Shown one piece after another: positions 1-64,000 of a DNA stretch of 64,000 nucleotides. The stretch's first letter is position 1, and every line of letters starts with the position of its first letter. The DNA is taken from assembly GCF_016809835.1 (NCBI RefSeq), contig NZ_JAFBIL020000003.1, positions 310,001-374,000 on the forward strand, written 5' to 3'. This stretch comes from Massilia soli. GTDB lineage: Bacteria; Pseudomonadota; Gammaproteobacteria; Burkholderiales; Burkholderiaceae_D. The notes beneath the pieces are model-generated. The model was not told where the DNA came from. It saw only the letters and a list, made by a program, of their open reading frames with translations, and searched no databases. A program made the position numbers and the translations under genes.

Positions 1-179
1 CCCGCATGGCAGCGAATGGATTTTCTCCAGGTCGCCTCCCCAATCAACGGACCCTGCCGGCGCGCGTTGACAACTTGCTGCCCCATTCCTGTCCCAAAAA
101 TCGCACTCTGGCGCGCAACCCATTACTGTCCTTGCTGAAGCCGTTCTTCCGCAGCGATCCGTATTGTCCAGGTGTCGAG

Positions 180-2459
180 ATGAACGATTCCATCCTTGCC
201 AAAGTGCGGCCCCATGCGCCGGCGATTGCCGTCCTGCTGGTGTGCATGATCGTCACGATCATGGCCAGCCTGTTCGAGCAGCATCACGCCGAAGAGCGCG
301 CCGCGATGCACGCGTCGGCCGATGCGACCCAGTTCCAGCGTTCGCTGCAACAGGGGATCGACGCCTACCTGGCACGCAATCACAGCCTGGCCGCCCATTT
401 CAGCGCGCTCGACGAGGCCCCCGGCGAGGCCGGCGTCGCCTCGTTCGACGCCTACATGCGCTCGGCCGACGGACTGCGCCACAACCCTGGGATGAGTTAC
501 CTTGGCTATATCCGTCCGACTGCGCGCACCGCGCCGGTGACGGAAGCCGTTCCCGATCCGGCGTTTACTTATCCGTACCTGTACATTTTCCCGCACGACG
601 CGCGCGCGCGCAGCGTCGCCTCGCTCGACCATGCCACGTTTCCCGAGCGCTGGCGCGCGCTGCAGCAGGCACGCGATAGCGGGCGCAGCGTCGTGACGCC
701 AAGCCACCTGCCGCTCGCCAAGGTATCGCGCAGTCCGGTAGTGGTCCTGGTCACCCCGATCTACGATCCCAAGCACCCGAGTTCAACAGTGGCGGAACGG
801 CGGCTCGCCCTGCGCGGTTACGTGTTCTCGATCTACTACATCGGCGAAATGATCGACCAGGTCATGGGCAAGGAGTTTCACGCGCTGTTCGACCTCGAAG
901 TCTACGACGGCGAGGTGCGCGCCGAGAACATCCTGTATGACGGCGACCGCCAGGCCCATGCCCTGGAGCGCGATACGGGAATGCCGCTGGCGCACCGCGC
1001 CGGTGTCGATATCGGCGGGCGCGTCTGGCAACTGCTGTTCTATGCCAAGCCGGTGTATGTGCAGCGCTACAACAGCTGGATTGGCGCGGCCATCCTGGTG
1101 TTTGGCTTCGTCATGTCGGCGGCGCTGGCAGCTGGCATGCTGCGCTGGACGCGGCGCTCCCAGGCGCGCTGGAACCAGCGCAGCGCCCAGCTGGAATTCG
1201 ACACGGTGTTCGAGAACCATCCGGCGGCTGTGTATTCGCTCGATGTCGAGCGCCACATCCTCAACACCAATGCCCAGGCCTTGAGCGAATTCAAGGCCCG
1301 GAAACTCGATGTGATCGGCCGGCCGTTCGAGCGCTTCATCGTGCAGGACAAGCAGCAAGCTGCGCGTGCGCGCTTTGAGGAAACCTTGCGCGGCAATGCC
1401 GTGTCGTTCAATTCGGCGGTGGCCGACGGCGACGGTGTCCAGGTGGAAATCAGCGTGATCATGATCCCGGTAAAGGCGGGCCGCGCGGTGGCCAGCGTGC
1501 TGGCGATCGTCCAGAACATCACCGCGCAAAAGCAGCGCGAATGGCGCATGCAGGAGTCGCGCAAGATGCTGCAAATGGTGATCGACAACATTCCGCAGCG
1601 GGTGTTCTGGAAGGATACCAACTTCGCCTTCCTCGGCTGCAACAAGGCCGTCGCCACCGACGCCGGCCTGGCGCATCCTGACGAGATCATCGGACGCACC
1701 GATTTCGAACTGGCCTGGAGCGAGAATGCGCACCAGTACCGCCAGGACGACATCGAAACCCTGCGTACCGGGATCGCCAAGGTCAACTACGAGGAACCCC
1801 AGGATCGCGACGACGGCAGCTCCAGCTGGCTGCGGACCAGCAAGATTCCGCTGACCGACATGGAAGGCAACACCATCGCCTTGCTCGGCTTGTACGAGGA
1901 CATTTCGGAACGCAAGAAGATGGAAAACAAGCTGCGCGAGCTGGCCCATTACGACACCCTGACGGGCCTGACCAACCGCGCCTTCTTCCTGAGCCTGCTG
2001 GAGCGGGCGGTGTCGAACCGGCGCCGGCGCCACGCGCCGCTGGCGCTGATGTACTTCGACATCGACCACTTCAAGGAAATCAACGACTCGTACGGCCATG
2101 ACTGCGGCGACACGCTGCTGCGCGCATTCGCCCGGCGGGTCAGCGACACGGTGCGCGACCAGGACATCTTCGCGCGCCTGGGCGGTGACGAGTTCGCGCT
2201 GATCCTCGACGACGTAGCCGACGTCGCGGTCGCCGCCAGCATCGGCGCGAAGCTGGTGGCGGCGGTGCGGCGCCCGTTCCGGCTGGGCGATCGCAGCGTT
2301 GTCGTCAGCACCAGTATCGGCATCGCCTTCTTCGAGGCCGGCATGGGACCGGACGACCTGATCCGCCGCGCCGACCAGGCCATGTACAGCGCCAAGCGTG
2401 CCGGCCGCGACCGGTATGAAGTGGCAAGCAGTGCAAGCGCGGGGCAACTGATCGGCTGA
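180..2459 (+). CDS. CHASE-PAS-PAS-GGDEF diguanylate cyclase
   Basis: Probable membrane-bound enzyme making c-di-GMP from two GTP in response to a periplasmic ligand. The 759-residue protein has an N-terminal membrane segment (about residues 15-33), a CHASE-like periplasmic region, a second membrane segment (about 300-320), two PAS regions, and a C-terminal GGDEF domain with an intact active-site motif (RLGGDEF). There is no EAL domain, so it should only synthesise. The open frame continues upstream to position 6, but the ATG at 180 was chosen because the extra 58 residues look like untranslated leader and an AGG lies just upstream. Positions 1-179 show no other gene. Family assignment is firm; the signal sensed is unknown. 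Confidence 0.88.
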   Translation: MNDSILAKVRPHAPAIAVLLVCMIVTIMASLFEQHHAEERAAMHASADATQFQRSLQQGIDAYLARNHSLAAHFSALDEAPGEAGVASFDAYMRSADGLRHNPGMSYLGYIRPTARTAPVTEAVPDPAFTYPYLYIFPHDARARSVASLDHATFPERWRALQQARDSGRSVVTPSHLPLAKVSRSPVVVLVTPIYDPKHPSSTVAERRLALRGYVFSIYYIGEMIDQVMGKEFHALFDLEVYDGEVRAENILYDGDRQAHALERDTGMPLAHRAGVDIGGRVWQLLFYAKPVYVQRYNSWIGAAILVFGFVMSAALAAGMLRWTRRSQARWNQRSAQLEFDTVFENHPAAVYSLDVERHILNTNAQALSEFKARKLDVIGRPFERFIVQDKQQAARARFEETLRGNAVSFNSAVADGDGVQVEISVIMIPVKAGRAVASVLAIVQNITAQKQREWRMQESRKMLQMVIDNIPQRVFWKDTNFAFLGCNKAVATDAGLAHPDEIIGRTDFELAWSENAHQYRQDDIETLRTGIAKVNYEEPQDRDDGSSSWLRTSKIPLTDMEGNTIALLGLYEDISERKKMENKLRELAHYDTLTGLTNRAFFLSLLERAVSNRRRRHAPLALMYFDIDHFKEINDSYGHDCGDTLLRAFARRVSDTVRDQDIFARLGGDEFALILDDVADVAVAASIGAKLVAAVRRPFRLGDRSVVVSTSIGIAFFEAGMGPDDLIRRADQAMYSAKRAGRDRYEVASSASAGQLIG

Positions 2460-2536
2460 GCATGCATTTTCCTATTAGCTTTTGCCGGACGGTAGGTTTG
2501 CTATCATTCTGCCAAAGAACACTAGTGGAGAAGCAA

Positions 2537-4738
2537 ATGAGCACCGAGAGCAACAACAATAACGATAAAGACATCCAGCTGCGCGCCGACGCGCTTGAAT
2601 ACCACCGCAGCCCGACGCGCGGCAAGATCGAAGTCGTGGCCACCAAACCATTGTCCAACCAGCGCGACCTGTCGCTGGCGTATTCGCCTGGCGTCGCCTA
2701 CGCCTGCGAAGAAATTGCCGCCGATCCGAACATGGCCGCCGAATACACGTCGCGCGCCAACCTGGTCGCCGTGATCACCAACGGCACCGCCGTGCTCGGG
2801 CTGGGCAATATCGGCCCGCTGGCCTCGAAGCCGGTGATGGAAGGCAAGGGCTGCCTGTTCAAGAAATTCGCCGGCGTCGACGTGTTCGACCTCGAACTCG
2901 ACGAAATGGACCCGGACAAGCTGGTCGACGCGATCGCCATGCTGGAGCCGACCGTCGGCGGCATCAACCTGGAAGACATCAAGGCGCCCGAATGCTTCTA
3001 CATCGAGAAGAAGCTGCGCGAGCGGATGAACATCCCGGTGTTCCACGATGACCAGCACGGCACCGCGATCATCTCCACCGCGGCACTGCTGAACGCCCTC
3101 AAGGTGGTTGGCAAGCAGATCGGCGAGGTCAAGCTGGCCGTGTCCGGCGCCGGCGCGGCGGCGATCGCCTGCCTCGACATGATGGTGCTGCTCGGCGTCA
3201 AGCGCGAGAACATTTTCGTCACCGATTCGAAGGGCGTAATTTACGTAGGCCGCGACGCCAGCATGGAAGCGAACAAGGCGCGCTACGCGCAGGCCACCGA
3301 GGCGCGCCTGCTGGGCGACATCGTCGACGGCGCCGACGTGTTCCTCGGCTGCTCGACCTCGGGCGTGCTGACCGGCGCCATGGTCAAGACCATGGCGTCG
3401 CAGCCGGTGATCCTGGCGCTGGCCAATCCGGAGCCGGAGATCCGTCCCGAAGTCGCGCGCGCTGCGCGCCCCGACTGCATCATCGCGACCGGCCGCTCGG
3501 ATTATCCGAACCAGGTCAACAACGTGCTGTGCTTCCCCTACATCTTCCGCGGCGCGCTCGATTGCGGCGCGACCCGCATCACCGACGAGATGAAGCTGGC
3601 CTGCGTGACGGCGATCGCCGAACTGGCCGAAGCCGAAGCGAGCGACATGGTGGCCTCGGCGTACGAAGGCCAGGACCTGACGTTCGGCCCCGAATACATC
3701 ATCCCGAAGCCGTTCGACCCGCGCCTGCTGGCGGCGATCGCACCGAAGGTGGCGCAGGCTGCCGCCGACTCGGGCGTGGCGGCCCGTCCGATCGAGGACA
3801 TGGCGGCCTACCGCGACAAGCTGGCGCAGATGATTTACCACACCGGTTTCTTCATGAAGCCGGTGTTCACCAAGGCCAAATCGCAGGCGCGCCGCGTGGC
3901 GTACGCCGAAAGCGACGACGTGCGCGTGCTGCGCGCGGTGCAGACCGTGGTCGATGAAGGCCTGGCCAGCCCGGTCCTGATCGGACCCGCGGGCAGCGTC
4001 GAGCGTGCGATCAAAGACGCCGGCTTGCGCCTGCGCCGCGACGTCGACTATACGCTGGTGGAAACGAGCGGCGACGCCACGCTGCATGGTGCGCGCATGC
4101 TCAAGTCGGGCGAGGTCGACGCGCTGATCTGCGGCATGAAGGGCAGCTACGACAGCCATCTTGAACACGTCAGGAACGAGATCGGCACCGCGCCTGGCGT
4201 CGAGGTGCTGGCCGCGATGAACGCGCTGGTACTCGACAAGCTGACGCTGTTCATCACCGATACCTACGTCAACGACCAGCCAAGCGCCGCGCAGCTGGCC
4301 CAGATCACGCAACTGGCCGCCGCCACGCTGCGCCAGTTCGGCCTGGAGCCAAAGGTGGCGCTGCTGTCGCATTCGTCGCAAGGCTCGTCCGAACGTCCTT
4401 CGGCGCGCCGCATGCGTGAAGCGCGCGCGCTGCTCGCCGAGCAGGCGCCCGAACTGCCGCTGGTCGGAGAAGTCCATGGCGACGCCGCGCTGTCGCAGGA
4501 CATCCGCGACATCTACAAGATCGACAGCGGCTTCGCCGGCAGCGCCAACCTGCTGGTGATGCCGTCGCTCGACGCCGCGCATATCCTGTTTAACGTGCTG
4601 AAGGTGGCCGCAGGGAAGGGCGTGACCGTCGGCCCGATCCTGCTCGGCGCGGCCAGGCCGGTGCATATCCTGAGTCCAAGCGCGACCGTGCGCCGCATCG
4701 TCAACATGACCGCAGTCGCGGTCGCCGGCCTGAACTGA
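2537..4738 (+). CDS. maeB: NADP-dependent malic enzyme, MaeB type
   Basis: Cytosolic enzyme converting malate to pyruvate and CO2 while reducing NADP. The 733-residue protein carries an N-terminal malic domain, a Rossmann NAD(P)-binding domain ([13 protein letters not shown], near residue 200), and a C-terminal phosphotransacetylase-like domain. That fusion is typical of MaeB, where the last domain is regulatory. The start at 2537 is preceded by GTGGAGAAG, a good ribosome site; the frame stays open to 2462 without one. It stands alone between a cyclase and a TonB receptor and nothing ties it to them. NADP rather than NAD preference is inferred from the MaeB architecture. Confidence 0.93.
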
Positions 4739-4786
4739 AGGAGAGCTTCCATCGCACCGCCATGCAGTCGTTACCCCACCCAGCTG

Positions 4787-7021
4787 ATGCCATTCCTGGC
4801 CGGCGCGCTTGTTTTCGCCGTGCCGGCCCAGGCCCAGGAGCCCGTCGCGACGCCCACCGCGCAGCCGGCGCCCGCGCCGAAGCCAGGCGCGCCAGTCGAA
4901 ACCGTCACCGTCACCGCCGTCAAACAGTCCAACCGCATCGACCGCCAGGTGTATGACGTCAAGGCCGATCCGGCCACCTCGAACGACTCGGTGGCCGACA
5001 CCCTCAACAAGGTGCCGTCGCTGGCGGTGGACGGCGATGGCGCCGTTACCCTGCGCGGCAAGGGCAACGTGCAGATCCTGGTCGACGGCAAGCCATCGGC
5101 CATGATGCAGGGCGAGAACCGGGGCGCCGCGCTGAGCGGCTTGCCGGCCGCCGACCTGGAATCGGTAGAGGTGATCAACAATCCGGGTGCGCAGTTCGGC
5201 AACGAGGGCGGCGGCGGTCCGATCATCAACCTGGTCATGCGGCGCGACCGCACGCCAGGCGGCTTCGCCAGCGTCAACGCCAACCTCGGGACAAACGGCC
5301 GCTACAACACGGCGGTCTTCGGCAACTACACGACCGGACGCATGAGCATGCAAGGCAGCCTCTCGCGCCGCTACGACACCCGCGGCACCAGCGGCGAGAC
5401 CGTGCGCGAGCGTATCGACCCGGTCACGGGGGAAGCGGCGCGCAGCACCCAGTCGTCGCTGGGCGGCAACGAGAACGACTCCACCGGCTTTAATGGCTCG
5501 ATCAGCTACAACCTGGGCGAGCGCGATGTGGTGGGCATGACCGCCAGCTACAACGAGTTCAACAGGGAATCGGCGTCGCGCGACCGCTACGTCGGCACGG
5601 GCGCAACCGGCAGCGTGACCAACGACTACCTGCGCTCCAACCAGGGCATGGGCGCCAACAAGAATGTCAGCCTGGGCGGCCGCCTCGATCACAAGGGCGA
5701 GCGGCCGGGCGAACTGTTCAAGCTCGACTTGCGCGTCTCGAGCAGCGATTCCGGCAACGACACCCGCTACGGCACCCTGTACACGGTGCGTCCATCCGGC
5801 GCGCTCGATAGCATGACGCGGCTGGGTAACGGTAGCGATACCCGGGTTGCCGACCTCACCGGCGACTACGAGCGTCCACTTGGTACCGGCCTCGTCAAGC
5901 TGGGCTTCAAGCTGGCGCGCACCAGCAATAGCCTCGACACCCGCTTCTTCGATATCGACAGCGGCACGCTGGCCGAGTCGGTGAACCGCGCTCGCACCAA
6001 CCGCTTCGAGCTGGACGACAGCACCGCCGCGGTGTACGGCTCGTACCAGTACCGCATCGACAGCCAGTGGAGCGTGCTGGGCGGGCTGCGCGCCGAATAC
6101 AACGAGCTGGACATGCACCAGGTGACGACCAGCATCCGCGCCAGCAACAGCTCCACCGACCTGATCCCCAGCGCGTTCGTGACCTACGGACTGTCGGACG
6201 ACACCACGCTGCGGCTGAGCTACGCGCACCGCATCCGCCGTCCCAACGCGGGCGAACTGAACCCGTTCGTGATTTACCGCGACGAGTTGAACATCTCGTC
6301 GGGCAACCCGAACCTGAAGCCGAGCGGCACCGATTCGCTTGAACTGGGTGTGGAAACCAAGCTGGGCAAGGTGCAGACGACCGTGCGCCTGTACGCACGC
6401 CGCGATGCGGACCTGATTTCGGAACGCCGCATCCTGCAGGCCAACGACGTGCTCCTCACCACCCGCGACAATGCCGGCGACAGCCGCTCGGCCGGTGTCG
6501 AGTTCACCTTCGGCGGCAGGGCGACCGAAAAGCTGACCCTCAACGCCAGCGGCAACATCGGCTACAGCGACCAGTCGGTCCTTGGACGCGAGCTACCCGG
6601 CGACGACCGCCGCAGCGCGGTGTCGGTCACCGGGCGCGGGCGCATCGGCTACCAGATGGATGCCAACAACCAGTTCGGCATGTCCTTGAACGCGACCGGC
6701 AAGCAGCTGTTCGGCGAGGGCTACCGCAAGCCGACCCGCACCGCCGACCTGAACTACCGCCGCAAGGTGACGCAGGCACTGAGCTTCGTGCTCAACGTCA
6801 ATGACGTGTTCGACTCGCAGAAAATGGAAACCGTCACCGAGACCGACCGCCTGCGCGAGCAGAGCATCCGGCGCTTCGGCGGTCGCACGGTGTTTGCCGG
6901 CCTGTCGTACCGGTTCGGATCGTTCAGCGGCGCCGCAGCGCGTGGGCCGGGTGGACCGGGCGGGCCTGGCCGGCCAGGTCCGGGCGGCGGCGGCAGCGGG
7001 CCACGGCCGCCGTCCAGTTGA
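4787..7021 (+). CDS. TonB-dependent outer-membrane receptor
   Basis: Outer-membrane active transporter: an N-terminal plug domain (VETVTV..., NKVPSLAVDGDG, then VEVINNPGAQFGNEGGGGPIINL) followed by a long beta-barrel of the outer-membrane beta-barrel family. The substrate is unknown. Two oddities are visible. First, the ATG at 4787 gives a signal peptide without positive charges (MPFLAGALVFAVPAQA), whereas a strong ribosome site (AAGGAGAG, about 4738-4745) lies 42 bases further up and the frame is open between them. Second, after the last barrel strand (LSYRFGSFSG) there is a Gly/Pro-rich tail of about 28 residues instead of a terminal aromatic residue. The stop overlaps the start of the rhodanese gene, implying coupling. 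Confidence 0.85.
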   Translation: MPFLAGALVFAVPAQAQEPVATPTAQPAPAPKPGAPVETVTVTAVKQSNRIDRQVYDVKADPATSNDSVADTLNKVPSLAVDGDGAVTLRGKGNVQILVDGKPSAMMQGENRGAALSGLPAADLESVEVINNPGAQFGNEGGGGPIINLVMRRDRTPGGFASVNANLGTNGRYNTAVFGNYTTGRMSMQGSLSRRYDTRGTSGETVRERIDPVTGEAARSTQSSLGGNENDSTGFNGSISYNLGERDVVGMTASYNEFNRESASRDRYVGTGATGSVTNDYLRSNQGMGANKNVSLGGRLDHKGERPGELFKLDLRVSSSDSGNDTRYGTLYTVRPSGALDSMTRLGNGSDTRVADLTGDYERPLGTGLVKLGFKLARTSNSLDTRFFDIDSGTLAESVNRARTNRFELDDSTAAVYGSYQYRIDSQWSVLGGLRAEYNELDMHQVTTSIRASNSSTDLIPSAFVTYGLSDDTTLRLSYAHRIRRPNAGELNPFVIYRDELNISSGNPNLKPSGTDSLELGVETKLGKVQTTVRLYARRDADLISERRILQANDVLLTTRDNAGDSRSAGVEFTFGGRATEKLTLNASGNIGYSDQSVLGRELPGDDRRSAVSVTGRGRIGYQMDANNQFGMSLNATGKQLFGEGYRKPTRTADLNYRRKVTQALSFVLNVNDVFDSQKMETVTETDRLREQSIRRFGGRTVFAGLSYRFGSFSGAAARGPGGPGGPGRPGPGGGGSGPRPPSS

Positions 7022-8139
7022 ACGGCCTTGCCGCCAGCGCCGGCTTCGGCTTTCGCCGCGACCTGCCGCGCTGGCGCCAGCTGGTCACGCCTGCGTGGTT
7101 AGCCGCGCTGGTCGCGGGCGCGCCCGTCATTGCGGCACCGGCCAATGGCTGGCTGCTGTTTGAAGTCGGCTTCGGCGGCGCCGAGGCATTCGCCCACAGC
7201 CATGTTCCTGGCGCCGGGTACATCGATACCAGCCGGCTTGAAGGTGGTCCGCTGTGGAACAAGGTGGCGGACGCGGAACTGGAACAGCTGCTGCTCGGCC
7301 TTGGCATCCGCCACGACGTCACGGTGGTGTTATATGGCCGCAACAACCTGGCCGCCGCCCGCGCCGCGCACCTGCTACTGTACGCAGGCGTGGAAGACGT
7401 GCGCCTGCTGGACGGCGGTTTCAGCGCATGGAACAGCGCCGGCCTGGCGGTCGGGCAAGGTGTGCAGCGCAAGCATGGTGCAGCCGCCAGCTTCGGCGCC
7501 GCCTTCCCGGGGCGCCCGGATTACCTGATCGGCATGACGCAGGCGCGCAGCCTGCTGGCCTCGCACGACGGCACGCTGGCCAGCATCCGCACCTGGAACG
7601 AATTTAGCGGAAGGACGTCGGGCTACCACTACATCGCAGCGCGCGGCGATATCGCCGGCGCGCGCTGGGGTCGCGCCGGCGACGGCGACGATGTCAACAG
7701 CATGGCCGCTTACCACGACAGCAATGGGCGCATGCTGCCCGCCGCGCAGATTCGCCGGATGTGGGAAACCAACGACATCCACGCCGGCCGCGACACCGCG
7801 TTTTACTGCGGCACCGGCTGGCGCGCGTCGCTGGCATTCTTCTATGCCTGGTTGATGGGCTGGGAGCGCATCGCCGTCTACGACGGCGGCTGGTGCGAAT
7901 GGAGCAGGGACGCCGCCAACCCGGTGCTGCGCCGGGTCAGCTTGGACATGCCGCCATTGAGGCGACGTCAAGCAGCTGTTGTTCAAACTGCTGCGCCGTC
8001 ACTGGCTTGCCGAACAGATAGCCCTGGTAGGCACGGCATCCCTGGCGGTTCAGGAAATGCCGCTGTTCTTCCGTTTCCACCCCTTCCGCCATCGCCGACA
8101 GGCCCATGCTGTCGGCCAGCGTCAGGATCGTGCGGGTAA
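7018..8139 (+). CDS. tandem-domain rhodanese (sulfurtransferase)
   Basis: Thiosulfate/3-mercaptopyruvate sulfurtransferase-like protein with two rhodanese domains. The catalytic loop is C-G-T-G-W-R with the cysteine at residue 264, resembling the YnjE-type loop. The start is a TTG at 7018 that overlaps the stop of the upstream receptor (TTGA), so translation is probably coupled. Family-like sequence ends near residue 305 (...DGGWCEWSRDAANPV). The remaining 67 or so residues are Pro/Arg/Ser-rich, low in complexity, and lie entirely antisense to the 3' end of the neighbouring EAL gene. This suggests a lost stop codon or a frameshift. The physiological sulfur acceptor is unknown. Confidence 0.8.
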   Translation: MNGLAASAGFGFRRDLPRWRQLVTPAWLAALVAGAPVIAAPANGWLLFEVGFGGAEAFAHSHVPGAGYIDTSRLEGGPLWNKVADAELEQLLLGLGIRHDVTVVLYGRNNLAAARAAHLLLYAGVEDVRLLDGGFSAWNSAGLAVGQGVQRKHGAAASFGAAFPGRPDYLIGMTQARSLLASHDGTLASIRTWNEFSGRTSGYHYIAARGDIAGARWGRAGDGDDVNSMAAYHDSNGRMLPAAQIRRMWETNDIHAGRDTAFYCGTGWRASLAFFYAWLMGWERIAVYDGGWCEWSRDAANPVLRRVSLDMPPLRRRQAAVVQTAAPSLACRTDSPGRHGIPGGSGNAAVLPFPPLPPSPTGPCCRPASGSCG

Positions 8140-11100
8140 TTGCTGCATCGGCGGGGCTGGTCACAATATCGCGCACGAACGAGCGGTCGATCTTGAGCTG
8201 GTAGATCGGCAGCCGCTTCAGGTAGGTCAACGAGGAATAGCCGGTGCCGAAGTCGTCCAGCGAGATGCCCACGCCGGCGGCGTTGAGCCTGCTCATTTTT
8301 TCGATCGAGGCCTCGACGTCATCGAGCAGCAGGCTTTCGGTGAGTTCCAGCTTCAGGCGCCGTGGATCGGCGCCGCTGCGCGCCAGCGCGGCCATCGCCT
8401 GCTCGACGAAATCGGGTTGGTGGAACTGGCGCGGGCTGACGTTGACCGAGAGGCTCAGCTGGGCCAGGCGCGGCTGCTGCTGCCATGCCACCAGGCGCGC
8501 GCAGGCTTGTTCCAGCACCCACGCCCCGAGCGGCACGATCAGACCGGACGATTCGGCCGCGCCGATGAACTCGGCCGGCGCCACCATGCCGCGCTGTGGA
8601 TGCTGCCAGCGCAGCAACGCTTCGGCGCCGGTGATGCGGCCCTCGGCATCGACCTGCGGCTGGTAGTGCAATTCGAAGTGGCGCTGCGCCAGGGCGAGGC
8701 GCAGGTCGCCATCTAGCGCGGCCCGGGCGCTGACCACCGCCTGCATGGCCGGGTCGAAGAAGCACATGGTATTGCGGCCGTTGGCTTTGGCCTGGTACAT
8801 CGCCAGGTCGGTCTGCTTGAGCAGGTCTTCGACACTGGCCTGCTTGCCGCGGAACACGCTGATGCCGATGCTGGAAGTGCAGCTGTGCTGGTATGCCCCG
8901 AAAATGTAGGGTTCTCCCTGGCGCGCCAGCAGCTTCTCGCCGATCTCGCGCGCCTGTTCCGCGGCCAGTCGCGGGTCGTCGGCCAGGTTTTCCAGCATGA
9001 TGACGAATTCGTCGCCGCCCAGCCGCGCCACAGTGTCGTTTTCGCGCACGCAGGCCACCAGGCGGCGCGCGACCTGCTGCAGGAGCAGGTCGCCAACATT
9101 GTGCCCGAGGGTGTCGTTCAGGTCCTTGAAGTTGTCGAGGTCGATGAACAGCAGCGCGCCGCACTGGCCGGCGCGCTCGCTGGCCGCCAGCGCGTGCGCA
9201 AGCCGCTCCATCAGGCAGCGCCGGTTCGGCAGCTGGGTGAGGAAATCATACAGCGCGAGGTTGCGGATTTCCTGTTCCGATGCCTTGCGTTCGGTGATGT
9301 CGGTCATCGCGCAGACGTGCTGGGTGATCTGGCCGGCGGCGTCGCGCACCGCCGTGATCACCATGCCGCTCGGGAAGAGCGTGCCGTCCTTGCGGCGCTG
9401 CCAGACTTCGCCTTGCCACGCGCCATCGGTTGCCACGGCTATCCACAGGGATCGCATGAACGCCTCGTCGTGGCTGTCAGGGTCGCACACGGACAAGGGG
9501 CGGCCGAGCAAATCGCTTTCCGAAAACCCGGTGATCGCAAGATACGCCTGGTTCACCTGCAGCACCATGTTCGCCGCATCCGTGATCGCCATGCCTTCGT
9601 GCGATTCGAAGGCGGTGGCGGCGACCCGCAGGTCGGCATCGGCCTTGCGTTTCTGGCGCAGGTACAGCAAGGTCGCCGTGGCCGCGGCGATGACGACGCC
9701 GCCGGCAAATTCGATCACCAGGAACAGCCAGAAGCGCCGCGCCCCATGGTGCAGCAGCGCGGGCAGCGGACGCGGCGTGTACACGACCAGTTTCAGCTTG
9801 CCGGGTACGCCCACTTTGGCCAGGACCTGCGGCATGTCCTGGGCGCCGATGGTAACGACGTCATTCACCGCCTGGGTCTGCCATTGCGCCAGCCGGAGCG
9901 TGTCGAAACTGGCGCGGCCGTAGCGCTGGAGCCGCTGCTCCTGGCTCATCGCCGCTAACGGCGCATCAGGCATCGCGGCCAGCAGCATGCCCGGGGCCGT
10001 GGCGTGGATGACGACGCCGGCTGCGTCGGCGATCCATGACTGGCCCGGCGCCACCGCCGATGCCAGCCGGGCCATGTTGAGCTTGATAATGGCGATGCCA
10101 ATCGTGCGGCCGTCAACCACGATCGAGCGCGCGAAGAACAGGGCGCCGGTGCCATCGAGGCTCTTGCCGAACTGCTGGCCCTGGCCCGTGGCGATGGCCA
10201 GCTTGTAATAGTCGCGGTTGGCGAAATTGTTGCCGACGTGGATGGCCGCATTGGCCAGGTCGCTGGTGACGATGCCGTCGCCAGCGGCATTCAGGACGAA
10301 CATGCTGTCCACATGCAGGGATGCGGCCGCCCGCGCCAGCGATGCGTTCAAGCGCTGCAACGCCGGGTCGTTCTGCCACCTGGCCTGCGTGACTGCGCGC
10401 TCGTCAGGCCGGATTGGCGGATGGACCTGCGCCACCCGGGTCATGTCGGCGTCGCGCGCCAGCATCAGCGACAGGCCGTTGAGGTAGATGGTGGTCTGTT
10501 CGAGGAAGCTGGCGGTCGTGGCCGCCTGTTCGAGCGCCAGTTGCCGCTCGCGCTGGTAGTCTGCGTCCTCGATGCGCAGTTGCAGGTAGCCGGCGCCAAA
10601 CCAGGCCGCGGCGGTCCAAGCGGCGACCAGCAGGCCGATCGGCAAGGAGGAGCGCTGCAGCGAAAACAGGCGGCGCTTGTCGAGGTAGGTCGCGACGATG
10701 GCGACCACGAGCAGCAGACTGGTACACACCAGTACGGCCGCTGCCAGCTCACCCGGGCTGACCATCAGGGCGCTGCCCGGGTTGTCCTTGCCGCGCACAA
10801 AGTGGGACGCCGCCATCGCGGCGTAATGCATGCCCGCGACGGCCAGCCCGAGGACCAGCGCGCTCAACGCCCTGGCGCCGCGGCGCCAGCGCGCCTGTGG
10901 GCGCACCAGGTGGAACCTGAGCCACAGCGCCAGCGTTGACAGGCCGACGGCGAGCACGATCGACAGCAGGAACAAGCGCAGGTCGTAGCGGATCACGCCG
11001 CCAAATTCCATCGCCGCCATGCCGGTATGGTGCATGGCGGCGATACCTGCGCCAAGCAGCACACCTGCGCCACACAGGCGGCGCGGGCTCGGCGGTCCCC

Positions 11101-11443
11101 GCCTGATCACGTGCCAGGCCAGGGTGCTGGCGAGCACGCCGGGAATGCTCGAGAGCAGCGTCAGGCCGCCATGGTAGAAGGTGGGCGTTGGCAGTGCGAA
11201 CGCCAGCATGCCGACGAAATGCATGCCCCAGGTGCCAAGGCCAAGGCAGAGGCCCCCTGCAAACAGCCAGATCGCCCGCCGGGGCATGCTGGTATCGACG
11301 CCAGGCTGCGTGCCCGCCAGCAGCGCCGCATAGGCCGCGAAAACGGCGATGGCGACCGAGAGCATCACCAGCAACGGGTCGAATTGTCCTGCATACAGCA
11401 AGCTCGTGTCCGGTGTGCCGAAGACAAGGTCAAGGTCGAACAT
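7937..11443 (-). CDS. MHYT-PAS-GGDEF-EAL c-di-GMP turnover protein
   Basis: Large inner-membrane c-di-GMP enzyme (1168 residues). The N-terminus is a seven-helix MHYT sensor with three Met-His repeats (MHFVGM near 74, MHHTGM near 137, MHYAAM near 206), thought in this family to bind copper and sense a diatomic gas. Then come a membrane-flanked extracytoplasmic sensor region, a PAS domain, a GGDEF domain with intact motif (RLGGDEF) and an EAL domain. The EAL domain keeps EALLRW, LDDFGTGYSS and KIDRSF. Both cyclase and phosphodiesterase signatures are intact, so the net activity cannot be told from sequence. It is divergent from the bacteriophytochrome, and its 3' end overlaps the rhodanese reading frame. 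Confidence 0.93.
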   Translation of the reverse strand: MFDLDLVFGTPDTSLLYAGQFDPLLVMLSVAIAVFAAYAALLAGTQPGVDTSMPRRAIWLFAGGLCLGLGTWGMHFVGMLAFALPTPTFYHGGLTLLSSIPGVLASTLAWHVIRRGPPSPRRLCGAGVLLGAGIAAMHHTGMAAMEFGGVIRYDLRLFLLSIVLAVGLSTLALWLRFHLVRPQARWRRGARALSALVLGLAVAGMHYAAMAASHFVRGKDNPGSALMVSPGELAAAVLVCTSLLLVVAIVATYLDKRRLFSLQRSSLPIGLLVAAWTAAAWFGAGYLQLRIEDADYQRERQLALEQAATTASFLEQTTIYLNGLSLMLARDADMTRVAQVHPPIRPDERAVTQARWQNDPALQRLNASLARAAASLHVDSMFVLNAAGDGIVTSDLANAAIHVGNNFANRDYYKLAIATGQGQQFGKSLDGTGALFFARSIVVDGRTIGIAIIKLNMARLASAVAPGQSWIADAAGVVIHATAPGMLLAAMPDAPLAAMSQEQRLQRYGRASFDTLRLAQWQTQAVNDVVTIGAQDMPQVLAKVGVPGKLKLVVYTPRPLPALLHHGARRFWLFLVIEFAGGVVIAAATATLLYLRQKRKADADLRVAATAFESHEGMAITDAANMVLQVNQAYLAITGFSESDLLGRPLSVCDPDSHDEAFMRSLWIAVATDGAWQGEVWQRRKDGTLFPSGMVITAVRDAAGQITQHVCAMTDITERKASEQEIRNLALYDFLTQLPNRRCLMERLAHALAASERAGQCGALLFIDLDNFKDLNDTLGHNVGDLLLQQVARRLVACVRENDTVARLGGDEFVIMLENLADDPRLAAEQAREIGEKLLARQGEPYIFGAYQHSCTSSIGISVFRGKQASVEDLLKQTDLAMYQAKANGRNTMCFFDPAMQAVVSARAALDGDLRLALAQRHFELHYQPQVDAEGRITGAEALLRWQHPQRGMVAPAEFIGAAESSGLIVPLGAWVLEQACARLVAWQQQPRLAQLSLSVNVSPRQFHQPDFVEQAMAALARSGADPRRLKLELTESLLLDDVEASIEKMSRLNAAGVGISLDDFGTGYSSLTYLKRLPIYQLKIDRSFVRDIVTSPADAAITRTILTLADSMGLSAMAEGVETEEQRHFLNRQGCRAYQGYLFGKPVTAQQFEQQLLDVASMAACPS

Positions 11444-11613
11444 TGATGCTCCGAAGAGGCGAGGCGTCAGCGGGTTTGCTCAGGCTGCCCCAAAAGGCCC
11501 ATGCTCGCACAAAAAATGTTTTAGAGAAATGCTTTATTGACATGTTGCGGCTGCGTGCGTCTCCCAGGCCACAGCACGCGCCTGCCGAGAGCGGTGGCGC
11601 GAAATGCTTCGGA

Positions 11614-11619
11614 TATAAT
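11614..11619 (+). promoter_or_regulatory. candidate -10 box for bacteriophytochrome
   Basis: A perfect TATAAT stands 77 bases before the bacteriophytochrome start, in the 252-base divergent gap. I see no convincing -35 at the right spacing, so it would have to be an activator-dependent or weak promoter. Confidence 0.35.
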
Positions 11620-11695
11620 TCCTGCTCCTGTCCGGTTTTCACGTCGCGGTCAAACGCCGCTGCACGTCCCGGCCTTTTGCTTACCTTGACAACGC

Positions 11696-13888
11696 ATGGC
11701 GCCAGCTTCCGAGGAATTTACCCTTTCCAATTGTGCCGATGAGCCGATCCATCTTCCCGGCTCGATCCAGCCGCATGGCGCGTTGCTGGCGTTTGACGCC
11801 GGCCTCTGCCTGATCGCCTGGAGCGCCAACGCCGCCAGCATGCTTGGCTGCACCCCAGCCTTGGGTACCTCGTACCGCGCGCTCGGCTTGCTGCCGGAAG
11901 CGCTGGAACTGATCGAACTGGTGCAATCCGACATGCAGGCGGGCGCCGCGCCGCCCGCGGCATGCGAAATCGTCATCGGCGAGGCAGCATTCGACTGCGT
12001 CGCGCACGCCCACCAGGGCCGCCTGCTGGTGGAATTCGAGCGGCGCGCGCTGCCTTCGGACGCGGTCGCCTCATTCGCCATGAAGGCGCACGCCGCGATC
12101 GACCGGCTGAAGCGCCAGCAGTCGACCGAGGCGCTGCTGAACATGGCGGTGCAGCAGGTGCGCCAGCTGACCGGATTCGACCGTGTGATGGCCTACCGTT
12201 TCCGCCACGACGACAGCGGCGACGTGGTCGCCGAAGCGCGCGCCGACAACATCGAACCCTACCTCGACCGGCGCTACCCGGCCAGCGATATTCCGGCCCA
12301 GGCGCGCCGGCTGTATCTGATCAACACGCTGCGCATCATTTCGGACGTTGCCTACCAGCCGGTGGCGCTGCACGGCCGCGACGGCGACGCCCCGCTCGAC
12401 CTGAGCTACAGCGTACTGCGCAGCGTGTCGCCGATCCATGTTGAATACCTGCGCAACATGGGCGTGCAAGCGTCGATGAGCGTGTCGATCGTGATCAATG
12501 GGCGGCTGTGGGGGATGCTGGCGTGCCACCACATGGCGCCGCTGCAGGTGCCGTATTCGATCCGCATGGCCGCCGACGTGCTGGCGCAGGTGGTGGCGTC
12601 GAATGTGCAGAGCCTCGAGGCGCGCAGCCAGGCCGCGCGCATCGAAAACGCCGCCGAACTCGGTTCGCGCATCCTTGAATCGATCAGCCAGGAAGACAGC
12701 GTCGTCGCCACGCTCGATGCCTATACCGCCAGCGTGTGCCAGGTGCTCGGCGCGGACGCGCTGATCGTGTCGCAAATGGGCGAGCTGATCGTCCACGGCG
12801 CGCTCGACCAGGGCTTGGCCGCCGAGATCGTCCACACACTAGCCGACGGCGGCGACCTGCTGTTCCAGTACAGCGAGCTGGCCGACTGGCCCGAGCCGAT
12901 CCGCGCAAGGCTGGGCAACTGGGTTGGCATGCTGGCCATGAAGTTCGATCCGCCTGCGCAAGGCATGGTGGTGGCGATGCGCCTCGAGCAGCTCGAAGTG
13001 GTGCGCTGGGCCGGCAAGCCGGACAAGGTGATCGCCCATGGCCCGCTGGGGCCGCGCCTGACGCCGCGCGGCTCGTTCGACGAATGGCGCGAAACGGTGC
13101 GCGGCAAGGCCGAGCCGTGGGACCCGACCGCGCTGGCCATCGCCACCCAGCTGCTGGCGCGGATCACCAGCTCGGTGGCGGCGCGCAACGCCGACATCGA
13201 GCGTGCCCGCGGCGAGCTGATGGCGATGCTCGGGCATGACCTGCGCGACCCGCTCAACGTCATCAACATGGCTGGCGCGCTGATCGAACGCGGCTCGAGC
13301 TCGCATGCCATCGGGCGGCGCATCCAGTCGTCATCGAACCGCATGCAGCGCCTGATCGGCCATGTGCTGGACATGAGCCGCATCAACGGCGGCATCGGAC
13401 TGGGCATGGCGCCCGTGCCCACCGAACTGGGCGCGATCGTCACCGAACTGGTCGAGGAACACGGCGCGGCCCATCCTGGCGCGTCCTTCCAGCTCGACAT
13501 TGCCGCGCCGGTAACGGCGGTGGTCGACGCCGACCGCATCGTCCAGGTGCTGGCCAACCTGCTCAGCAACGCGCGCCACCACGGCGAGCTGGGCCAGGAA
13601 ATCGGGGTGCGCCTGTACGCGGCCGCCGGCGACGCCGTCATCGAAGTGCGCAATATCGGCGCGCCGATCGAGGCGAAGGTGGCCGACAAGCTGTTCGATC
13701 CCTTCAAGCACACCTCGCGCAACAATCCGCGCAACCGCAACGGCGTCGGGCTTGGCCTGTATATCGCGCGCCAGATCGTGGTCGGGCACGGCGGCAGCCT
13801 GGCCTACGAGTATGTCGCGCCAGCCATTATCTTCACGGTGCGGGTGCCGTTGGCAGGTCCTCCGGCGGATGGGCGATTGTTACGCTGA
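11696..13888 (+). CDS. bphP: bacteriophytochrome histidine kinase
   Basis: Red/far-red photoreceptor kinase of 730 residues: PAS, GAF, PHY, HisKA and HATPase domains. The biliverdin-attachment cysteine expected in the N-terminal extension is present (Cys13, followed by the diagnostic PIHLPGSIQPHG). The GAF domain has the PASDIPAQAR chromophore-pocket motif. The kinase H-box (GHDLRDPLN, His near residue 515) and the nucleotide-binding G boxes (GVGLGLYIAR) are intact. Neither a heme oxygenase for biliverdin nor a response regulator is adjacent, so both must be encoded elsewhere. The divergent neighbour is a c-di-GMP enzyme, which hints at light-controlled lifestyle switching. Confidence 0.95.
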   Translation: MAPASEEFTLSNCADEPIHLPGSIQPHGALLAFDAGLCLIAWSANAASMLGCTPALGTSYRALGLLPEALELIELVQSDMQAGAAPPAACEIVIGEAAFDCVAHAHQGRLLVEFERRALPSDAVASFAMKAHAAIDRLKRQQSTEALLNMAVQQVRQLTGFDRVMAYRFRHDDSGDVVAEARADNIEPYLDRRYPASDIPAQARRLYLINTLRIISDVAYQPVALHGRDGDAPLDLSYSVLRSVSPIHVEYLRNMGVQASMSVSIVINGRLWGMLACHHMAPLQVPYSIRMAADVLAQVVASNVQSLEARSQAARIENAAELGSRILESISQEDSVVATLDAYTASVCQVLGADALIVSQMGELIVHGALDQGLAAEIVHTLADGGDLLFQYSELADWPEPIRARLGNWVGMLAMKFDPPAQGMVVAMRLEQLEVVRWAGKPDKVIAHGPLGPRLTPRGSFDEWRETVRGKAEPWDPTALAIATQLLARITSSVAARNADIERARGELMAMLGHDLRDPLNVINMAGALIERGSSSHAIGRRIQSSSNRMQRLIGHVLDMSRINGGIGLGMAPVPTELGAIVTELVEEHGAAHPGASFQLDIAAPVTAVVDADRIVQVLANLLSNARHHGELGQEIGVRLYAAAGDAVIEVRNIGAPIEAKVADKLFDPFKHTSRNNPRNRNGVGLGLYIARQIVVGHGGSLAYEYVAPAIIFTVRVPLAGPPADGRLLR

Positions 13889-14047
13889 CGTTAATCATGG
13901 ATTTCCGGACCCTTGTCGTCACCTGACCCGAACCTGACCCACACGCGATCGCTGAACTTGTTTGAAGGGCGGCGGTCGGAGCTTGTATGGACAGGTCAGC
14001 GCGATCGCATTCAACACGGGTGCACGCCGATATAACAAGGAAAAGAC

Positions 14048-15130
14048 ATGAAAAAAACCATGATTGCAGCCGCCCTCCTGGCATGCGGTTCCGGCAGCGC
14101 GTTTGCCCAAAGCGCGGTCACCATCTACGGCACCGTCGACGCGGCGTATGTGCGCGAGAGCGGCGGTGCGGCAGGCACGTCGAACAAGATCACCAGCGGC
14201 GCCGCTGCCGCGTCGCGCATCGGCTTCCGCGGAACCGAAGACCTGGGAGGCGGCATGTCCGCGCTGTTTACGCTCGAGACCGGGTTCCGGCTCGATACCG
14301 GCGAAGTCGATTCCAGCGGCACCATCTTCAACCGGCAAGCCTTCGTTGGCCTGAAGACCAGGGCTGGCACGCTGACGGTCGGGCGCCAGTACACGCCATG
14401 GCACCAGGCCCTCACACAGGTCGGGGACCCGTTTTCGACCGGTTACGCCGGCGGCGCCAAGAACCTGTTCCCTGACTTCGGTTCAAACGTCCGCGCCAGT
14501 AACACGGTCATGTACGCGGCCCCGGCGACGGCGGGCTTTACGGCTGACATTGCCTACAGCGCAGGCGAGCAGGGCGGCGACAGCTCGGCCGGCGAGCAGG
14601 CCGGCGCGTCGGTCGGCTATGCCAGCGGGCCGCTCAATGTGCGGCTCGCCTACAACCACAAAAACTCGGACGTTGCCGCGGCGCCGGGCGTCACCCCGGT
14701 CAACCGCAGCGTCGGCCGCAATCTGCTGTTGGCGGCAAACTACGACTTCAAGGTGGTCAAGGCCTACTTCGCGTACAGCAAGGACGAAGGCTTCAACAGC
14801 GCGCCGCTGGGCAACAATAGCAACCCGTTCGGCGGCGTGCCGCCGACCGCGTCGACCGACGGCAACGAGATGCTGCTGGGCCTGTCGGCCCCGGTCGGCG
14901 CCGGCACCTTGCTGGCCTCGGTCATGCGCAAGGATGACAAGACCAGCTTCAACCAGGACGCCAGGTCATGGGGCGTGGGCTACCTGCATCCGCTGTCCAA
15001 GCGTACCAACCTGTATGCGGTGTACGGCAGCATCGACAACGAGAACGGCGCCGGCTATACCGTCGCCAACAACTCGGAGTCGGGCACCGGCGACCGCGCC
15101 TTCAATCTCGGCGTGCGGCACAACTTCTGA
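14048..15130 (+). CDS. Gram-negative general porin
   Basis: Outer-membrane trimeric porin of the Burkholderiales OmpC-like family (360 residues). It has a clean signal peptide (MKKTMIAAALLACGSGSAFAQ), the signature first strand (SAVTIYGTVDAAYV), the SRIGFRGTEDLGGG motif, a constriction-loop region (GRQYTPWHQAL) and a C-terminal aromatic residue (LGVRHNF), as needed for barrel assembly. A good ribosome site (AAGGAAAAG) precedes the ATG. It allows passive diffusion of small solutes. The 159 bases before it hold no gene. It converges on the GH97 gene with a 43-base gap. Confidence 0.94.
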   Translation: MKKTMIAAALLACGSGSAFAQSAVTIYGTVDAAYVRESGGAAGTSNKITSGAAAASRIGFRGTEDLGGGMSALFTLETGFRLDTGEVDSSGTIFNRQAFVGLKTRAGTLTVGRQYTPWHQALTQVGDPFSTGYAGGAKNLFPDFGSNVRASNTVMYAAPATAGFTADIAYSAGEQGGDSSAGEQAGASVGYASGPLNVRLAYNHKNSDVAAAPGVTPVNRSVGRNLLLAANYDFKVVKAYFAYSKDEGFNSAPLGNNSNPFGGVPPTASTDGNEMLLGLSAPVGAGTLLASVMRKDDKTSFNQDARSWGVGYLHPLSKRTNLYAVYGSIDNENGAGYTVANNSESGTGDRAFNLGVRHNF

Positions 15131-15173
15131 GCGTTGCTGGACTGCCAGTGCGCCAACGCCGCCGGCCATGCCG

Positions 15174-17216
15174 TCAGCGCACAGGACTGAACCGAATCGC
15201 CTGCCCGCCGCCCGGCGCCAGCTTGAGCTGCAGGACATCCTTCGACGCCACCGTGCGCTGTTCGGCCACCAGGTCGAAGCGGCGCGCGGTGCGGTAGTCG
15301 GCCTGGTCGCCGTCGCGGTAGATCTCGGCGACATAGCGCTTGCCGGGGTCGAGGAAGCCGAGCGGCAGCGCGAGGGTGCGCGCTTCGCCGTCGGTCACCG
15401 AACCCACGTACCAGTCGTCCGAGCGGCGGTCCTTGCGGGCGATGGTGGCGTATTCGCCCACCGCGCCGTGGATCACGCGGGTGTCGGCCCAGTCGGTCGG
15501 CACATCCTTGATGAACTTGAAGGGCACCGGGTGCTTTTCATAGTTCTCGATCAGGTCCGCCGCCATCACGAGCGGCGAATAGATCACGACAAAGTTGGCC
15601 AGCTGCTTGGCCTGGGTGGAGTGGATCGGCTTGCCGTCCACGCCTTCCAGGCTAAGGATGCCCGGCGTGTAGTCCATCGGGCCGCTCAGCATGCGCGTGA
15701 AGACCAGGTTCGCCTCGTGGTCGACGCTGTTGATAGGGTTGCCCCAGGCGTTCCATTCCATGCCGCGCGCCCCTTCACGGGTGACCCAGTTGGGATAGGT
15801 GCGGCGCAGGCCCGTGTCCTTGATCGGCTCGTGGGTGTCGATGGCGATGCGATAGCGGGCCGCCTCCTGCACCGCTTTCAAAAAGTGGCGCGACGCTTCC
15901 TGCGAATCGGTGAATGCGAAATGGGTGCTCTTGCCGGGACCTGCGAACAGCGCGGCGCCGGCATCGGTCACATAGCCTGACTTGATGCTGTCGACGCCGT
16001 GGCGCGCATACAGCTTGTAGGCGGCATCCATCTGCTTTTCGTAGTGGGCGACGTTGCCGCCGGTCTCGTGGTGGCCGATCAGGCGCACGCCCTTGGCAAT
16101 CGCGTAGGCGCTGAGCGCGGGCAGGTCGAAATCGGGAGTCGATTTAGTGAAGCTGAAGTCGGCGCCGCCGCCGGCCCAGTTGCTGTCCCAGCCCAGGTTC
16201 CAGCCTTCGACCAGCACGCCGCGGAAGCCATTGGCGGCCGCGAAGTCGATCCAGCGGCGGGTGTTGGCGTTGTTGGCGCCGTGCTTTGCGCCGCTGCCCC
16301 AGGTGCTTTTATTGAGGTGCATTTCCCACCACACGCCGACGAACTTCGATGGCTTGACCCAGGAAACGTCGCCAAGCTTGTTTGGCTCGTTCAGGTTCAG
16401 GATCAGGTCGGACATGTACAGGCCAGCCGCGTCGCTGGCGATCTGCATGGTGCGCCACGGCGTGGTGAAGGGCGCGCGGCGCTCGACCGCCGGCCCGATG
16501 GCCGATGGCGCCAGGTGCGCGCGGAACTTCCGGCCTTCCACACGGCGCAGCCACATCGACGCGTAGTCGACCAGCGCCGCTTCATGGAAGGCGATGTGGG
16601 TGCCGCCATCGAGCTTGACGGTCATCGGCGTGTTGGCGGTGCCCACTTCGCGCACCGGGGTGTTGATGACCGGGTGTTCGAGCGCGGTCACTTCGCCGGC
16701 GACCTGCCACCACGCGCTGCCCGGCTTGGCGACGACGAACTCGGTCAGCTCGTCGCTGATCTTGACGTCCTTGAGCTGCTCCTGTTTCGGGAACTCGTAG
16801 CGGAAACCGACGCCGTCGTCGTAGACGCGAAACACTACCGCAATGCGGCGATTCTTGTAATCCTTCTGAACCAGGTCGAGTCGCAGTTCCTGATAATGGT
16901 TGCGCACGAACTGGCGTTCGCCCCACGGCTGCTCCCAGGTGTCGTCGTGCGCGCTCAGGGTTTTTTTGTCGAGCGAAAAGCCGCCATCGAACTTGGGCGC
17001 GTTGGTCAGGATGAAGCCCAGTCGCGACCAGCTGATGACATCTTCGCCGCGCCGCTTGACCGCATACGAGAGTTTGCCGCCGGTCTCGATGCGGACATCG
17101 ACGTTGAGTATTTTATTGGGTGAGGCGGCACTTGCGATGAGCTCGTCCGCCCACACTGCCGGTGCGGCGCAGGAGGCGGCAAGAATGGCCATAATGAGGC
17201 CGGCTTTGATATGCAT
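15174..17216 (-). CDS. GH97 alpha-glucosidase, SusB-like
   Basis: Exported glycoside hydrolase family 97 enzyme (680 residues from the ATG at 17216) expected to release glucose from alpha-glucans. The signal peptide is clear (MHIKAGLIMAILAASCAAPAVWA). An N-terminal beta-sandwich is followed by a TIM barrel with the family signatures IDTHEPIKDTGLRRTYPN and REGARGMEWNAW, and a C-terminal beta domain. Conserved acidic and histidine residues suggest the calcium-dependent inverting SusB type; retaining alpha-galactosidase members also exist in GH97. It is the second gene of a pair with the pullulanase. The 64-base gap between them carries a REP-like palindrome. Confidence 0.9.
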   Translation of the reverse strand: MHIKAGLIMAILAASCAAPAVWADELIASAASPNKILNVDVRIETGGKLSYAVKRRGEDVISWSRLGFILTNAPKFDGGFSLDKKTLSAHDDTWEQPWGERQFVRNHYQELRLDLVQKDYKNRRIAVVFRVYDDGVGFRYEFPKQEQLKDVKISDELTEFVVAKPGSAWWQVAGEVTALEHPVINTPVREVGTANTPMTVKLDGGTHIAFHEAALVDYASMWLRRVEGRKFRAHLAPSAIGPAVERRAPFTTPWRTMQIASDAAGLYMSDLILNLNEPNKLGDVSWVKPSKFVGVWWEMHLNKSTWGSGAKHGANNANTRRWIDFAAANGFRGVLVEGWNLGWDSNWAGGGADFSFTKSTPDFDLPALSAYAIAKGVRLIGHHETGGNVAHYEKQMDAAYKLYARHGVDSIKSGYVTDAGAALFAGPGKSTHFAFTDSQEASRHFLKAVQEAARYRIAIDTHEPIKDTGLRRTYPNWVTREGARGMEWNAWGNPINSVDHEANLVFTRMLSGPMDYTPGILSLEGVDGKPIHSTQAKQLANFVVIYSPLVMAADLIENYEKHPVPFKFIKDVPTDWADTRVIHGAVGEYATIARKDRRSDDWYVGSVTDGEARTLALPLGFLDPGKRYVAEIYRDGDQADYRTARRFDLVAEQRTVASKDVLQLKLAPGGGQAIRFSPVR

Positions 17217-17240
17217 TGATGTTTTCTCGTTGACGTAAGC

Positions 17241-17270
17241 ACGTCGTTCCCGCGTTCGCGGGAGCGACGT
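17241..17270. repeat. REP-like palindrome between pullulanase and GH97
   Basis: Two 14-base arms (ACGTCGTTCCCGCG and its complement with one G-T wobble) are separated by TT, forming an almost perfect hairpin in the intercistronic gap. Similar GC-rich palindromes occur at 26923-27000 and 27165-27184. In the pullulanase-GH97 transcript it could stabilise the upstream message or damp downstream expression. Confidence 0.75.
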
Positions 17271-17280
17271 CTGTATTTCA

Positions 17281-20200
17281 TTAATCGTTGCCGCCGCCAT
17301 TCTCGACGAAGACCACGGTGGTCCGCGGCGGAATGCGGAAGGTGCCGCTGGCCGCATCGAAGCCGGCGGTCCTGGCCAGCGCATCGCTGGACGACTTGCG
17401 GTGCGTTTTGTGTACCGACAGCTTGCGGCCCTTCATCTCGGCGATGGTGACGTCTCTGGCCACCTTGTCGACGTTGAAGAATGCCGTCACACCTTTGTAC
17501 TTTGCACCAGGGTAGCGCTGACCGTCAATGCTCATCGCAATTACGCCGGCGACCTGCTGCGGCCCGGTGTTGTGGAAGCGGACGCGCTCCATCACGTCCT
17601 GCGCGGTGCGAAGGCGGAACAGCGGCGTGTCGTTGCGGATTTCAAGCATGTCGATGAAGTAGTCGCGCGCGCCGATGATGGCGGCCTGGGTCGGCTTGAT
17701 CATCGGGTTCGCCAGGATCGGCGACATCAGCTCCCAGTTGCCGCTGTTGGGGCCGGCCATCGGCAAGCCGACGCCGAAGTTATTGTCCTGGTAGGTGAAG
17801 TCGAGGCGGTTGAACCAGTCGCCAGCGTTGTAGCTGTCGCGGTCCATCGATTTCGAGCGCAGCAGCTCCTGGCCCGCATGGAAGAACGGGATGCCTTGCG
17901 AGAGCATGTTGATGGCCGCGCCAAGGTTCTGCACGCGCACGCGGTCGGCCAGGCTGGTCGCCTGCGGCAGCTTGTAGGCGTTCAGGTCGAACAGGGTCTG
18001 GTTGTCGTGCGCTTCGACGTAGTTGATGGTCTCGGTGGGGCTGGCCGCGAAGCCGGCTTGCTGGCCGAAATAGTCGATCTGCGCGTTCTTGCGCAGCTGG
18101 CCGAAACGGTCGGTAAAGCTGAAGTCGCGCAGGGTGCCCGACAAGCCGACCTTGACCAGGTCGCCCAGGCGCAGCAGGTCATCCTTGGTCTGGGTGCTGG
18201 CCGCATTCGGATCGTAGAACACGCCGTTGATGAAGCCTTGCTGGTTGATCAGCGCTTGTCCGCCGTCGCAGCAGCCGCCGCCGCGCACCGCGTCGCGCAG
18301 GCGGTCGTTGAACGAGCCGATGCCGGTGCCGGCCATGTTCGACTGGCGCGCCTGCACGAAGCGGGCGTCGTTGGCGACGTTGCCGAAGTTCCAGGCTTCG
18401 CCATACAGGTAGATCTCGCGGCCGGCAGCCTTGTTGACGGCAGCCTGCAGGCGCTTGACCACCGGCAGCGGGTGCATGCCCATGATGTCGAAGCGGATGC
18501 TGTCGACCTTGTACTGGCTGGTCCAGGTAACGGCCGAATCGATCATCAGCTTTTCCATCATCGCGTTTTCGGCGGCGGTGTCGGCGCAGCAGCTGTCGTT
18601 GGTGATGTCGCCCTTGGCGTTCAAACGGTAGTAGTAGGCCGGCACGATGCGGTCGAGTACCGACGTCGGCCCCTGCTGCGAGCCGCTGGTGTGGTTGTAG
18701 ACGACGTCCATCGTCACGCGCAGGCCTTGTTCGTGCAGCGACTTGACCATCGCGCGGAACTCGCGCACGCGCACCGCGCCGTCCTGCGCATTGGTGGCGT
18801 AGCTGCCGTCAGGCGCGGTGTAGTGGACCGGATCGTAACCCCAGTTGAAGCAGTCGCTGTTCTCGGTCGCCGCTACTGCGGCTTGCTGCGCATCGGAGTT
18901 TGGACCGGCGGCCGGAATGACCGGGGTGGCGCAGCCGGTTTCGTTGACGCTGGCGATGTCGAAGGTTGGCAGCAGGTGGATGTGGGTCAGGCCCGCGCGC
19001 TGCAGCATGCGCAAGTGCTGCATGCCGTTCGAGCCGGTATCGGTGAACGCCATGAACTTGCCGCGGTGCGCGCTTGGGACTGACAGGTCATTGGCGCTGA
19101 AGTCGCGCACCTGCAGTTCGTACAAGGCGATATCGGCAGGGCTGTCCAGGCGCGGGATGCGCTGGTCGTCCCAGCCGGCCGGCTTGAGCAGCGGGCTGTC
19201 GAGATCCGCGACAAAGCTGCGCTGGCCGTTGGCGTTCAGGCTGAGCGAGTAAGGATCGGTGACGACATTGCTGACCAGCTGGTTGCCAGCCCAGCGCGAC
19301 AGCACGCTGACGGTGTAGGTGTAGTAGGCGCGGTTGGTCCAGCGCGCGTCGGGCGCGGTGTACTGCCACACGCCGCTGGCGGCGTCCTTGGACATTGCGA
19401 CGGTGCTTGCGCTTGCGCTGGTGGCGTCCGCATATACATTGAGCGACACCGATTTGGCGGTCGGCGCCCAGACGCGGAAAGTCGGCACGCCCGATGCCGT
19501 GAAGGTTGCGCCAAGTTTTGCATCGGCTGCCGCTGCCGCGAACAGCGAGTCCAGCATGCCGCTGGCCTGCAGCGAGGTGACCTGCACCAGCTTGCCGGCC
19601 GCGCTAAATTGTGCGATGGCGAACTGGCCGCTGGCTTTCGCGGCGAGGCCGGCGGCGTCGGCCGGCGACAGCTTGAGCGCGGTGAGGCCGGCCAGGTGCG
19701 GATACTGCGCTTTCAGCGCGGCCGACAGCTCGCCGCTGATGGCGAGGTCCATGCCGCTGTCGGCGCCGGTAACGCCTTCGGTCGATGAACCGAGGCCGCC
19801 GTTGGCGGCGTAGTACAGCTTGTAGCTGCCGGTTGCAGGGGCGCCCGGCCAGGCAAGCGTCTCGGCCGAGAGCCAGTGCGCCGACGCGTTGGCCAGGTTG
19901 CCGAAGCTGAGCGGGGGAGCGGATGCGTAGATCGTGCAGTCGCCTTCCAGCAGCCAGATTTCCTGGCCCGCGGTTGCAATGTCCGAACGCAAGTCGGTGC
20001 GCTGGTCGTTGCCGCAGTTCTTGTTGCCGTAGCCGTCGGTGACGAGGAAGTCGATGGCGGTCTTGCTGGTATTGAGCGGGATGTCGACGTAGCCGCCAAA
20101 GTCATCGCTGCCGGTCATCATGAAGCGGTCGGTGATCCACGCCGAACTCGGGTTCGCCGGGCCGGACCAGGAGTACACGCCCCAGTCGCTCTCATCGCCT

Positions 20201-20400
20201 TGCGCGCGGTGAAAGTGCATGCGGATGGTGCCGGGCGCTGGCGCGGAGACGGCGCCACGGGTGGCGGACTGGGTGAAAAGCTGTGTTGTCTGTGCGGCCG
20301 GTTCTGCGCTGTTGCCGCCGCAAGCGGAAAGCAGGATGCCGGTCGCGCCAGCAGTCAGAATCTGCGTCAGGCGCGAAGTAATACTACCAAGAGACTTCAT
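17281..20400 (-). CDS. pulA: lipoprotein pullulanase (GH13)
   Basis: Alpha-1,6-debranching enzyme of 1039 residues acting on pullulan, starch or glycogen. The N-terminus is a lipoprotein signal with lipobox LSAC (GILLSACGG), so it is probably anchored to a membrane. Domains in order are a CBM41-like starch-binding domain (IRMHFHRAQGD...), linker beta domains, CBM48, the GH13 barrel and a C-terminal all-beta region. Catalytic signatures are visible: nucleophile in VDSIRFDIMGMHP, acid/base in YGEAWNFG, third acid in YVEAHDNQ. The start at 20400 is preceded by a GGAG-type site. It lies upstream of the GH97 gene, and the two likely degrade alpha-glucan together. Confidence 0.93.
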   Translation of the reverse strand: MKSLGSITSRLTQILTAGATGILLSACGGNSAEPAAQTTQLFTQSATRGAVSAPAPGTIRMHFHRAQGDESDWGVYSWSGPANPSSAWITDRFMMTGSDDFGGYVDIPLNTSKTAIDFLVTDGYGNKNCGNDQRTDLRSDIATAGQEIWLLEGDCTIYASAPPLSFGNLANASAHWLSAETLAWPGAPATGSYKLYYAANGGLGSSTEGVTGADSGMDLAISGELSAALKAQYPHLAGLTALKLSPADAAGLAAKASGQFAIAQFSAAGKLVQVTSLQASGMLDSLFAAAAADAKLGATFTASGVPTFRVWAPTAKSVSLNVYADATSASASTVAMSKDAASGVWQYTAPDARWTNRAYYTYTVSVLSRWAGNQLVSNVVTDPYSLSLNANGQRSFVADLDSPLLKPAGWDDQRIPRLDSPADIALYELQVRDFSANDLSVPSAHRGKFMAFTDTGSNGMQHLRMLQRAGLTHIHLLPTFDIASVNETGCATPVIPAAGPNSDAQQAAVAATENSDCFNWGYDPVHYTAPDGSYATNAQDGAVRVREFRAMVKSLHEQGLRVTMDVVYNHTSGSQQGPTSVLDRIVPAYYYRLNAKGDITNDSCCADTAAENAMMEKLMIDSAVTWTSQYKVDSIRFDIMGMHPLPVVKRLQAAVNKAAGREIYLYGEAWNFGNVANDARFVQARQSNMAGTGIGSFNDRLRDAVRGGGCCDGGQALINQQGFINGVFYDPNAASTQTKDDLLRLGDLVKVGLSGTLRDFSFTDRFGQLRKNAQIDYFGQQAGFAASPTETINYVEAHDNQTLFDLNAYKLPQATSLADRVRVQNLGAAINMLSQGIPFFHAGQELLRSKSMDRDSYNAGDWFNRLDFTYQDNNFGVGLPMAGPNSGNWELMSPILANPMIKPTQAAIIGARDYFIDMLEIRNDTPLFRLRTAQDVMERVRFHNTGPQQVAGVIAMSIDGQRYPGAKYKGVTAFFNVDKVARDVTIAEMKGRKLSVHKTHRKSSSDALARTAGFDAASGTFRIPPRTTVVFVENGGGND

Positions 20401-20737
20401 GTTGATACTCCTTTGGAGTGAGTGCGGCACACGACGCCTTGTCCTTAATATTGGTTATTGCGGCGCCGGGTGGCCATGAATGGGTGGTGCTGGCTGTAAT
20501 ATTACTACAGGAAATTGTAGAAATTTACATATATTCGAGGAAAAGTCGTGCCCGGATTCGATGGTTTCTTAGCGTCAACTGAATCTGGCGCAAAGCCGTG
20601 CGTTTTTGCCGGGCTACAGTAGCAATCTTTCGACGGCGCTACGGCCGGTAGCGCCAACCAATACTTCCTCCGCATCGCTTTGTCCGTTGTAGTGTTCGAA
20701 GATACCCTGCAGCTTTTCTGTTTCATTGGGAGGCGCC
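20401..20737. promoter_or_regulatory. divergent intergenic region, pullulanase / zinc-ribbon protein
   Basis: No gene was seen. An AT-rich patch at about 20495-20535 contains TAATATTA and a small inverted repeat, CTACA (20505-20509) with TGTAG (20516-20520), in otherwise GC-rich DNA. It may be the pullulanase promoter or operator; no known regulator site is recognisable. Confidence 0.35.
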
Positions 20738-21787
20738 ATGAGCAAAGGAATGAGACTGACCGAGCGGTGGATGCACCTGTGTCTTTGGCTGGTCGCGCTG
20801 GCCTTCGCGGGTTTCCTGATCGGCCTGGGCGGCAAGGTGGTCGATAACCTGGACTTTGCCGAGGACCCGGCGTCGGTATCGGATTTCATCGATCCTGTTC
20901 GCGGTCCGAAGGTGCTGGCAGCCTACCGCGCCGCGAAGCAGGCGCATACCGATGCCGACGATGCGCTGGATCAGGCCAGGCTGGCCCATCAAAAGGCGGC
21001 AGCGAACTCCAGCACCGCCGAGGACACGTTCAACAACTGGGTCAAGACACGGATGGCAACGGCGGGCAAGGAGCACGACGGCCAACTGCTGGACCGGACC
21101 CGCGACCTCGACGCTCTGAAAGCGGCTGAACGTGCCGCGCTCGGGGCCGTCGAGGCGCAGCAGCAAGCGAAGCTGAATGCCTCGCAGGCGCTGGAAAGGG
21201 CCAGTGCTGAGTGGTCCGCGCTGGAGCGCCCTGCCATCGAGGCCGCTTACCATGCCGACGAAATGCGCGCGCTGCGCGTATTTGGGTACCGCCTGGCGTT
21301 GACGCTGCCTTTGCTGGGCGTGGCCGGATGGCTGTTCGCGCGCCAGCGCAAGGGATCATACTGGCCATTTGCCTGGGGCTTCATCCTGTTCGCGCTGTTC
21401 GCCTTCTTCGTCGAGCTGGTGCCTTACCTGCCAAGCTTCGGTGGCTATGTCCGTTACGGTGTCGGCATCGTGCTCACCATCGTGGCGGGCCGTTATGCGA
21501 TCCGCTACCTGCAGCGCTTCCGCGAACGGCAGCAGGCCGCCGAAGCGCTTCCCGATACCGAACGCCGCGCCACGCTGTCGTACGACAAGGCGTTGGCGAG
21601 GCTGGCGAAGTCGGTGTGCCCGGGATGCGAGCGGTCGATCGACGTGAAAATGAAAGAGCTGAGCTTTTGCCCGCACTGCGGCATGGGCATCGCCACCGAC
21701 TGCACCAGTTGCCACGGGCGCAAAAGCGTATTTGCGCCGTTCTGTCTTGCTTGCGGTTGTCCCGACCAGCGTAACGCCCTGGCCTGA
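20738..21787 (+). CDS. membrane protein with coiled coil and double zinc ribbon
   Basis: Unrecognised protein of 349 residues. The start at 20738 has GGGAGG seven bases upstream; a TTG at 20726 is the only earlier option. It shows an N-terminal membrane helix (about 14-34), an Ala/Glu/Lys-rich coiled-coil region (about 60-170), two or three more membrane helices (about 186-255), and a C-terminal cytoplasmic tail. The tail has four CxxC-type pairs (CPGC 294, CPHC 311, CTSC 322, CLAC 336) that look like two zinc ribbons. The coiled coil would be periplasmic if the first helix has its N-terminus inside. It sits 45 bases before a YiaA/B-like gene, probably as one operon. Function is unknown. Confidence 0.75.
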   Translation: MSKGMRLTERWMHLCLWLVALAFAGFLIGLGGKVVDNLDFAEDPASVSDFIDPVRGPKVLAAYRAAKQAHTDADDALDQARLAHQKAAANSSTAEDTFNNWVKTRMATAGKEHDGQLLDRTRDLDALKAAERAALGAVEAQQQAKLNASQALERASAEWSALERPAIEAAYHADEMRALRVFGYRLALTLPLLGVAGWLFARQRKGSYWPFAWGFILFALFAFFVELVPYLPSFGGYVRYGVGIVLTIVAGRYAIRYLQRFRERQQAAEALPDTERRATLSYDKALARLAKSVCPGCERSIDVKMKELSFCPHCGMGIATDCTSCHGRKSVFAPFCLACGCPDQRNALA

Positions 21788-21832
21788 CAGCGCGCATCCG
21801 GTCTCGTCGCTTTTCCATCAAGGAGATTAAAC

Positions 21833-22261
21833 ATGGCTGCACCTCAGATCCAACCACCTTCAAGCGCATTTGTAGGCGCATCCTGGGCCGCCCTGGTCGC
21901 CGGCATGGGCGCGTATCTGGCCTTCCTGTGGAATGCCAGCATGGCCTTGAATGAGAAAGGCTACTACTTCATCATCCTGATGTATGGCTTGTTTGCCGCG
22001 ATCTCGGTGCAGAAGGCGGTGCGCGACCGAATCGAGGGCGCCAGGGTGACCGGCATCTACTACGGCTTGTGCTGGTTCTCGCTGATCTTGTGCCTGGTGC
22101 TGATCACCACGGGCCTGTGGAATGCGTCGATCGCCAGCAGCGAGAAAGGCTTCTATGCGATGTCATTTGTGCTGAGCTTGTTCGCGTCGGTGGCGGTCCA
22201 GAAGAACGTGCGCGATACGGCGTCCGCCGGGCCGGGATTGAGCGGCGCAGTTGCCGAGTAA
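21833..22261 (+). CDS. YiaA/YiaB-family inner-membrane protein
   Basis: Small inner-membrane protein of 142 residues made of two similar halves. Each half has two membrane helices and the repeated pattern WNAS...EKGxY...SVQKAVRD / SVAVQKNVRD, which is the YiaA/YiaB signature. A ribosome site (AAGGAG) precedes the ATG. It is probably co-transcribed with the upstream zinc-ribbon membrane protein. The biochemical role of this family is not established. It converges on the PilZ gene with a 12-base gap. Confidence 0.85.
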   Translation: MAAPQIQPPSSAFVGASWAALVAGMGAYLAFLWNASMALNEKGYYFIILMYGLFAAISVQKAVRDRIEGARVTGIYYGLCWFSLILCLVLITTGLWNASIASSEKGFYAMSFVLSLFASVAVQKNVRDTASAGPGLSGAVAE

Positions 22262-22273
22262 GGAAATCCTTCC

Positions 22274-23170
22274 TCAGGCTTCGGCAAGCTGCTCGTAGAT
22301 GAACGCCTTCAGCGCCTGCGACACCGGCTCTGAGATGGTGTCGGCGAATTCGACGCCGTAGCGCATCTGTTCGGACGGCTTGCCTTTGACGCTGCGGATA
22401 ACGCATGGCACCGAGATCGTCTGGTTTGCTTCGGCGATCCTGGCCTGGAATGTCACGGTCACGGGCGCACCGGGCTGGCCGAGCAGCAATCCGGTTTCCA
22501 GCGCGCAGCCAGAATCGGACAGGTTCGTAATCAGGGCAGGCAGCACATAGCCTTTGTCGATGGTGATCGATGCCGGCAGGCGCGCGGTGACCCTTAGCGC
22601 CTGGCGGAATACCTTGGTGACGACCTTTTGCGGATAGCGCAAAAATAAATGGCCGTTCGGCACCACCGCATAGCGCAGCAGCGTGGTTTTGAACATGCAC
22701 AGGGTGCGGCCGAACAGCACCTGCACCGTGATGGGCATGCCTTCGAAATTTTTCCACTTATTGTCGTCGCCGAGGCCGAGCGCCGGCGCCGACACGATGA
22801 TCGACGACATGCCAATGCGGCCGTAGAAGTCCGCATTGACGCTGCGTGTGGCGGTCTCGGCGGGCAACTTGAAAGTGAGCACGACGGTTTCGGCGTTTTG
22901 CCGGAAATACTTCAGCGGGTCGTTCGCCTGCGAGGCCATCATCGTGCTGAGTTGGTCCGAGTCCATCTCGATCGACGGCCGGCCGCGGTCGTCGGCTGTG
23001 CCGATGCGCACCGGCGTGGCCATGATGAGCCGGTCTTGCACGAACTCGTCCGCGACCATGAAGCCCGCCGGCGCCAGCAAGTCGCCCGAGGCGAGGAAAA
23101 TCGGCCACGATAGGGCGCTGCCAACCGGGATATCGCTTTCGAACAGATAGACCAGCTGGGTGACTGCCAT
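22274..23170 (-). CDS. YcgR-like PilZ c-di-GMP effector
   Basis: Likely c-di-GMP-binding flagellar-brake-type protein of 298 residues. The N-terminal half resembles the YcgR N domain. The C-terminal half is a PilZ domain with both ligand motifs: RQALR (RxxxR) and NLSDSG ([D/N]xSxxG). The ATG at 23170 was chosen over an upstream TTG at 23191 because TTAGG is well placed. No flagellar or pilus genes are nearby, so whether it acts on motility is inferred from the family. It could respond to c-di-GMP made by the GGDEF proteins encoded earlier in the window. Confidence 0.87.
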   Translation of the reverse strand: MAVTQLVYLFESDIPVGSALSWPIFLASGDLLAPAGFMVADEFVQDRLIMATPVRIGTADDRGRPSIEMDSDQLSTMMASQANDPLKYFRQNAETVVLTFKLPAETATRSVNADFYGRIGMSSIIVSAPALGLGDDNKWKNFEGMPITVQVLFGRTLCMFKTTLLRYAVVPNGHLFLRYPQKVVTKVFRQALRVTARLPASITIDKGYVLPALITNLSDSGCALETGLLLGQPGAPVTVTFQARIAEANQTISVPCVIRSVKGKPSEQMRYGVEFADTISEPVSQALKAFIYEQLAEA

Positions 23171-23417
23171 TGGTGTGAGCCTAAGGATCAAGTGCGCCGG
23201 ATGTTACCGAGTAAATAGCTTTTATGCAATTTCTCAATGGCTTTTGGCCGCCGCGATCCGCTTGACCGTCATCGCAACGCACTGTACGTACGCCCAAAAG
23301 ACCCGCTTCGGTCGATTTTTGATGCCATCGTCCGCAATCGCTCGATTCCCTTCCTCTACAGCAGTAGAATGTGGATCGGCAAGTATTGCCGCCATAAAAA
23401 CGAGTTTAGGGAGCCCT

Positions 23418-26400
23418 ATGTTTACATTGCGCGCAGCGGCCATCGCTGCATTCCTCGCGTCCTCCGCATCCGTTGCGTTCGCGGCCGATGCGCCAGCGGA
23501 CGACAAGAAAAAATGGGACGTCAACAATCCGCCTGGCGCGGCGGGCAAGGTCAACATCGATACCCGCACCGGCACCTGGATGAGTGTCGACGTCAGCCCT
23601 GACGGCAAGAACATCGTGTTCGATCTCCTGGGCGACCTGTACCTGCTGCCGATCGGCGGCGGCGAAGCGAAACCGCTGACGCATTCGATGGCGTGGGAGA
23701 TGCAAGCGCGCTTCTCGCCGGACGGCAAGCAGCTGGCCTTCATGTCTGACGCGGCGGGCGGCGACAACATCTGGGTGATGAATGTCGACGGCAGCGGCGC
23801 GCGCGAAGTAAGCAAGGAAAAGTTCCGCCTGCTGAACAACCCAGTGTGGCACCCGAACGGCAATTACATTGCCGCGCGTAAGCATTACTCGGGCACCCGT
23901 TCGCTGGGCTCGGGCGAAATCTGGATGTACCACGTGCAGGGCGGCGGCGGTGTCCAGCTGAACGAAAAACCGAACTGGCAGAAAGACCTGGGCGAACCGG
24001 CGTTCTCGCCGGACGGCCGCTATGTGTACTACTCGCAGGACACCACGCCAGGCAACGTCTTTGAATACAACAAGAACTCGAACGGCGAGATCTACAAGAT
24101 TTTCCGCCGCGACCTGAAGAGCGAAAAGACCAAAGCCTTCGTCAGCGGCGCCGGCGGCGCGGTGCGTCCGACGCCTTCGCCTGACGGCAAATACCTGGCA
24201 TTCGTGCGCCGCGTGCGCAACCAGTCGACCCTGTTCCTGAAAGACCTGACCACTGGTAAGGAAACGCCGGTGTGGGGCGAACTCGAGCGTGACATGCAGG
24301 AAGCCTGGGCGATCCACGGCGTGTATCCGGCCTTCAGCTGGATGCCGGGCAGCAAAGAGATCGTGGTCTGGGCCAAGGGCAAGATCTGGCGCCTCGATCC
24401 TTTCGCCAAGACGGCCAAGGAAATCGCCTTCCACGTCAAGGACACCCGCGACATCCGCGAAGCGGTGCGTTTCAGCCACGCGGTCGCGCCGGAATCGTTC
24501 GACGTGCGCCAGCTGCGCTGGACCAATGTTGCCCCACAAGGCAACAAGGTCGTCTACTCGGCACTGGGCCACCTATACGTGCGCGACCTGCCGAACGGCG
24601 AGCCAAAGCGCCTGACCAAGCAGTCCGATCACCTGGAATACTTCCCCAAGTTCTCGCGTGACGGGCAGCGCATCGTCTTCACCACCTGGAACGACGACAA
24701 GCTCGGCTCGGTGCGCACGATCGACCTGCGCAGCGGCAAGGAAACCATCGTCAGCGACGTGCCGGGCAAATACATCGAGCCGGCGTTTTCGCCTGACGGC
24801 AAGGACGTGGTCTACGTCAAGAGCGAGGGCCGCCACCTGATGACGCCATGGCACAGCCTCGAGCCAGGCGTGTACAAGGCGCCGGCCGATGGCAAGGCCA
24901 AGCCGGTGCTGATCACCGAGGAAGGCCGTGCGCCGCAGTTCGCCAGCGACAGCAACCACGTCTACGTCACCCGCGTGGCGCGCTCGAACGAAGTCGATTC
25001 GATGACCTCGCTGGTACGCATCCGTCTCGACAAGTACGAAGAGCACGCGGTCGCCAAGGGCGAATTCGTGACCAATTTCGCGGTGTCGCCGGACGGCCAG
25101 TGGCTCGCCTACGGCGAACGCTTCCACACCTGGGTCACGCCGCTGCCAATGGCCGGCAAGGCCGTCACCATCGGCGAGAAGACCGAATCGCTGCCGGTGC
25201 GCCAGCTCGACGTCGACGCCGGTGAATACCTGCACTGGAACGGCAACAGCAGCGCGCTGCACTTCACCCTGGGCGACCAGCTGTTCACGCGCGACATGAA
25301 GCTGGCGTTCGCGCCGAGCGACTCCGACGCCAAGAAGGAAAAGCTGCGTGCGGAAGCGGTGATGAAGCAGGCCGGCGTCAAGATCGGTTTCGCGGCCAAG
25401 GCATCGGTACCGCGCGGCACGGTCGTGATCGACGGCGCACGCATCGTCACGATGAAGGGCGACGAAGTCATCGACAACGGCCGCATCGTCATCAAGGACA
25501 ACCGCATCGCCGCCATCGGCAAGGCCTCCGACGTGGCAGCGCCTGCTGGCGCCACCCGCATCGATGCCGCCGGCAAGACGGTGATCCCGGGCCTGGTCGA
25601 CGCGCACTGGCACGGCGCCATGGGCGAAGACGGCATCGTTCCGCAGCAGAGCTGGGTCGACTACGCCGGCCTCGCGTTCGGCGTCACCACCGTGCACGAT
25701 CCATCCAACGACACCGGCACCATCTTCACGCACAGCGAAATGCAGCGTACCGGCCAGCTGGTCGGCCCGCGCATCTACTCGACCGGCACCATCCTGTACG
25801 GCGCCAAGGGCAACTTTGCCGCGCCGGTCAACAGCCTGGACGATGCGATGACGCACGTGCGCCGCCTCAAGGCCGGCGGCGCCATCAGTGTCAAGAGCTA
25901 CAACCAGCCGCGCCGCGAACAGCGCCAGCAGATTCTCGAAGCTGCGCGCCAGACCGGCATGATGGTGGTGCCCGAGGGCGGTTCGCTGTTCCAGCACAAC
26001 ATGACGATGGTGGTCGACGGCCACACCGGCATCGAGCACTCGATCCCGGTCGAGAAAGCCTACGACGACGTCAAGCAGCTGTGGTCGCAAACCAAGGTGG
26101 GCTACACGCCGACGCTGGTGGTGTCCTACGGCGGCCTGGACGGCGAGCACTACTGGTACGCCCGTACCGATGTGTGGAAGCATCCGATCCTGTCGAAATA
26201 CGTGCCGAAGTCGGTGCTCGAGCCGCGCAGCATCCGCCGCGAAACCGCGCCGGAAGAGGACTTCAACGTGTTCCGCGTGGCCCGCACGGCGACCGAACTG
26301 CAGAGGGTCGGCGTGCCGGTCAACATCGGCGCCCACGGCCAGCGTGAAGGCCTCGGCGCGCACTGGGAAATGTGGTCGCTGGTTGGCGGCGGCATGACTT

Positions 26401-26714
26401 CGCTGGAGGCGATCCGCTCGGCAACCCTGAACGGCGCCCAGTACTTGGGCCTGGACAAGGATGTCGGCTCGCTCGAAGTGGGCAAGCTGGCCGACCTGGC
26501 CATCATCGACGGCGATGTCGTCAAGGACATCCGCCAGTCCGACCGCATCACCCACGTGATGATCAACGGCCGCCTGTACGAGTCGGCGACGATGAACGAA
26601 GTCGGCGCCACGCCGAAGCAGCGCAAGCCGTTCTTCTTCGAAGGCGCGGAAGGCGCCAATGCGCCGGTGCAGACGAACAGCCACAGCCACGGCCACGGCA
26701 CCGACCAGCACTAA
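23418..26714 (+). CDS. exported beta-propeller amidohydrolase
   Basis: Very large exported protein (1098 residues). A signal peptide (MFTLRAAAIAAFLASSASVAFA) is followed by about 650 residues of TolB/WD40-like propeller repeats (many SPDGK / SRDGQ motifs). A C-terminal amidohydrolase-superfamily domain follows, with the metal-binding HxH (DAHWHG, His730 and His732), later histidines (EHS..., GAHGQ) and a C-terminal EVGKLADLAIID motif. The enzyme should hydrolyse an amide, perhaps a cyclic or acylated dipeptide, in the periplasm; the substrate is not predictable. The frame is open upstream to 23160 but the signal peptide fixes the start at 23418 (TAGGGA upstream). The C-terminus ends in a His-rich SHSHGHGTDQH tail that may bind metal. 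It is followed by a strong terminator. Confidence 0.88.
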   Translation: MFTLRAAAIAAFLASSASVAFAADAPADDKKKWDVNNPPGAAGKVNIDTRTGTWMSVDVSPDGKNIVFDLLGDLYLLPIGGGEAKPLTHSMAWEMQARFSPDGKQLAFMSDAAGGDNIWVMNVDGSGAREVSKEKFRLLNNPVWHPNGNYIAARKHYSGTRSLGSGEIWMYHVQGGGGVQLNEKPNWQKDLGEPAFSPDGRYVYYSQDTTPGNVFEYNKNSNGEIYKIFRRDLKSEKTKAFVSGAGGAVRPTPSPDGKYLAFVRRVRNQSTLFLKDLTTGKETPVWGELERDMQEAWAIHGVYPAFSWMPGSKEIVVWAKGKIWRLDPFAKTAKEIAFHVKDTRDIREAVRFSHAVAPESFDVRQLRWTNVAPQGNKVVYSALGHLYVRDLPNGEPKRLTKQSDHLEYFPKFSRDGQRIVFTTWNDDKLGSVRTIDLRSGKETIVSDVPGKYIEPAFSPDGKDVVYVKSEGRHLMTPWHSLEPGVYKAPADGKAKPVLITEEGRAPQFASDSNHVYVTRVARSNEVDSMTSLVRIRLDKYEEHAVAKGEFVTNFAVSPDGQWLAYGERFHTWVTPLPMAGKAVTIGEKTESLPVRQLDVDAGEYLHWNGNSSALHFTLGDQLFTRDMKLAFAPSDSDAKKEKLRAEAVMKQAGVKIGFAAKASVPRGTVVIDGARIVTMKGDEVIDNGRIVIKDNRIAAIGKASDVAAPAGATRIDAAGKTVIPGLVDAHWHGAMGEDGIVPQQSWVDYAGLAFGVTTVHDPSNDTGTIFTHSEMQRTGQLVGPRIYSTGTILYGAKGNFAAPVNSLDDAMTHVRRLKAGGAISVKSYNQPRREQRQQILEAARQTGMMVVPEGGSLFQHNMTMVVDGHTGIEHSIPVEKAYDDVKQLWSQTKVGYTPTLVVSYGGLDGEHYWYARTDVWKHPILSKYVPKSVLEPRSIRRETAPEEDFNVFRVARTATELQRVGVPVNIGAHGQREGLGAHWEMWSLVGGGMTSLEAIRSATLNGAQYLGLDKDVGSLEVGKLADLAIIDGDVVKDIRQSDRITHVMINGRLYESATMNEVGATPKQRKPFFFEGAEGANAPVQTNSHSHGHGTDQH

Positions 26715-26735
26715 CCGCAGTCGTTAGCGGCAAGG

Positions 26736-26773
26736 CGGCCCGGTACGAGTTTCTCGTCCGGGCCGTTTTTTTT
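26736..26773 (+). terminator. strong intrinsic terminator
   Basis: Stem CGGCCCGG (26736-26743) pairs with CCGGGCCG (26758-26765). An inner stem, ACGAG with CTCGT, closes a TTT loop, and eight T residues follow at 26766-26773. It lies 21 bases after the amidohydrolase stop. Confidence 0.93.
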
Positions 26774-26788
26774 GGCGCTGTCACCGTG
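26764..26788 (+). repeat. direct repeat copy 1
   Basis: This 25-base segment (CG, eight T, GGC, two variable bases, TGTCACCGTGA) recurs at 27209-27233 with only the two middle bases changed. This copy overlaps the T tract of the terminator. Confidence 0.8.
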
Positions 26789-26922
26789 AAGTATGGAATT
26801 CACTCCGTCCTTCCTGCGCAGGCGCACTGCTGTCCGGAATAATCATGTTGACAATGCCGCTGCATCAATCGGAGCCGGGGCACTCACAGAAATCGGGACA
26901 TGGAAACTTGGAATGCAAGATT

Positions 26923-27000
26923 CAACGTCGCCCGTGCGAAGGCAGGGGTCGCTACTCGGCATGTTTCGTATGGACCCCTGCTTTCGCAGGGGCGACGTTG
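26923..27000. repeat. long REP-like inverted repeat
   Basis: Two 28-base arms (26923-26950 and 26973-27000) match at 26 of 28 positions and flank a 22-base loop. The arms read inward as CAACGTCGCCC...GCAGGGGTC. The core resembles the GTCG(T/C)(T/C)CCCGCG palindrome at 17241. Confidence 0.85.
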
Positions 27001-27164
27001 GCCTGCATTGCCGATTTCGTTGCGGCCGTAGCTTCTAAAACGACGCTTGGCTGCCGAGCGATTCGTGTCAAGCAGCATGTCGCGGACAGTATGCGCGCAG
27101 GCGGAAATCCTAACGACGCCGGGTAGCGGATCGGGTTCTCGCGGTTTCAGCATCCGTGGCATGG

Positions 27165-27184
27165 GTGCCCGCCTGCGCGGGCAC
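27165..27184. repeat. short REP-like palindrome
   Basis: A perfect hairpin, GTGCCCGC-CTGC-GCGGGCAC, is followed by GACGTGACGG. It shares the C(C/G)CGC stem and flanking ACGACG of the other REP-like elements in the window. Confidence 0.75.
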
Positions 27185-27208
27185 GACGTGACGGTGGCCT
27201 TGGTTTAG

Positions 27209-27233
27209 CGTTTTTTTTGGCATTGTCACCGTG
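27209..27233 (+). repeat. direct repeat copy 2
   Basis: Second copy of the CG-T8-GGC-NN-TGTCACCGTGA segment, 445 bases after the first. No terminator stem precedes this copy, so it looks like a duplicated end rather than an independent terminator. Confidence 0.8.
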
Positions 27234-27417
27234 ACGAGGCGATCGAACCGGGAATATTGTCATTTTATTTCCGTGCGCATATGGCAATTTGTCGGCCCTT
27301 CCCGTAATTTTCTGGTGTCGCCTGGCCGAGCAGTGCGACGCGTGACAACAACCAGGGGACGACCAATGCTGGCAATGAATGACCGTGCACCTTCGCGCAT
27401 TCGCGCAGGCCATTGCG

Positions 27418-28278
27418 ATGGGTGAGCGCAACGGCCACCTGGTGATTATCGGCGGCGCTGAAGACCGCATCTACGGCAAAAAGATCCTTGCCCGGTTTAC
27501 CGAACTGGCGGGCGGTTCGCAAGCGGACATCGTCGTCATCACCGCTGCCAGCGGGCTGTCCGACCAGATGTGGGAGGTCTACCGGCAGGCGTTCGGCGAG
27601 CTTGGCGTCATCAACGTCAGCCATGTGGAGATCAGTTCGCGCGCTGACGCCAACAGTGAACGCACGGTCGGCATGTTATCCCGCGCGGACGGCATCTTCA
27701 TGACCGGCGGCGACCAGAAGCGCCTGCTGGCGCTGATCGGAGGCACCGAGGCCGACCGCGCGCTGCACGCGGCGTTCAGGCAGCGCGGCGCCATCATTGG
27801 CGGCACGTCCGCCGGCGCGTCGGCGATGTCAGGCCAGATGCTGGCAAGCGGCGCAGCCGTTCCCCAGCCCGAGAAGGGCGCGGTCAGCATGGCGGCCGGC
27901 CTTGGCCTGCTCCAGCACATCCTGATCGACCAGCATTTCTCCGAGCGGCATCGGCTCGGCCGCCTGCTGACGGCGGTCGCGCAGAATCCCTGCCTGCACG
28001 GCGTCGGCATCGATGAGGATACCGCCCTGGTCATCGAACGCGGGGTTGGCATCGAGGTGGTGGGCGAGGGCGCGGTGACGGTTGTCGACGGCCGCCACAT
28101 GCACTCGAATCTCGCGCACATCGCCGACCGGGAAAACCCCGAGATGATCGATGTGCGCCTGCACGTGCTGCCGGCCGGCTCGCGCTATGCGCTGCCCACC
28201 GGCGGCCGCGCCGATGCGCTGCCGGCGTCGATGCTGGATTTCCTGCGCAAGGTAATCAATCCGCATCCGCACGCCTAG
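27418..28278 (+). CDS. cphB: cyanophycinase
   Basis: Serine peptidase of the S51 family that, in characterised members, cleaves cyanophycin to beta-Asp-Arg dipeptides. The 286-residue protein has the GHLVIIGGAEDR start, the MTGGDQKRL motif and the nucleophile elbow GGTSAGASAMS, all conserved in CphB. No signal peptide is seen, so it should be intracellular. The start at 27418 was preferred because it matches where the family begins and has an AGG eight bases upstream; an ATG at 27379 would add 13 residues. It faces the synthetase-like gene tail to tail with a 20-base gap. Given that gene's atypical ATP-grasp half, the true substrate may not be cyanophycin itself. Confidence 0.9.
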   Translation: MGERNGHLVIIGGAEDRIYGKKILARFTELAGGSQADIVVITAASGLSDQMWEVYRQAFGELGVINVSHVEISSRADANSERTVGMLSRADGIFMTGGDQKRLLALIGGTEADRALHAAFRQRGAIIGGTSAGASAMSGQMLASGAAVPQPEKGAVSMAAGLGLLQHILIDQHFSERHRLGRLLTAVAQNPCLHGVGIDEDTALVIERGVGIEVVGEGAVTVVDGRHMHSNLAHIADRENPEMIDVRLHVLPAGSRYALPTGGRADALPASMLDFLRKVINPHPHA

Positions 28279-28298
28279 CGGGCCGCAGCGCGATGTAC

Positions 28299-30599
28299 TC
28301 AGCTGGCCTGGCCGGCGATCGCGCGTGCCGCTTGCGGGTCGATCGGCTCGAGCGCTTCAACCAGCGCGCCGACCGAGGTGCCGCAGTAGACCAGCACGTC
28401 GCCCGGCGAACACAGTGCGAACGCGCGGCGCAGGGCCAGCACGCGGTCGTCGACGCCTTCCACCGCATCCGCGCTGGCGCGCGCGGACAGCGCGCCCTGG
28501 CGGATGATCGCGGCCGCCTGGCCGTACACCCGTCCGCGGCTGGCCGACTCGTACACCACCAGTTTATCGAAGCCCATGCCGCAAATGCGGCCGGTGCGGT
28601 GCAGCTCTTCGTCGCGCCGGTCGCCAGGCGACGTCACCACGCCGACCACGGCGCCCCGGGTCATGGCGCGCGCGGCTTCGGCAAGCGCTGCGTATGCCGC
28701 GGCATTGTGCGCGTAGTCGGCGATCACCGTCATGCCGCGCACGTGGAACAGGTTGGTGCGCAGCGGATTGGACTGGATGTCCGAGACAAAGCTGGCCAGT
28801 CCCGCGACGATCTCGGCGTCGTGGAACCCGGCGCCCAGCAGCGCCGCCGCGGCGGCAAGGCTGTTGGCGATGTTGTAGCGCGCGCGTCCGCCGAGGGTGC
28901 ACGGTATGTCGGCGACGCCGATCAGGATGCGCTTGCCGGCGCCGTCGGCCACCACCATGCTGGCGCCGTCAAGGACCAGCGCGCGGCCGCCGCCGCCCAG
29001 GTGATCGCGCAGCGCCGGGTTGGCGGGGTCGAGCGAGAAGTAGATCAGCTCGGCGCCGTGGCCGATGCGGCGCGCCATTGCGACGCAGTGCTCATCGTCG
29101 GCGTTCAGCACGGCCGCGCCGCTGGCGCAGGCGACAATCAGCTCCTTGACCCGGGCAAGCTGTTCGAGCGTATCAACCCCTTCCATGCCCAGATGGTCGT
29201 CGGAGACGTTGAGCACCACCCCGACTGTGCACTGGTCATAGGCCAGGCCGCGCTTGAGGATGCCGCCGCGTGCGGTTTCCAGCACGGCCATGTCGACCTC
29301 CGGCGCGCTGAGCACCGCGCGGTGCGACCAGTAGCCGGTGCAGTCGTCCTCGGCAACCATGCTGCCGCCGATGAAGATGCCGTGCGTCGAGGCGTGCCCG
29401 GTGCGGCGGCCGGCCAGCGCGGCGGCGTGCGCGATCATCAGGGTGGTGGTCGTTTTGCCGTTGGTGCCGGTAACGGCGATAACCGGAATGCGGGCGGCGT
29501 CGCCGGCGCCGGCCATGTCCAGGAATTCGTCGACCTCGATGTCGCGCGCATGCCCGCGCAGCGGCGGCGGCGCCTTGACGGCAATCACCGATGCCGCACC
29601 GGGGTCGGCTTCATCGTAGGCCAGCTCAATCGCGCCTTGCTCGAGGCCCAGTTTGGCGCTGGCGCGCGCGCACAGGGCGGCCAGGCCATCGCCGGCGGAG
29701 GATGCGCCGGCTTCGCCGACGTAGCGCGCGCCTGCCACCAGCCGTTCGATGGTGACGCGGCGTCCGAACTGGCGTGCGGCGGCGAACGCCTGCGCCAGTT
29801 CCCGGTCGCCGCTGCATTCGCTGATGCCGCCATCGCCGGCCCCGGCATCGCCTGGCATCACGAGCACGCGTTCGCCGAGGCGGCGTGCCACCCGCAGCGC
29901 GTCGTCGAGGTTGTCGACCGTGCCTCCCTGCGGTATCGGTATGCATGCCTCATCGAGCAGCGCACGCGTGAGCTGCCTGTCCTGTGCGATCCATGGCCCC
30001 ATCAACGGGGTATCGTTTGGCAGGCGCGGATGGTAGCGGCGCTGGCGGCTGCCGGTGCCGAGCTGGTACAGCGCATCGTGTTCGGTGATCCGGTTGGCGG
30101 GAATGCCGCGTTTGTGCGCCGCCGCCAGCACCGCTGCCGTCAGCGGGTCGATGCGGTAGCTTTCCGACTGCCGGACCAGCTGGTCGAACGGCGTGGCGTA
30201 GTCGAACGGCAGGCCATGGGCCAGCGCGTCGACCAGGTATACCGCCAGCGAAAACGCCGATTGGGCGATGTGCTCGATCTGGTAGGCGCACACCACACGG
30301 CGCAATGACGAAGGTCCCTCGGCCAGCGAGGTGTCGCAAAATTCGGCGGGCGCACCGGCCAGGCATTGCAGTTCGAGTGTCAGGTGCGCGATCACCGTGC
30401 CAGCGTCAAAGCCCGGCGGCAGCGGCGCGAGGCAGCGCTCGCGCAAGGTCGGCACCAGTGCGTGCAAGCGCTCGACTACCGACAGCAGGTCGGAGGGAGG
30501 CGCAAGCTCAAGGTCTTCAAGGTCGATCAGGCCGAGAATGCACGGGAAGCGGGCATACAGGTTCGCACCGCGCAGCAGGCGTTGTCGAAGAATCTTCAC
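28299..30599 (-). CDS. cyanophycin synthetase-like protein, degenerate ATP-grasp
   Basis: ATP-dependent amino-acid ligase related to CphA, 766 residues from the GTG at 30599 (AGGAAG upstream). CphA enzymes are usually about 870-900. The N-terminal domain is recognisable (QLGTGSRQRR, residues 179-188). The C-terminal Mur-ligase half is intact: P-loop GTNGKTTTT (378-386), ETARGGILKRGL (441-452) and NVSDDHLG (464-471). The ATP-grasp half between them is shortened: only about 85 residues separate VTIERLVAGARY from the Mur P-loop, and the expected NHGRG-type loop reads GDAGAGDGGISE (250-261). In CphA1 that half adds Asp and the Mur half adds Arg, so this enzyme may only form side-chain amide bonds. 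It follows the iron-redox gene by 23 bases. Confidence 0.82.
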   Translation of the reverse strand: MKILRQRLLRGANLYARFPCILGLIDLEDLELAPPSDLLSVVERLHALVPTLRERCLAPLPPGFDAGTVIAHLTLELQCLAGAPAEFCDTSLAEGPSSLRRVVCAYQIEHIAQSAFSLAVYLVDALAHGLPFDYATPFDQLVRQSESYRIDPLTAAVLAAAHKRGIPANRITEHDALYQLGTGSRQRRYHPRLPNDTPLMGPWIAQDRQLTRALLDEACIPIPQGGTVDNLDDALRVARRLGERVLVMPGDAGAGDGGISECSGDRELAQAFAAARQFGRRVTIERLVAGARYVGEAGASSAGDGLAALCARASAKLGLEQGAIELAYDEADPGAASVIAVKAPPPLRGHARDIEVDEFLDMAGAGDAARIPVIAVTGTNGKTTTTLMIAHAAALAGRRTGHASTHGIFIGGSMVAEDDCTGYWSHRAVLSAPEVDMAVLETARGGILKRGLAYDQCTVGVVLNVSDDHLGMEGVDTLEQLARVKELIVACASGAAVLNADDEHCVAMARRIGHGAELIYFSLDPANPALRDHLGGGGRALVLDGASMVVADGAGKRILIGVADIPCTLGGRARYNIANSLAAAAALLGAGFHDAEIVAGLASFVSDIQSNPLRTNLFHVRGMTVIADYAHNAAAYAALAEAARAMTRGAVVGVVTSPGDRRDEELHRTGRICGMGFDKLVVYESASRGRVYGQAAAIIRQGALSARASADAVEGVDDRVLALRRAFALCSPGDVLVYCGTSVGALVEALEPIDPQAARAIAGQAS

Positions 30600-30622
30600 A
30601 ATGGCACTTCCTGTATCTGGTC

Positions 30623-32095
30623 TTACGCGTCGAGCAGCTGGGCGAACATCCGCGTGGCCATCATCCCGACCGGCGTATGGTGCGTCGATGGCGCGATCGC
30701 CGCGCCAAGCAGTGCCATCGCCGCATCCTTGCCGCCGCATTCGGCAACTTGCTGCTCGAAGACGCGCAGGGCGTTCTGGCCGGCGGCGCCGCCGTCGTTG
30801 GCCGCCTGGCCCCAGTGGCGGATCACGCCGCGCATGGCGGCGGGACGCGCTTCCGCGCTGCCGGCCAGCTCGCGCAGGTTGCGCTGGCGCGCGCGATAGC
30901 TCGGCTCGCGCCGGGCGGCGGAAGCACCACCGGGCGCCTGTTCGATCCAGTCGCGCAGCACCTGCAGCTCGTACGGGCTAAATACGCCAAACATCTCGGC
31001 GCGCGGACCCGACACCAGGCCCCAGAAGCGGCTGGCAGCGGCGTCCTGGCCGCGCTGGATCCAGCCGGCACGCGTCATCGCATCGAGGAAGTCGCCGATC
31101 GCGGCCGGGTTCTCGAGCCAGGCGCTGACCGCCTTGCCTTCGATGCGGCAGTAGTCCGAGTGCATGTCCTTGCCGATGATGGCCTTGTCGGCCAGCAGGC
31201 GCTTGAGCTCCTTGTCGATGTCGAACGCGCCGATGACCGAGGTGGTGCAGGCGCCAAGTTCGTTGAGCCGGTAGCCGTTCAGCACGCGCTGGTAAAAAGC
31301 GGCCGGGTCGTCGGCGCGCGCCATCAGCGCTTGCAGCGCGGCGATCGCCTTGTGCGCGTGGCCGTTGGAGCCGTTATCGACTGTGACGTGCAAGGTGAAG
31401 TAGTACGGATCGATGCCCAGCTCATTCAACTCGTACGAGGTGATCAGCAGATGCAGCGGCAGCTGTTCGTATCCAAGGTTGTAACCGATCAGTTCGGGCA
31501 GGAACTGGTCCGCCTGCGCGGCCAGGGCCAGCTGGATCGCGCCCTGTTCGAAATGCTCGTCCGACAGGTCGTGCCACTGGTCGCAGCCGTGCGTGGCCAG
31601 CAGCTGCTGGTAGATCGCGACGTGGTTCTTGTCGGCAACGCCGTCGCCAAGCTCCTCCAGGTAGGTGCGGATCAGGCCGTGAAACGCGACATCCTGCCAG
31701 TGCGGCAGCACGCCGTACAGCCAGGCGCCATCGACCAGCTTGGTAGGCGCGACGGCGCGCAGGAAATATAGCGCCGCCGCCTTGCTGGCAAAGTACTGGC
31801 GTGGCGCGCCGGCTTTGCGGCGCGCGAGATAGTCCTGATAAGCCGCGCCGACATCTAGCACGTGGCGCTGCGACCAGTTGTCGAGCCGAGACGGGTCCAG
31901 CGGGAGGGCGACCGGCAGTGCCTCGGCATCGGCGAGGCAGCGACGCAGGAAGTGATGCGCCGCTTCCGGCTGCCGTTCCAGTCCCTGGCTCATCGCCAGG
32001 TAGATCGACTTGGCGCTCGCGGCCGCTGGTTGGGCGGCAGGCGGGCAGGGCGCTGCGAGCATTGGCTCACGCACGGGCATTGGCATGTTGGTCAT
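30623..32095 (-). CDS. heme-oxygenase-like iron-containing redox enzyme
   Basis: Predicted all-helical non-heme iron enzyme of 490 residues, matching the iron-containing redox enzyme / HDO superfamily whose known members oxidise amines, amino acids or fatty acids with O2. Candidate metal ligands are visible in two helices: E147/E148 with H158 (YLEELGDG...KNH) and E222 with H236, D240 and H246 or H248 (SYELNELGIDPYYF.LH...D...GHAH). The N-terminal 30 residues are Pro/Ala-rich and may be disordered. The start is uncertain (ATG 32095 or 32086; no clear ribosome site). It is the first gene of an apparent two-gene operon with the CphA-like ligase, suggesting oxidation of the amino acid the ligase uses or of its product. 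Confidence 0.75.
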   Translation of the reverse strand: MTNMPMPVREPMLAAPCPPAAQPAAASAKSIYLAMSQGLERQPEAAHHFLRRCLADAEALPVALPLDPSRLDNWSQRHVLDVGAAYQDYLARRKAGAPRQYFASKAAALYFLRAVAPTKLVDGAWLYGVLPHWQDVAFHGLIRTYLEELGDGVADKNHVAIYQQLLATHGCDQWHDLSDEHFEQGAIQLALAAQADQFLPELIGYNLGYEQLPLHLLITSYELNELGIDPYYFTLHVTVDNGSNGHAHKAIAALQALMARADDPAAFYQRVLNGYRLNELGACTTSVIGAFDIDKELKRLLADKAIIGKDMHSDYCRIEGKAVSAWLENPAAIGDFLDAMTRAGWIQRGQDAAASRFWGLVSGPRAEMFGVFSPYELQVLRDWIEQAPGGASAARREPSYRARQRNLRELAGSAEARPAAMRGVIRHWGQAANDGGAAGQNALRVFEQQVAECGGKDAAMALLGAAIAPSTHHTPVGMMATRMFAQLLDA

Positions 32096-32374
32096 TAGGG
32101 CAAGAAATTCCGGGAACTAGTTATGCCGCAATTGTGACGGCATGCCCGGGTTCCCAACATCAGTACGCGTGCCCCATGGCCGTAAGAGGAGGCCTACGCC
32201 GGCGGAAAGCACGTTTCTTCAGGTGGTACTGTCAGGTGCCACACATAACTATGTAAATACCCGGACATTTCGTGGGATTGTGGTGTCAAATGGATATCAA
32301 GTGGTGTTACTATCAATACCCCGGTCCAGCTCAGCGTTGACCCGGTTGGTTAATTCACCGCGTGAGTAAAAGCC
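32096..32374. promoter_or_regulatory. divergent intergenic region, redox enzyme / sensor kinase
   Basis: The 279 bases separate the minus-strand redox-ligase operon from the plus-strand sensor kinase. No reading frame is convincing. The right half (about 32225-32330) is AT-rich relative to its surroundings and probably holds the promoters; I recognise no operator. Confidence 0.4.
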
Positions 32375-34546
32375 ATGGATGACGCAAAGCCACCGATTTT
32401 CGATTTCCTGTCCCATGGCGGCGAAATGGGCGCGCTGATGCGCACCACCGACTGGACCAGCTCGCCACTTGGCCCGACCGAAGGATGGCCGCCTTTGCTC
32501 AAGAGCATCGTCAGGGTGATGCTGTCGTCCAGCCATCCGATGTTCCTGTGGTGGGGGCCGGAACTGATCCAGTTTTATAACGACGCCTATTCGCGCACCA
32601 TGGGTCCGGAACGCCACCCGTGCGCGCTCGGCGGACGCGGGCGCGAGTGCTGGTCTGAAATCTGGCCGATCATCGGGCCGCAGATCGCATTTGTCATGGA
32701 CGGCAAAGGCTCGACCTGGCACGAGGACCAGCTGATCGCCATTACCCGCCATGGCAGGCGCGAAGATGTCTGGTGGACCTACGGCTACAGCCCGGTCGAA
32801 GACGACGCCGGCGTGCATGGCGTGCTGGTGGTATGCAACGACGTCACGGCGCAGCATCTCGCCAGAGCCGAACTTGAACAAGTCAACCAGGCGCTCAGTG
32901 AACAGGTGCGCCAGCGCGAGCAGGCGCAGCAGCTAGAAGCGCAACAGGCGGCCCAATTGCTCCGGGCCGAACAGGCGCTGCACCACCAGCATGAGGCCGA
33001 GGCCGAACGCCTGTGCGCCCTGTTCCAGCAGGCGCCCGGCTTTGTGTGCATCCTGCGCGGTCCGGACATGGTGTATGAATTCGCCAACGCGGCGTACACC
33101 CGCTTCATCGGCGATCGCGATCTGATTGGCAAGACGATGCGCGAAGCGATTCCAGAAGCCGAAGGGCAGGGCTTCTTCGCATTGCTCGAACGCGTATACG
33201 AGACGGGCAAGCCGTTCGCCGCTAGCGACGTCACCCTGCTGCTGCGCAAAGCGCCGGGTGCGCCGGTCACCCAGGTCTATTGCGACTTTGTCTACCAGCC
33301 GATCTTTACCGCCGGTGAGGTGAGCGGCATTTTTGTCGAAGGTTTCGATGCCACCGAACGGGTAATGTCCAAGCAAGCGCTGGAACGCAGCGAGCTGCGC
33401 CTGCGCGAGGGCATGAAAGTGGCGCGGATGGCGGTATGGGACTGGATACTGTCGACCAATGAGGTCATCTTTTCCGACAATGCGCCTGAACTGTTTGGCG
33501 CCAACTGGACCAGCATCGAACAGGTGTGGGGCGCCATCGTCCCCGAGGACATGCAGCGCATCGACCAGGCGCGCCGCACCGCGCTGGCCCAGGACGGCAC
33601 CTACGGCGACATCATCCGGGTGGTGCGCCCCGACAACGGCGAGCTGGTCTGGCTTCAGGTGTACGCCACCGTGGTGGCCGACGCCGGCGGGGTGCCGCGC
33701 TGGGTGCGCGGGGTGTCGATCGACATCACCGCGCGCAAGCGCGCCGAGGAATCGCTGCGCGAAGCGGGCCGCCACAAGGACGAGTTCCTGGCGATGCTGT
33801 CGCACGAGCTGCGCAACCCGCTGGCGCCGATCCGGTCGGCGGCCCACCTGCTCGGGATGGACCCGGACAATGTCGCGCGGGTCAGGCAATCGAGCGTCAT
33901 CATCGAGCGCCAGGTCAATCACATGACTAGCCTGATCAATGACTTGCTGGATGTATCGCGCGTCAATACCGGCCTGGTGGTGCTGGAAAAGGACGCCGTC
34001 GACCTGCACCAGGTGGTACTGGAATCGCTGGAGCAGACGCAGCCGCTGATCGACGAACGCGGCCACACGATAGCGGTCAGGGGGCCCGGCGCGGGCGACG
34101 TGATCGTCTGGGGCGACCGCAAACGCCTGGTGCAGGTGCTCAGCAACCTGCTGCACAACGCCGCCAAGTACACGCCGGCGTGCGGGCGCCTGTCGCTCGA
34201 CGTGGTGGTGCACCCCTGCTCGGTCGACCTGCACGTGCGCGACAACGGCATCGGCATCGGCGCCGACCTGCTGCCGCATGTGTTCGAACTGTTTACCCAG
34301 CACAAGCGCACCCCTGACCGCAGCCAGGGCGGACTGGGGCTGGGATTGGCGCTGGTGCGCAGCCTGGTCGCGCTGCATGGCGGCCAAGTCACCGCGACCA
34401 GCGATGGCAGCGACGCCGGCAGCACCTTCTCGGTGACGTTGCCGCGCCATGTGCCTGCTGCCAACGCCACTGCCGGCGCCCGGTTGGACGCCCGGCCGGC
34501 AGCATCGATTCGCCGGCACGCCGAGGCGCACAGCATGCGTGGTTGA
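32375..34546 (+). CDS. cytoplasmic multi-PAS sensor histidine kinase
   Basis: Soluble histidine kinase of 723 residues with no membrane segments. The N-terminal PAS-like region (SSHPMFLWWGPELIQFYNDAY) is followed by a short coiled coil (about 165-210), two more PAS domains (FQQAPGFVCILRGPDMVYEFANAAY; then MAVWDWILSTNEVIFSDNAPELFG), HisKA (LAMLSHELRNPLAPI) and HATPase (DNGIGIGADLLPHVFELF; GGLGLGLALVRSLV). There is no receiver domain and no response regulator beside it, so the partner is encoded elsewhere. It is divergent from the redox enzyme-ligase operon and might regulate it, but only position suggests that. Confidence 0.9.
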   Translation: MDDAKPPIFDFLSHGGEMGALMRTTDWTSSPLGPTEGWPPLLKSIVRVMLSSSHPMFLWWGPELIQFYNDAYSRTMGPERHPCALGGRGRECWSEIWPIIGPQIAFVMDGKGSTWHEDQLIAITRHGRREDVWWTYGYSPVEDDAGVHGVLVVCNDVTAQHLARAELEQVNQALSEQVRQREQAQQLEAQQAAQLLRAEQALHHQHEAEAERLCALFQQAPGFVCILRGPDMVYEFANAAYTRFIGDRDLIGKTMREAIPEAEGQGFFALLERVYETGKPFAASDVTLLLRKAPGAPVTQVYCDFVYQPIFTAGEVSGIFVEGFDATERVMSKQALERSELRLREGMKVARMAVWDWILSTNEVIFSDNAPELFGANWTSIEQVWGAIVPEDMQRIDQARRTALAQDGTYGDIIRVVRPDNGELVWLQVYATVVADAGGVPRWVRGVSIDITARKRAEESLREAGRHKDEFLAMLSHELRNPLAPIRSAAHLLGMDPDNVARVRQSSVIIERQVNHMTSLINDLLDVSRVNTGLVVLEKDAVDLHQVVLESLEQTQPLIDERGHTIAVRGPGAGDVIVWGDRKRLVQVLSNLLHNAAKYTPACGRLSLDVVVHPCSVDLHVRDNGIGIGADLLPHVFELFTQHKRTPDRSQGGLGLGLALVRSLVALHGGQVTATSDGSDAGSTFSVTLPRHVPAANATAGARLDARPAASIRRHAEAHSMRG

Positions 34547-34554
34547 CACGCCAG

Positions 34555-34582
34555 CCAGGCCAATGCCGGGGATCCGGCCTGG
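34555..34582. terminator. hairpin between convergent genes
   Basis: CCAGGCC (34555-34561) pairs with GGCCTGG (34576-34582), with a further CCGG/CCGG inside the loop. It lies in the 57-base gap between the kinase and hydrolase stops. There is no T tract on either side, so termination is only possible, not shown. Confidence 0.4.
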
Positions 34583-34603
34583 AGTGTGCCGCGGCGCTTT
34601 GCC

Positions 34604-35455
34604 TCAGCCGGCAGTCGTTGGCCGTGCCTGCGCGAACTGGGTCGCAAGGAAACCGGCGATCTTGTCCTGCGTGGCCGGCAGATAGGGGATGTTCAGGTGG
34701 TCGGAATCGGGAATGATTTCGTCCAGGTGCAGCCGGCCCAGCTTCGACACCAGCAGGTCGGTGTGCGAGTGGGGCACCACGTCGTCGCTGGCGGCGCGCA
34801 CCACGTAGGTCGGCGCCTTCAGCTCGGACGCATACTTGACCGACTCGAAGCGGTGGCGCAGCACGAAGCTGACCGGCACCGCGCGGAAGCGGCGCTGGGC
34901 GATCGCCAGGATCGAATCGTAGGGCGTGATCAGCACCACCGAATGCACCGGCCGCTGCATCGCGACCTGCACCGCCACCCCGGAACCGAGGCTGCGCCCG
35001 ACCACCGCCACGCGGCCCGGGTCGACGTGGCTGCGCGCGGCCAGCCAGTCGAACAGCATGCAGCCGTCGTCGACCATGTGGTTCTCGGCCGGATCGCCGT
35101 GCGAGTCGCCGTAGCCGCGGTAATTGACCGCCAACACCGTCATGCCGGGAAACAGCTTGCCGGCGTCGCGCGCCACCCACGACACTTCTTCCGAGCGGCC
35201 GCCGAAATACACCACCGCCGGGTGCGGGCCGACCACGGCCGGCTTCATCAGCCAGCCCGACAGCCGAGTGCCGTCGGCGGCGCGCAAGGTCACCAGGCGG
35301 GTGCGGTGGCCGCTGCTGCGCGGATTCAGCACTTCGCGCTTGATGGTCGGATTAAACACCAGGCGGCGCTGGCTGGCCGCGATCGCGGCGGTAAAACCGA
35401 CCCACAGGACGCTGGCGATGCCGGCAATGCCGGCGACTTTTCGTGAATTGTTCAT
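34604..35455 (-). CDS. alpha/beta hydrolase with N-terminal membrane anchor
   Basis: Serine hydrolase of 283 residues. An N-terminal hydrophobic helix (about 7-28: VAGIAGIASVLWVGFTAAIAA) is probably a membrane anchor or uncleaved signal, so the catalytic domain is likely periplasmic or membrane-associated. The nucleophile elbow is GRSLGSG, the oxyanion-side strand is VVYFGGRSEEVSW, and the late acid and histidine are in AASDDVVP and DSDHLNIP. The ATG at 35455 was chosen at the start of this helix; an upstream start at 35515 would add 20 unlikely residues. The substrate is unknown. It ends convergently against the sensor kinase. Confidence 0.85.
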   Translation of the reverse strand: MNNSRKVAGIAGIASVLWVGFTAAIAASQRRLVFNPTIKREVLNPRSSGHRTRLVTLRAADGTRLSGWLMKPAVVGPHPAVVYFGGRSEEVSWVARDAGKLFPGMTVLAVNYRGYGDSHGDPAENHMVDDGCMLFDWLAARSHVDPGRVAVVGRSLGSGVAVQVAMQRPVHSVVLITPYDSILAIAQRRFRAVPVSFVLRHRFESVKYASELKAPTYVVRAASDDVVPHSHTDLLVSKLGRLHLDEIIPDSDHLNIPYLPATQDKIAGFLATQFAQARPTTAG

Positions 35456-35614
35456 GAGCACTAGTTTATCCCGCTTCGCGGCCGCCGCGCACGCCGTCGC
35501 CAGCCGTGCGCGCATCCTTGCGATAACCCAGCAGTTTAGTACCGTCCATACAACAGTCGGCGTGTGCGCGGAATGCGTGTGGTAACCTTTTTACACCTAC
35601 TAACGATAGCGCAC

Positions 35615-38600
35615 ATGAAAAAACTGGTGACCTCGGCAGACCAACTGGCCGGGGTGTTCGTCGGCCTGCTTGGCCTGGTTGTCGCGGTCCGCTGGGTGTT
35701 CAACAGCGACACCATCGCGATGCTGGTACCCGGGTCAGCAAAGATGGGCATTGTGTCGCCCGTGCTGTTCATGGCAGCGGGCTTTTGCTGTTACTTCGCG
35801 CTGCGCCGCGACGCCGGCCCGGCGCTGGGCACGGCCTGGCGCATCCTCGCCGTGCTGCTGATGGTGGTGCCCACCCTGGTGCTGGCCCAGCACCTGTTCG
35901 GCATCAGCCTCGGCATCGACTTCGTGCGCGTGCCGACCGCGCCGACCGCCGATACGCCGTATCCCGGCCGGATGGCGCCGAATACCTGTATCGCGTTCCT
36001 GCTGGCCGGCACAGGCTTGCTGCTGGCGCGCGCGGCGCTGCCTTCGCCATCGCGCGTGGCCGCGCTGGGGGCCTGCGCGCTGGCGCTGATCGTGATTGGC
36101 GCCAGCGCCCTGGTCGGCTACATCCTCAAGCTTGAACTGATGTACCGGATCGCCGCGGCCAACGTCATGCAGCCGCCCACCGCGGTCGGCATCGTCATGC
36201 TGGGCATCGGCCTGTGGTCGATGCGCTCGGCCCACGCCGCGGCCAGGCACGGCCCGGCCAGCAGCGAGTCGCGCATCACCTGGCACGCGCTCGGAATCAT
36301 CGCGGTAGTCGCGCTCAGCGCCGGCGCCGCTGGCTTCGTCGCCATGCGCGACAGCTATGAAGAATCGCTGTCGTCGAACATGATGGTGGCCGCGCGCACC
36401 AGCGCCGATGCCATCGGCAACACCCTCGAGGTCAGGCGCCGCATGATGGAAGACATCACGCAGGCGAGCGGGCTGGCGGCGCTGCTGTCCCAGCCCGCCG
36501 GACCAGAGCGGCAGGCGCAGGTGCAGGCGCTGGCCCAGCGCATGCTGGGCGCCGACGTCGCCGGGCTCGAAGTGTATGGCGCCGACGGCGCGCTGCTGGC
36601 CAGCGCGGGGCGGCTGGCGCCGTTCGACGGCAGCGTGCGCCACCCATTGACGGTGCAAGGGCTGCCGGCCTCGCTGGTGTGGGACCGTGGCTACGTGCTG
36701 CGCACCGAGCACCAGCTGCGCGACGGCGCAGTGGCCGTTGGCAGGGTGGCGGGAGAGCGCCGCCTGATGCTGCTCGACCGGCTGCTGGCGTCGATCGGCG
36801 CCCCCGGCGCTTCCGAGATCCTGTTGTGCCACCGCGCCGGCGGCGAGGCAGTCTGCGCATCCACGCGCCGCCGCCAGCAGGCGTTTCACGTGCCGATCTC
36901 GCGGATTGACCGGCGCTTCGACCTGCCGATCGGCCGCGCGGTGGCCGGCGAGAGCGGGGTCACCAACGCGCGCGACCTGCGCGGCGTGCAGGTACTGGCG
37001 GCGTACACGCCAGTCAGTGGTTTCGGGCTCGGACTGGTGGTCAAGAACGATATCGATACCCTGTACGCGCCGCTGCGCCAGCGCACCAACCTGCTGGTGC
37101 TGGCGCTGGTGCTGCTGGTGGCGCTGAGCGCGTCGGCCCTGCTGTTCCAGGTGCGCCCGCTGCTGGCGCAGCTGGTGCGCGAACAGCGCCGCACCCGGGT
37201 GATCCTGGAAAATTCGAACGACGCCTTCGTGGCGATCGGCACCGACGGCCGCATCACCGACTGGAACAGCCAGGCCGAGCTGCTGTTCGGCTGGAGCGCG
37301 GCGGAGGCGATGGGGCACGATATGGCCAGCCTGATCATCCCGCCGGCGCAGCGCCCGGCGCACTCGGCGGGCTTCGCCCGCTTCATCCGCACCGGCACCG
37401 GCAATATCATCAATTCGCGCATCGAGGTCATTGCGCTGCGCCGCGACGGCAGCGAGATTCCGGTCGAGCTGTCGGTGGCGGGCTTCCACAACGGCATCGG
37501 CTACGTCGCCAACGCCTTCATGCGCGACATCACCGAGCGGCGCCGGCTGGCCGCCGAAGGCGCCGCGCGCGCCGCCGACCTCGAACATGAGCGCGACCGC
37601 GCCGAAGCGGGCAGCCGCGCCAAGGGCGAGTTCGTGGCCAACATGAGCCACGAACTGCGCACCCCGATGAACGCGGTGCTCGGCATGGCCCACCTGCTGT
37701 CGCTGACCGACCTCAAGGACGAGCAAAAACGCTATCTCGAGATGATCCGCGAATCGGGCCGCTCGCTGCTCGGCATCATGAACGACATCCTCGATTTTTC
37801 CAAGGTCGAGGCGGGGCGCGTCGAGCTGGAGCAAAGCCGCTTCCTGCTGTGCGACGTGCTGGGGGCCGTGGCCACCATCATGAGCGTCAACGCGGGAGAG
37901 AAGGACATCGAACTGGCCATCGGCATCGACCCGGATGTGCCGCACGTCCTGTGGGGCGACGCGATGCGCCTGCAGCAGGTGCTGGTCAACCTGGCCGGCA
38001 ACGCCATCAAGTTTACCGAGCACGGCGAAGTGAGCCTGCTGGTCGAGCTGCTGGCGCGCGACGACGACCAGGCGATTTTGCAGGTGCGGGTACGCGACAC
38101 CGGCATCGGCATCGCCGAAGCCCACCGCGACCAGCTGTTCTCGCCGTTTACCCAGGCCGATTCGTCGACCACGCGGCGCTTCGGCGGCACCGGCCTGGGG
38201 CTGGCCATTTCGCGCCACCTTGTCGACCTGATGAAAGGCTCGATCAGCTTCGACAGCGAGGTAGGGCAAGGCAGCGAGTTCCGGGTTGCGCTGCCGCTGC
38301 GCGTCGCGGCGGCGCGCGACGACACCCGTGCCCTGACCGGCGCCATGGCATCGCTGCGGCTGCTGGTGGTGGACGACCACCCGACCAGCCGCGACTACAT
38401 CGCCCGCACCATCCGCGGCTGGGGCTGGGAAGCGCACTGCGCCGCCTCCGGGGCGCAGGCGATCGCGCTGGTACGCCAGGCCAGCCCCGCCTACGACGCG
38501 GTGCTGGTCGACTGGCAGATGCCCGGCATGGACGGCGTGCGCACGATGGAGTCGATCCGCAACATCGCCGGGCGCGGGCGCTTGCCGGTGCTGCTGATGG

Positions 38601-39586
38601 CCAACGCCTACAGCCGCGGCAAGCTCGATGAGGCGGCGCCGGCCGCGCGCGCCGACGCCATCCTGAGCAAGCCAGTGACTGGCACCAGCCTGTACGACAC
38701 GCTGCACGAGGTGCTGGTCGAGCGCGCGCGCGGCGCCGGCAGCGAGCGCCCGGTTGCGGCGGCCAAGGCGCTGACGCTGCTTGACGGCGCGCGCGTGCTG
38801 ATGGCCGAAGACAACGAGCTGAACCAGGCGGTCGCGCGCGGCATCCTCGAGCCGGCCGGCGCGCGCCTCGACATCGTCGGCGACGGCGCCCAGGCGGTGG
38901 CAAAACTGCAGGCCTCGCCGGCGGCCTGGGACCTGGTGCTGATGGATATCCAGATGCCGGTCATGGACGGCTACCAGGCCACGCGGCAGATCCGCGGCCA
39001 GCTCGGGCTGACCCTGCCGATCCTGGCCGTTACCGCCGGCGTGACCGAGCCCGAACGGGCCAGCTACCTGGCGGCCGGCATGGATGACCTGATCTGCAAG
39101 CCGGTCGACGCCGACCAGATGGTGGCCACGATTGCGCGCTACCTGAACCGGCGCCAGCGCTTTGGCCCGGCGGCGCCACGCGCCGTGCCGGCGCCGCCGC
39201 AGGAGCCGGCCACGCTGCCAGTGCTGGGCATCGAGCCGCTGGTGGCGCTGGCGCGCGGCGACCGCGAACGGCTGGGCGGGGTTGCGCACCTGCTGCAGCG
39301 GGTCGTCGACGATGCGGGGCGTGAATTCGCGCAGGCGCGCGCCAGCTGGCGCGACGGCGACGAGGAAACCGCGGCCAGGCTGTTGCACGCGCTGCGCGGC
39401 GGCGTCGGCAGCATAGGTGCGAAGCGCTTCGCGCAGGCGTCGCAGGCGCTGGAACAGGAGATCAGGGCGGCCAGGCCGCGCGAGCAGCTGGAACATAGTT
39501 TCAGCGCCACCGGGGTGGAGCTGGAGGCGGCGCTGGAGGCGGCGCGCGCCTGGCTGGCCTCCTACCGCGCCGAAGGGCAGGCCTAA
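35615..39586 (+). CDS. hybrid histidine kinase with two receivers and Hpt
   Basis: Large membrane phosphorelay protein of 1323 residues. The N-terminal block has about six membrane helices (residues 1-220), then an extracytoplasmic ligand-binding region of about 250 residues closed by another helix (near 500). PAS (ILENSNDAFVAIGTDGRI), HisKA (ANMSHELRTPMNAVLGMAH, His near 679) and HATPase (GGTGLGLAISRHLVDLM) follow. Two receiver domains come next (VLVDWQMPGMDG and LVLMDIQMPVMDG), then a C-terminal Hpt domain (LLHALRGGVGSIGA, His near 1258). All phosphotransfer sites look intact, so a full His-Asp-His relay could occur in one chain. No output regulator is adjacent. The stop overlaps that of the convergent stress protein by a few bases. 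Confidence 0.92.
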   Translation: MKKLVTSADQLAGVFVGLLGLVVAVRWVFNSDTIAMLVPGSAKMGIVSPVLFMAAGFCCYFALRRDAGPALGTAWRILAVLLMVVPTLVLAQHLFGISLGIDFVRVPTAPTADTPYPGRMAPNTCIAFLLAGTGLLLARAALPSPSRVAALGACALALIVIGASALVGYILKLELMYRIAAANVMQPPTAVGIVMLGIGLWSMRSAHAAARHGPASSESRITWHALGIIAVVALSAGAAGFVAMRDSYEESLSSNMMVAARTSADAIGNTLEVRRRMMEDITQASGLAALLSQPAGPERQAQVQALAQRMLGADVAGLEVYGADGALLASAGRLAPFDGSVRHPLTVQGLPASLVWDRGYVLRTEHQLRDGAVAVGRVAGERRLMLLDRLLASIGAPGASEILLCHRAGGEAVCASTRRRQQAFHVPISRIDRRFDLPIGRAVAGESGVTNARDLRGVQVLAAYTPVSGFGLGLVVKNDIDTLYAPLRQRTNLLVLALVLLVALSASALLFQVRPLLAQLVREQRRTRVILENSNDAFVAIGTDGRITDWNSQAELLFGWSAAEAMGHDMASLIIPPAQRPAHSAGFARFIRTGTGNIINSRIEVIALRRDGSEIPVELSVAGFHNGIGYVANAFMRDITERRRLAAEGAARAADLEHERDRAEAGSRAKGEFVANMSHELRTPMNAVLGMAHLLSLTDLKDEQKRYLEMIRESGRSLLGIMNDILDFSKVEAGRVELEQSRFLLCDVLGAVATIMSVNAGEKDIELAIGIDPDVPHVLWGDAMRLQQVLVNLAGNAIKFTEHGEVSLLVELLARDDDQAILQVRVRDTGIGIAEAHRDQLFSPFTQADSSTTRRFGGTGLGLAISRHLVDLMKGSISFDSEVGQGSEFRVALPLRVAAARDDTRALTGAMASLRLLVVDDHPTSRDYIARTIRGWGWEAHCAASGAQAIALVRQASPAYDAVLVDWQMPGMDGVRTMESIRNIAGRGRLPVLLMANAYSRGKLDEAAPAARADAILSKPVTGTSLYDTLHEVLVERARGAGSERPVAAAKALTLLDGARVLMAEDNELNQAVARGILEPAGARLDIVGDGAQAVAKLQASPAAWDLVLMDIQMPVMDGYQATRQIRGQLGLTLPILAVTAGVTEPERASYLAAGMDDLICKPVDADQMVATIARYLNRRQRFGPAAPRAVPAPPQEPATLPVLGIEPLVALARGDRERLGGVAHLLQRVVDDAGREFAQARASWRDGDEETAARLLHALRGGVGSIGAKRFAQASQALEQEIRAARPREQLEHSFSATGVELEAALEAARAWLASYRAEGQA

Positions 39587-40041
39587 ATGCGCTCGGCCAG
39601 CGGCGGGCGGAACACCATCACCGGCATCGGCGCATAGGCCAGCACCTTCTGGGTCTCGCTGCCGGCGATCAGCCGGCTGATCCCGCGCCGTCCGTGCGAA
39701 CCCATGAAGATCGCGTCGCACTGGTGCCGGGTCGCCGCCGCGATGATTTCCTGATGCGGGTGGAACGACTGCGCCACCTCGGTCATGCACGGCACACCGG
39801 CAGCGCGCGCGGCAGCGGCCACCGCGTCGACCCGCGCCTGCGCCTGCGCCGTCATCGCGCGGCTGTCCAGCCCGGGATCGACGACCATCGCGCCTTCGAC
39901 CAGCGGCGTCAGCGGGTAGGGCTCGGCGACCGACAGCGCGACGATACTGGCGCCGCAGCAGCGCGCCACCTCGACGGCCGCGTCGACCGCCTGCTGCGAA
40001 ATCGCCGAACCGTCGGTCGGCACCAGGATTGTGTTGAACAT
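39583..40041 (-). CDS. universal stress protein, single domain
   Basis: UspA-family protein of 152 residues with the ATP-binding signature G-2x-G-9x-G-S/T (MGSHGRRGISRLIAGSE) and the N-terminal ILVPTDGS motif, so it probably binds ATP. It is the second gene of a two-gene operon with a tandem Usp protein, 8 bases downstream of it. Its stop overlaps the hybrid kinase stop. The setting, next to an FNR-box promoter and a low-oxygen island, suggests a role in surviving oxygen limitation. Confidence 0.93.
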   Translation of the reverse strand: MFNTILVPTDGSAISQQAVDAAVEVARCCGASIVALSVAEPYPLTPLVEGAMVVDPGLDSRAMTAQAQARVDAVAAAARAAGVPCMTEVAQSFHPHQEIIAAATRHQCDAIFMGSHGRRGISRLIAGSETQKVLAYAPMPVMVFRPPLAERI

Positions 40042-40049
40042 GGCGGCTC

Positions 40050-40886
40050 CTAATGCGACATCAGCACCGGCACCGTCATGGTGCGCAGCAGGGTCTCGGT
40101 GACGCCGCCAAGGAGCATCTCGCGCAGGCGCGCGTGGCCGTATCCGCCCATGACGATCAGGTCGCAGCTGCGGTCGGCCGCCATCGACAGCAGGGCGTTG
40201 CCGACGTCGATGCCGGTCTGCTGCAGCGAGACTTCGATATTGACGCCATGGCGCGCCAGGTACAGCGCGATGTCCGCGCCGGGCTGCTCGCCGTGCTCGT
40301 CGAACGGGCTGGGGTTGAACACGGCGATCGTCACGTGGCGCGCGCGCTTGAGCAGGGGGATCGCGTTGGTCACCGCGCGCGTGGCTTCCATGCTGGCGTC
40401 CCAGGCTACCAGCACATTCTCGCCGACGGTCTCGAAACTGCCGGCGTAGGGCACCACCAGGACCGGCCGCGCACTGTTGAGCACCACGTATTCCGGCAGC
40501 CGCAGCGACAGGTGAGCCGACGGATCGGTGCGGTCGTCCTGGCTGACCACCACCAGGTCGGCGTAGCGCGACTGCATGGCCAGCGCGCCTGCCGAGTCGT
40601 CATCGACCAGGCGGCGCTCGCAGGTCAGCGCCCCGGCCGCCTTGGCGACTTCCTCGAAGTGTGCGAGCGAATCGCTGGCACGCTGGTACAGTGCATCCAT
40701 ATGCATCGCCACGACGCTGCGAGCCAGGTCGATGTTGCCGTCCTGATACAGATACCGCGATATGCCCGTCATGGCCGCGCCCACCAGGTGGGCGCCGTCA
40801 GCCTGCGCGAGCCGCGCCGCGACCCGTATGCGCTCCGCGGCGTGGCGCGACTGGTCGGCGTGGACGAGTATCGTTTTGTACGACAT
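40050..40886 (-). CDS. universal stress protein, tandem domain
   Basis: Protein of 278 residues with two Usp domains. The first (MSYKTILVHADQS) lacks a clear ATP-binding loop. The second has the loop MGGYGHARLREMLLGGVTE, which fits G-2x-G-9x-G-G/T. Proteins of this layout are often oxygen- or starvation-induced in betaproteobacteria. It is the first gene of the usp pair and diverges from pat across a 186-base gap that contains a perfect FNR box at 40992-41005, 106 bases from its start. Confidence 0.92.
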   Translation of the reverse strand: MSYKTILVHADQSRHAAERIRVAARLAQADGAHLVGAAMTGISRYLYQDGNIDLARSVVAMHMDALYQRASDSLAHFEEVAKAAGALTCERRLVDDDSAGALAMQSRYADLVVVSQDDRTDPSAHLSLRLPEYVVLNSARPVLVVPYAGSFETVGENVLVAWDASMEATRAVTNAIPLLKRARHVTIAVFNPSPFDEHGEQPGADIALYLARHGVNIEVSLQQTGIDVGNALLSMAADRSCDLIVMGGYGHARLREMLLGGVTETLLRTMTVPVLMSH

Positions 40887-40991
40887 GGCATGTTCCTTTT
40901 GGCGAGAGTGGATCCGGAATCTTCAGATTAGGCCGCACGGTCCTCCGCGTCCAGCAGCAAAAGTCAAACGCAAGCAGGCATTCAACTATTT

Positions 40992-41005
40992 TTGATGTGC
41001 ATCAA
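40992..41005. promoter_or_regulatory. FNR box upstream of pat and usp operon
   Basis: TTGATGTGCATCAA matches the FNR/Anr consensus TTGAT-N4-ATCAA at every defined base. A possible -10 (TCTAAG, 41026-41031) follows at the distance expected for a class II activated promoter reading toward pat. The same box could serve the divergent usp operon. Confidence 0.88.
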
Positions 41006-41072
41006 TCAACTTGCTGCGCTGCCCTTCTAAGCTGCCCAGCTTCCTCACCCACCACACGACCAAGGCTTACCG

Positions 41073-43760
41073 ATGAGCGTACGAAACCTCGAACACCTGT
41101 TTGCCCCGCGGTCGGTGGCCGTCATCGGCGCATCGCTGACGCCGCGCAGCGTCGGCGCGACCGTGCTGCGCAATGTGCTGGCCGCCGGATTCAAGGGGCC
41201 GGTGTATCCGGTCAATCCCAAATACGACACCTTGTGCGGCCTGCGCACCTATCCCGACGCCGCCGCGCTGCCGGAAGCGCCGGACCTGGCCATCATCTGC
41301 ACGCCGGCCGCCACGGTGCCTCGCATCGTGCGCCAGCTGGGCGAGGCCGGCACGCGCGCGGCGATCATCCTCAGCGCCGGCCTGGACGACGACAAGCAGC
41401 GCGACGCGCACGGCCGCACGCTCAAGCAGGCCGCGCTCGACGCCGCGCGCCCGTACGTGCTGCGCCTGCTCGGCCCCAACTGCGTCGGCCTGCTGGTGCC
41501 TGGCATCGGCCTGAACGCCAGCTTCGCCCACGCCGATGCGCTGCCGGGCCGGATCGCTTTCGTCTCGCAGTCGGGCGGCATGGTGACGGCGGTGCTGGAC
41601 TGGGCGCGCTCGCGCGGGATCGGGTTTTCCAAGTTCATTTCACTGGGCGAAAGCGCCGATGTCGATTTTGGCGACCTGCTCGACTACCTTGCCAGCGACG
41701 CCGATACCAGCGCCATCCTGCTGTACATGGAGGATGTGCGGCACGCGCGCAAGTTCATGTCGGCCGCGCGCGCGGCCGCGCGCAGCAAGCCGGTGCTGGT
41801 GCTCAAGGCCGGCCGCATGCCCGAAGGCGCGCGCGCGGCGGCCTCGCACACCGGCGCGCTGGCCGGCGCCGACGACGTCTACGACGCGGCGATCCGGCGC
41901 GCCGGCATGCTGCGCGTGCTGACCACCGAAGACATGTTTTCCGCCGTCGAGACGCTGGCGCATGCGCGCACCCGCGGCGGCGACCGGCTGGCCATCATGA
42001 CCAATGGCGGCGGTCCCGGCGTGATGGCAGCCGACGCGCTTGGCGCGGCCGGCGGAACGCTGCCGGCCCTGAGCGCGGCGACGCTGGCCAGCCTGGACGC
42101 GGTGCTGCCGCCGACATGGTCGCGCGCCAACCCGGTCGACATCATCGGCGACGCGCCGGTGCAGCGCTACCTCGATACGCTGCGCGTGCTGTTGGCCGAC
42201 CCGGACAACGATGCCGTGCTGTTCATCCATGCGCCCACCGCCATCGTGCCCAGCGCCGAGATCGCGCGCGCGGTCGCGCCGATGGCCAAGGGCGCGTCGC
42301 GCAATGTGCTCGGCTGCTGGCTGGGGGGCGACGCCGTCGCCGAGGCGCGCCGCATCTTTTCCGCCGAAGGCATCCCGTCCTACGACACGCCCGAAGAAGC
42401 GGTCAATGCGTTCATGCAGATTGCCCAGTACCGGCGCAACCAGGACCTGCTGATGCAGGTGCCGCCGGCGCTGCGCGTGAACGACGAGGGCGGCCGCGCG
42501 ATCGCCGCCGGCGTGGTGCGCGCGGTGCTTGCCGAAGGGCGCACGATCCTGACCGAGCCGGAAGCCAAGCGGGTGCTTGACGCCTACGGCATCCCGGTGG
42601 TCCAGACCCGCACCGCGGCCGACGTCGAGGCGGCAGTCAAAGAGGCAGAGGCGATCGGCTACCCGGTCGCGGTCAAGATCCTGTCGCCCGATATCACCCA
42701 TAAATCCGATGTCGGCGGCGTCGCGCTCGATCTCGACAGCGGCGAGGCGGTGCGCAGCGCCGCCACCCGGATGCTGCACCGGCTTGCCGAGCTCAAGCCC
42801 GGCGCGCGGCTTGACGGCCTGACCGTGCAAAGCATGGCGCGCCGCCCGCAAGCCCATGAGCTGATCGTCGGCGTCGCCACCGATCCGGTGTTCGGGCCGG
42901 TGATCCTGTTCGGGCAGGGCGGGGTGGCGGTGGAAGTGACGGCCGACCACGCGGTCGGATTGCCGCCGCTGAACGCGGTGCTGGCCAGGGACATGGTGTC
43001 GCGCACGCGGGTGGCCAGGCTGCTGGCAGGCTACCGCAACCGCCCGCCGGCCGACATCGATGCCATCGTGCGGGTGCTGATGCAGGTGTCGCAGCTGGCG
43101 GCGGACATTCCGGAGCTGGCCGAGCTGGATATCAACCCGCTGCTGGCCGACAGCGACGGCGTCATCGCGCTGGACGCCCGCATCCGGGTCGCGCTGGCCG
43201 ACCAGAGCGCCAGTTCGCTGGACCGGCTGGCGATCCGCCCTTATCCGGCCGAACTGGAAGAGCAGGTGGCGTGGAACGGCGAAACGCTGACCTTGCGACC
43301 GATCCGGCCCGAGGACGGCCCGGCGCACCTCGAGTTCTTCGGCGCGCTGACGCCCGACGACGTGCGCTACCGGATGTTCGTGCGGGTACGCGAGCTGCAG
43401 CCGTCGCAGCTGGCGCGCTTCACCCAGATCGACTACGACCGCGAGATGGCCTTCATCGCCACGCGCCCGCTGCCTGGCGGCGGCGAGCAGACCATCGGCG
43501 TGGCGCGCGTGGTCGCCGACCCGGACAACATCCAGGCCGAGTTCGCGGTCACCGTGCGCTCCGACCTGAAGGGCCATGGGCTGGGTCGGGTGCTGATGGA
43601 AAAGCTGATCGCCTATTGCCGCGCGCGCGGCACCCGCGAAATCGTCGGCGAGGCGCTGCCGCAAAACACCCGCGTGATCAAGCTGGTGCGCAAGCTTGGC
43701 TTTGCCGTCACGCCCAATCCGGCCGAAGACTCGGTCCATCTGAGCTTGCCGCTGGACTAG
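41073..43760 (+). CDS. Pat/PatZ-type acyl-CoA synthetase-GNAT fusion
   Basis: Protein of 895 residues combining an ADP-forming acyl-CoA synthetase body with a C-terminal GNAT acetyltransferase. In order: CoA-binding Rossmann domain ([15 protein letters not shown]), succinyl-CoA-ligase-like domain with SHTGALAG (His259), ATP-grasp domain ([28 protein letters not shown]), and GNAT (about 730-895; [22 protein letters not shown]). Characterised Pat/YfiQ members acetylate lysines on acetyl-CoA synthetase and other proteins. His259 is at the place of the phosphohistidine of active ADP-forming enzymes, so ligase activity is possible. A perfect FNR box precedes it, suggesting induction under low oxygen. 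Confidence 0.88.
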
Positions 43761-43765
43761 TAAAC

Positions 43766-43779
43766 TTGATCTAGATCAA
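43766..43779. promoter_or_regulatory. FNR box upstream of aer
   Basis: TTGATCTAGATCAA is a perfect FNR/Anr site, six bases after the pat stop and 67 bases before the aer start. TACACT (43803-43808) is a plausible -10 at the class II distance. The central CTAG makes the whole 14-mer a perfect palindrome. Confidence 0.88.
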
Positions 43780-43845
43780 GGATTTGCTGCGGCCGTGACC
43801 ACTACACTGGGCTCTTTTAATGCCATACGGCAACAGGAGAGCAAC

Positions 43846-45420
43846 GTGCGTACCAATCTGCCCATCACTGGCATCGAACATTCTTTGCGCGACGGCCAGT
43901 CGCTGGTTTCCAAGACCGACACCAAGGGCAAGATCACCTACTGCAACCCGGCGTTCATCGAGATCAGCGGCTACTCGCGCGATGAGCTGCTGGGCCAGCC
44001 GCATAACATCGTGCGCCACCCGGACATGCCGCCCGAAGCGTTCGCCGATCTGTGGGAGACGCTCAAGCAAGGCCGCCCGTGGACCGGGATGGTCAAGAAC
44101 CGCTGCAAGAATGGCGATTTCTACTGGGTGCTGGCGAACGTCACCCCGATCATGGAAGACGGGCGCACGGTCGGCTACATGTCGGTACGCACCAAGCCGG
44201 GCCGCGATCAGGTGGCGGCGGCCGGCGCCATCTACCAGCGCTTCAGGCAGGGCCAGGCCGAGGGACTGGCCGTGCATCGCGGCGCGGTGGTGCGCGCGGG
44301 TCTGGCGGCGCGCCTGCGCGCCGTGCGCGACGCCGCCCTCGGCACCCGCATCGGCATCGCCATGGGCGCCATGGCCGCGCTGCTGGCGGCCGTTGCCGTC
44401 GGCGGGCAGGGCGGCTGGATCACGTGGCTGGCGGCAACGGGCGTCGTGTTCGCTGCCGCCCTGTGGCGGATGCTGGCCGTGTCGGTTGCCGCGCCGCTGG
44501 GCGCCGCGATCGGCGCGGCCAACCAGCTGGCCGGCGGCGACCTGTCCGCCACCGTCGAGGTGAGCGCCGGCGGCGAGATCGGCCAGCTGCAGGCGGCACT
44601 GCGCCAGGTCGGGCTGAACCTGCGCGCCATCATCGGCGACGTGCGCAGCAATGTCGATTCGATCGAAACGGCGACCCGTGAAATCGCCACCGGCAACCAG
44701 GACCTGGCCGAGCGCACCGCCGCCCAGGCCGCCAGCCTGGAAGAAACCGCGACCAGCATGCTGCAGTTTGCCGTCACGGTGGGCGAAAACACCGACAGCG
44801 CGGTGCGCGCCGACGAGTGCGTGGTGGCCGCTGCGGCGGTCGCCGGGCAGGGCGGCAAGGCGGTCGACCGGGTCGGCGATACGATGGGCCAGATCAGCGA
44901 TTCGGCCAAAAAAATCGTCGACATCATCGGCCTGATCGACGGCATCGCGTTCCAGACCAATATCCTCGCGCTGAATGCGGCCGTGGAAGCGGCGCGCGCG
45001 GGCGAGCAGGGGCGCGGCTTTGCCGTGGTCGCGGGCGAAGTGCGCAGCCTGGCGCAGCGCTCGGCCGGCGCCGCCAAGGAGATCAAGCACCTGATCGACG
45101 ATTCGGTCCACAAGGTCAGCCACGGCAATGCGCTGGTCGGCGAGGCCGGCGGCACCATGGGCAGCGTGGTCGCATCGGTGCAGCGCGCCACCGCCATCAT
45201 GGCGGGCATCAAAAGCGCCAGCCTGGAGCAGCGCGCGACCATCGGCCAGGTCAACCAGGCAGTCGCCGAGCTCGATGCGATCACCCAGCAGAACGCGGCG
45301 CTGGTCGAACAGGCGGCCGCGGCCTCGTCGAATGTTGCCGAGCAGGCGGCAGGACTGGCGCAAGCGCTGTCGGTCTTTCAACTCGGGCGCAGCAGCGCGC
45401 CGCGCCTCGGGCGTTTTTGA
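43846..45420 (+). CDS. aer: Aer-like aerotaxis/redox chemoreceptor
   Basis: Methyl-accepting chemotaxis protein of 524 residues with an N-terminal PAS domain of the FAD-binding Aer type ([37 protein letters not shown]). Two close membrane helices (about 165-215), a HAMP-like segment and the signalling hairpin follow, with the universal tip [37 protein letters not shown]. It senses cellular redox state rather than an external ligand. The GTG at 43846 was chosen because AGGAG lies six bases upstream and the family begins MRTNLP; a GTG at 43795 would add 17 residues. It sits between FNR-box promoters. Confidence 0.92.
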
Positions 45421-45438
45421 TGCACCGCAAGGATTTTC

Positions 45439-45452
45439 TCGATGCCGATCAA
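45439..45452. promoter_or_regulatory. possible imperfect FNR box upstream of hemN
   Basis: TCGATGCCGATCAA differs from the FNR consensus at one base and ends 36 bases before the hemN ATG. No good -10 stands at the class II distance, and the gene may simply be read from the aer promoter. Confidence 0.4.
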
Positions 45453-45488
45453 TAGACTGAGCTCTACAGTCAGGATTGGAGCAACGTT

Positions 45489-46907
45489 ATGAATATATCC
45501 GCAGTACCAGCAAACCGGGTCCCGAGCGTGGAGTTCGACGGCGCCCTGATCCGCAAGCTGAACCAGTCCGGCCCGCGCTACACCTCGTACCCGACCGCCG
45601 ACCGCTTCAGCGACAGCTACGGCTACCGCGACTACCTGAAGGCGGTGGCCGGGCTGCGGACGCGCGGCGTTGCCAAGCCGCTTTCGCTGTACGTGCACAT
45701 CCCGTTCTGCGACACCGTCTGCTATTACTGCGCCTGCAACAAGGTGGTGACCAAAAACCGTGACAAGGCGACGACCTATCTCAGCTACCTGAAGCGCGAA
45801 ATCGAGATGCAGGGCCGGCTGTTCGCCGGCATGAACCAGGTCGAGCAGCTGCACCTGGGCGGCGGCACGCCGACCTACCTTTCGGACGAGCAGATGGGCG
45901 ACCTGATGACGCATATCCGGCACTGGTTCAAGCTGGCGCCCGACGCGGAAGGCGAATATTCGATCGAGATCGATCCGCGCACGGTGTCGCCCGAGCGCCT
46001 GCACAGCCTGCGCCGCCAGGGCTTCAACCGGGTCAGCCTCGGCGTGCAGGACTTCGATGGCGACGTGCAGCGCGCCGTCAACCGGGTCCAGCCCGAGGAG
46101 GAAACCCGCGCCATCATCGAGGCCGCGCGCAGCGCGGGATTCCGCTCGGTGAGCATCGACCTGATTTACGGGCTGCCCAGGCAGAACGTCATCAGCATGG
46201 CGCAGACCCTGGCCAAGGTGATCGCCGCCAATCCCGACCGCATCGCGATCTACAACTACGCGCACCTGCCGCACCTGTTCAAACCGCAGCGCCGCATCCT
46301 GGACGCGGACATGCCGAGCGCCGACACCCGCCTCGACATGCTGGCGCTGTGCATCCGGCGCCTGGCCGACGCCGGCTATACCTACATCGGCATGGACCAC
46401 TTCGCGCGGCCCGACGACGATCTCGCGGTGGCGCAGCGGCAGGGCCGCCTGCACCGCAACTTCCAGGGTTATTCGACCCATGCGGACACCGACCTGGTGG
46501 CCTGCGGCGTCTCGGCCATCGGCTCGGTCGGCGCGACCTACAGCCAGAATGCGAAAACCCTCGACGCCTACTACGATGCGCTCGACCGCAACGAGCTGCC
46601 GATCGTGCGCGGCGCGCGCCTGTCGATGGACGACGCGCTCAGGCGCGCGATCATCCAGACCCTGATGTGCAACTTCGAGCTGTCGGTGCCGGCCATCGAA
46701 CAGGCCTATCCGATCGATTTCGCCGGCTACTTCAAGCCTGAGCTGGAGCGGCTGGCAGCGCTGGCAGGCGACGGCTTGCTGTCGGTCGACCGCGAATGGC
46801 TGACGGTCACGCCGAAGGGCCGCCTGCTGATCCGCAACATCTGCATGGTGTTCGACCGCTACCTGAGTTCGGCGCCGCAGGTGGCGCGCTACTCGAAGAC
46901 CATCTGA
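45489..46907 (+). CDS. hemN: oxygen-independent coproporphyrinogen III oxidase
   Basis: Radical-SAM enzyme (472 residues) that converts coproporphyrinogen III to protoporphyrinogen IX without O2 in haem synthesis. The iron-sulfur cluster motif CxxxCxxC is present (C74, C78, C81 in IPFCDTVCYYCAC), with GGGTPTYL after it and the HemN-specific N-terminus (GPRYTSYPTADRF). Length and N-terminal features point to true HemN rather than HemW. The start has GGAGCAACGTT upstream. It supplies haem under the low-oxygen conditions in which the neighbouring cbb3 oxidase is made. Confidence 0.96.
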   Translation: MNISAVPANRVPSVEFDGALIRKLNQSGPRYTSYPTADRFSDSYGYRDYLKAVAGLRTRGVAKPLSLYVHIPFCDTVCYYCACNKVVTKNRDKATTYLSYLKREIEMQGRLFAGMNQVEQLHLGGGTPTYLSDEQMGDLMTHIRHWFKLAPDAEGEYSIEIDPRTVSPERLHSLRRQGFNRVSLGVQDFDGDVQRAVNRVQPEEETRAIIEAARSAGFRSVSIDLIYGLPRQNVISMAQTLAKVIAANPDRIAIYNYAHLPHLFKPQRRILDADMPSADTRLDMLALCIRRLADAGYTYIGMDHFARPDDDLAVAQRQGRLHRNFQGYSTHADTDLVACGVSAIGSVGATYSQNAKTLDAYYDALDRNELPIVRGARLSMDDALRRAIIQTLMCNFELSVPAIEQAYPIDFAGYFKPELERLAALAGDGLLSVDREWLTVTPKGRLLIRNICMVFDRYLSSAPQVARYSKTI

Positions 46908-46917
46908 CGGGCGCCGC

Positions 46918-47670
46918 ATGCAAGGCATCAACCTGTTACCGGTCTTCCTGGTCGGCTTGTTCGGCAGCGTCCACTGCGCAGGCATGTGCGGCGGGATCGT
47001 CAGCGCGTTTTCGGTGGCCGCGCCGGCCCAGCGCGCCTTCCCGGTCGCCGTCGCCACCCGCACCAGCGCGCAGGTGCCGGCGCGGGTGCTGTCGTATAAC
47101 GCCGGCCGCATCGCTTCCTACATGCTGGCGGGGGCCTTGGCGGGCGGCCTGGCAAACGGCGCGCGCACCCTCGGCGGCCTTGGCGCGCTGCAAACCGCAG
47201 GCTACCTGCTGGCCAACCTGATGCTGGTTGCGCTCGGCCTGCACCTGATGGATGCATGGCGCGGGCTGGCGCAAGTCGAGCGGCTCGGCGGCGGATTGTG
47301 GCGCCGCCTGAAACCGTTGGGCGCGCGGCTGCTGCCGATTGATGGCCCGGCCAAACTGTTCGGCCTCGGCGCCCTGTGGGGCTGGCTGCCGTGCGGGATG
47401 GTCTACAGCGTGCTGGTGACGGCGATGCTGAGCGGCTCGGCCGCTTCCGGCGCCACCGTGATGCTGGCATTTGGCCTGGGCACCTTGCCGATGCTGGTGA
47501 CGATGGGCGTGGCCGGCGCGGCCCTGCGCGCGGCAATGCAGCGGCGCGCGGTGCGCATCGGCGCCGGCCTGCTGGTGCTCGGTTTCGGCTTGCTTGGCCT
47601 GGCGCGCGCGGCCATCGGCGACCAGGCCCATTGGCTCGACCTGGTCTGCATTCCCGGGATGGCGCCATGA
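46918..47670 (+). CDS. SafE/DsbD-like membrane protein of the cco locus
   Basis: Polytopic inner-membrane protein of 250 residues (about six helices) of the sulfite exporter TauE/SafE or DsbD_2 group. Its N-terminal GSVHCAGMCGGIVSAF motif, with two cysteines and a histidine, resembles metal-transport members often encoded beside ccoI/ccoS. It starts 10 bases after hemN and its stop overlaps the ccoI start (ATGA), so it is translationally coupled to the copper ATPase. A role in copper supply or cbb3 maturation is inferred from position. Confidence 0.82.
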   Translation: MQGINLLPVFLVGLFGSVHCAGMCGGIVSAFSVAAPAQRAFPVAVATRTSAQVPARVLSYNAGRIASYMLAGALAGGLANGARTLGGLGALQTAGYLLANLMLVALGLHLMDAWRGLAQVERLGGGLWRRLKPLGARLLPIDGPAKLFGLGALWGWLPCGMVYSVLVTAMLSGSAASGATVMLAFGLGTLPMLVTMGVAGAALRAAMQRRAVRIGAGLLVLGFGLLGLARAAIGDQAHWLDLVCIPGMAP

Positions 47671-50078
47671 ATGCCGTGCTGGCCCCGGTCGAATGCTTCC
47701 ACTGCGGTTTGCCGGTCGCGCCGGGCACCAGCTGGGAGGTGGCGATCGACGCGGTGCCCCGCCCAATGTGCTGCCCCGGCTGCGCCGCGGTGGCCCAGGG
47801 CATCGTCGATGCGGGCTGCGGCATCTATTACAACGCGCGCACCGAGTTTGGCGCGCGTGGCGCAGACATTGCGCTGGTGCCGGCCGAGCTGGCGCTGTAT
47901 GACGAGCCGCCCGCCGCCGAAGGCGGCATTGCCGACGCCGTGTTTTCGGTCGAGGGTATCCGCTGCGCGGCCTGCGTCTGGCTGATCGAGCGCAAGGTGG
48001 CGCGCTTGCCGGGCGTGCTGTCGGCCGAGATGAACGTCGCCACCGAGCGGCTGTCGGTGCAGTGGCAAGCCGGCGCCTGCCGCGCCAGCGACATCCTGCT
48101 GGCGCTGCGCCAGGTCGGCTACACGGCGTGGCCGCACGATCCGGCGCGCCACGGCGAGCAGCTCGAAAAGGCGCGCAAGAAGCTGTTCCGCCAGCTGTTC
48201 ATCGCGGGCCTGTCGATGATGCAGGTGATGATGTACGCGGTTCCGGTGTACCTCGCCACCGACGGCACCATGGACGCCGACATGACGGCGCTGATGCACT
48301 GGGCCTCGCTGCTGCTGACGCTGCCTGCGGTGCTGTACTCGGCGCAGCCGTTCTTCCGCGGCGCGTGGCTGAACCTGAAGCAGGGCATGCCGGGCATGGA
48401 CGTGCCGGTGGCGCTGGGCATCGGGGCGGCGTTTGCGGGCAGCGTCTGGTCGGTGCTGCGCGGCGCCGGCGACGTCTGGTTCGACTCGGTGACGATGTTT
48501 ATCTTCCTGCTGCTGGGCAGCCGCTACCTGGAACTGGTGGCGCGCCGCAAGGCGGCGCAGGCGCTCGAAAAGCTGCAGCACGCGCTGCCGGCGTCGGCGC
48601 TGCGCATGCCCGGCTATCCGCAGGTGCGCGAGACCGAAGTTGCCGCCGCGGCGCAACTGCGCGAGGGCGACTTCATCCTGGTGCGCCCGGGCGACGCGCT
48701 CGCCGCCGACGGCGTGATCGTCGAAGGCGCCACCGAGCTTGACCTGGCGCTGCTGACCGGCGAGAGCCGCGCGCAGGAGCGCAAGGTGGGCGACGACGTG
48801 CCGGGCGGCGCCGTCAACGCCGGCCAGGCCGTGGTGCTGCAGGTCGTGCGCGGCGCGCGCGACAGTACCTTGGCGCGCCTGGTGGCGCTGGTGGAGCGCG
48901 CCGGCCAGGCCAAGCCGCGCCTGGCGCTGTGGGCCGACAAGGTCGCCGCCTGGTTCGTCGCGGCATTGCTGGCGCTCGCGGTGCTGGTGTTTGTCGGCTG
49001 GCAGCTGACCGACCCGTCGCGCGCATGGGAAGTGGCCATCGCGGTGCTGGTGGTGTCGTGCCCGTGCGCGCTGTCGCTGGCCACGCCAAGCGCGCTGGCG
49101 GCGGCGACCGACATGCTGGTGCGGCGCGGGGTGCTGGTGGTACGCCCGCACGTGCTCGAAACGCTGCACCGCGCCACCCATGTCGTATTCGACAAAACCG
49201 GGACGCTCACCGAAGGCAAGCCGATGCTGCGCCGCGTCAGCGTGTTCGGGCCCGAGTCGCGCGAACGCTGCCTGCAGCTGGCGGCGGCGCTCGAACAAGC
49301 CAGCGCGCATCCGCTTGGCGCGGCGATTCGCGCAGCAAGCAGCGCACCGGCGCTGGAGGCGCTTGAACTGACCAGCGTGATGGGGCAGGGCCTTGAAGGC
49401 CGTATCGACGGCCGCGCCTACCGCCTTGGCAGCGCGCGCTTCGTCATGGCGGCGTGCGGCCTGGCCGCACCTGCCGACGGCGCCTGCATGACGGCCGTCT
49501 ACCTGGGCGATTGCTCCGGCGTGCTGGCGCGCTTCGAGCTCGATGACGCGCTGCGCGCCGATGCGCTGGCGCTGGTGCGCCAGTTCCAGCGCGCCGGCAA
49601 GGAAGTCATCTTGTTAAGCGGCGACCAGCAAGGCGTCACCGACGCCATCGCTGGCGAACTTGGGATCGCCCGCGCCCTTGGCGGCCAGCTCCCGGCCGAC
49701 AAGCTGGCCTTTGTGCAGGCGCTGCAGGCCGACGGCGCGGTGGTGGCGATGGCCGGCGACGGCATCAACGACGCCGCGGTGCTGTCGGCGGCCGACGTGT
49801 CCTTCGCCATGGGCGGCGGCGCCGCGCTGGCCCAGCTGAACGCCGACTGCGTGCTGCTCGGAGGCCGCCTGGCAGCCCTGGGCGAGGCGGCCAGCACCGC
49901 CGCGCGCACGCTTGCCGTGATCCGCCAGAACCTGGCCTGGGCCACGGTCTACAACCTGGTGGCGATTCCCGCCGCCGCATTCGGCCTGCTCAATCCGTGG
50001 ATGGCCGGCGTCGGCATGTCGCTGTCGTCCGCCGTGGTGGTCATCAATGCGCTGCGCCTGCGGCGCGCGAAAGTATAA
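47667..50078 (+). CDS. ccoI: CcoI copper-exporting P-type ATPase
   Basis: P1B-type ATPase of 803 residues that moves copper across the inner membrane for cbb3 oxidase assembly. The N-terminal cysteine-rich region (CFHCGLPV...CCPGCAAV) is characteristic of CcoI/FixI. It is followed by a heavy-metal-associated domain with CAAC (near 101-104) and membrane helices including the CPC metal site (VVSCPCALSLATP, near 466). The phosphorylation motif DKTGTLTEG and the hinge GDGINDAAVL complete it. The start at 47667 overlaps the preceding stop; the same frame is open to 47376 only as an overlap with the upstream gene. ccoS begins directly after its stop. Confidence 0.95.
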   Translation: MNAVLAPVECFHCGLPVAPGTSWEVAIDAVPRPMCCPGCAAVAQGIVDAGCGIYYNARTEFGARGADIALVPAELALYDEPPAAEGGIADAVFSVEGIRCAACVWLIERKVARLPGVLSAEMNVATERLSVQWQAGACRASDILLALRQVGYTAWPHDPARHGEQLEKARKKLFRQLFIAGLSMMQVMMYAVPVYLATDGTMDADMTALMHWASLLLTLPAVLYSAQPFFRGAWLNLKQGMPGMDVPVALGIGAAFAGSVWSVLRGAGDVWFDSVTMFIFLLLGSRYLELVARRKAAQALEKLQHALPASALRMPGYPQVRETEVAAAAQLREGDFILVRPGDALAADGVIVEGATELDLALLTGESRAQERKVGDDVPGGAVNAGQAVVLQVVRGARDSTLARLVALVERAGQAKPRLALWADKVAAWFVAALLALAVLVFVGWQLTDPSRAWEVAIAVLVVSCPCALSLATPSALAAATDMLVRRGVLVVRPHVLETLHRATHVVFDKTGTLTEGKPMLRRVSVFGPESRERCLQLAAALEQASAHPLGAAIRAASSAPALEALELTSVMGQGLEGRIDGRAYRLGSARFVMAACGLAAPADGACMTAVYLGDCSGVLARFELDDALRADALALVRQFQRAGKEVILLSGDQQGVTDAIAGELGIARALGGQLPADKLAFVQALQADGAVVAMAGDGINDAAVLSAADVSFAMGGGAALAQLNADCVLLGGRLAALGEAASTAARTLAVIRQNLAWATVYNLVAIPAAAFGLLNPWMAGVGMSLSSAVVVINALRLRRAKV

Positions 50079-50240
50079 ATGGAAGCGCTGTTCCTCCTCA
50101 TCCCCCTCAGCCTGATCGTCGTCGCGGTGGCCGGCTGGATCTTCTTCGGCGCCTCCGACAGTGGCCAGTTCGACGACCTCGATGGCCCGCCGCTGCGCCT
50201 GCTGCAGGACGACGACTCGATTCCGCCAAAGATGCACTGA
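50079..50240 (+). CDS. ccoS: CcoS cbb3 oxidase maturation protein
   Basis: Small membrane protein of 53 residues beginning [19 protein letters not shown], one membrane helix with its N-terminus outside, then [18 protein letters not shown] and an acidic tail. The W-x-x-x-x-A-x-x-x-GQFDDL pattern is the CcoS/FixS signature. The ATG abuts the ccoI stop. Characterised homologues help insert haem and copper into CcoN. Confidence 0.93.
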
Positions 50241-50251
50241 TCTGGCCGGTT

Positions 50252-50265
50252 TTGATTCACATCAA
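50252..50265. promoter_or_regulatory. FNR box upstream of ccoNOQP
   Basis: TTGATTCACATCAA is a perfect FNR/Anr site 69 bases before the ccoN start. TAACCT (50288-50293) could be the -10 at class II spacing. It gives the structural oxidase genes their own oxygen-controlled promoter, separate from hemN-ccoI-ccoS. Confidence 0.92.
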
Positions 50266-50334
50266 GGATTTTTGAGGTTCAGAAACCTAACCTTGAGTCT
50301 GTCATCAATTTCATTGCAATCCAGGAGAAGCATT

Positions 50335-51762
50335 TTGGACACAGGTCTCAATTACAACTACAAGATCGTCCGGCAGTTTACGATCGCCACCGTTGTCTGG
50401 GGCGTCATCGGCATGCTGATGGGCGTGATCATCGCGGCCCAGCTGGCGTGGCCGGCGCTGAACTTCGACACCCCGTGGCTGACCTACGGGCGCCTGCGTC
50501 CGCTGCACACCAACGCGGTGATTTTCGCGTTCGGCATCTGCGGCCTGTTCGCCACCTCGTATTACGTGGTCCAGCGCACCTGCCAGGTGCGGCTGTTCTC
50601 GGACAAGCTGTCGGCCTTCACCTTCTGGGGCTGGCAGGCGGTGCTGGTCGCCGCCACCATCTCGCTGCCGATGGGCTTCACGCGCGGCAAGGAGTACGCC
50701 GAACTCGAATGGCCGATCGCGATCCTGATCACCGTGGTGTGGGTGGCGTACGCCGTGGTGTTCTTCGGCACGCTGCTCAAGCGCAAGGTCAAGCACATCT
50801 ATGTGGCCAACTGGTTCTTCGGCGCCTACATCCTGGCCGTCGCGGTGCTCCACGTGGTCAACGGCATGGCGATCCCGGTGTCGGCGATGAAGTCGTACTC
50901 GGTGTATTCGGGCGTGCAGGACGCGATGATCCAGTGGTGGTACGGCCACAACGCGGTCGGCTTCATCCTGACCGCGGGCTACCTCGGCATGGTCTACTAC
51001 TTCATCCCGAAACAGGCCGAACGCCCGGTGTATTCGTACCGCCTGTCGATCGTCCACTTCTGGGCGCTGATCTTCACCTACATGTGGGCCGGCCCGCACC
51101 ACCTGCACTACACCGCGCTGCCCGACTGGACCCAGTCGATCGGCATGGTGTTCTCGCTGATCCTGCTGGCGCCGTCATGGGGCGGGATGATCAACGGGAT
51201 CATGACGCTGTCGGGCGCCTGGCACAAGCTGCGCTCCGACCCGATCCTGAAATTCCTGATCGTCTCGCTGTCGTTCTACGGCATGGCCACCTTCGAGGGC
51301 CCGATGATGTCGATCAAGACCATCAACTCGCTGTCGCACTACACCGACTGGGGCATCGCCCACGTCCATGCCGGCGCGCTTGGCTGGGTAGGCTTCATCA
51401 CGATGGGATCGATCTACTACCTGGTGCCGCGCCTGGCCGGCAAGACCAGCATGCACAGCACCCGCCTGATCGACCTGCACTTCTGGGTCGCGACCATCGG
51501 CATCGTGCTGTACATCGCCTCGATGTGGATCGCCGGCGTGATGCAGGGCCTGATGTGGCGCGCGGTGAACCCGGACGGCACCCTGACCTATACCTTCGTC
51601 GAAGGCGTCAAGGCGACCTTCCCGTACTACGTGATCCGGTTCGGCGGCGGTCTGCTGTACCTGTCCGGCATGCTGATCATGGCCTACAACACCTGGATGA
51701 CGATGCGCGACACCGTCAGCGTCGATGCGCGCATCCCGGCGCTCAATCCGATTCACGCTTAA
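50335..51762 (+). CDS. ccoN: cbb3 cytochrome c oxidase subunit I
   Basis: Catalytic subunit (475 residues, about 12 membrane helices) holding the haem b and haem b3-CuB centres where O2 is reduced. Haem/copper ligand regions are visible: [15 protein letters not shown] near the start, [11 protein letters not shown] for CuB, and [15 protein letters not shown], then [17 protein letters not shown] late. The start is an unusual TTG at 50335 with AGGAG eight bases upstream (ATT at 50332 is the other option). No ATG is near, and the resulting length fits the family. It is the first gene of ccoNOQP under its own FNR box. Confidence 0.96.
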
Positions 51763-51780
51763 CCCTGCAGGAGCTCTTTC

Positions 51781-52395
51781 ATGAAATTTTCCCACGAGTG
51801 GATCGAGAAGAATCCATGGCTGCTGATCGGGCTGGTGGTGCTGGTGATTTCCATCGGCGGCCTGGTCGAGATCGTCCCGCTGTTCTTCCAGAAGTCGACC
51901 ACGGAGCCGGTGGCCGGCCTGAAGCCATACTCGCCGCTGCGGCTGGTCGGGCGCGACGTCTACATCCGCGAAGGCTGCTACAACTGCCACTCGCAGATGA
52001 TCCGCCCGTTCCGCGCCGAGACCGAGCGCTATGGCCACTATTCGGTCGCCGGCGAATTCGTCTACGACCATCCGTTCCAGTGGGGCTCGAAGCGCACCGG
52101 CCCGGACCTGGCCCGCGTGGGCGGGCGCTACAGCGATGAATGGCACCGCGCCCACCTCGATAATCCGCGCGACCTGGTACCGGAATCGAACATGCCGTCG
52201 TACCCGTGGCTGGCCACGGCCGAACTGGTGCCCTCCGAGGTGACGGCCAAGATGCGCGCGATGAAGACCCTCGGCGTGCCGTACTCCGACGAAGACATCG
52301 CCGCTGGTCCCGGCCAGCTGCAGGGCAAGACCGAGCAGGACGCGCTGATCGCCTACCTGCAGGGACTGGGAACCCAGATCAAGACAAGGAACTGA
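51781..52395 (+). CDS. ccoO: cbb3 oxidase subunit II, monohaem cytochrome c
   Basis: Membrane-anchored monohaem cytochrome c of 204 residues that passes electrons to CcoN. One N-terminal membrane helix (about 15-35) is followed by a periplasmic domain with a single CxxCH (CYNCHSQM, C66-H70) and a probable methionine ligand in the late segment ([10 protein letters not shown]). It starts 18 bases after ccoN, in the conserved ccoNOQP order. Confidence 0.97.
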
Positions 52396-52396
52396 C

Positions 52397-52585
52397 ATGG
52401 CACTCGAACAGATTTTTGACAGCGCAAGCAGCGTGATGACGGTGATCAGCTTCACCACCTTCCTCGGCATCTTGCTGTGGACCTTCGTCCTGCGGCGCGG
52501 CCGCGACTTCGACGCCCAGGCGGCGCTGCCGTTCGCCGACGCCGAAGCGGACGCGATGCACGCGCGGGAGAATGGCAATGGCTGA
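52397..52585 (+). CDS. ccoQ: cbb3 oxidase subunit IV
   Basis: Small single-helix membrane protein of 62 residues between ccoO and ccoP, starting one base after the ccoO stop. One helix (about 12-32, VMTVISFTTFLGILLWTFVL) is followed by an RRGRDFDAQAALPF motif typical of CcoQ. It is thought to stabilise the complex. Its 3' end overlaps the ccoP start by eight bases. Confidence 0.93.
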   Translation: MALEQIFDSASSVMTVISFTTFLGILLWTFVLRRGRDFDAQAALPFADAEADAMHARENGNG

Positions 52586-53516
52586 TTTCACCAACGGGTT
52601 CTGGGACCTGTACATTTCGATCATCACGATCCTGTCGATCGCCGGCTGCGCCATCCTGCTGTGGTCGCAGTCGGTCCACAAGGTCAAATCGGCCGACGAC
52701 GCGGTCGGCACCACCGGCCACGTGTGGGATGACGACCTGACCGAGCTCAATACGCCGATGCCGCGCTGGTGGATGTGGCTGTTCTACATCACCATCGTGT
52801 TCGCTCTGGTGTACCTGGTGCTTTACCCGGGACTGGGCAGCTACGCCGGAAAGCTTGGCTGGCAGTCGAGCGGCGAATACCAGCAGGAGCTGAAACTGGC
52901 GCAGGCCGAATACGGGCCGCTGTTCGCCAAATACGCCAGCCAGGACCTGCAGGCAGTCGCTGCCGACCCGCAGGCCCGGGCCATCGGCGAACGCCTGTTC
53001 CTGACTTACTGCGCCCAGTGCCACGGCTCGGACGCGCGCGGTTCCAAGGGCTTCCCGAACCTGACCGACGGCGACTGGCTGTATGGCGGCTCGCCATCGG
53101 TCATCAAGGCCACCATCATGCAGGGCCGCGCCGGCCACATGCCGCCGATGGGTGCGGCGGTCGGCTCCGAGAAGGACATCGAAAACGTGGCGCACTACGT
53201 CAAGAGCCTGTCCGGTTCCACCGCCGACCCGATCAAGACCGCCTTTGGCAAGAGCAAGTTCGCAGCCTGCGTGGCCTGCCATGCCGCCGGCGGCACCGGC
53301 AACACCGCGCTGGGCGCGCCCAACCTGGCCGACAAGGTGTGGCTGTATGGCGGCAGCGCCGAGACCATCATGGAGACCATTCGCAAGGGCCGCAGCAACA
53401 GCATGCCGGCGTTTAGCGACTTCCTCGGCGAACCGAAAGTGCATGTGCTGGCAGCCTATGTGTGGGGCCTGTCGAATCCTACCCAGGCGAGCAAGCCCGG
53501 ACTGGCGCAAAAATGA
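52578..53516 (+). CDS. ccoP: cbb3 oxidase subunit III, dihaem cytochrome c
   Basis: Dihaem c-type subunit of 312 residues that accepts electrons from soluble cytochromes. The N-terminus has two membrane helices (about 8-28 and 60-80) joined by a TGHVWDDDLTELNTPMPRWW segment typical of CcoP. Two CxxCH sites lie in the periplasmic part (CAQCH from 145, CVACH from 231). The ATG at 52578 was preferred over 52572 because GGGAG is then seven bases away. The stop overlaps the ccoG start (ATGA). Confidence 0.96.
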   Translation: MADFTNGFWDLYISIITILSIAGCAILLWSQSVHKVKSADDAVGTTGHVWDDDLTELNTPMPRWWMWLFYITIVFALVYLVLYPGLGSYAGKLGWQSSGEYQQELKLAQAEYGPLFAKYASQDLQAVAADPQARAIGERLFLTYCAQCHGSDARGSKGFPNLTDGDWLYGGSPSVIKATIMQGRAGHMPPMGAAVGSEKDIENVAHYVKSLSGSTADPIKTAFGKSKFAACVACHAAGGTGNTALGAPNLADKVWLYGGSAETIMETIRKGRSNSMPAFSDFLGEPKVHVLAAYVWGLSNPTQASKPGLAQK

Positions 53517-54886
53517 AAGACGCAGCACCAACCGAACATGTGATCCGGATGTATGCCAAGCGCGAGGAAATCTACCCGCGCGAGGCCAAGGGACGCTACG
53601 CGACCCTGCGCTGGGTCTGTGTCTGGCTCACGCAAGTGCTGTTCTACGGCCTGCCATGGCTGCAGTGGAACGGACGCCAGGCGGTGCTGTTCGACCTCGG
53701 CGCGCGCAAGTTCCACATCTTCGGGCTGGTGCTGTGGCCGCAGGACTTCATCTACCTGGCGGCGCTGCTGATCATCAGCGCGTACCTGCTGTTTCTGGTG
53801 ACCGCGATGGCGGGGCGCGTGTGGTGCGGGTTCGCCTGCCCGCAGACCGTCTACACCGAAGTGTTCATGTGGATCGAGCGCAGAATCGAAGGCGCCCGCA
53901 GCGCGCGCATCCGGCTCGACCGCCAGCCGTGGACCGTGCAGAAGGCCGCCCGGAAGGCCGCCAAGCACCTGGCCTGGGGCGCGGTCGCGCTGTGGACCGG
54001 CATCACCTTTGTCGGCTACTTCACCCCGATCGACACCTTGCTGGCGTCGATCGCGGTGCTGGCGCTGGGGCCGTGGGAATCGTTCTGGGTGCTGTTTTAT
54101 TCGCTGGCCACGTACGGCAATGCGGGGTGGCTGCGCGAACAGGTCTGCAAGTACATGTGCCCGTATGCGCGCTTCCAGAGCGCGATGTTCGACAAGGACA
54201 CCCTGATCGTCACCTACGATACGGCGCGCGGCGAACCGCGCGGCGCCCAGGCCAAGGGCGACTGCATCGACTGCAGCATGTGCGTGCAGGTGTGCCCGAC
54301 CGGGATCGACATCCGCAACGGCTTGCAGTACGAGTGCATCGGCTGCGCCGCCTGCATTGACGCCTGCAATATGGTGATGGACAAGGTCGACCGGCCGCGC
54401 GGCCTGATCCGCTATTCGACCGAGCATGCCATGCGGCAGGGCTGGACGCCGCGCGAGATCACCGCGCGCGTGCTGCGGCCGCGCGTGCTGATCTACACCG
54501 CCCTGCTGGCGCTGATCGTGGCCGGCGTGCTGACGTCGCTGGCGCTGCGCACGCCCCTGAAGATGGATGTGATCCGCGACCGCGGGTCGATGGGGCGCGA
54601 GGTGGACGACGGCATGATCGAAAACGTCTACCGCCTGCAGGTGATGAATACGTCCGAACAGGCGCATACCTTCCGGATCGGCGTGGCCGGCATCGACAGC
54701 ATCAGGCTGGAAACCCCGGCCGAGGTCAGGATCGATGGCGCCACCACGCGCGCGGTCCCGGTGATGGTGCGGATCGACCATGCGACCGGCGTCAAGGGCT
54801 CGAACCCGATTACGTTCACCCTCGAGGCGCTCGATGATCCCGGGCTGCGCGTTGAAGAGAAGGCCGTGTTCCTCGTGCCGAAATAA
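53513..54886 (+). CDS. ccoG: CcoG/RdxA iron-sulfur membrane oxidoreductase
   Basis: Membrane protein of 457 residues with about five helices, polyferredoxin cysteine clusters (CIDCSMCVQVCPTGI and CIGCAACIDACNMV) and further cysteines in GFACPQTVYTE and KYMCPYARFQ. A C-terminal Ig-like domain follows. Characterised CcoG reduces Cu(II) to Cu(I) for cbb3 assembly. The start overlaps the ccoP stop, so it is translated with the structural subunits. The frame is open upstream to 53462, but only by overlap with ccoP. Confidence 0.94.
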   Translation: MKDAAPTEHVIRMYAKREEIYPREAKGRYATLRWVCVWLTQVLFYGLPWLQWNGRQAVLFDLGARKFHIFGLVLWPQDFIYLAALLIISAYLLFLVTAMAGRVWCGFACPQTVYTEVFMWIERRIEGARSARIRLDRQPWTVQKAARKAAKHLAWGAVALWTGITFVGYFTPIDTLLASIAVLALGPWESFWVLFYSLATYGNAGWLREQVCKYMCPYARFQSAMFDKDTLIVTYDTARGEPRGAQAKGDCIDCSMCVQVCPTGIDIRNGLQYECIGCAACIDACNMVMDKVDRPRGLIRYSTEHAMRQGWTPREITARVLRPRVLIYTALLALIVAGVLTSLALRTPLKMDVIRDRGSMGREVDDGMIENVYRLQVMNTSEQAHTFRIGVAGIDSIRLETPAEVRIDGATTRAVPVMVRIDHATGVKGSNPITFTLEALDDPGLRVEEKAVFLVPK

Positions 54887-54898
54887 CTGGAGAACTGG

Positions 54899-55432
54899 AT
54901 GAACCCCAAGCTGAACAAGCAGGCGGCCGGCGAGCGCCCCTGGTACACGCATCGCTGGCCATGGCTGTTGATGCTCGGCCCGGCGCTGGTGCTGGTGGCA
55001 GGCGGCTACACCGGCTACCTGGCGGTCACCCGCGAAGACGCGGTCGTGGTCGACGACTATTACAAGAAGGGCAAGGCGATCAACCAGGACCTGCGGCGCG
55101 ACAAGGTGGCCAGCAGCATGCAGCTGGCATTCTCGGCGCGCCACGATCCGTCGGCCGGCACCCTGGCCGGCACCCTGGCCGGCAGGGGCCAGCCGCTGAC
55201 AGCGCCGTTCCGGATCCGCCTGGCCCACTCGACCCAGCCGCACAAGGACATGGTGCTCGATGCCGTGCCGGGACCGGACGGCCGCTTCAGCGTGCCCTTG
55301 CCGCTGCTGGAACAGGCGCGCTGGCGCGTGGTGGTCGAAGGACTCGACAACGACTGGCGGCTGGCCGGCACCTGGCAATGGCCGCAGCAGCGCGCGCTGG
55401 CGTTGCGCGCCGACCCGGAGGCTGTGCAATGA
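54899..55432 (+). CDS. ccoH: FixH/CcoH-family cbb3 assembly protein
   Basis: Single-pass membrane protein of 177 residues with a periplasmic beta domain. The N-terminal helix (about 21-45) is followed by the family signature DDYYKKGKAINQDL. FixH/CcoH proteins bind CcoN during cbb3 assembly and are needed for stability. GGAG precedes the ATG. The segment GTLAGTLAG contains a small internal repeat. Its stop overlaps the start of the following 80-residue gene. Confidence 0.9.
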   Translation: MNPKLNKQAAGERPWYTHRWPWLLMLGPALVLVAGGYTGYLAVTREDAVVVDDYYKKGKAINQDLRRDKVASSMQLAFSARHDPSAGTLAGTLAGRGQPLTAPFRIRLAHSTQPHKDMVLDAVPGPDGRFSVPLPLLEQARWRVVVEGLDNDWRLAGTWQWPQQRALALRADPEAVQ

Positions 55433-55671
55433 GGAAGGGAATGCTGAAGCTGGCGATGGTGGTGCTGTGGCCGTCGTTCATGGCTGCGGTGCTGGCCGAG
55501 GGCTTGTTCTTTTCGATCTTCGACCCGGGCCAGCTGCCCCTTGCCGGGGGCTTGAGCCCGATGGCGATCTACAGCGCCGGATTTTTCGGTTTCTGGTCGC
55601 TGGGCGCGCTGGCCAGCATGCTGACTTATTACCTGGTCGCGGTGCCGGGCGACCACAACCCGCCGATCTGA
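55429..55671 (+). CDS. small two-helix membrane protein at end of cco operon
   Basis: 80-residue protein beginning MRKGMLKLAMVVLWPSFM. It has two predicted membrane helices (about 8-30 and 46-70) and a short C-terminal tail (VPGDHNPPI). Its ATG overlaps the ccoH stop (ATGA), so it is translationally coupled and the last gene of the cco operon. I recognise no named family. Position argues for a role in cbb3 assembly or stability, but this is inference only. Confidence 0.78.
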   Translation: MRKGMLKLAMVVLWPSFMAAVLAEGLFFSIFDPGQLPLAGGLSPMAIYSAGFFGFWSLGALASMLTYYLVAVPGDHNPPI

Positions 55672-55685
55672 GCCGCCCGGCTCAG
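55668..55685. terminator. perfect hairpin spanning both convergent stop codons
   Basis: CTGAGCCG (55668-55675) and CGGCTCAG (55678-55685) form an 8-base stem around CC. The stem contains the TGA of the 80-residue gene and, on the other strand, the TGA of fnr. There is no T tract; it may act as a shared transcription end or a roadblock. Confidence 0.5.
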
Positions 55686-56446
55686 TTCATCGGGCTGCAC
55701 ACCTCGGTGCCGGCCGCCAGCGCCTTCAGGTGCGGGCCGTTGAGCAGGCTCACTTCGCGCTTGTCGACCGCGATCCAGCCCTGCTTCTTAAAGCGCGACA
55801 GCAGGCGGCTGACGCTTTCGATGGTCAGCCCGAGGTAGTTGCCGATGTCTTCACGCGACATGCGCAGCTGGAAGCTGTGCGGCGAATAGCCGCGCGCCGC
55901 ATAGCGCGCCGACAGGTTAATCAGGAACACCGCGAAGCGCTGCTCGGCGCGCATGTTCCCCAGCAGGAGCATGACATTTTGCTCACGCGTGATCTCCTGG
56001 CTCATGATGCGGTGGAAGTGGCGCAGCAAGGTCGGCACTTCGCCGAACAATTCTTCAAGGCGCGTGAACGGGATCTCGCACACTTCGCTGTCTTCGAGCG
56101 CCACGGCGTCGCACTGGTGGCGGTCGCCGCTGATCGCATCCATGCCGAGCAGTTCGCCGGCCATCTGGAAGCCGGTGATCTGCTGCTCGCCGGCCGCGTT
56201 GACCTGGTAGGTCTTGAAATGCCCGAATCGGATCGCGTACAGGTTGCGGAACGGCTCGCCCATCTGGTAGAGCCGCTCGTCGCGCACCAGCCGGCGGCGC
56301 TTGCCGATGATCTTGTCGAGGCGCGTGATGTCCTCGTCATCGAGTCCCATCGGCAGGCACAACTGGTGCATGCTGCAGCCGGCGCAACTGGCTTTCAGCG
56401 CGCTGACGGTGATGGGTTCCGCTACGTAGGTCAGGGGTTGGGGCAT
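55682..56446 (-). CDS. fnr: FNR/Anr-type oxygen-sensing regulator
   Basis: Transcription factor of 254 residues that senses oxygen through an oxygen-labile [4Fe-4S] cluster. The four cluster cysteines expected for FNR are present: C21, C24, C30 (SCAGCSMHQLC) and C123 (SEVCEIPF). An effector-type beta-roll, a dimer helix and a helix-turn-helix follow, with recognition helix ESVSRLLSRF (E-xx-SR pattern), specific for TTGAT half-sites. In the absence of oxygen it should bind the three perfect FNR boxes at 40992, 43766 and 50252. It lies convergent with the cco operon and downstream of rhlE. No FNR box is seen before its own gene. Confidence 0.95.
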   Translation of the reverse strand: MPQPLTYVAEPITVSALKASCAGCSMHQLCLPMGLDDEDITRLDKIIGKRRRLVRDERLYQMGEPFRNLYAIRFGHFKTYQVNAAGEQQITGFQMAGELLGMDAISGDRHQCDAVALEDSEVCEIPFTRLEELFGEVPTLLRHFHRIMSQEITREQNVMLLLGNMRAEQRFAVFLINLSARYAARGYSPHSFQLRMSREDIGNYLGLTIESVSRLLSRFKKQGWIAVDKREVSLLNGPHLKALAAGTEVCSPMN

Positions 56447-56486
56447 GGAAATTTCCGTTGGGCTTGCAGAGCACCATTATAAGGCG

Positions 56487-57734
56487 CTATCGCTGCCGAA
56501 AACGCACGTCCTCGGCGACAACCGCCGCATCCTTGTTCTTTTTCGGTTTTTTGGGCTTTTTAACCACTTCTCCAGCCGTGTTGGTGACCGGGACGCGGTG
56601 ATCCGGCTCAAAACCGGGCTCGTCGATGCGTTCGAGGGTCTGCCTGGTCAGCACCTCGATCGCGGCCAGCTGGCGCACCTCGTCGGCGCATACCAGCGAC
56701 ACCGCTTCGCCGGACGCGCCCGCGCGGCCGGTGCGGCCGGTGCGGTGGATGTAATCCTCGGCCACGATCGGCAGGTCGAAGTTGACCACATGCGGCAGGT
56801 CGTCGATATCGAGGCCGCGCGCGGCCACGTCGGTCGCCACCAGGATCTTGACCTCGCCCGCCTTGAAGCGCTCCAGCGCGCGCAGGCGCGCAGGTTGCGC
56901 CTTGTCGCCGTGGATCGAATCGGCGGCGACGCCGTGCGCGGCCAGCCTGGTCACCAGCTCCTCGACGCCGTGGCGGGTCTTGACGAACACCAGCACCTGG
57001 CCCCAGCGGTGTTTCTTCAGCAGGTGCAAGAACAGCTCGGGCTTGCGCTTCTTATCGACCGGCACCGCCCACTGGCGAATCTTCTTGACCGTGGTGTTGC
57101 GCGGCGACGCTTCCAGCGACACCGGGTCCTTCAGCAGCTTGCCGGCCATGGTGCGGATGGCGTCCGAGAAGGTGGCCGAAAACAGCAGCGTCTGGCGGGT
57201 TGCCGGCAAGGCCATGAAGATGGCGTCGAGCTCGCGCGAAAAGCCCAGATCGAGCATGCGGTCGGCTTCATCGAGCACCAGCGTGACCAGCTGGTCGAAC
57301 CTGACCGCGTTCTGACTGTGCAAGTCGAGCAGGCGGCCCGGCGTGGCCACCATGACATCGACGCCTTTGCGCAGCTTCATCATTTGCGGGTTGATGCTGA
57401 TGCCGCCGTAGGCCACCATGGTGCGCAGCGGCAGGCTGGCCCCGTAGGCGCGGAAACTCTCGTGCACCTGTTCGGCCAGTTCGCGGGTGGGCACCAGCAC
57501 CAGCGCGCGCACGCAGTTGCTGCCCACTTGCGGGCCTTCCATCGTCAGGCGCTGCAGCAGCGGCAGCGCGAAGCCGGCGGTCTTGCCGGTGCCGGTCTGG
57601 GCCGCGGCCATGACGTCGCGCCCGGCCAGCACGGCAGGAATGGCCTGCGCCTGCACCGGGGTCGGCGTGGTGTAGTCCAGCGCTTCGAGGGTGCGCAGCA
57701 GTGGGTCGATCAGACCGAGTGAAACAAACGACAT
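56487..57734 (-). CDS. rhlE: DEAD-box RNA helicase, RhlE type
   Basis: ATP-dependent RNA helicase of 415 residues with all core motifs: the Q motif ([16 protein letters not shown]...[10 protein letters not shown]), motif I (AQTGTGKT), DEAD as [15 protein letters not shown] as FSATF, and HRTGRTGR. The C-terminus ends in a basic lysine-rich tail ([13 protein letters not shown]), typical of RhlE-like proteins and likely used to bind RNA. Role: ribosome assembly or RNA remodelling, often at low temperature. It is upstream of fnr by 40 bases on the same strand, so some co-transcription is possible. Confidence 0.92.
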
Positions 57735-57784
57735 GTGAGGATACCTTGCAGCAAATTTAAACAGGCCGCCAGTTTAACGTGTTC

Positions 57785-60409
57785 TCATTGGTTCCCGGCC
57801 ACGATGATGAAATCGCGGGCGTTGAGGATGGTTCCGTCAGGTGCTATCTCTATCAGGTGCATGCCGGTGTCGGACAGCCCGAGCCGCGCGAGCTGGGCCG
57901 GGGCGATGCGCAGCAGGTAGAGGCCGGGGAACACGGCCGGGATGACGTAGTAGCCGTCGGACGAACTTTTCATCGTGGCGGCCACCTTGCGGCCGTGGCC
58001 GACCAGTTCCAGTTCCAGGTCGCCGATCGGGCGGCGCACGCCATCGACCAGCACGAAAGTGGTGCCGTCCACTTCACCGGTCATCGACAGCGCGAAGTCG
58101 AGCTGGCTCACCTTGCCTGGCCGCGGCACCACGCGCAGGCCCTTCACCTGGGGCTGCAGCTGCGGGTCTTCCACCGTGTCGGAATCGACGCCGATGTCGA
58201 GATGCATGTAGGCAGGCAGGCGGCTGACGTAAGCGACCCCGTTGGCATCGGTGCGCGCCAGGTGGCTGCCGCCATTGAGGGTGAAGCCGGCATTGGGCAC
58301 CGGCTCGTCGCCTTCGTCCATCACCCCGTTCAGGTTGCGGTCGAGGAAAACGCGGAGCGAGGCGGCGCCGGTGCCGGCCATCGGCTGGGCATCGGTCATG
58401 ATGCGGCGCTGGCGTGGTTCAAGGCCAAGCGCCATGAACAGCTGGACGCCGGCGCCGAATTCGCGGCGGCTGGTGTAAAAGCCGTTGAGTCCGAGGCCGA
58501 AGCTGCCCAGGCTTTTGTTGAGCGCCCCAGTCAGTCGGTAGTGCGGATCGGCGAACCAGCGCACCAGTCCCAGGTTGGCGACGACGCCGGCGGCCATGTG
58601 GTAGTCGGCCGACAGCGCCAGCGAGCGCAGGTCGGCGTCGGGAGCGATGGCGTAATCGAGCTGGCCATTGATGCTGACGCCAGCGACCCGGCGGCTGGCC
58701 TGGACCACGCCGTCGGCGTATTTGTTGCCGCCGACTGACTGCCAGCGCAGCGCATTGCTCAGCGCCATACCGTTACGGTAGGCAGACACCCGCCCCTGCA
58801 ACTGGGTAGCCTCGAGGCCCGAGGCCAGCGTGTCGCGGCGCGCCTGGAGCGACACCGGAAACGCAACCCCGGGCGCCAACAGCGCGCCGTCGACCCGGAT
58901 CTCGTCGCGGCTGCGGACCGGATCGCGCGCGGGCTGAAACACTTCGCTGGTGAAACCGTCGAGCTGGGCGCGGCTGGCCGACACGGACAGGTTGCCGATC
59001 CGCGTCTTGATGCTGGCCTGGGCCATCTGGCCGCCGTCGCCTGCCCTGGCCACTTCGCCGCTGAGGATGAACGATTTCAGGTAGCCATGCAGGCCGAGAT
59101 GGCTGTAGCGCTGCTCGACGGCGCCAACCGGCAGCCGTGCCAGCGCGCCAGTGGCCGACAGGTGGCTGGCCAGGCCCCACTCGAACTGTGCCAGGCTGCG
59201 CGTGCGGCCGTCGCGGTCGCGGTGCTGCGCCACGCTGTAGTACAACGCCCCCGGCGCGACTGCCGACTGCTCCAGCAGGAAGCTCTGGCGTTCGACGCGC
59301 AGCTGCCCAAGCGGGCCGTGGAATACCAGCCGGAACTCGTTGGGGCCGTAAGCGAGCGGCATGTCGGCGAAGGTGTACTTGCCGTCCGGGCTGGCCTGCT
59401 GGAAGCCGACCAGCGCTTCGTTGTAGTACAGCTCGACGTCCCAGCCCGGCGGCAGGTCGCCCTGCAGCGTGTGCTTGTCGAAGCGGGTCGGCTGGTTCAG
59501 CGGCCGGTTGGACAGCGCGGCGCCATTGCCGGTCGAACTACTGTAGGAGATATTGGGCAGTCCCGGCACCGCAACGCTGCCGACCAGGGCGGTGCGTGCA
59601 TGGAGCAGCCCGAGCAGCCCCGCATCCGGGTCGTTGCGCCCCAGCGTCAGGCGCAACTGCCCGGACGGGTTGCGCGGATCGCCCGGGTTGCGGGTGGCGA
59701 ACAGCGAGGCTTGCATGCCGAGCAAGTCCGAGGTGAGGTAGGCGCTGTAATTGCTTTCGGTGCGGCGCCCCGAGCCGGTGTCGGACATCGACAGCCCGAT
59801 CGTCTGGTCGATGAAGGGGACGCTGGCAAGATTGTATGGCGCGTCGTGGCGCGCGAAGCCCGGGTCGCTGGCGCGGTCGCGCGCGCCTTTGGCCTGGCCG
59901 CGCTGGCGCCGTTCCAGCCCGGCCTGCATCGGCAGCTTTTCGCGCGGTGTGATGGTGAGCGAAAGGCTGGGCAAGTCAATCCCGATGTCGACCGGCAGCC
60001 AGCGCGCGAGCAGGGTGCTCGACACATAGATGTCGTCGGCGGCCAGCTTGACCATGGCGCGGTCGAGCAGTTCGCGGCGTCCCCCATTGATGACTTCGCG
60101 CTCGATCACGTCGAGGCTGAAGACGCGCTCTTCCGACAGCACATAGCCGCTGGCGCGGGCCTCGGCAGGGGTGGTGGAGATCGCCAGGGTCAGCAACCTG
60201 GACAGTTCACCGAGCGGCAGCAGGATTTCGCGCTCGACCTGATAGGCTGTGATGGCATCGGCCAGTACGTGGCGGCCCATGCGCACCTCGAACAGCAGCA
60301 CGCTGGCGTCGGTGTGCGGCGCTGGCTGCTGGCCCTGGGCGCAGGCGTCCAGCGCCGGCCCGATCGCCAGCAAAGCGCACAACAGGAACCTCGCGGCGAA
60401 CTGCATCAA
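57785..60409 (-). CDS. usher-like outer-membrane protein with SdrD B-like domain
   Basis: Outer-membrane protein of 874 residues, encoded after a pilus chaperone and two DUF4402 proteins. It has a signal peptide (ends CAQG) and a repeat-rich barrel region with usher-like features such as LQGDLPPGWDVELYYNEALV and DMPLAYGPNEFRLVFHGP. Near the C-terminus is an SdrD B-like/carboxypeptidase-regulatory module (DRNLNGVMDEGDEPVPNAG, about residues 688-706), with a second beta-sandwich after it. The classical PapC_C ending is not obvious. It probably exports the DUF4402 subunits. It is 50 bases upstream of rhlE and 150 bases downstream of the chaperone gene. Confidence 0.78.
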   Translation of the reverse strand: MMQFAARFLLCALLAIGPALDACAQGQQPAPHTDASVLLFEVRMGRHVLADAITAYQVEREILLPLGELSRLLTLAISTTPAEARASGYVLSEERVFSLDVIEREVINGGRRELLDRAMVKLAADDIYVSSTLLARWLPVDIGIDLPSLSLTITPREKLPMQAGLERRQRGQAKGARDRASDPGFARHDAPYNLASVPFIDQTIGLSMSDTGSGRRTESNYSAYLTSDLLGMQASLFATRNPGDPRNPSGQLRLTLGRNDPDAGLLGLLHARTALVGSVAVPGLPNISYSSSTGNGAALSNRPLNQPTRFDKHTLQGDLPPGWDVELYYNEALVGFQQASPDGKYTFADMPLAYGPNEFRLVFHGPLGQLRVERQSFLLEQSAVAPGALYYSVAQHRDRDGRTRSLAQFEWGLASHLSATGALARLPVGAVEQRYSHLGLHGYLKSFILSGEVARAGDGGQMAQASIKTRIGNLSVSASRAQLDGFTSEVFQPARDPVRSRDEIRVDGALLAPGVAFPVSLQARRDTLASGLEATQLQGRVSAYRNGMALSNALRWQSVGGNKYADGVVQASRRVAGVSINGQLDYAIAPDADLRSLALSADYHMAAGVVANLGLVRWFADPHYRLTGALNKSLGSFGLGLNGFYTSRREFGAGVQLFMALGLEPRQRRIMTDAQPMAGTGAASLRVFLDRNLNGVMDEGDEPVPNAGFTLNGGSHLARTDANGVAYVSRLPAYMHLDIGVDSDTVEDPQLQPQVKGLRVVPRPGKVSQLDFALSMTGEVDGTTFVLVDGVRRPIGDLELELVGHGRKVAATMKSSSDGYYVIPAVFPGLYLLRIAPAQLARLGLSDTGMHLIEIAPDGTILNARDFIIVAGNQ

Positions 60410-60515
60410 TCGGCAAATACCCTATCAATTGGCGGATCGGCGAGCGCCATTCCGGAAGCTAGAATTATTGTCGAAACGTACTGAGGCTGATCGAGGGAAC
60501 AGGATGGGTTTCCCC

Positions 60516-60565
60516 CTCCTTTTGGTAGCTTGTCTTGCGGCTCCTGTTGGTAGCTTTCCTTACGG
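60516..60565. repeat. 25-base tandem duplication at the chaperone 3' end
   Basis: Two adjacent 25-base units (60516-60540 and 60541-60565), beginning CTCCTNTTGGTAGCTT and ending CGG, agree at 21 of 25 positions. The second unit includes the chaperone stop codon (complement at 60560-60562); the first is just downstream of the gene. It lies in the gap before the usher gene. Confidence 0.8.
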
Positions 60566-61399
60566 CAGGGGGAGCGAGGTTTGGGCCAGCACGCCGCCGC
60601 CGGCGTCGGCGCGATGGCGGAAGGTGGCGGTCAGGGTGCCGCGCGCCAGCGCCATGCCGGCAGGCACCTGCAGCGGCAGGCTGGCGCGGCGCAGCAGGTT
60701 GGGGCTGTAGACCGCGACGCCGCCTGCGCTGGCCAGAACTTGCGGCTTGCCGCCCTGGGGCGTGAAGCTCACTTCCAGGTCGCCATAGACGGAGCGGTTG
60801 CCGGCGCGCTCGAACTGCAGCGACGCCGAGGGCGCAGCACCGGCGGCGCCCCGGTGGAGGGCCAGCTGCGACAAGCTCACCGTGGCGTCGGTGGCGCCGT
60901 GGCGCACGATCACCGGTATCGAAGCGCCGACCAGTGCGCGCAGCACCACGCCGATGTCGCTGCGCTTGGCGTGGCTCTCGATGCTGGTGCTGCCTTCGGC
61001 CACGGCCAGCTTCTCGAAATGCAGGTGCGAGCGGTATTCCCCATCGGCCAGCAGCGCAGGCTTGCGCAGCATCAGCCGCACGGTCTGGGCGGTGCCCGGC
61101 TCGAGCGTGATCTGGCGCGGCGAGTAGCGCAGCATCGGCTCGGCGACCAATTCGCCCGGTCGCGCACTGTCGGCGGCCTCGAACTGGCCGTCGTCGGTCA
61201 TGCGGCGATTGACCAGCGTAATACGGTAGGTCGCCGGTTCCTTGCTGTCGTTGATCAATTCAACCTGGGCTGCGCGGGCGTTCTTCTCGAATACGATGCG
61301 GGTCGGATGCAGCATCAGGTCGGCATGTGCCGATTGCGACAGCAGCGCCAGCAGCACGGGAAGCAGCAGGCGGGCAGGGCGGGCCAGGTGGTAAAACAT
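60560..61399 (-). CDS. PapD-like fimbrial chaperone
   Basis: Periplasmic immunoglobulin-fold chaperone of 279 residues for pilus subunits. The signal peptide ends SAHA. The first domain has the PapD G1-strand region (LRKPALLADGEYRSHLHFEKL) and the LHPTRIVFEKNARAAQVELIND start. The second domain (residues about 150-279) is less conserved. The start has AAGGA upstream. It sits between two DUF4402 subunit genes and the usher-like gene on the same strand, an order consistent with a subunit-subunit-chaperone-usher operon. Confidence 0.86.
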   Translation of the reverse strand: MFYHLARPARLLLPVLLALLSQSAHADLMLHPTRIVFEKNARAAQVELINDSKEPATYRITLVNRRMTDDGQFEAADSARPGELVAEPMLRYSPRQITLEPGTAQTVRLMLRKPALLADGEYRSHLHFEKLAVAEGSTSIESHAKRSDIGVVLRALVGASIPVIVRHGATDATVSLSQLALHRGAAGAAPSASLQFERAGNRSVYGDLEVSFTPQGGKPQVLASAGGVAVYSPNLLRRASLPLQVPAGMALARGTLTATFRHRADAGGGVLAQTSLPLP

Positions 61400-61442
61400 G
61401 TGGCGATCCTTTCGAGGGGCCGCTGCACGCGCAGCCCGGTCA

Positions 61443-61982
61443 TTATTGGTAGTTAACAGTGAGGTTGAAGGTGCCCGAGTAGGTGCCGGGCGCCTGGTTC
61501 GGTGCCACCGTCAGGGTGGCGCCGATGTTGAGTATCAGGCCGGCAGCCGTCAACGGCAGCACGGTCCCGGAATCGTTGATGAAGTTTCCCAGGGACATGC
61601 TTGATGCGCCGCTACTGATGGACACGGTGCCATTCGCCGGTAGGGACATGACGACCGACTTGTTGGTGCCGCCCTTAAGTTGCGCCACATTGAAGCCGGC
61701 ACTGCCGGCGCCGGCTGAATTGATGAGTATGACGCCGCCGCTGCGCGAGCGCGCGCCGTTCGGCGCAATGGTGACGCTGCCGCCGCTGCCGGCGACAAAC
61801 TTGCCGAAACTAAGCGTCCTGATGTTGGCTAACGAAAAGCCATCGGCAGGTCCCCCATCGGGCAGGTTCATGCCCGGTAAAACGCCGCCGCCATCAATCG
61901 GGGGAAGCAATTGCGCACGCCCCGGACCGGCCGCAAGCAGCAGCGCCAGGCATAGGGCAAGGTGGAGGCGGCGCGCCAACAT
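61443..61982 (-). CDS. DUF4402-type secreted subunit, second copy
   Basis: Secreted beta-rich protein of 179 residues with a signal peptide (MLARRLHLALCLALLLAAGPGRAQ). It has the DUF4402 pattern: LSFGKFVAGSGGSVTIAPNGARSRSGGV early, and an ILNIGATLTVAPNQAPGTYSGTFNLTVNYQ-type ending. The alternating Gly/Ser/Thr/Val composition and the final YSG-x-F-N-L-T-V strand resemble donor-strand-exchanged subunits. It is probably a minor pilus subunit or tip protein; the extra N-terminal segment (LPPIDGGGVLPGMN...) is not in the first copy. It lies between the first copy and the chaperone. Confidence 0.8.
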   Translation of the reverse strand: MLARRLHLALCLALLLAAGPGRAQLLPPIDGGGVLPGMNLPDGGPADGFSLANIRTLSFGKFVAGSGGSVTIAPNGARSRSGGVILINSAGAGSAGFNVAQLKGGTNKSVVMSLPANGTVSISSGASSMSLGNFINDSGTVLPLTAAGLILNIGATLTVAPNQAPGTYSGTFNLTVNYQ

Positions 61983-62010
61983 CGGACGGATGCTCGCGCG
62001 CCGGTGATGC

Positions 62011-62526
62011 TTAGTTGTACTGGACGGTCGCGACCAGGGTGCCCGAGTACAGGCCTGCCGCCTGCGCCGCGCCGACGGTCAGCACGCCGCCGACATAGAC
62101 CGACTGGGCGCCGCCGGTCAGGGTGCCGGTCGCAGCGTTGCCGCTGGTTGCGTTTGCGCCAGTCAGGTCGCTGATGGTGGTGAAGGTCATGCTGTTGGCG
62201 CCCGACGTCAAGGTGGTCGGAGCCAGCGCGATCGAATACGTCGCGCCTGTTTCACCGGCGACGTCGAACTTTGCCGCGGTGGTGGTGCTTGCCATCTCGA
62301 CGACGCCCGTCGAAGACCGGACGCCACTGGTGCTGATGGTGACGGAACCGCCTGCACCGACTCCAAACTTGCCGAAAGCCAAGTCTTCCACCTTGGTAAT
62401 CGTGATTGGCTGCATGATTGTGGCAGAGGTGTTTGCCGTGGCATCAGCTGCCAGTGCCGACGGGGTGATCGCCACAGCTGCGACGGCGATGGCGAGTTTG
62501 AGTGTAGTGCGGAATTGCTTGGTCAT
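62011..62526 (-). CDS. DUF4402-type secreted subunit, first copy
   Basis: Secreted beta-rich protein of 171 residues, first gene of the minus-strand operon. The signal peptide (MTKQFRTTLKLAIAVAAVAITPSALA) is followed by the DUF4402 signature (ITKVEDLAFGKFGVGAGGSVTIS) and the closing GLYSGTLVATVQYN strand. A good ribosome site (AAGGAAG) and the AT-rich promoter region upstream suggest strong expression, as expected for a major pilus subunit. It is 28 bases upstream of the second copy. The exact structure built is unknown. Confidence 0.82.
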   Translation of the reverse strand: MTKQFRTTLKLAIAVAAVAITPSALAADATANTSATIMQPITITKVEDLAFGKFGVGAGGSVTISTSGVRSSTGVVEMASTTTAAKFDVAGETGATYSIALAPTTLTSGANSMTFTTISDLTGANATSGNAATGTLTGGAQSVYVGGVLTVGAAQAAGLYSGTLVATVQYN

Positions 62527-62913
62527 GATGTGTCTTCCTTCAGGCGTTTATTTTCGCCGGCGCCGGTATGGCGCAAGCTCCTTTGAATCCGGTTGGCAAT
62601 CCTTACAGGTGTTGCCATCCTTCAACTTGCTATTTTGCGATGGCATCATAACAAGCTTTCTCCTACGCATTACTTATATTTATGGTATTTAACAAAAAAT
62701 GACATTTTGTTGCGTAAACGCTGTCGCCGCCCCCGCGCCAATGGTTATCGGCGGGTAAGAAAGGCGGCGCATGGACTGTTGACGGCAGCACCCGCCAGTT
62801 CCGCTTGCGCTAGATCAGGTAAACGACAGGCAGGGCTAAAGTTCGATGGAGACGATGGCAAGCGCGCAAGCGCAGACCTGCTGCGGGGCAGCGGAGGTAT
62901 CGGCCGCGACCGG
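62527..62913. promoter_or_regulatory. promoter region of the DUF4402 operon
   Basis: No gene was seen in these 387 bases. An AT-rich core at about 62640-62720 contains the inverted repeat AACAAAA (62691-62697) and TTTTGTT (62705-62711), with AATGACATT between them. It is a plausible operator or promoter for the minus-strand subunit operon. The regulator is not recognisable. Confidence 0.45.
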
Positions 62914-63042
62914 TCAAGCCCGGTCGACAGTGGCGAAGTGCGGCGTGATAACGGTCGGCTTAAGCGGTTCGTGCCTGTCCTTGCACGCGGCAAGCGACAG
63001 CAGGCAGGCGAGGGCGCCGATAGCCTTGAGGCAACGGATCAT
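62914..63042 (-). CDS. 42-residue lipoprotein
   Basis: Tiny gene encoding MIRCLKAIGALACLLSLAAC followed by a 22-residue polar peptide (KDRHEPLKPT...DRA). It has a lipoprotein signal with lipobox LAAC (Cys20) and a perfect ribosome site (AAGGAGAG, four bases before the ATG). The mature part is short and charged. No family recognised; small entericidin- or RcsF-like roles cannot be told from sequence. It runs toward the DUF4402 operon but is separated from it by the 387-base promoter region. Confidence 0.72.
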   Translation of the reverse strand: MIRCLKAIGALACLLSLAACKDRHEPLKPTVITPHFATVDRA

Positions 63043-63217
63043 GGGACTCTCCTTTACCATTTCATCATAATGCGTTTTGGGTAAATACGCTGCGCTACGC
63101 GCGTCTTTACGCTATGAAAATCGGGCACTTCGATCTGGTTGGCACCATTGATCCGTGATAAATTCTCCCGCAGCAAGAGCGCACAGCGCCTGCCTTTCAC
63201 GAACACGGAGACCATGC

Positions 63218-64000
63218 ATGCCAGTTAGCACCCGTCGCGCCGCGAAGATTACCCTCGCGCTTGTCACCTCATTCCTTCTTGCCTCCAGCGCGCTTGCCCA
63301 GGGAGCGCCGTCGGCAGCCCCGGCGGCCGTTGAAGCCGCCGCCCAGCAACGCAACCCGGCCTTCGATGCCTGGGCTGACAAATTCGCCGCCGGCTGGGTA
63401 CGCCTGTCGCCCGAGCGCGCGACGTCGTCGCAATACTTCAGCGGCGCCGAGCAGCAGGCGCTCGACCGCCAGTTGTCGCCCCAGACCAAGGCGCAGCGCC
63501 TGAAATACGTGGCGATGGCGCGCAACGGCATCACCCGCCTCGACCGCTTCCTGGCGGGCAAACTCGAGGACACCCAGCGCATTTCCGCGCAAACCATGCG
63601 CTGGTCGCTGGCCAACAGCATCGCCAACGAGCCATTCGAAGACCACGCGTTCGTATTCTCGCAGTTCAGCGGCGCGCATATCTCGCTGGTCACCTTCATG
63701 ACCGAGACCCATCCGATCCGCAACGCGGCCGACGTCGACAGCTATCTCGCGCGCCTCGCGCAAGTGGGCACCCGGCTCGACGAAGCGACCGCGCGCGCGC
63801 GCAGCGCCAGCGAGCGCAAGCTGATCCCGCCGCGCTTCATCCTGGAACGCGCGCAAGGGCAGGTCGACGCCTTCCTGAAGCCGGCGCCCGAGCAGAACGT
63901 GCTGGTCACCTCGCTGGCCGAGCGCAGCGCCAGGCTGGCCGACCTGACCCCGCAGGCGCGCGACGCGGCCATCGCCCGCGCCACCGCGATCGTGGCCGGC
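63218..64000 (+). CDS. DUF885-family secreted protein, partial
   Basis: 5' part (261 codons) of a gene cut by the window end. A signal peptide (RRAAKITLALVTSFLLASSALAQ) is followed by NPAFDAWADKFAAGWVRLSPERATSSQYF, the start of a DUF885 (gluzincin-like, possible carboxypeptidase-type) protein. The HExxH-type region would lie beyond the end, so activity cannot be checked. The ATG at 63218 was chosen over the out-of-frame ATG at 63214; CGGAG precedes it. It is divergent from the small lipoprotein. Confidence 0.85.
   Translation, partial: MPVSTRRAAKITLALVTSFLLASSALAQGAPSAAPAAVEAAAQQRNPAFDAWADKFAAGWVRLSPERATSSQYFSGAEQQALDRQLSPQTKAQRLKYVAMARNGITRLDRFLAGKLEDTQRISAQTMRWSLANSIANEPFEDHAFVFSQFSGAHISLVTFMTETHPIRNAADVDSYLARLAQVGTRLDEATARARSASERKLIPPRFILERAQGQVDAFLKPAPEQNVLVTSLAERSARLADLTPQARDAAIARATAIVAG

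What the first reader, a model, noticed from the sequence alone, without database searches (positions are those of the whole stretch)
27418..32095. Iron-redox enzyme plus CphA-like ligase plus cyanophycinase: a possible new amino-acid modification pathway
Seen: a minus-strand operon in which a heme-oxygenase-like iron enzyme is followed 23 bases later by a CphA-like ligase, with a cyanophycinase gene tail to tail. Known: several enzymes of the heme-oxygenase-like oxidase family act on free or carrier-bound amino acids (SznF on methylated arginine is one), and the Mur half of CphA forms an amide with Arg. Inferred: the operon may oxidise an arginine-like amino acid, attach it to an Asp-type side chain, and have the peptidase recycle or mature the product. 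I know of no described system of this composition.
Basis: partly seen in the sequence, partly recalled or inferred. Interest (0 to 1): 0.85.

Follow-up and report, generated by a model that had tools for sequence, protein, structure and literature searches.

The report
Stress oxidase joined to cyanophycin-like ligase
A Massilia-like bacterium carries, side by side, an iron enzyme from a family recently tied to surviving desiccation and a cut-down relative of the enzyme that builds the storage polymer cyanophycin; the pairing recurs in relatives and probably makes an unknown modified amino-acid conjugate.

Summary
The three genes are real and where stated, and the neighbourhood is conserved: of 82 oxidase (HOL) loci examined in the family, 58 have a CphA-like ligase and 53 a cyanophycinase within 9 kb. 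The reading changes in three ways. (1) HOL belongs with DtpC, a desiccation/oxidative-stress factor of Acinetobacter: in a catalase-linked relative the residues fall exactly on DtpC's E143/H153/H232. (2) HOL's core partner is an AerE/PrmC-like N-methyltransferase, unlinked in this genome: present in 104 of 126 genomes with full HOL, 2 of 266 without; adjacent in 18 of 20 Pseudomonadales loci. Eight of 8 Pseudomonas/Stutzerimonas genomes searched lack CphA. (3) The ligase is not CphA1: separate clade, Asp-adding G domain lost, Mur-type M domain intact, specificity loop changed. G and M are split between two proteins in two relatives. The genome also has an ordinary cphA'-cphA pair. Most likely an HDO/N-methyl stress-metabolite pathway joined to a cyanophycin-derived isopeptide ligase. 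Substrate and product unknown; arginine unproven.

The parts
30623..32095 (-). HOL: DtpC-type heme-oxygenase-like dimetal oxidase (HDO), 490 aa; 3H/3C ligand set E148, H158, E210, H236, D240, H246
   Evidence: PF14518 1.3e-28; the six residues invariant in 46 of 46 aligned relatives and in 99-100% of 82; AlphaFold pLDDT 88.1; best PDB matches are HDO N-oxygenases RohS, HrmI, SznF
28299..30599 (-). M-only CphA-like ligase, 766 aa: N domain, degenerate/truncated ATP-grasp G domain, intact Mur-type M domain
   Evidence: TIGR02068 581 bits, below the 850 cut-off; G residues lost, M residues kept; clade apart from CphA1
30600..30622 (-). 23-base gap between HOL and ligase with a ribosome-binding-site-like AGGAAG
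   Evidence: sequence
27379..28278 (+). Cyanophycinase (peptidase S51), convergent with the ligase; catalytic S144 and D184, Q185, H186, R190, R192, R195 kept
   Evidence: TIGR02069 270.7 bits; best solved relative 7uqv E 6.3e-59; residues conserved in at least 95% of 57 cluster cyanophycinases

Best explanation
HOL is a DtpC-type HDO. With an N-methyltransferase (MT; encoded elsewhere in this genome, G000:C39:144529-145443) it makes a small N-oxygenated and/or N-methylated amino-acid-type metabolite that protects the cell under drying and oxidative stress. In Massilia, Telluria, Duganella and kin this module has been joined to a duplicated, diverged CphA family: one activity (G, ATP-grasp) lengthens an Asp backbone, the other (M, Mur-type) fixes an amino acid on the Asp beta-carboxylate; cyanophycinase and, in many relatives, a beta-aspartyl peptidase undo the conjugate. 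In the window organism only the M activity is left in the cluster, so its ligase should make one beta-isopeptide bond on free Asp, a short primer, or a chain made by the canonical CphA pair, not a polymer by itself. Shown here: gene identities, conservation of catalytic residues, linkage, HOL-MT co-occurrence, ligase clade, G-domain loss, DtpC kinship through a relative. Inferred: the metabolite, that ligase and HOL share it, the order of steps, the stress role in Massilia.
For: DtpC kinship: in L293 (GC 42%, HOL followed 40 nt later by a catalase, PF00199 567 bits) the protein read from its ATG has E143, H153, H232, the three residues whose alanine changes abolish DtpC protection (PMC13232832); that paper names Stutzerimonas and Pseudomonas as the nearest relatives outside Acinetobacter, and those are where this HOL family is found. 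HOL-MT: 104 of 126 full-HOL genomes have MT, 2 of 266 others; 18 of 20 Pseudomonadales loci. MT: top five folds are AerE, a side-chain amide N-methyltransferase, then a gentamicin N-methyltransferase; NPPY and the AerE D141 equivalent kept. HOL folds: RohS, HrmI, SznF, all N-oxygenases. Ligase linkage: 58 of 82. Ligase divergence: clade of 47 rows at 100/99; loop change; 19 of 19 G-less ligases tested keep all nine M residues checked; at least 8 changes of G state on the tree; in L108 and L171 one ligase is G-only and its neighbour M-only.
Against: 15 of 82 family HOL loci have none of the partners nearby and 22 of 126 full-HOL genomes have no MT at E 1e-25. The window cluster lacks MT and any beta-aspartyl peptidase of PF01112 in the whole genome. 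Foldseek E-values for HOL are weak (best 1.6e-3). Seventy of 109 ligase rows keep both G and M sets, which fits ordinary polymer synthesis, and the cyanophycinases are canonical. The AerE Y137 is F in MT. No substrate was tested. The DtpC protein of A. baumannii itself was not in hand.
Confidence: 0.42

Rival explanations
1. Ordinary nitrogen storage plus a bystander: the HOL-linked ligases, cyanophycinase and beta-aspartyl peptidase are a second cyanophycin cycle; HOL only shares its stationary-phase or stress regulation and does not touch the polymer.
For: Cyanophycinase fully canonical; 70 of 109 ligase rows have complete G and M residue sets; beta-aspartyl peptidase in 34 of 82 loci; cyanophycinase-CphA1 clustering is usual and IaaA clustering known (PMC10206079, passages); HOL occurs without ligase in 8 of 8 Pseudomonas/Stutzerimonas genomes searched.
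Against: A canonical cphA'-cphA pair already exists in this genome without HOL beside it; the HOL-linked ligases are a separate clade with a changed specificity loop; repeated loss of the Asp-adding domain with M kept is odd for polymer storage.
Confidence: 0.28
2. One reading: HOL oxidises free arginine (or N-methylarginine made by MT) and the M domain attaches the oxidised arginine to an Asp side chain.
For: Nearest HDO folds RohS, HrmI, SznF are N-oxygenases of guanidine or amine substrates (SznF on N-omega-methylarginine, PMC13108848, passages); CphA M domains use Arg (PMC9262961, passages).
Against: HOL-MT lives without ligase in Pseudomonas/Stutzerimonas; D801 of the specificity loop is lost in the HOL-linked clade; nearest fold of MT is an Asn-amide enzyme, not an Arg enzyme.
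Confidence: 0.15
3. HOL acts after the ligase, on the beta-aspartyl peptide or amide, as MboA acts on the ligase-made tripeptide Leu-Ala-Arg in mangotoxin synthesis.
For: Published precedent of an HDO working on a ligase product (PMC13185094, passages); ligase is the next gene on the strand within 250 nt in 36 of 80 loci; MT resembles an amide N-methyltransferase.
Against: HOL-MT pairs with no CphA in the genome need another source of the substrate.
Confidence: 0.15

Closest known systems
DtpC of Acinetobacter baumannii (PMC13232832)
   Same: HDO of about 480 aa; same ligand residues by position in a katE-linked relative; nearest relatives stated to be in Stutzerimonas and Pseudomonas, where this family is found
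   Different: DtpC is co-transcribed with katE; the window HOL is followed by a ligase and no catalase; the DtpC product is unknown, and the paper's main text has no occurrence of 'methyltransferase' or 'cyanophycin'
CphA1 cyanophycin synthetase (TIGR02068; 7wac, 7lg5)
   Same: N domain and Mur-type M domain with all catalytic residues checked
   Different: window ligase scores 581 against a cut-off of 850, G domain lost, separate clade, changed specificity loop
Mangotoxin cluster mboABCDEF (HDO MboA plus ATP-grasp ligases; PMC13185094)
   Same: an HDO beside amino-acid ligases; the paper reports at least 25 kinds of HDO/ATP-grasp clusters
   Different: MboA partners are ATP-grasp dipeptide ligases and a reductase; here Mur-type CphA relatives, cyanophycinase, beta-aspartyl peptidase and an N-methyltransferase
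Streptozotocin SznE/SznF (recalled; SznF in passages of PMC13108848 and PMC10849742)
   Same: HDO plus methyltransferase
   Different: no cupin domain; the C-terminal third here is helical; the MT is AerE/PrmC-like
Cyanophycin clusters cphA1-cyanophycinase-iaaA (PMC10206079)
   Same: three of the enzymes in relatives
   Different: HOL and MT are not part of them ('oxygenase' does not occur in the text; 'methyltransferase' only for isoaspartyl repair and a reference)

Membership tests
HDO superfamily | 3 His / 3 carboxylate metal ligands on the core helices | tested here: met
   E148, H158, E210, H236, D240, H246 invariant in 46 of 46; helices in the model as expected
HDO superfamily | HDO fold | tested here: met
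   PF14518 1.3e-28; Foldseek ranks 1-15 in the PDB are HDOs, probability 0.87-1.00, but best E only 1.6e-3
HDO superfamily | binds two metals and activates O2 | not testable with these tools
   needs purified protein
DtpC | full-length kinship with the katE-linked protein and same ligand positions | tested here: met
   L293 aligns end to end with the window HOL and has E143/H153/H232; A. baumannii DtpC itself was not compared
DtpC | katE operon | tested here: not met
   window HOL is followed by the ligase; katE seen beside HOL only in L293 among the 20 Pseudomonadales loci, 18 of which carry MT there
DtpC | needed for desiccation survival | not testable with these tools
   bench test
CphA1 | TIGR02068 equivalog score of 850 | tested here: not met
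   581.4 bits
CphA1 | G-domain residues (K220, K261, H267, R309, R323, N394, S396, E450, R458 of TeCphA1) | tested here: not met
   R, M, A, gap, gap, gap, gap, A, gap; note own canonical CphA has Q at H267
CphA1 | M-domain residues (K499, T500, E558, D585, H586) | tested here: met
CphA1 | groups with CphA1 on a tree | tested here: not met
   47 HOL-linked rows split from 4 CphA1 rows at 100/99
Cyanophycinase | TIGR02069 cut-off and catalytic residues | tested here: met
   270.7 of 126.6
SznF-type N-nitrosating enzyme | C-terminal cupin | tested here: not met
   no cupin in Pfam; helical C-terminal part
AerE-type amide N-methyltransferase (the MT partner) | NPPY/F Asn and D141 | tested here: met
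AerE-type amide N-methyltransferase (the MT partner) | Y137 | tested here: not met
   F in the MT family

The most novel reading that the evidence does not exclude
The cluster makes a cyanophycin-like oligomer or polymer whose side chains are not arginine but an N-oxygenated, N-methylated, metal-binding residue made by HOL and MT: an intracellular, enzymatically releasable store of a protective iron ligand for drying cells. It would link cyanophycin chemistry to desiccation tolerance and explain why an iron chelator rescues dtpC mutants (PMC13232832).
Probability: 0.1. Interest if true: 0.92.

Novelty: new variant of a known kind. Interest (0 to 1): 0.7.

Why it matters
DtpC has a phenotype but no known product or partner. 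The HOL-MT pair, and in Massilia the ligase/hydrolase module, give that orphan stress factor a candidate pathway whose other enzymes have assayable chemistry. It also shows a CphA-derived clade in which the two synthetase activities are lost or split between proteins, a natural test bed for building new beta-isopeptides. The open question 'what does DtpC make?' becomes testable in harmless soil bacteria.

Tried and rejected
Considered and set aside: (a) that the ligase is the genome's only CphA: rejected, a cphA'-cphA pair lies on C1. (b) That HOL is SznF: rejected, no cupin. (c) That HOL exists for the ligase: rejected by HOL-MT units in genomes without CphA. (d) A beta-aspartyl peptidase (PF01112) elsewhere in the window genome: none. 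(e) Arg-contact residues of the M domain from print: not found in PMC9427784; the equation of the CphA loop with the MurE DNPR loop is recalled, not from a call. (f) Phmmer of HOL alone against PDB: no hit up to E 10; the profile gave 9pfw at E 0.38. (g) Homology from the class-wide search: 4 of 369 genomes, own included, so HOL is patchy. (h) G565 as a possible Acinetobacter: rejected, GC 64%. (i) The fold of the window ligase was not predicted; the second structure job went to MT.

Rows dropped before counts: 7 weak HOL hits before the 126 (none has MT); HOL matches with score 300 or less before the 82; 15 ligase fragments or non-family rows before the 99; 49 of 116 ligase ORFs plus two typed references went into the tree; some rows are the same gene from two collections (e.g. 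L102/L222, L136/L205, L250/L253), so counts of 99 and 109 are not all independent. Of the 5 G+M- rows one (L134_17222) is cut by the stretch end. Canonical CphA rows L254 and L255 were misread in frame and left out. Some of the 33 G-M+ rows are fragments.

Full report
What is there. The window lies at C33:310001-374000 of a 4.99 Mb genome whose nearest named relative for this locus is Massilia agrisoli, HOL 84% identical. On the minus strand a 490-aa protein of Pfam family PF14518 (HOL) is followed after 23 bases by a 766-aa CphA-like ligase; a cyanophycinase converges on it. HOL has no NCBIfam family.

HOL. In 46 relatives six residues of the 3 His/3 carboxylate pattern are invariant. The model (pLDDT 88.1) finds HDOs first in the PDB: RohS, HrmI, SznF, all N-oxygenases, though with weak E-values, the best 1.6e-3. 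A 2026 paper on Acinetobacter DtpC (PMC13232832; I read sections 3 and 6, the first part of 10, and passages) reports an HDO co-transcribed with katE that limits oxidative damage in dried cells, with E143, H153 and H232 essential, and nearest relatives outside Acinetobacter in Stutzerimonas and Pseudomonas. A search of 390 genomes of the order of G565, a genome that carries HOL, found HOL in 20. One locus, L293, has HOL followed by a catalase; read from its ATG, residues 143, 153 and 232 are E, H and H. The corresponding window residues are E148, H158 and H236. I take HOL to be of the DtpC family.

A class I methyltransferase (MT; Pfam MTS, NPPY motif) follows HOL in 18 of 20 Pseudomonadales loci and in 18 of 18 Pseudomonas/Stutzerimonas loci of another collection. 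In 392 genomes of the window's family MT is found in 104 of 126 with a full HOL and 2 of 266 without (Fisher p 7e-70, not corrected for kinship), including the window's own genome, where it lies on another contig. Its nearest folds are AerE (ranks 1-5) and then a gentamicin N-methyltransferase. AerE methylates the side-chain amide of Asn (PMC11285071, one passage). NPPY and D141 are kept, Y137 is F. MT therefore most likely methylates a nitrogen, perhaps of an amide.

The ligase. The genome has an ordinary cphA'-cphA pair (L016: 723 and 856 aa; PRK14016 985 and 1249 bits) with no HOL match within the 17-kb stretch (the only other PF14518 match is on C39). The window ligase is a third homologue. 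On a tree of M domains 47 HOL-linked ligases split from two Burkholderiales CphA and two cyanobacterial CphA1 at 100/99. Clade-specific changes include P540 to Y in 95 of 99, V624 to C in 99 of 99, and loss of D801 in the EDDDxRGR loop (84 of 99 gaps). By its place this loop is the counterpart of the MurE DNPR specificity loop (recalled). Some HOL-linked ligases keep the G-domain residues set out for TeCphA1 in PMC9427784 (passages) and some do not. Of 109 rows 70 have both sets, 33 lack G and keep M, 5 keep G and lack M (one of these cut by the stretch end), 1 lacks both (fragments and duplicates included). In the window protein the G residues are R, M, A, gaps and A. The G state changes at least 8 times on the tree (some forks are open). 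All 19 G-less ligases labelled there keep the nine M residues checked. In L108 and L171 a G-only and an M-only ligase stand in one cluster, as if the two halves of the synthetase had been shared out.

The neighbourhood. Typical Massilia/Telluria loci read HOL-ligA and, convergent, IaaA-cyanophycinase-ligB (L083, L153-L166); Pseudoduganella and kin read HOL-MT-IaaA-cyanophycinase-ligA (L084, L146); relatives in the window's genus read IaaA-HOL-MT-cyanophycinase-ligase (L085, L106). Of 82 loci 58 have a ligase, 53 cyanophycinase, 34 IaaA, 35 MT, 15 none. Outside the family, Pollutimonas has HOL-MT with a ligase 2 kb on (L250). Eight of 8 Pseudomonas/Stutzerimonas genomes searched have no CphA over the cut-off; the other four genomes of that search (Noviherbaspirillum, Herminiimonas, Pollutimonas) do. 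The window genome has no PF01112 peptidase, so full breakdown of beta-Asp peptides would need another enzyme.

Mechanism proposed. HOL and MT make a small N-modified metabolite with a stress role; in the Massilia group CphA-derived ligases couple it, or its precursor, to Asp, and cyanophycinase (residues canonical in 57) with IaaA where present releases it. In the window organism the ligase can form a beta-isopeptide bond but not lengthen a backbone. The metabolite, the order of steps and the sharing of substrate are inference. Iron binding is a possibility worth testing because a chelator helps dried dtpC mutants (PMC13232832) and because some HDO products are metal ligands (graminine; PMC10849742, passages).

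Against this reading: most full ligases of the clade look able to make a polymer, the cyanophycinase is ordinary, many HOL loci lack one or more partners, and nothing here tests a substrate. The bystander rival keeps 0.28.

Print. Searches for cyanophycin with heme oxygenase-like, and cyanophycin synthetase with iron-containing redox enzyme, returned no paper; the HDO-ligase survey of PMC13185094 counted at least 25 kinds of HDO/ATP-grasp cluster but its main text does not name cyanophycin (its supplement was not seen). The library holds open-licence papers only.

Noticed in passing
L094:6030-9746 and L095:7764-11483: HOL domain fused to a LodA-like CTQ quinoprotein oxidase (PF17990, PF18417 in L094) in proteins of about 1239 aa in two genomes of the window's genus (L095 not scanned with Pfam).
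   Followed up: partly
L108:4179-6323 and 6381-8789; L171:12811-15003 and 10396-12801: Neighbouring CphA-like ligases, one with only the G set and one with only the M set of catalytic residues.
   Followed up: partly
L016:5192-7363: The genome's cphA' has a complete-looking G part and a dead M part (P-loop and D585/H586 lost), the reverse of the window ligase.
   Followed up: partly
L111:4597-5793 and L112:4815-6077 (own genome, C34): Two further, divergent cyanophycinase-family proteins of 398 and 420 aa (TIGR02069 149 and 143 bits).
   Followed up: no
window 32375-34546: PAS/HisKA sensor kinase divergent from HOL; a homologue stands in the same place in L079.
   Followed up: no
window 39583-54886: Universal-stress-like proteins, a PAS protein, a HemN-like protein and what looks like a cbb3 oxidase region (named by eye from sequence), 7-23 kb from HOL.
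   Followed up: no
L266:6509-9145: In Noviherbaspirillum a G-less ligase and an IaaA gene stand together away from HOL, near a small KGG-type stress-like protein (named by eye).
   Followed up: no
L233:9588-9791, L235:9574-9786, L271:9049-9276: A small hydrophilic protein of 68-76 aa is encoded divergently upstream of HOL in Stutzerimonas-type loci.
   Followed up: no
L109:7373-8774: HOL is split into two overlapping matches (G075), apparently a broken gene in the window's genus.
   Followed up: no
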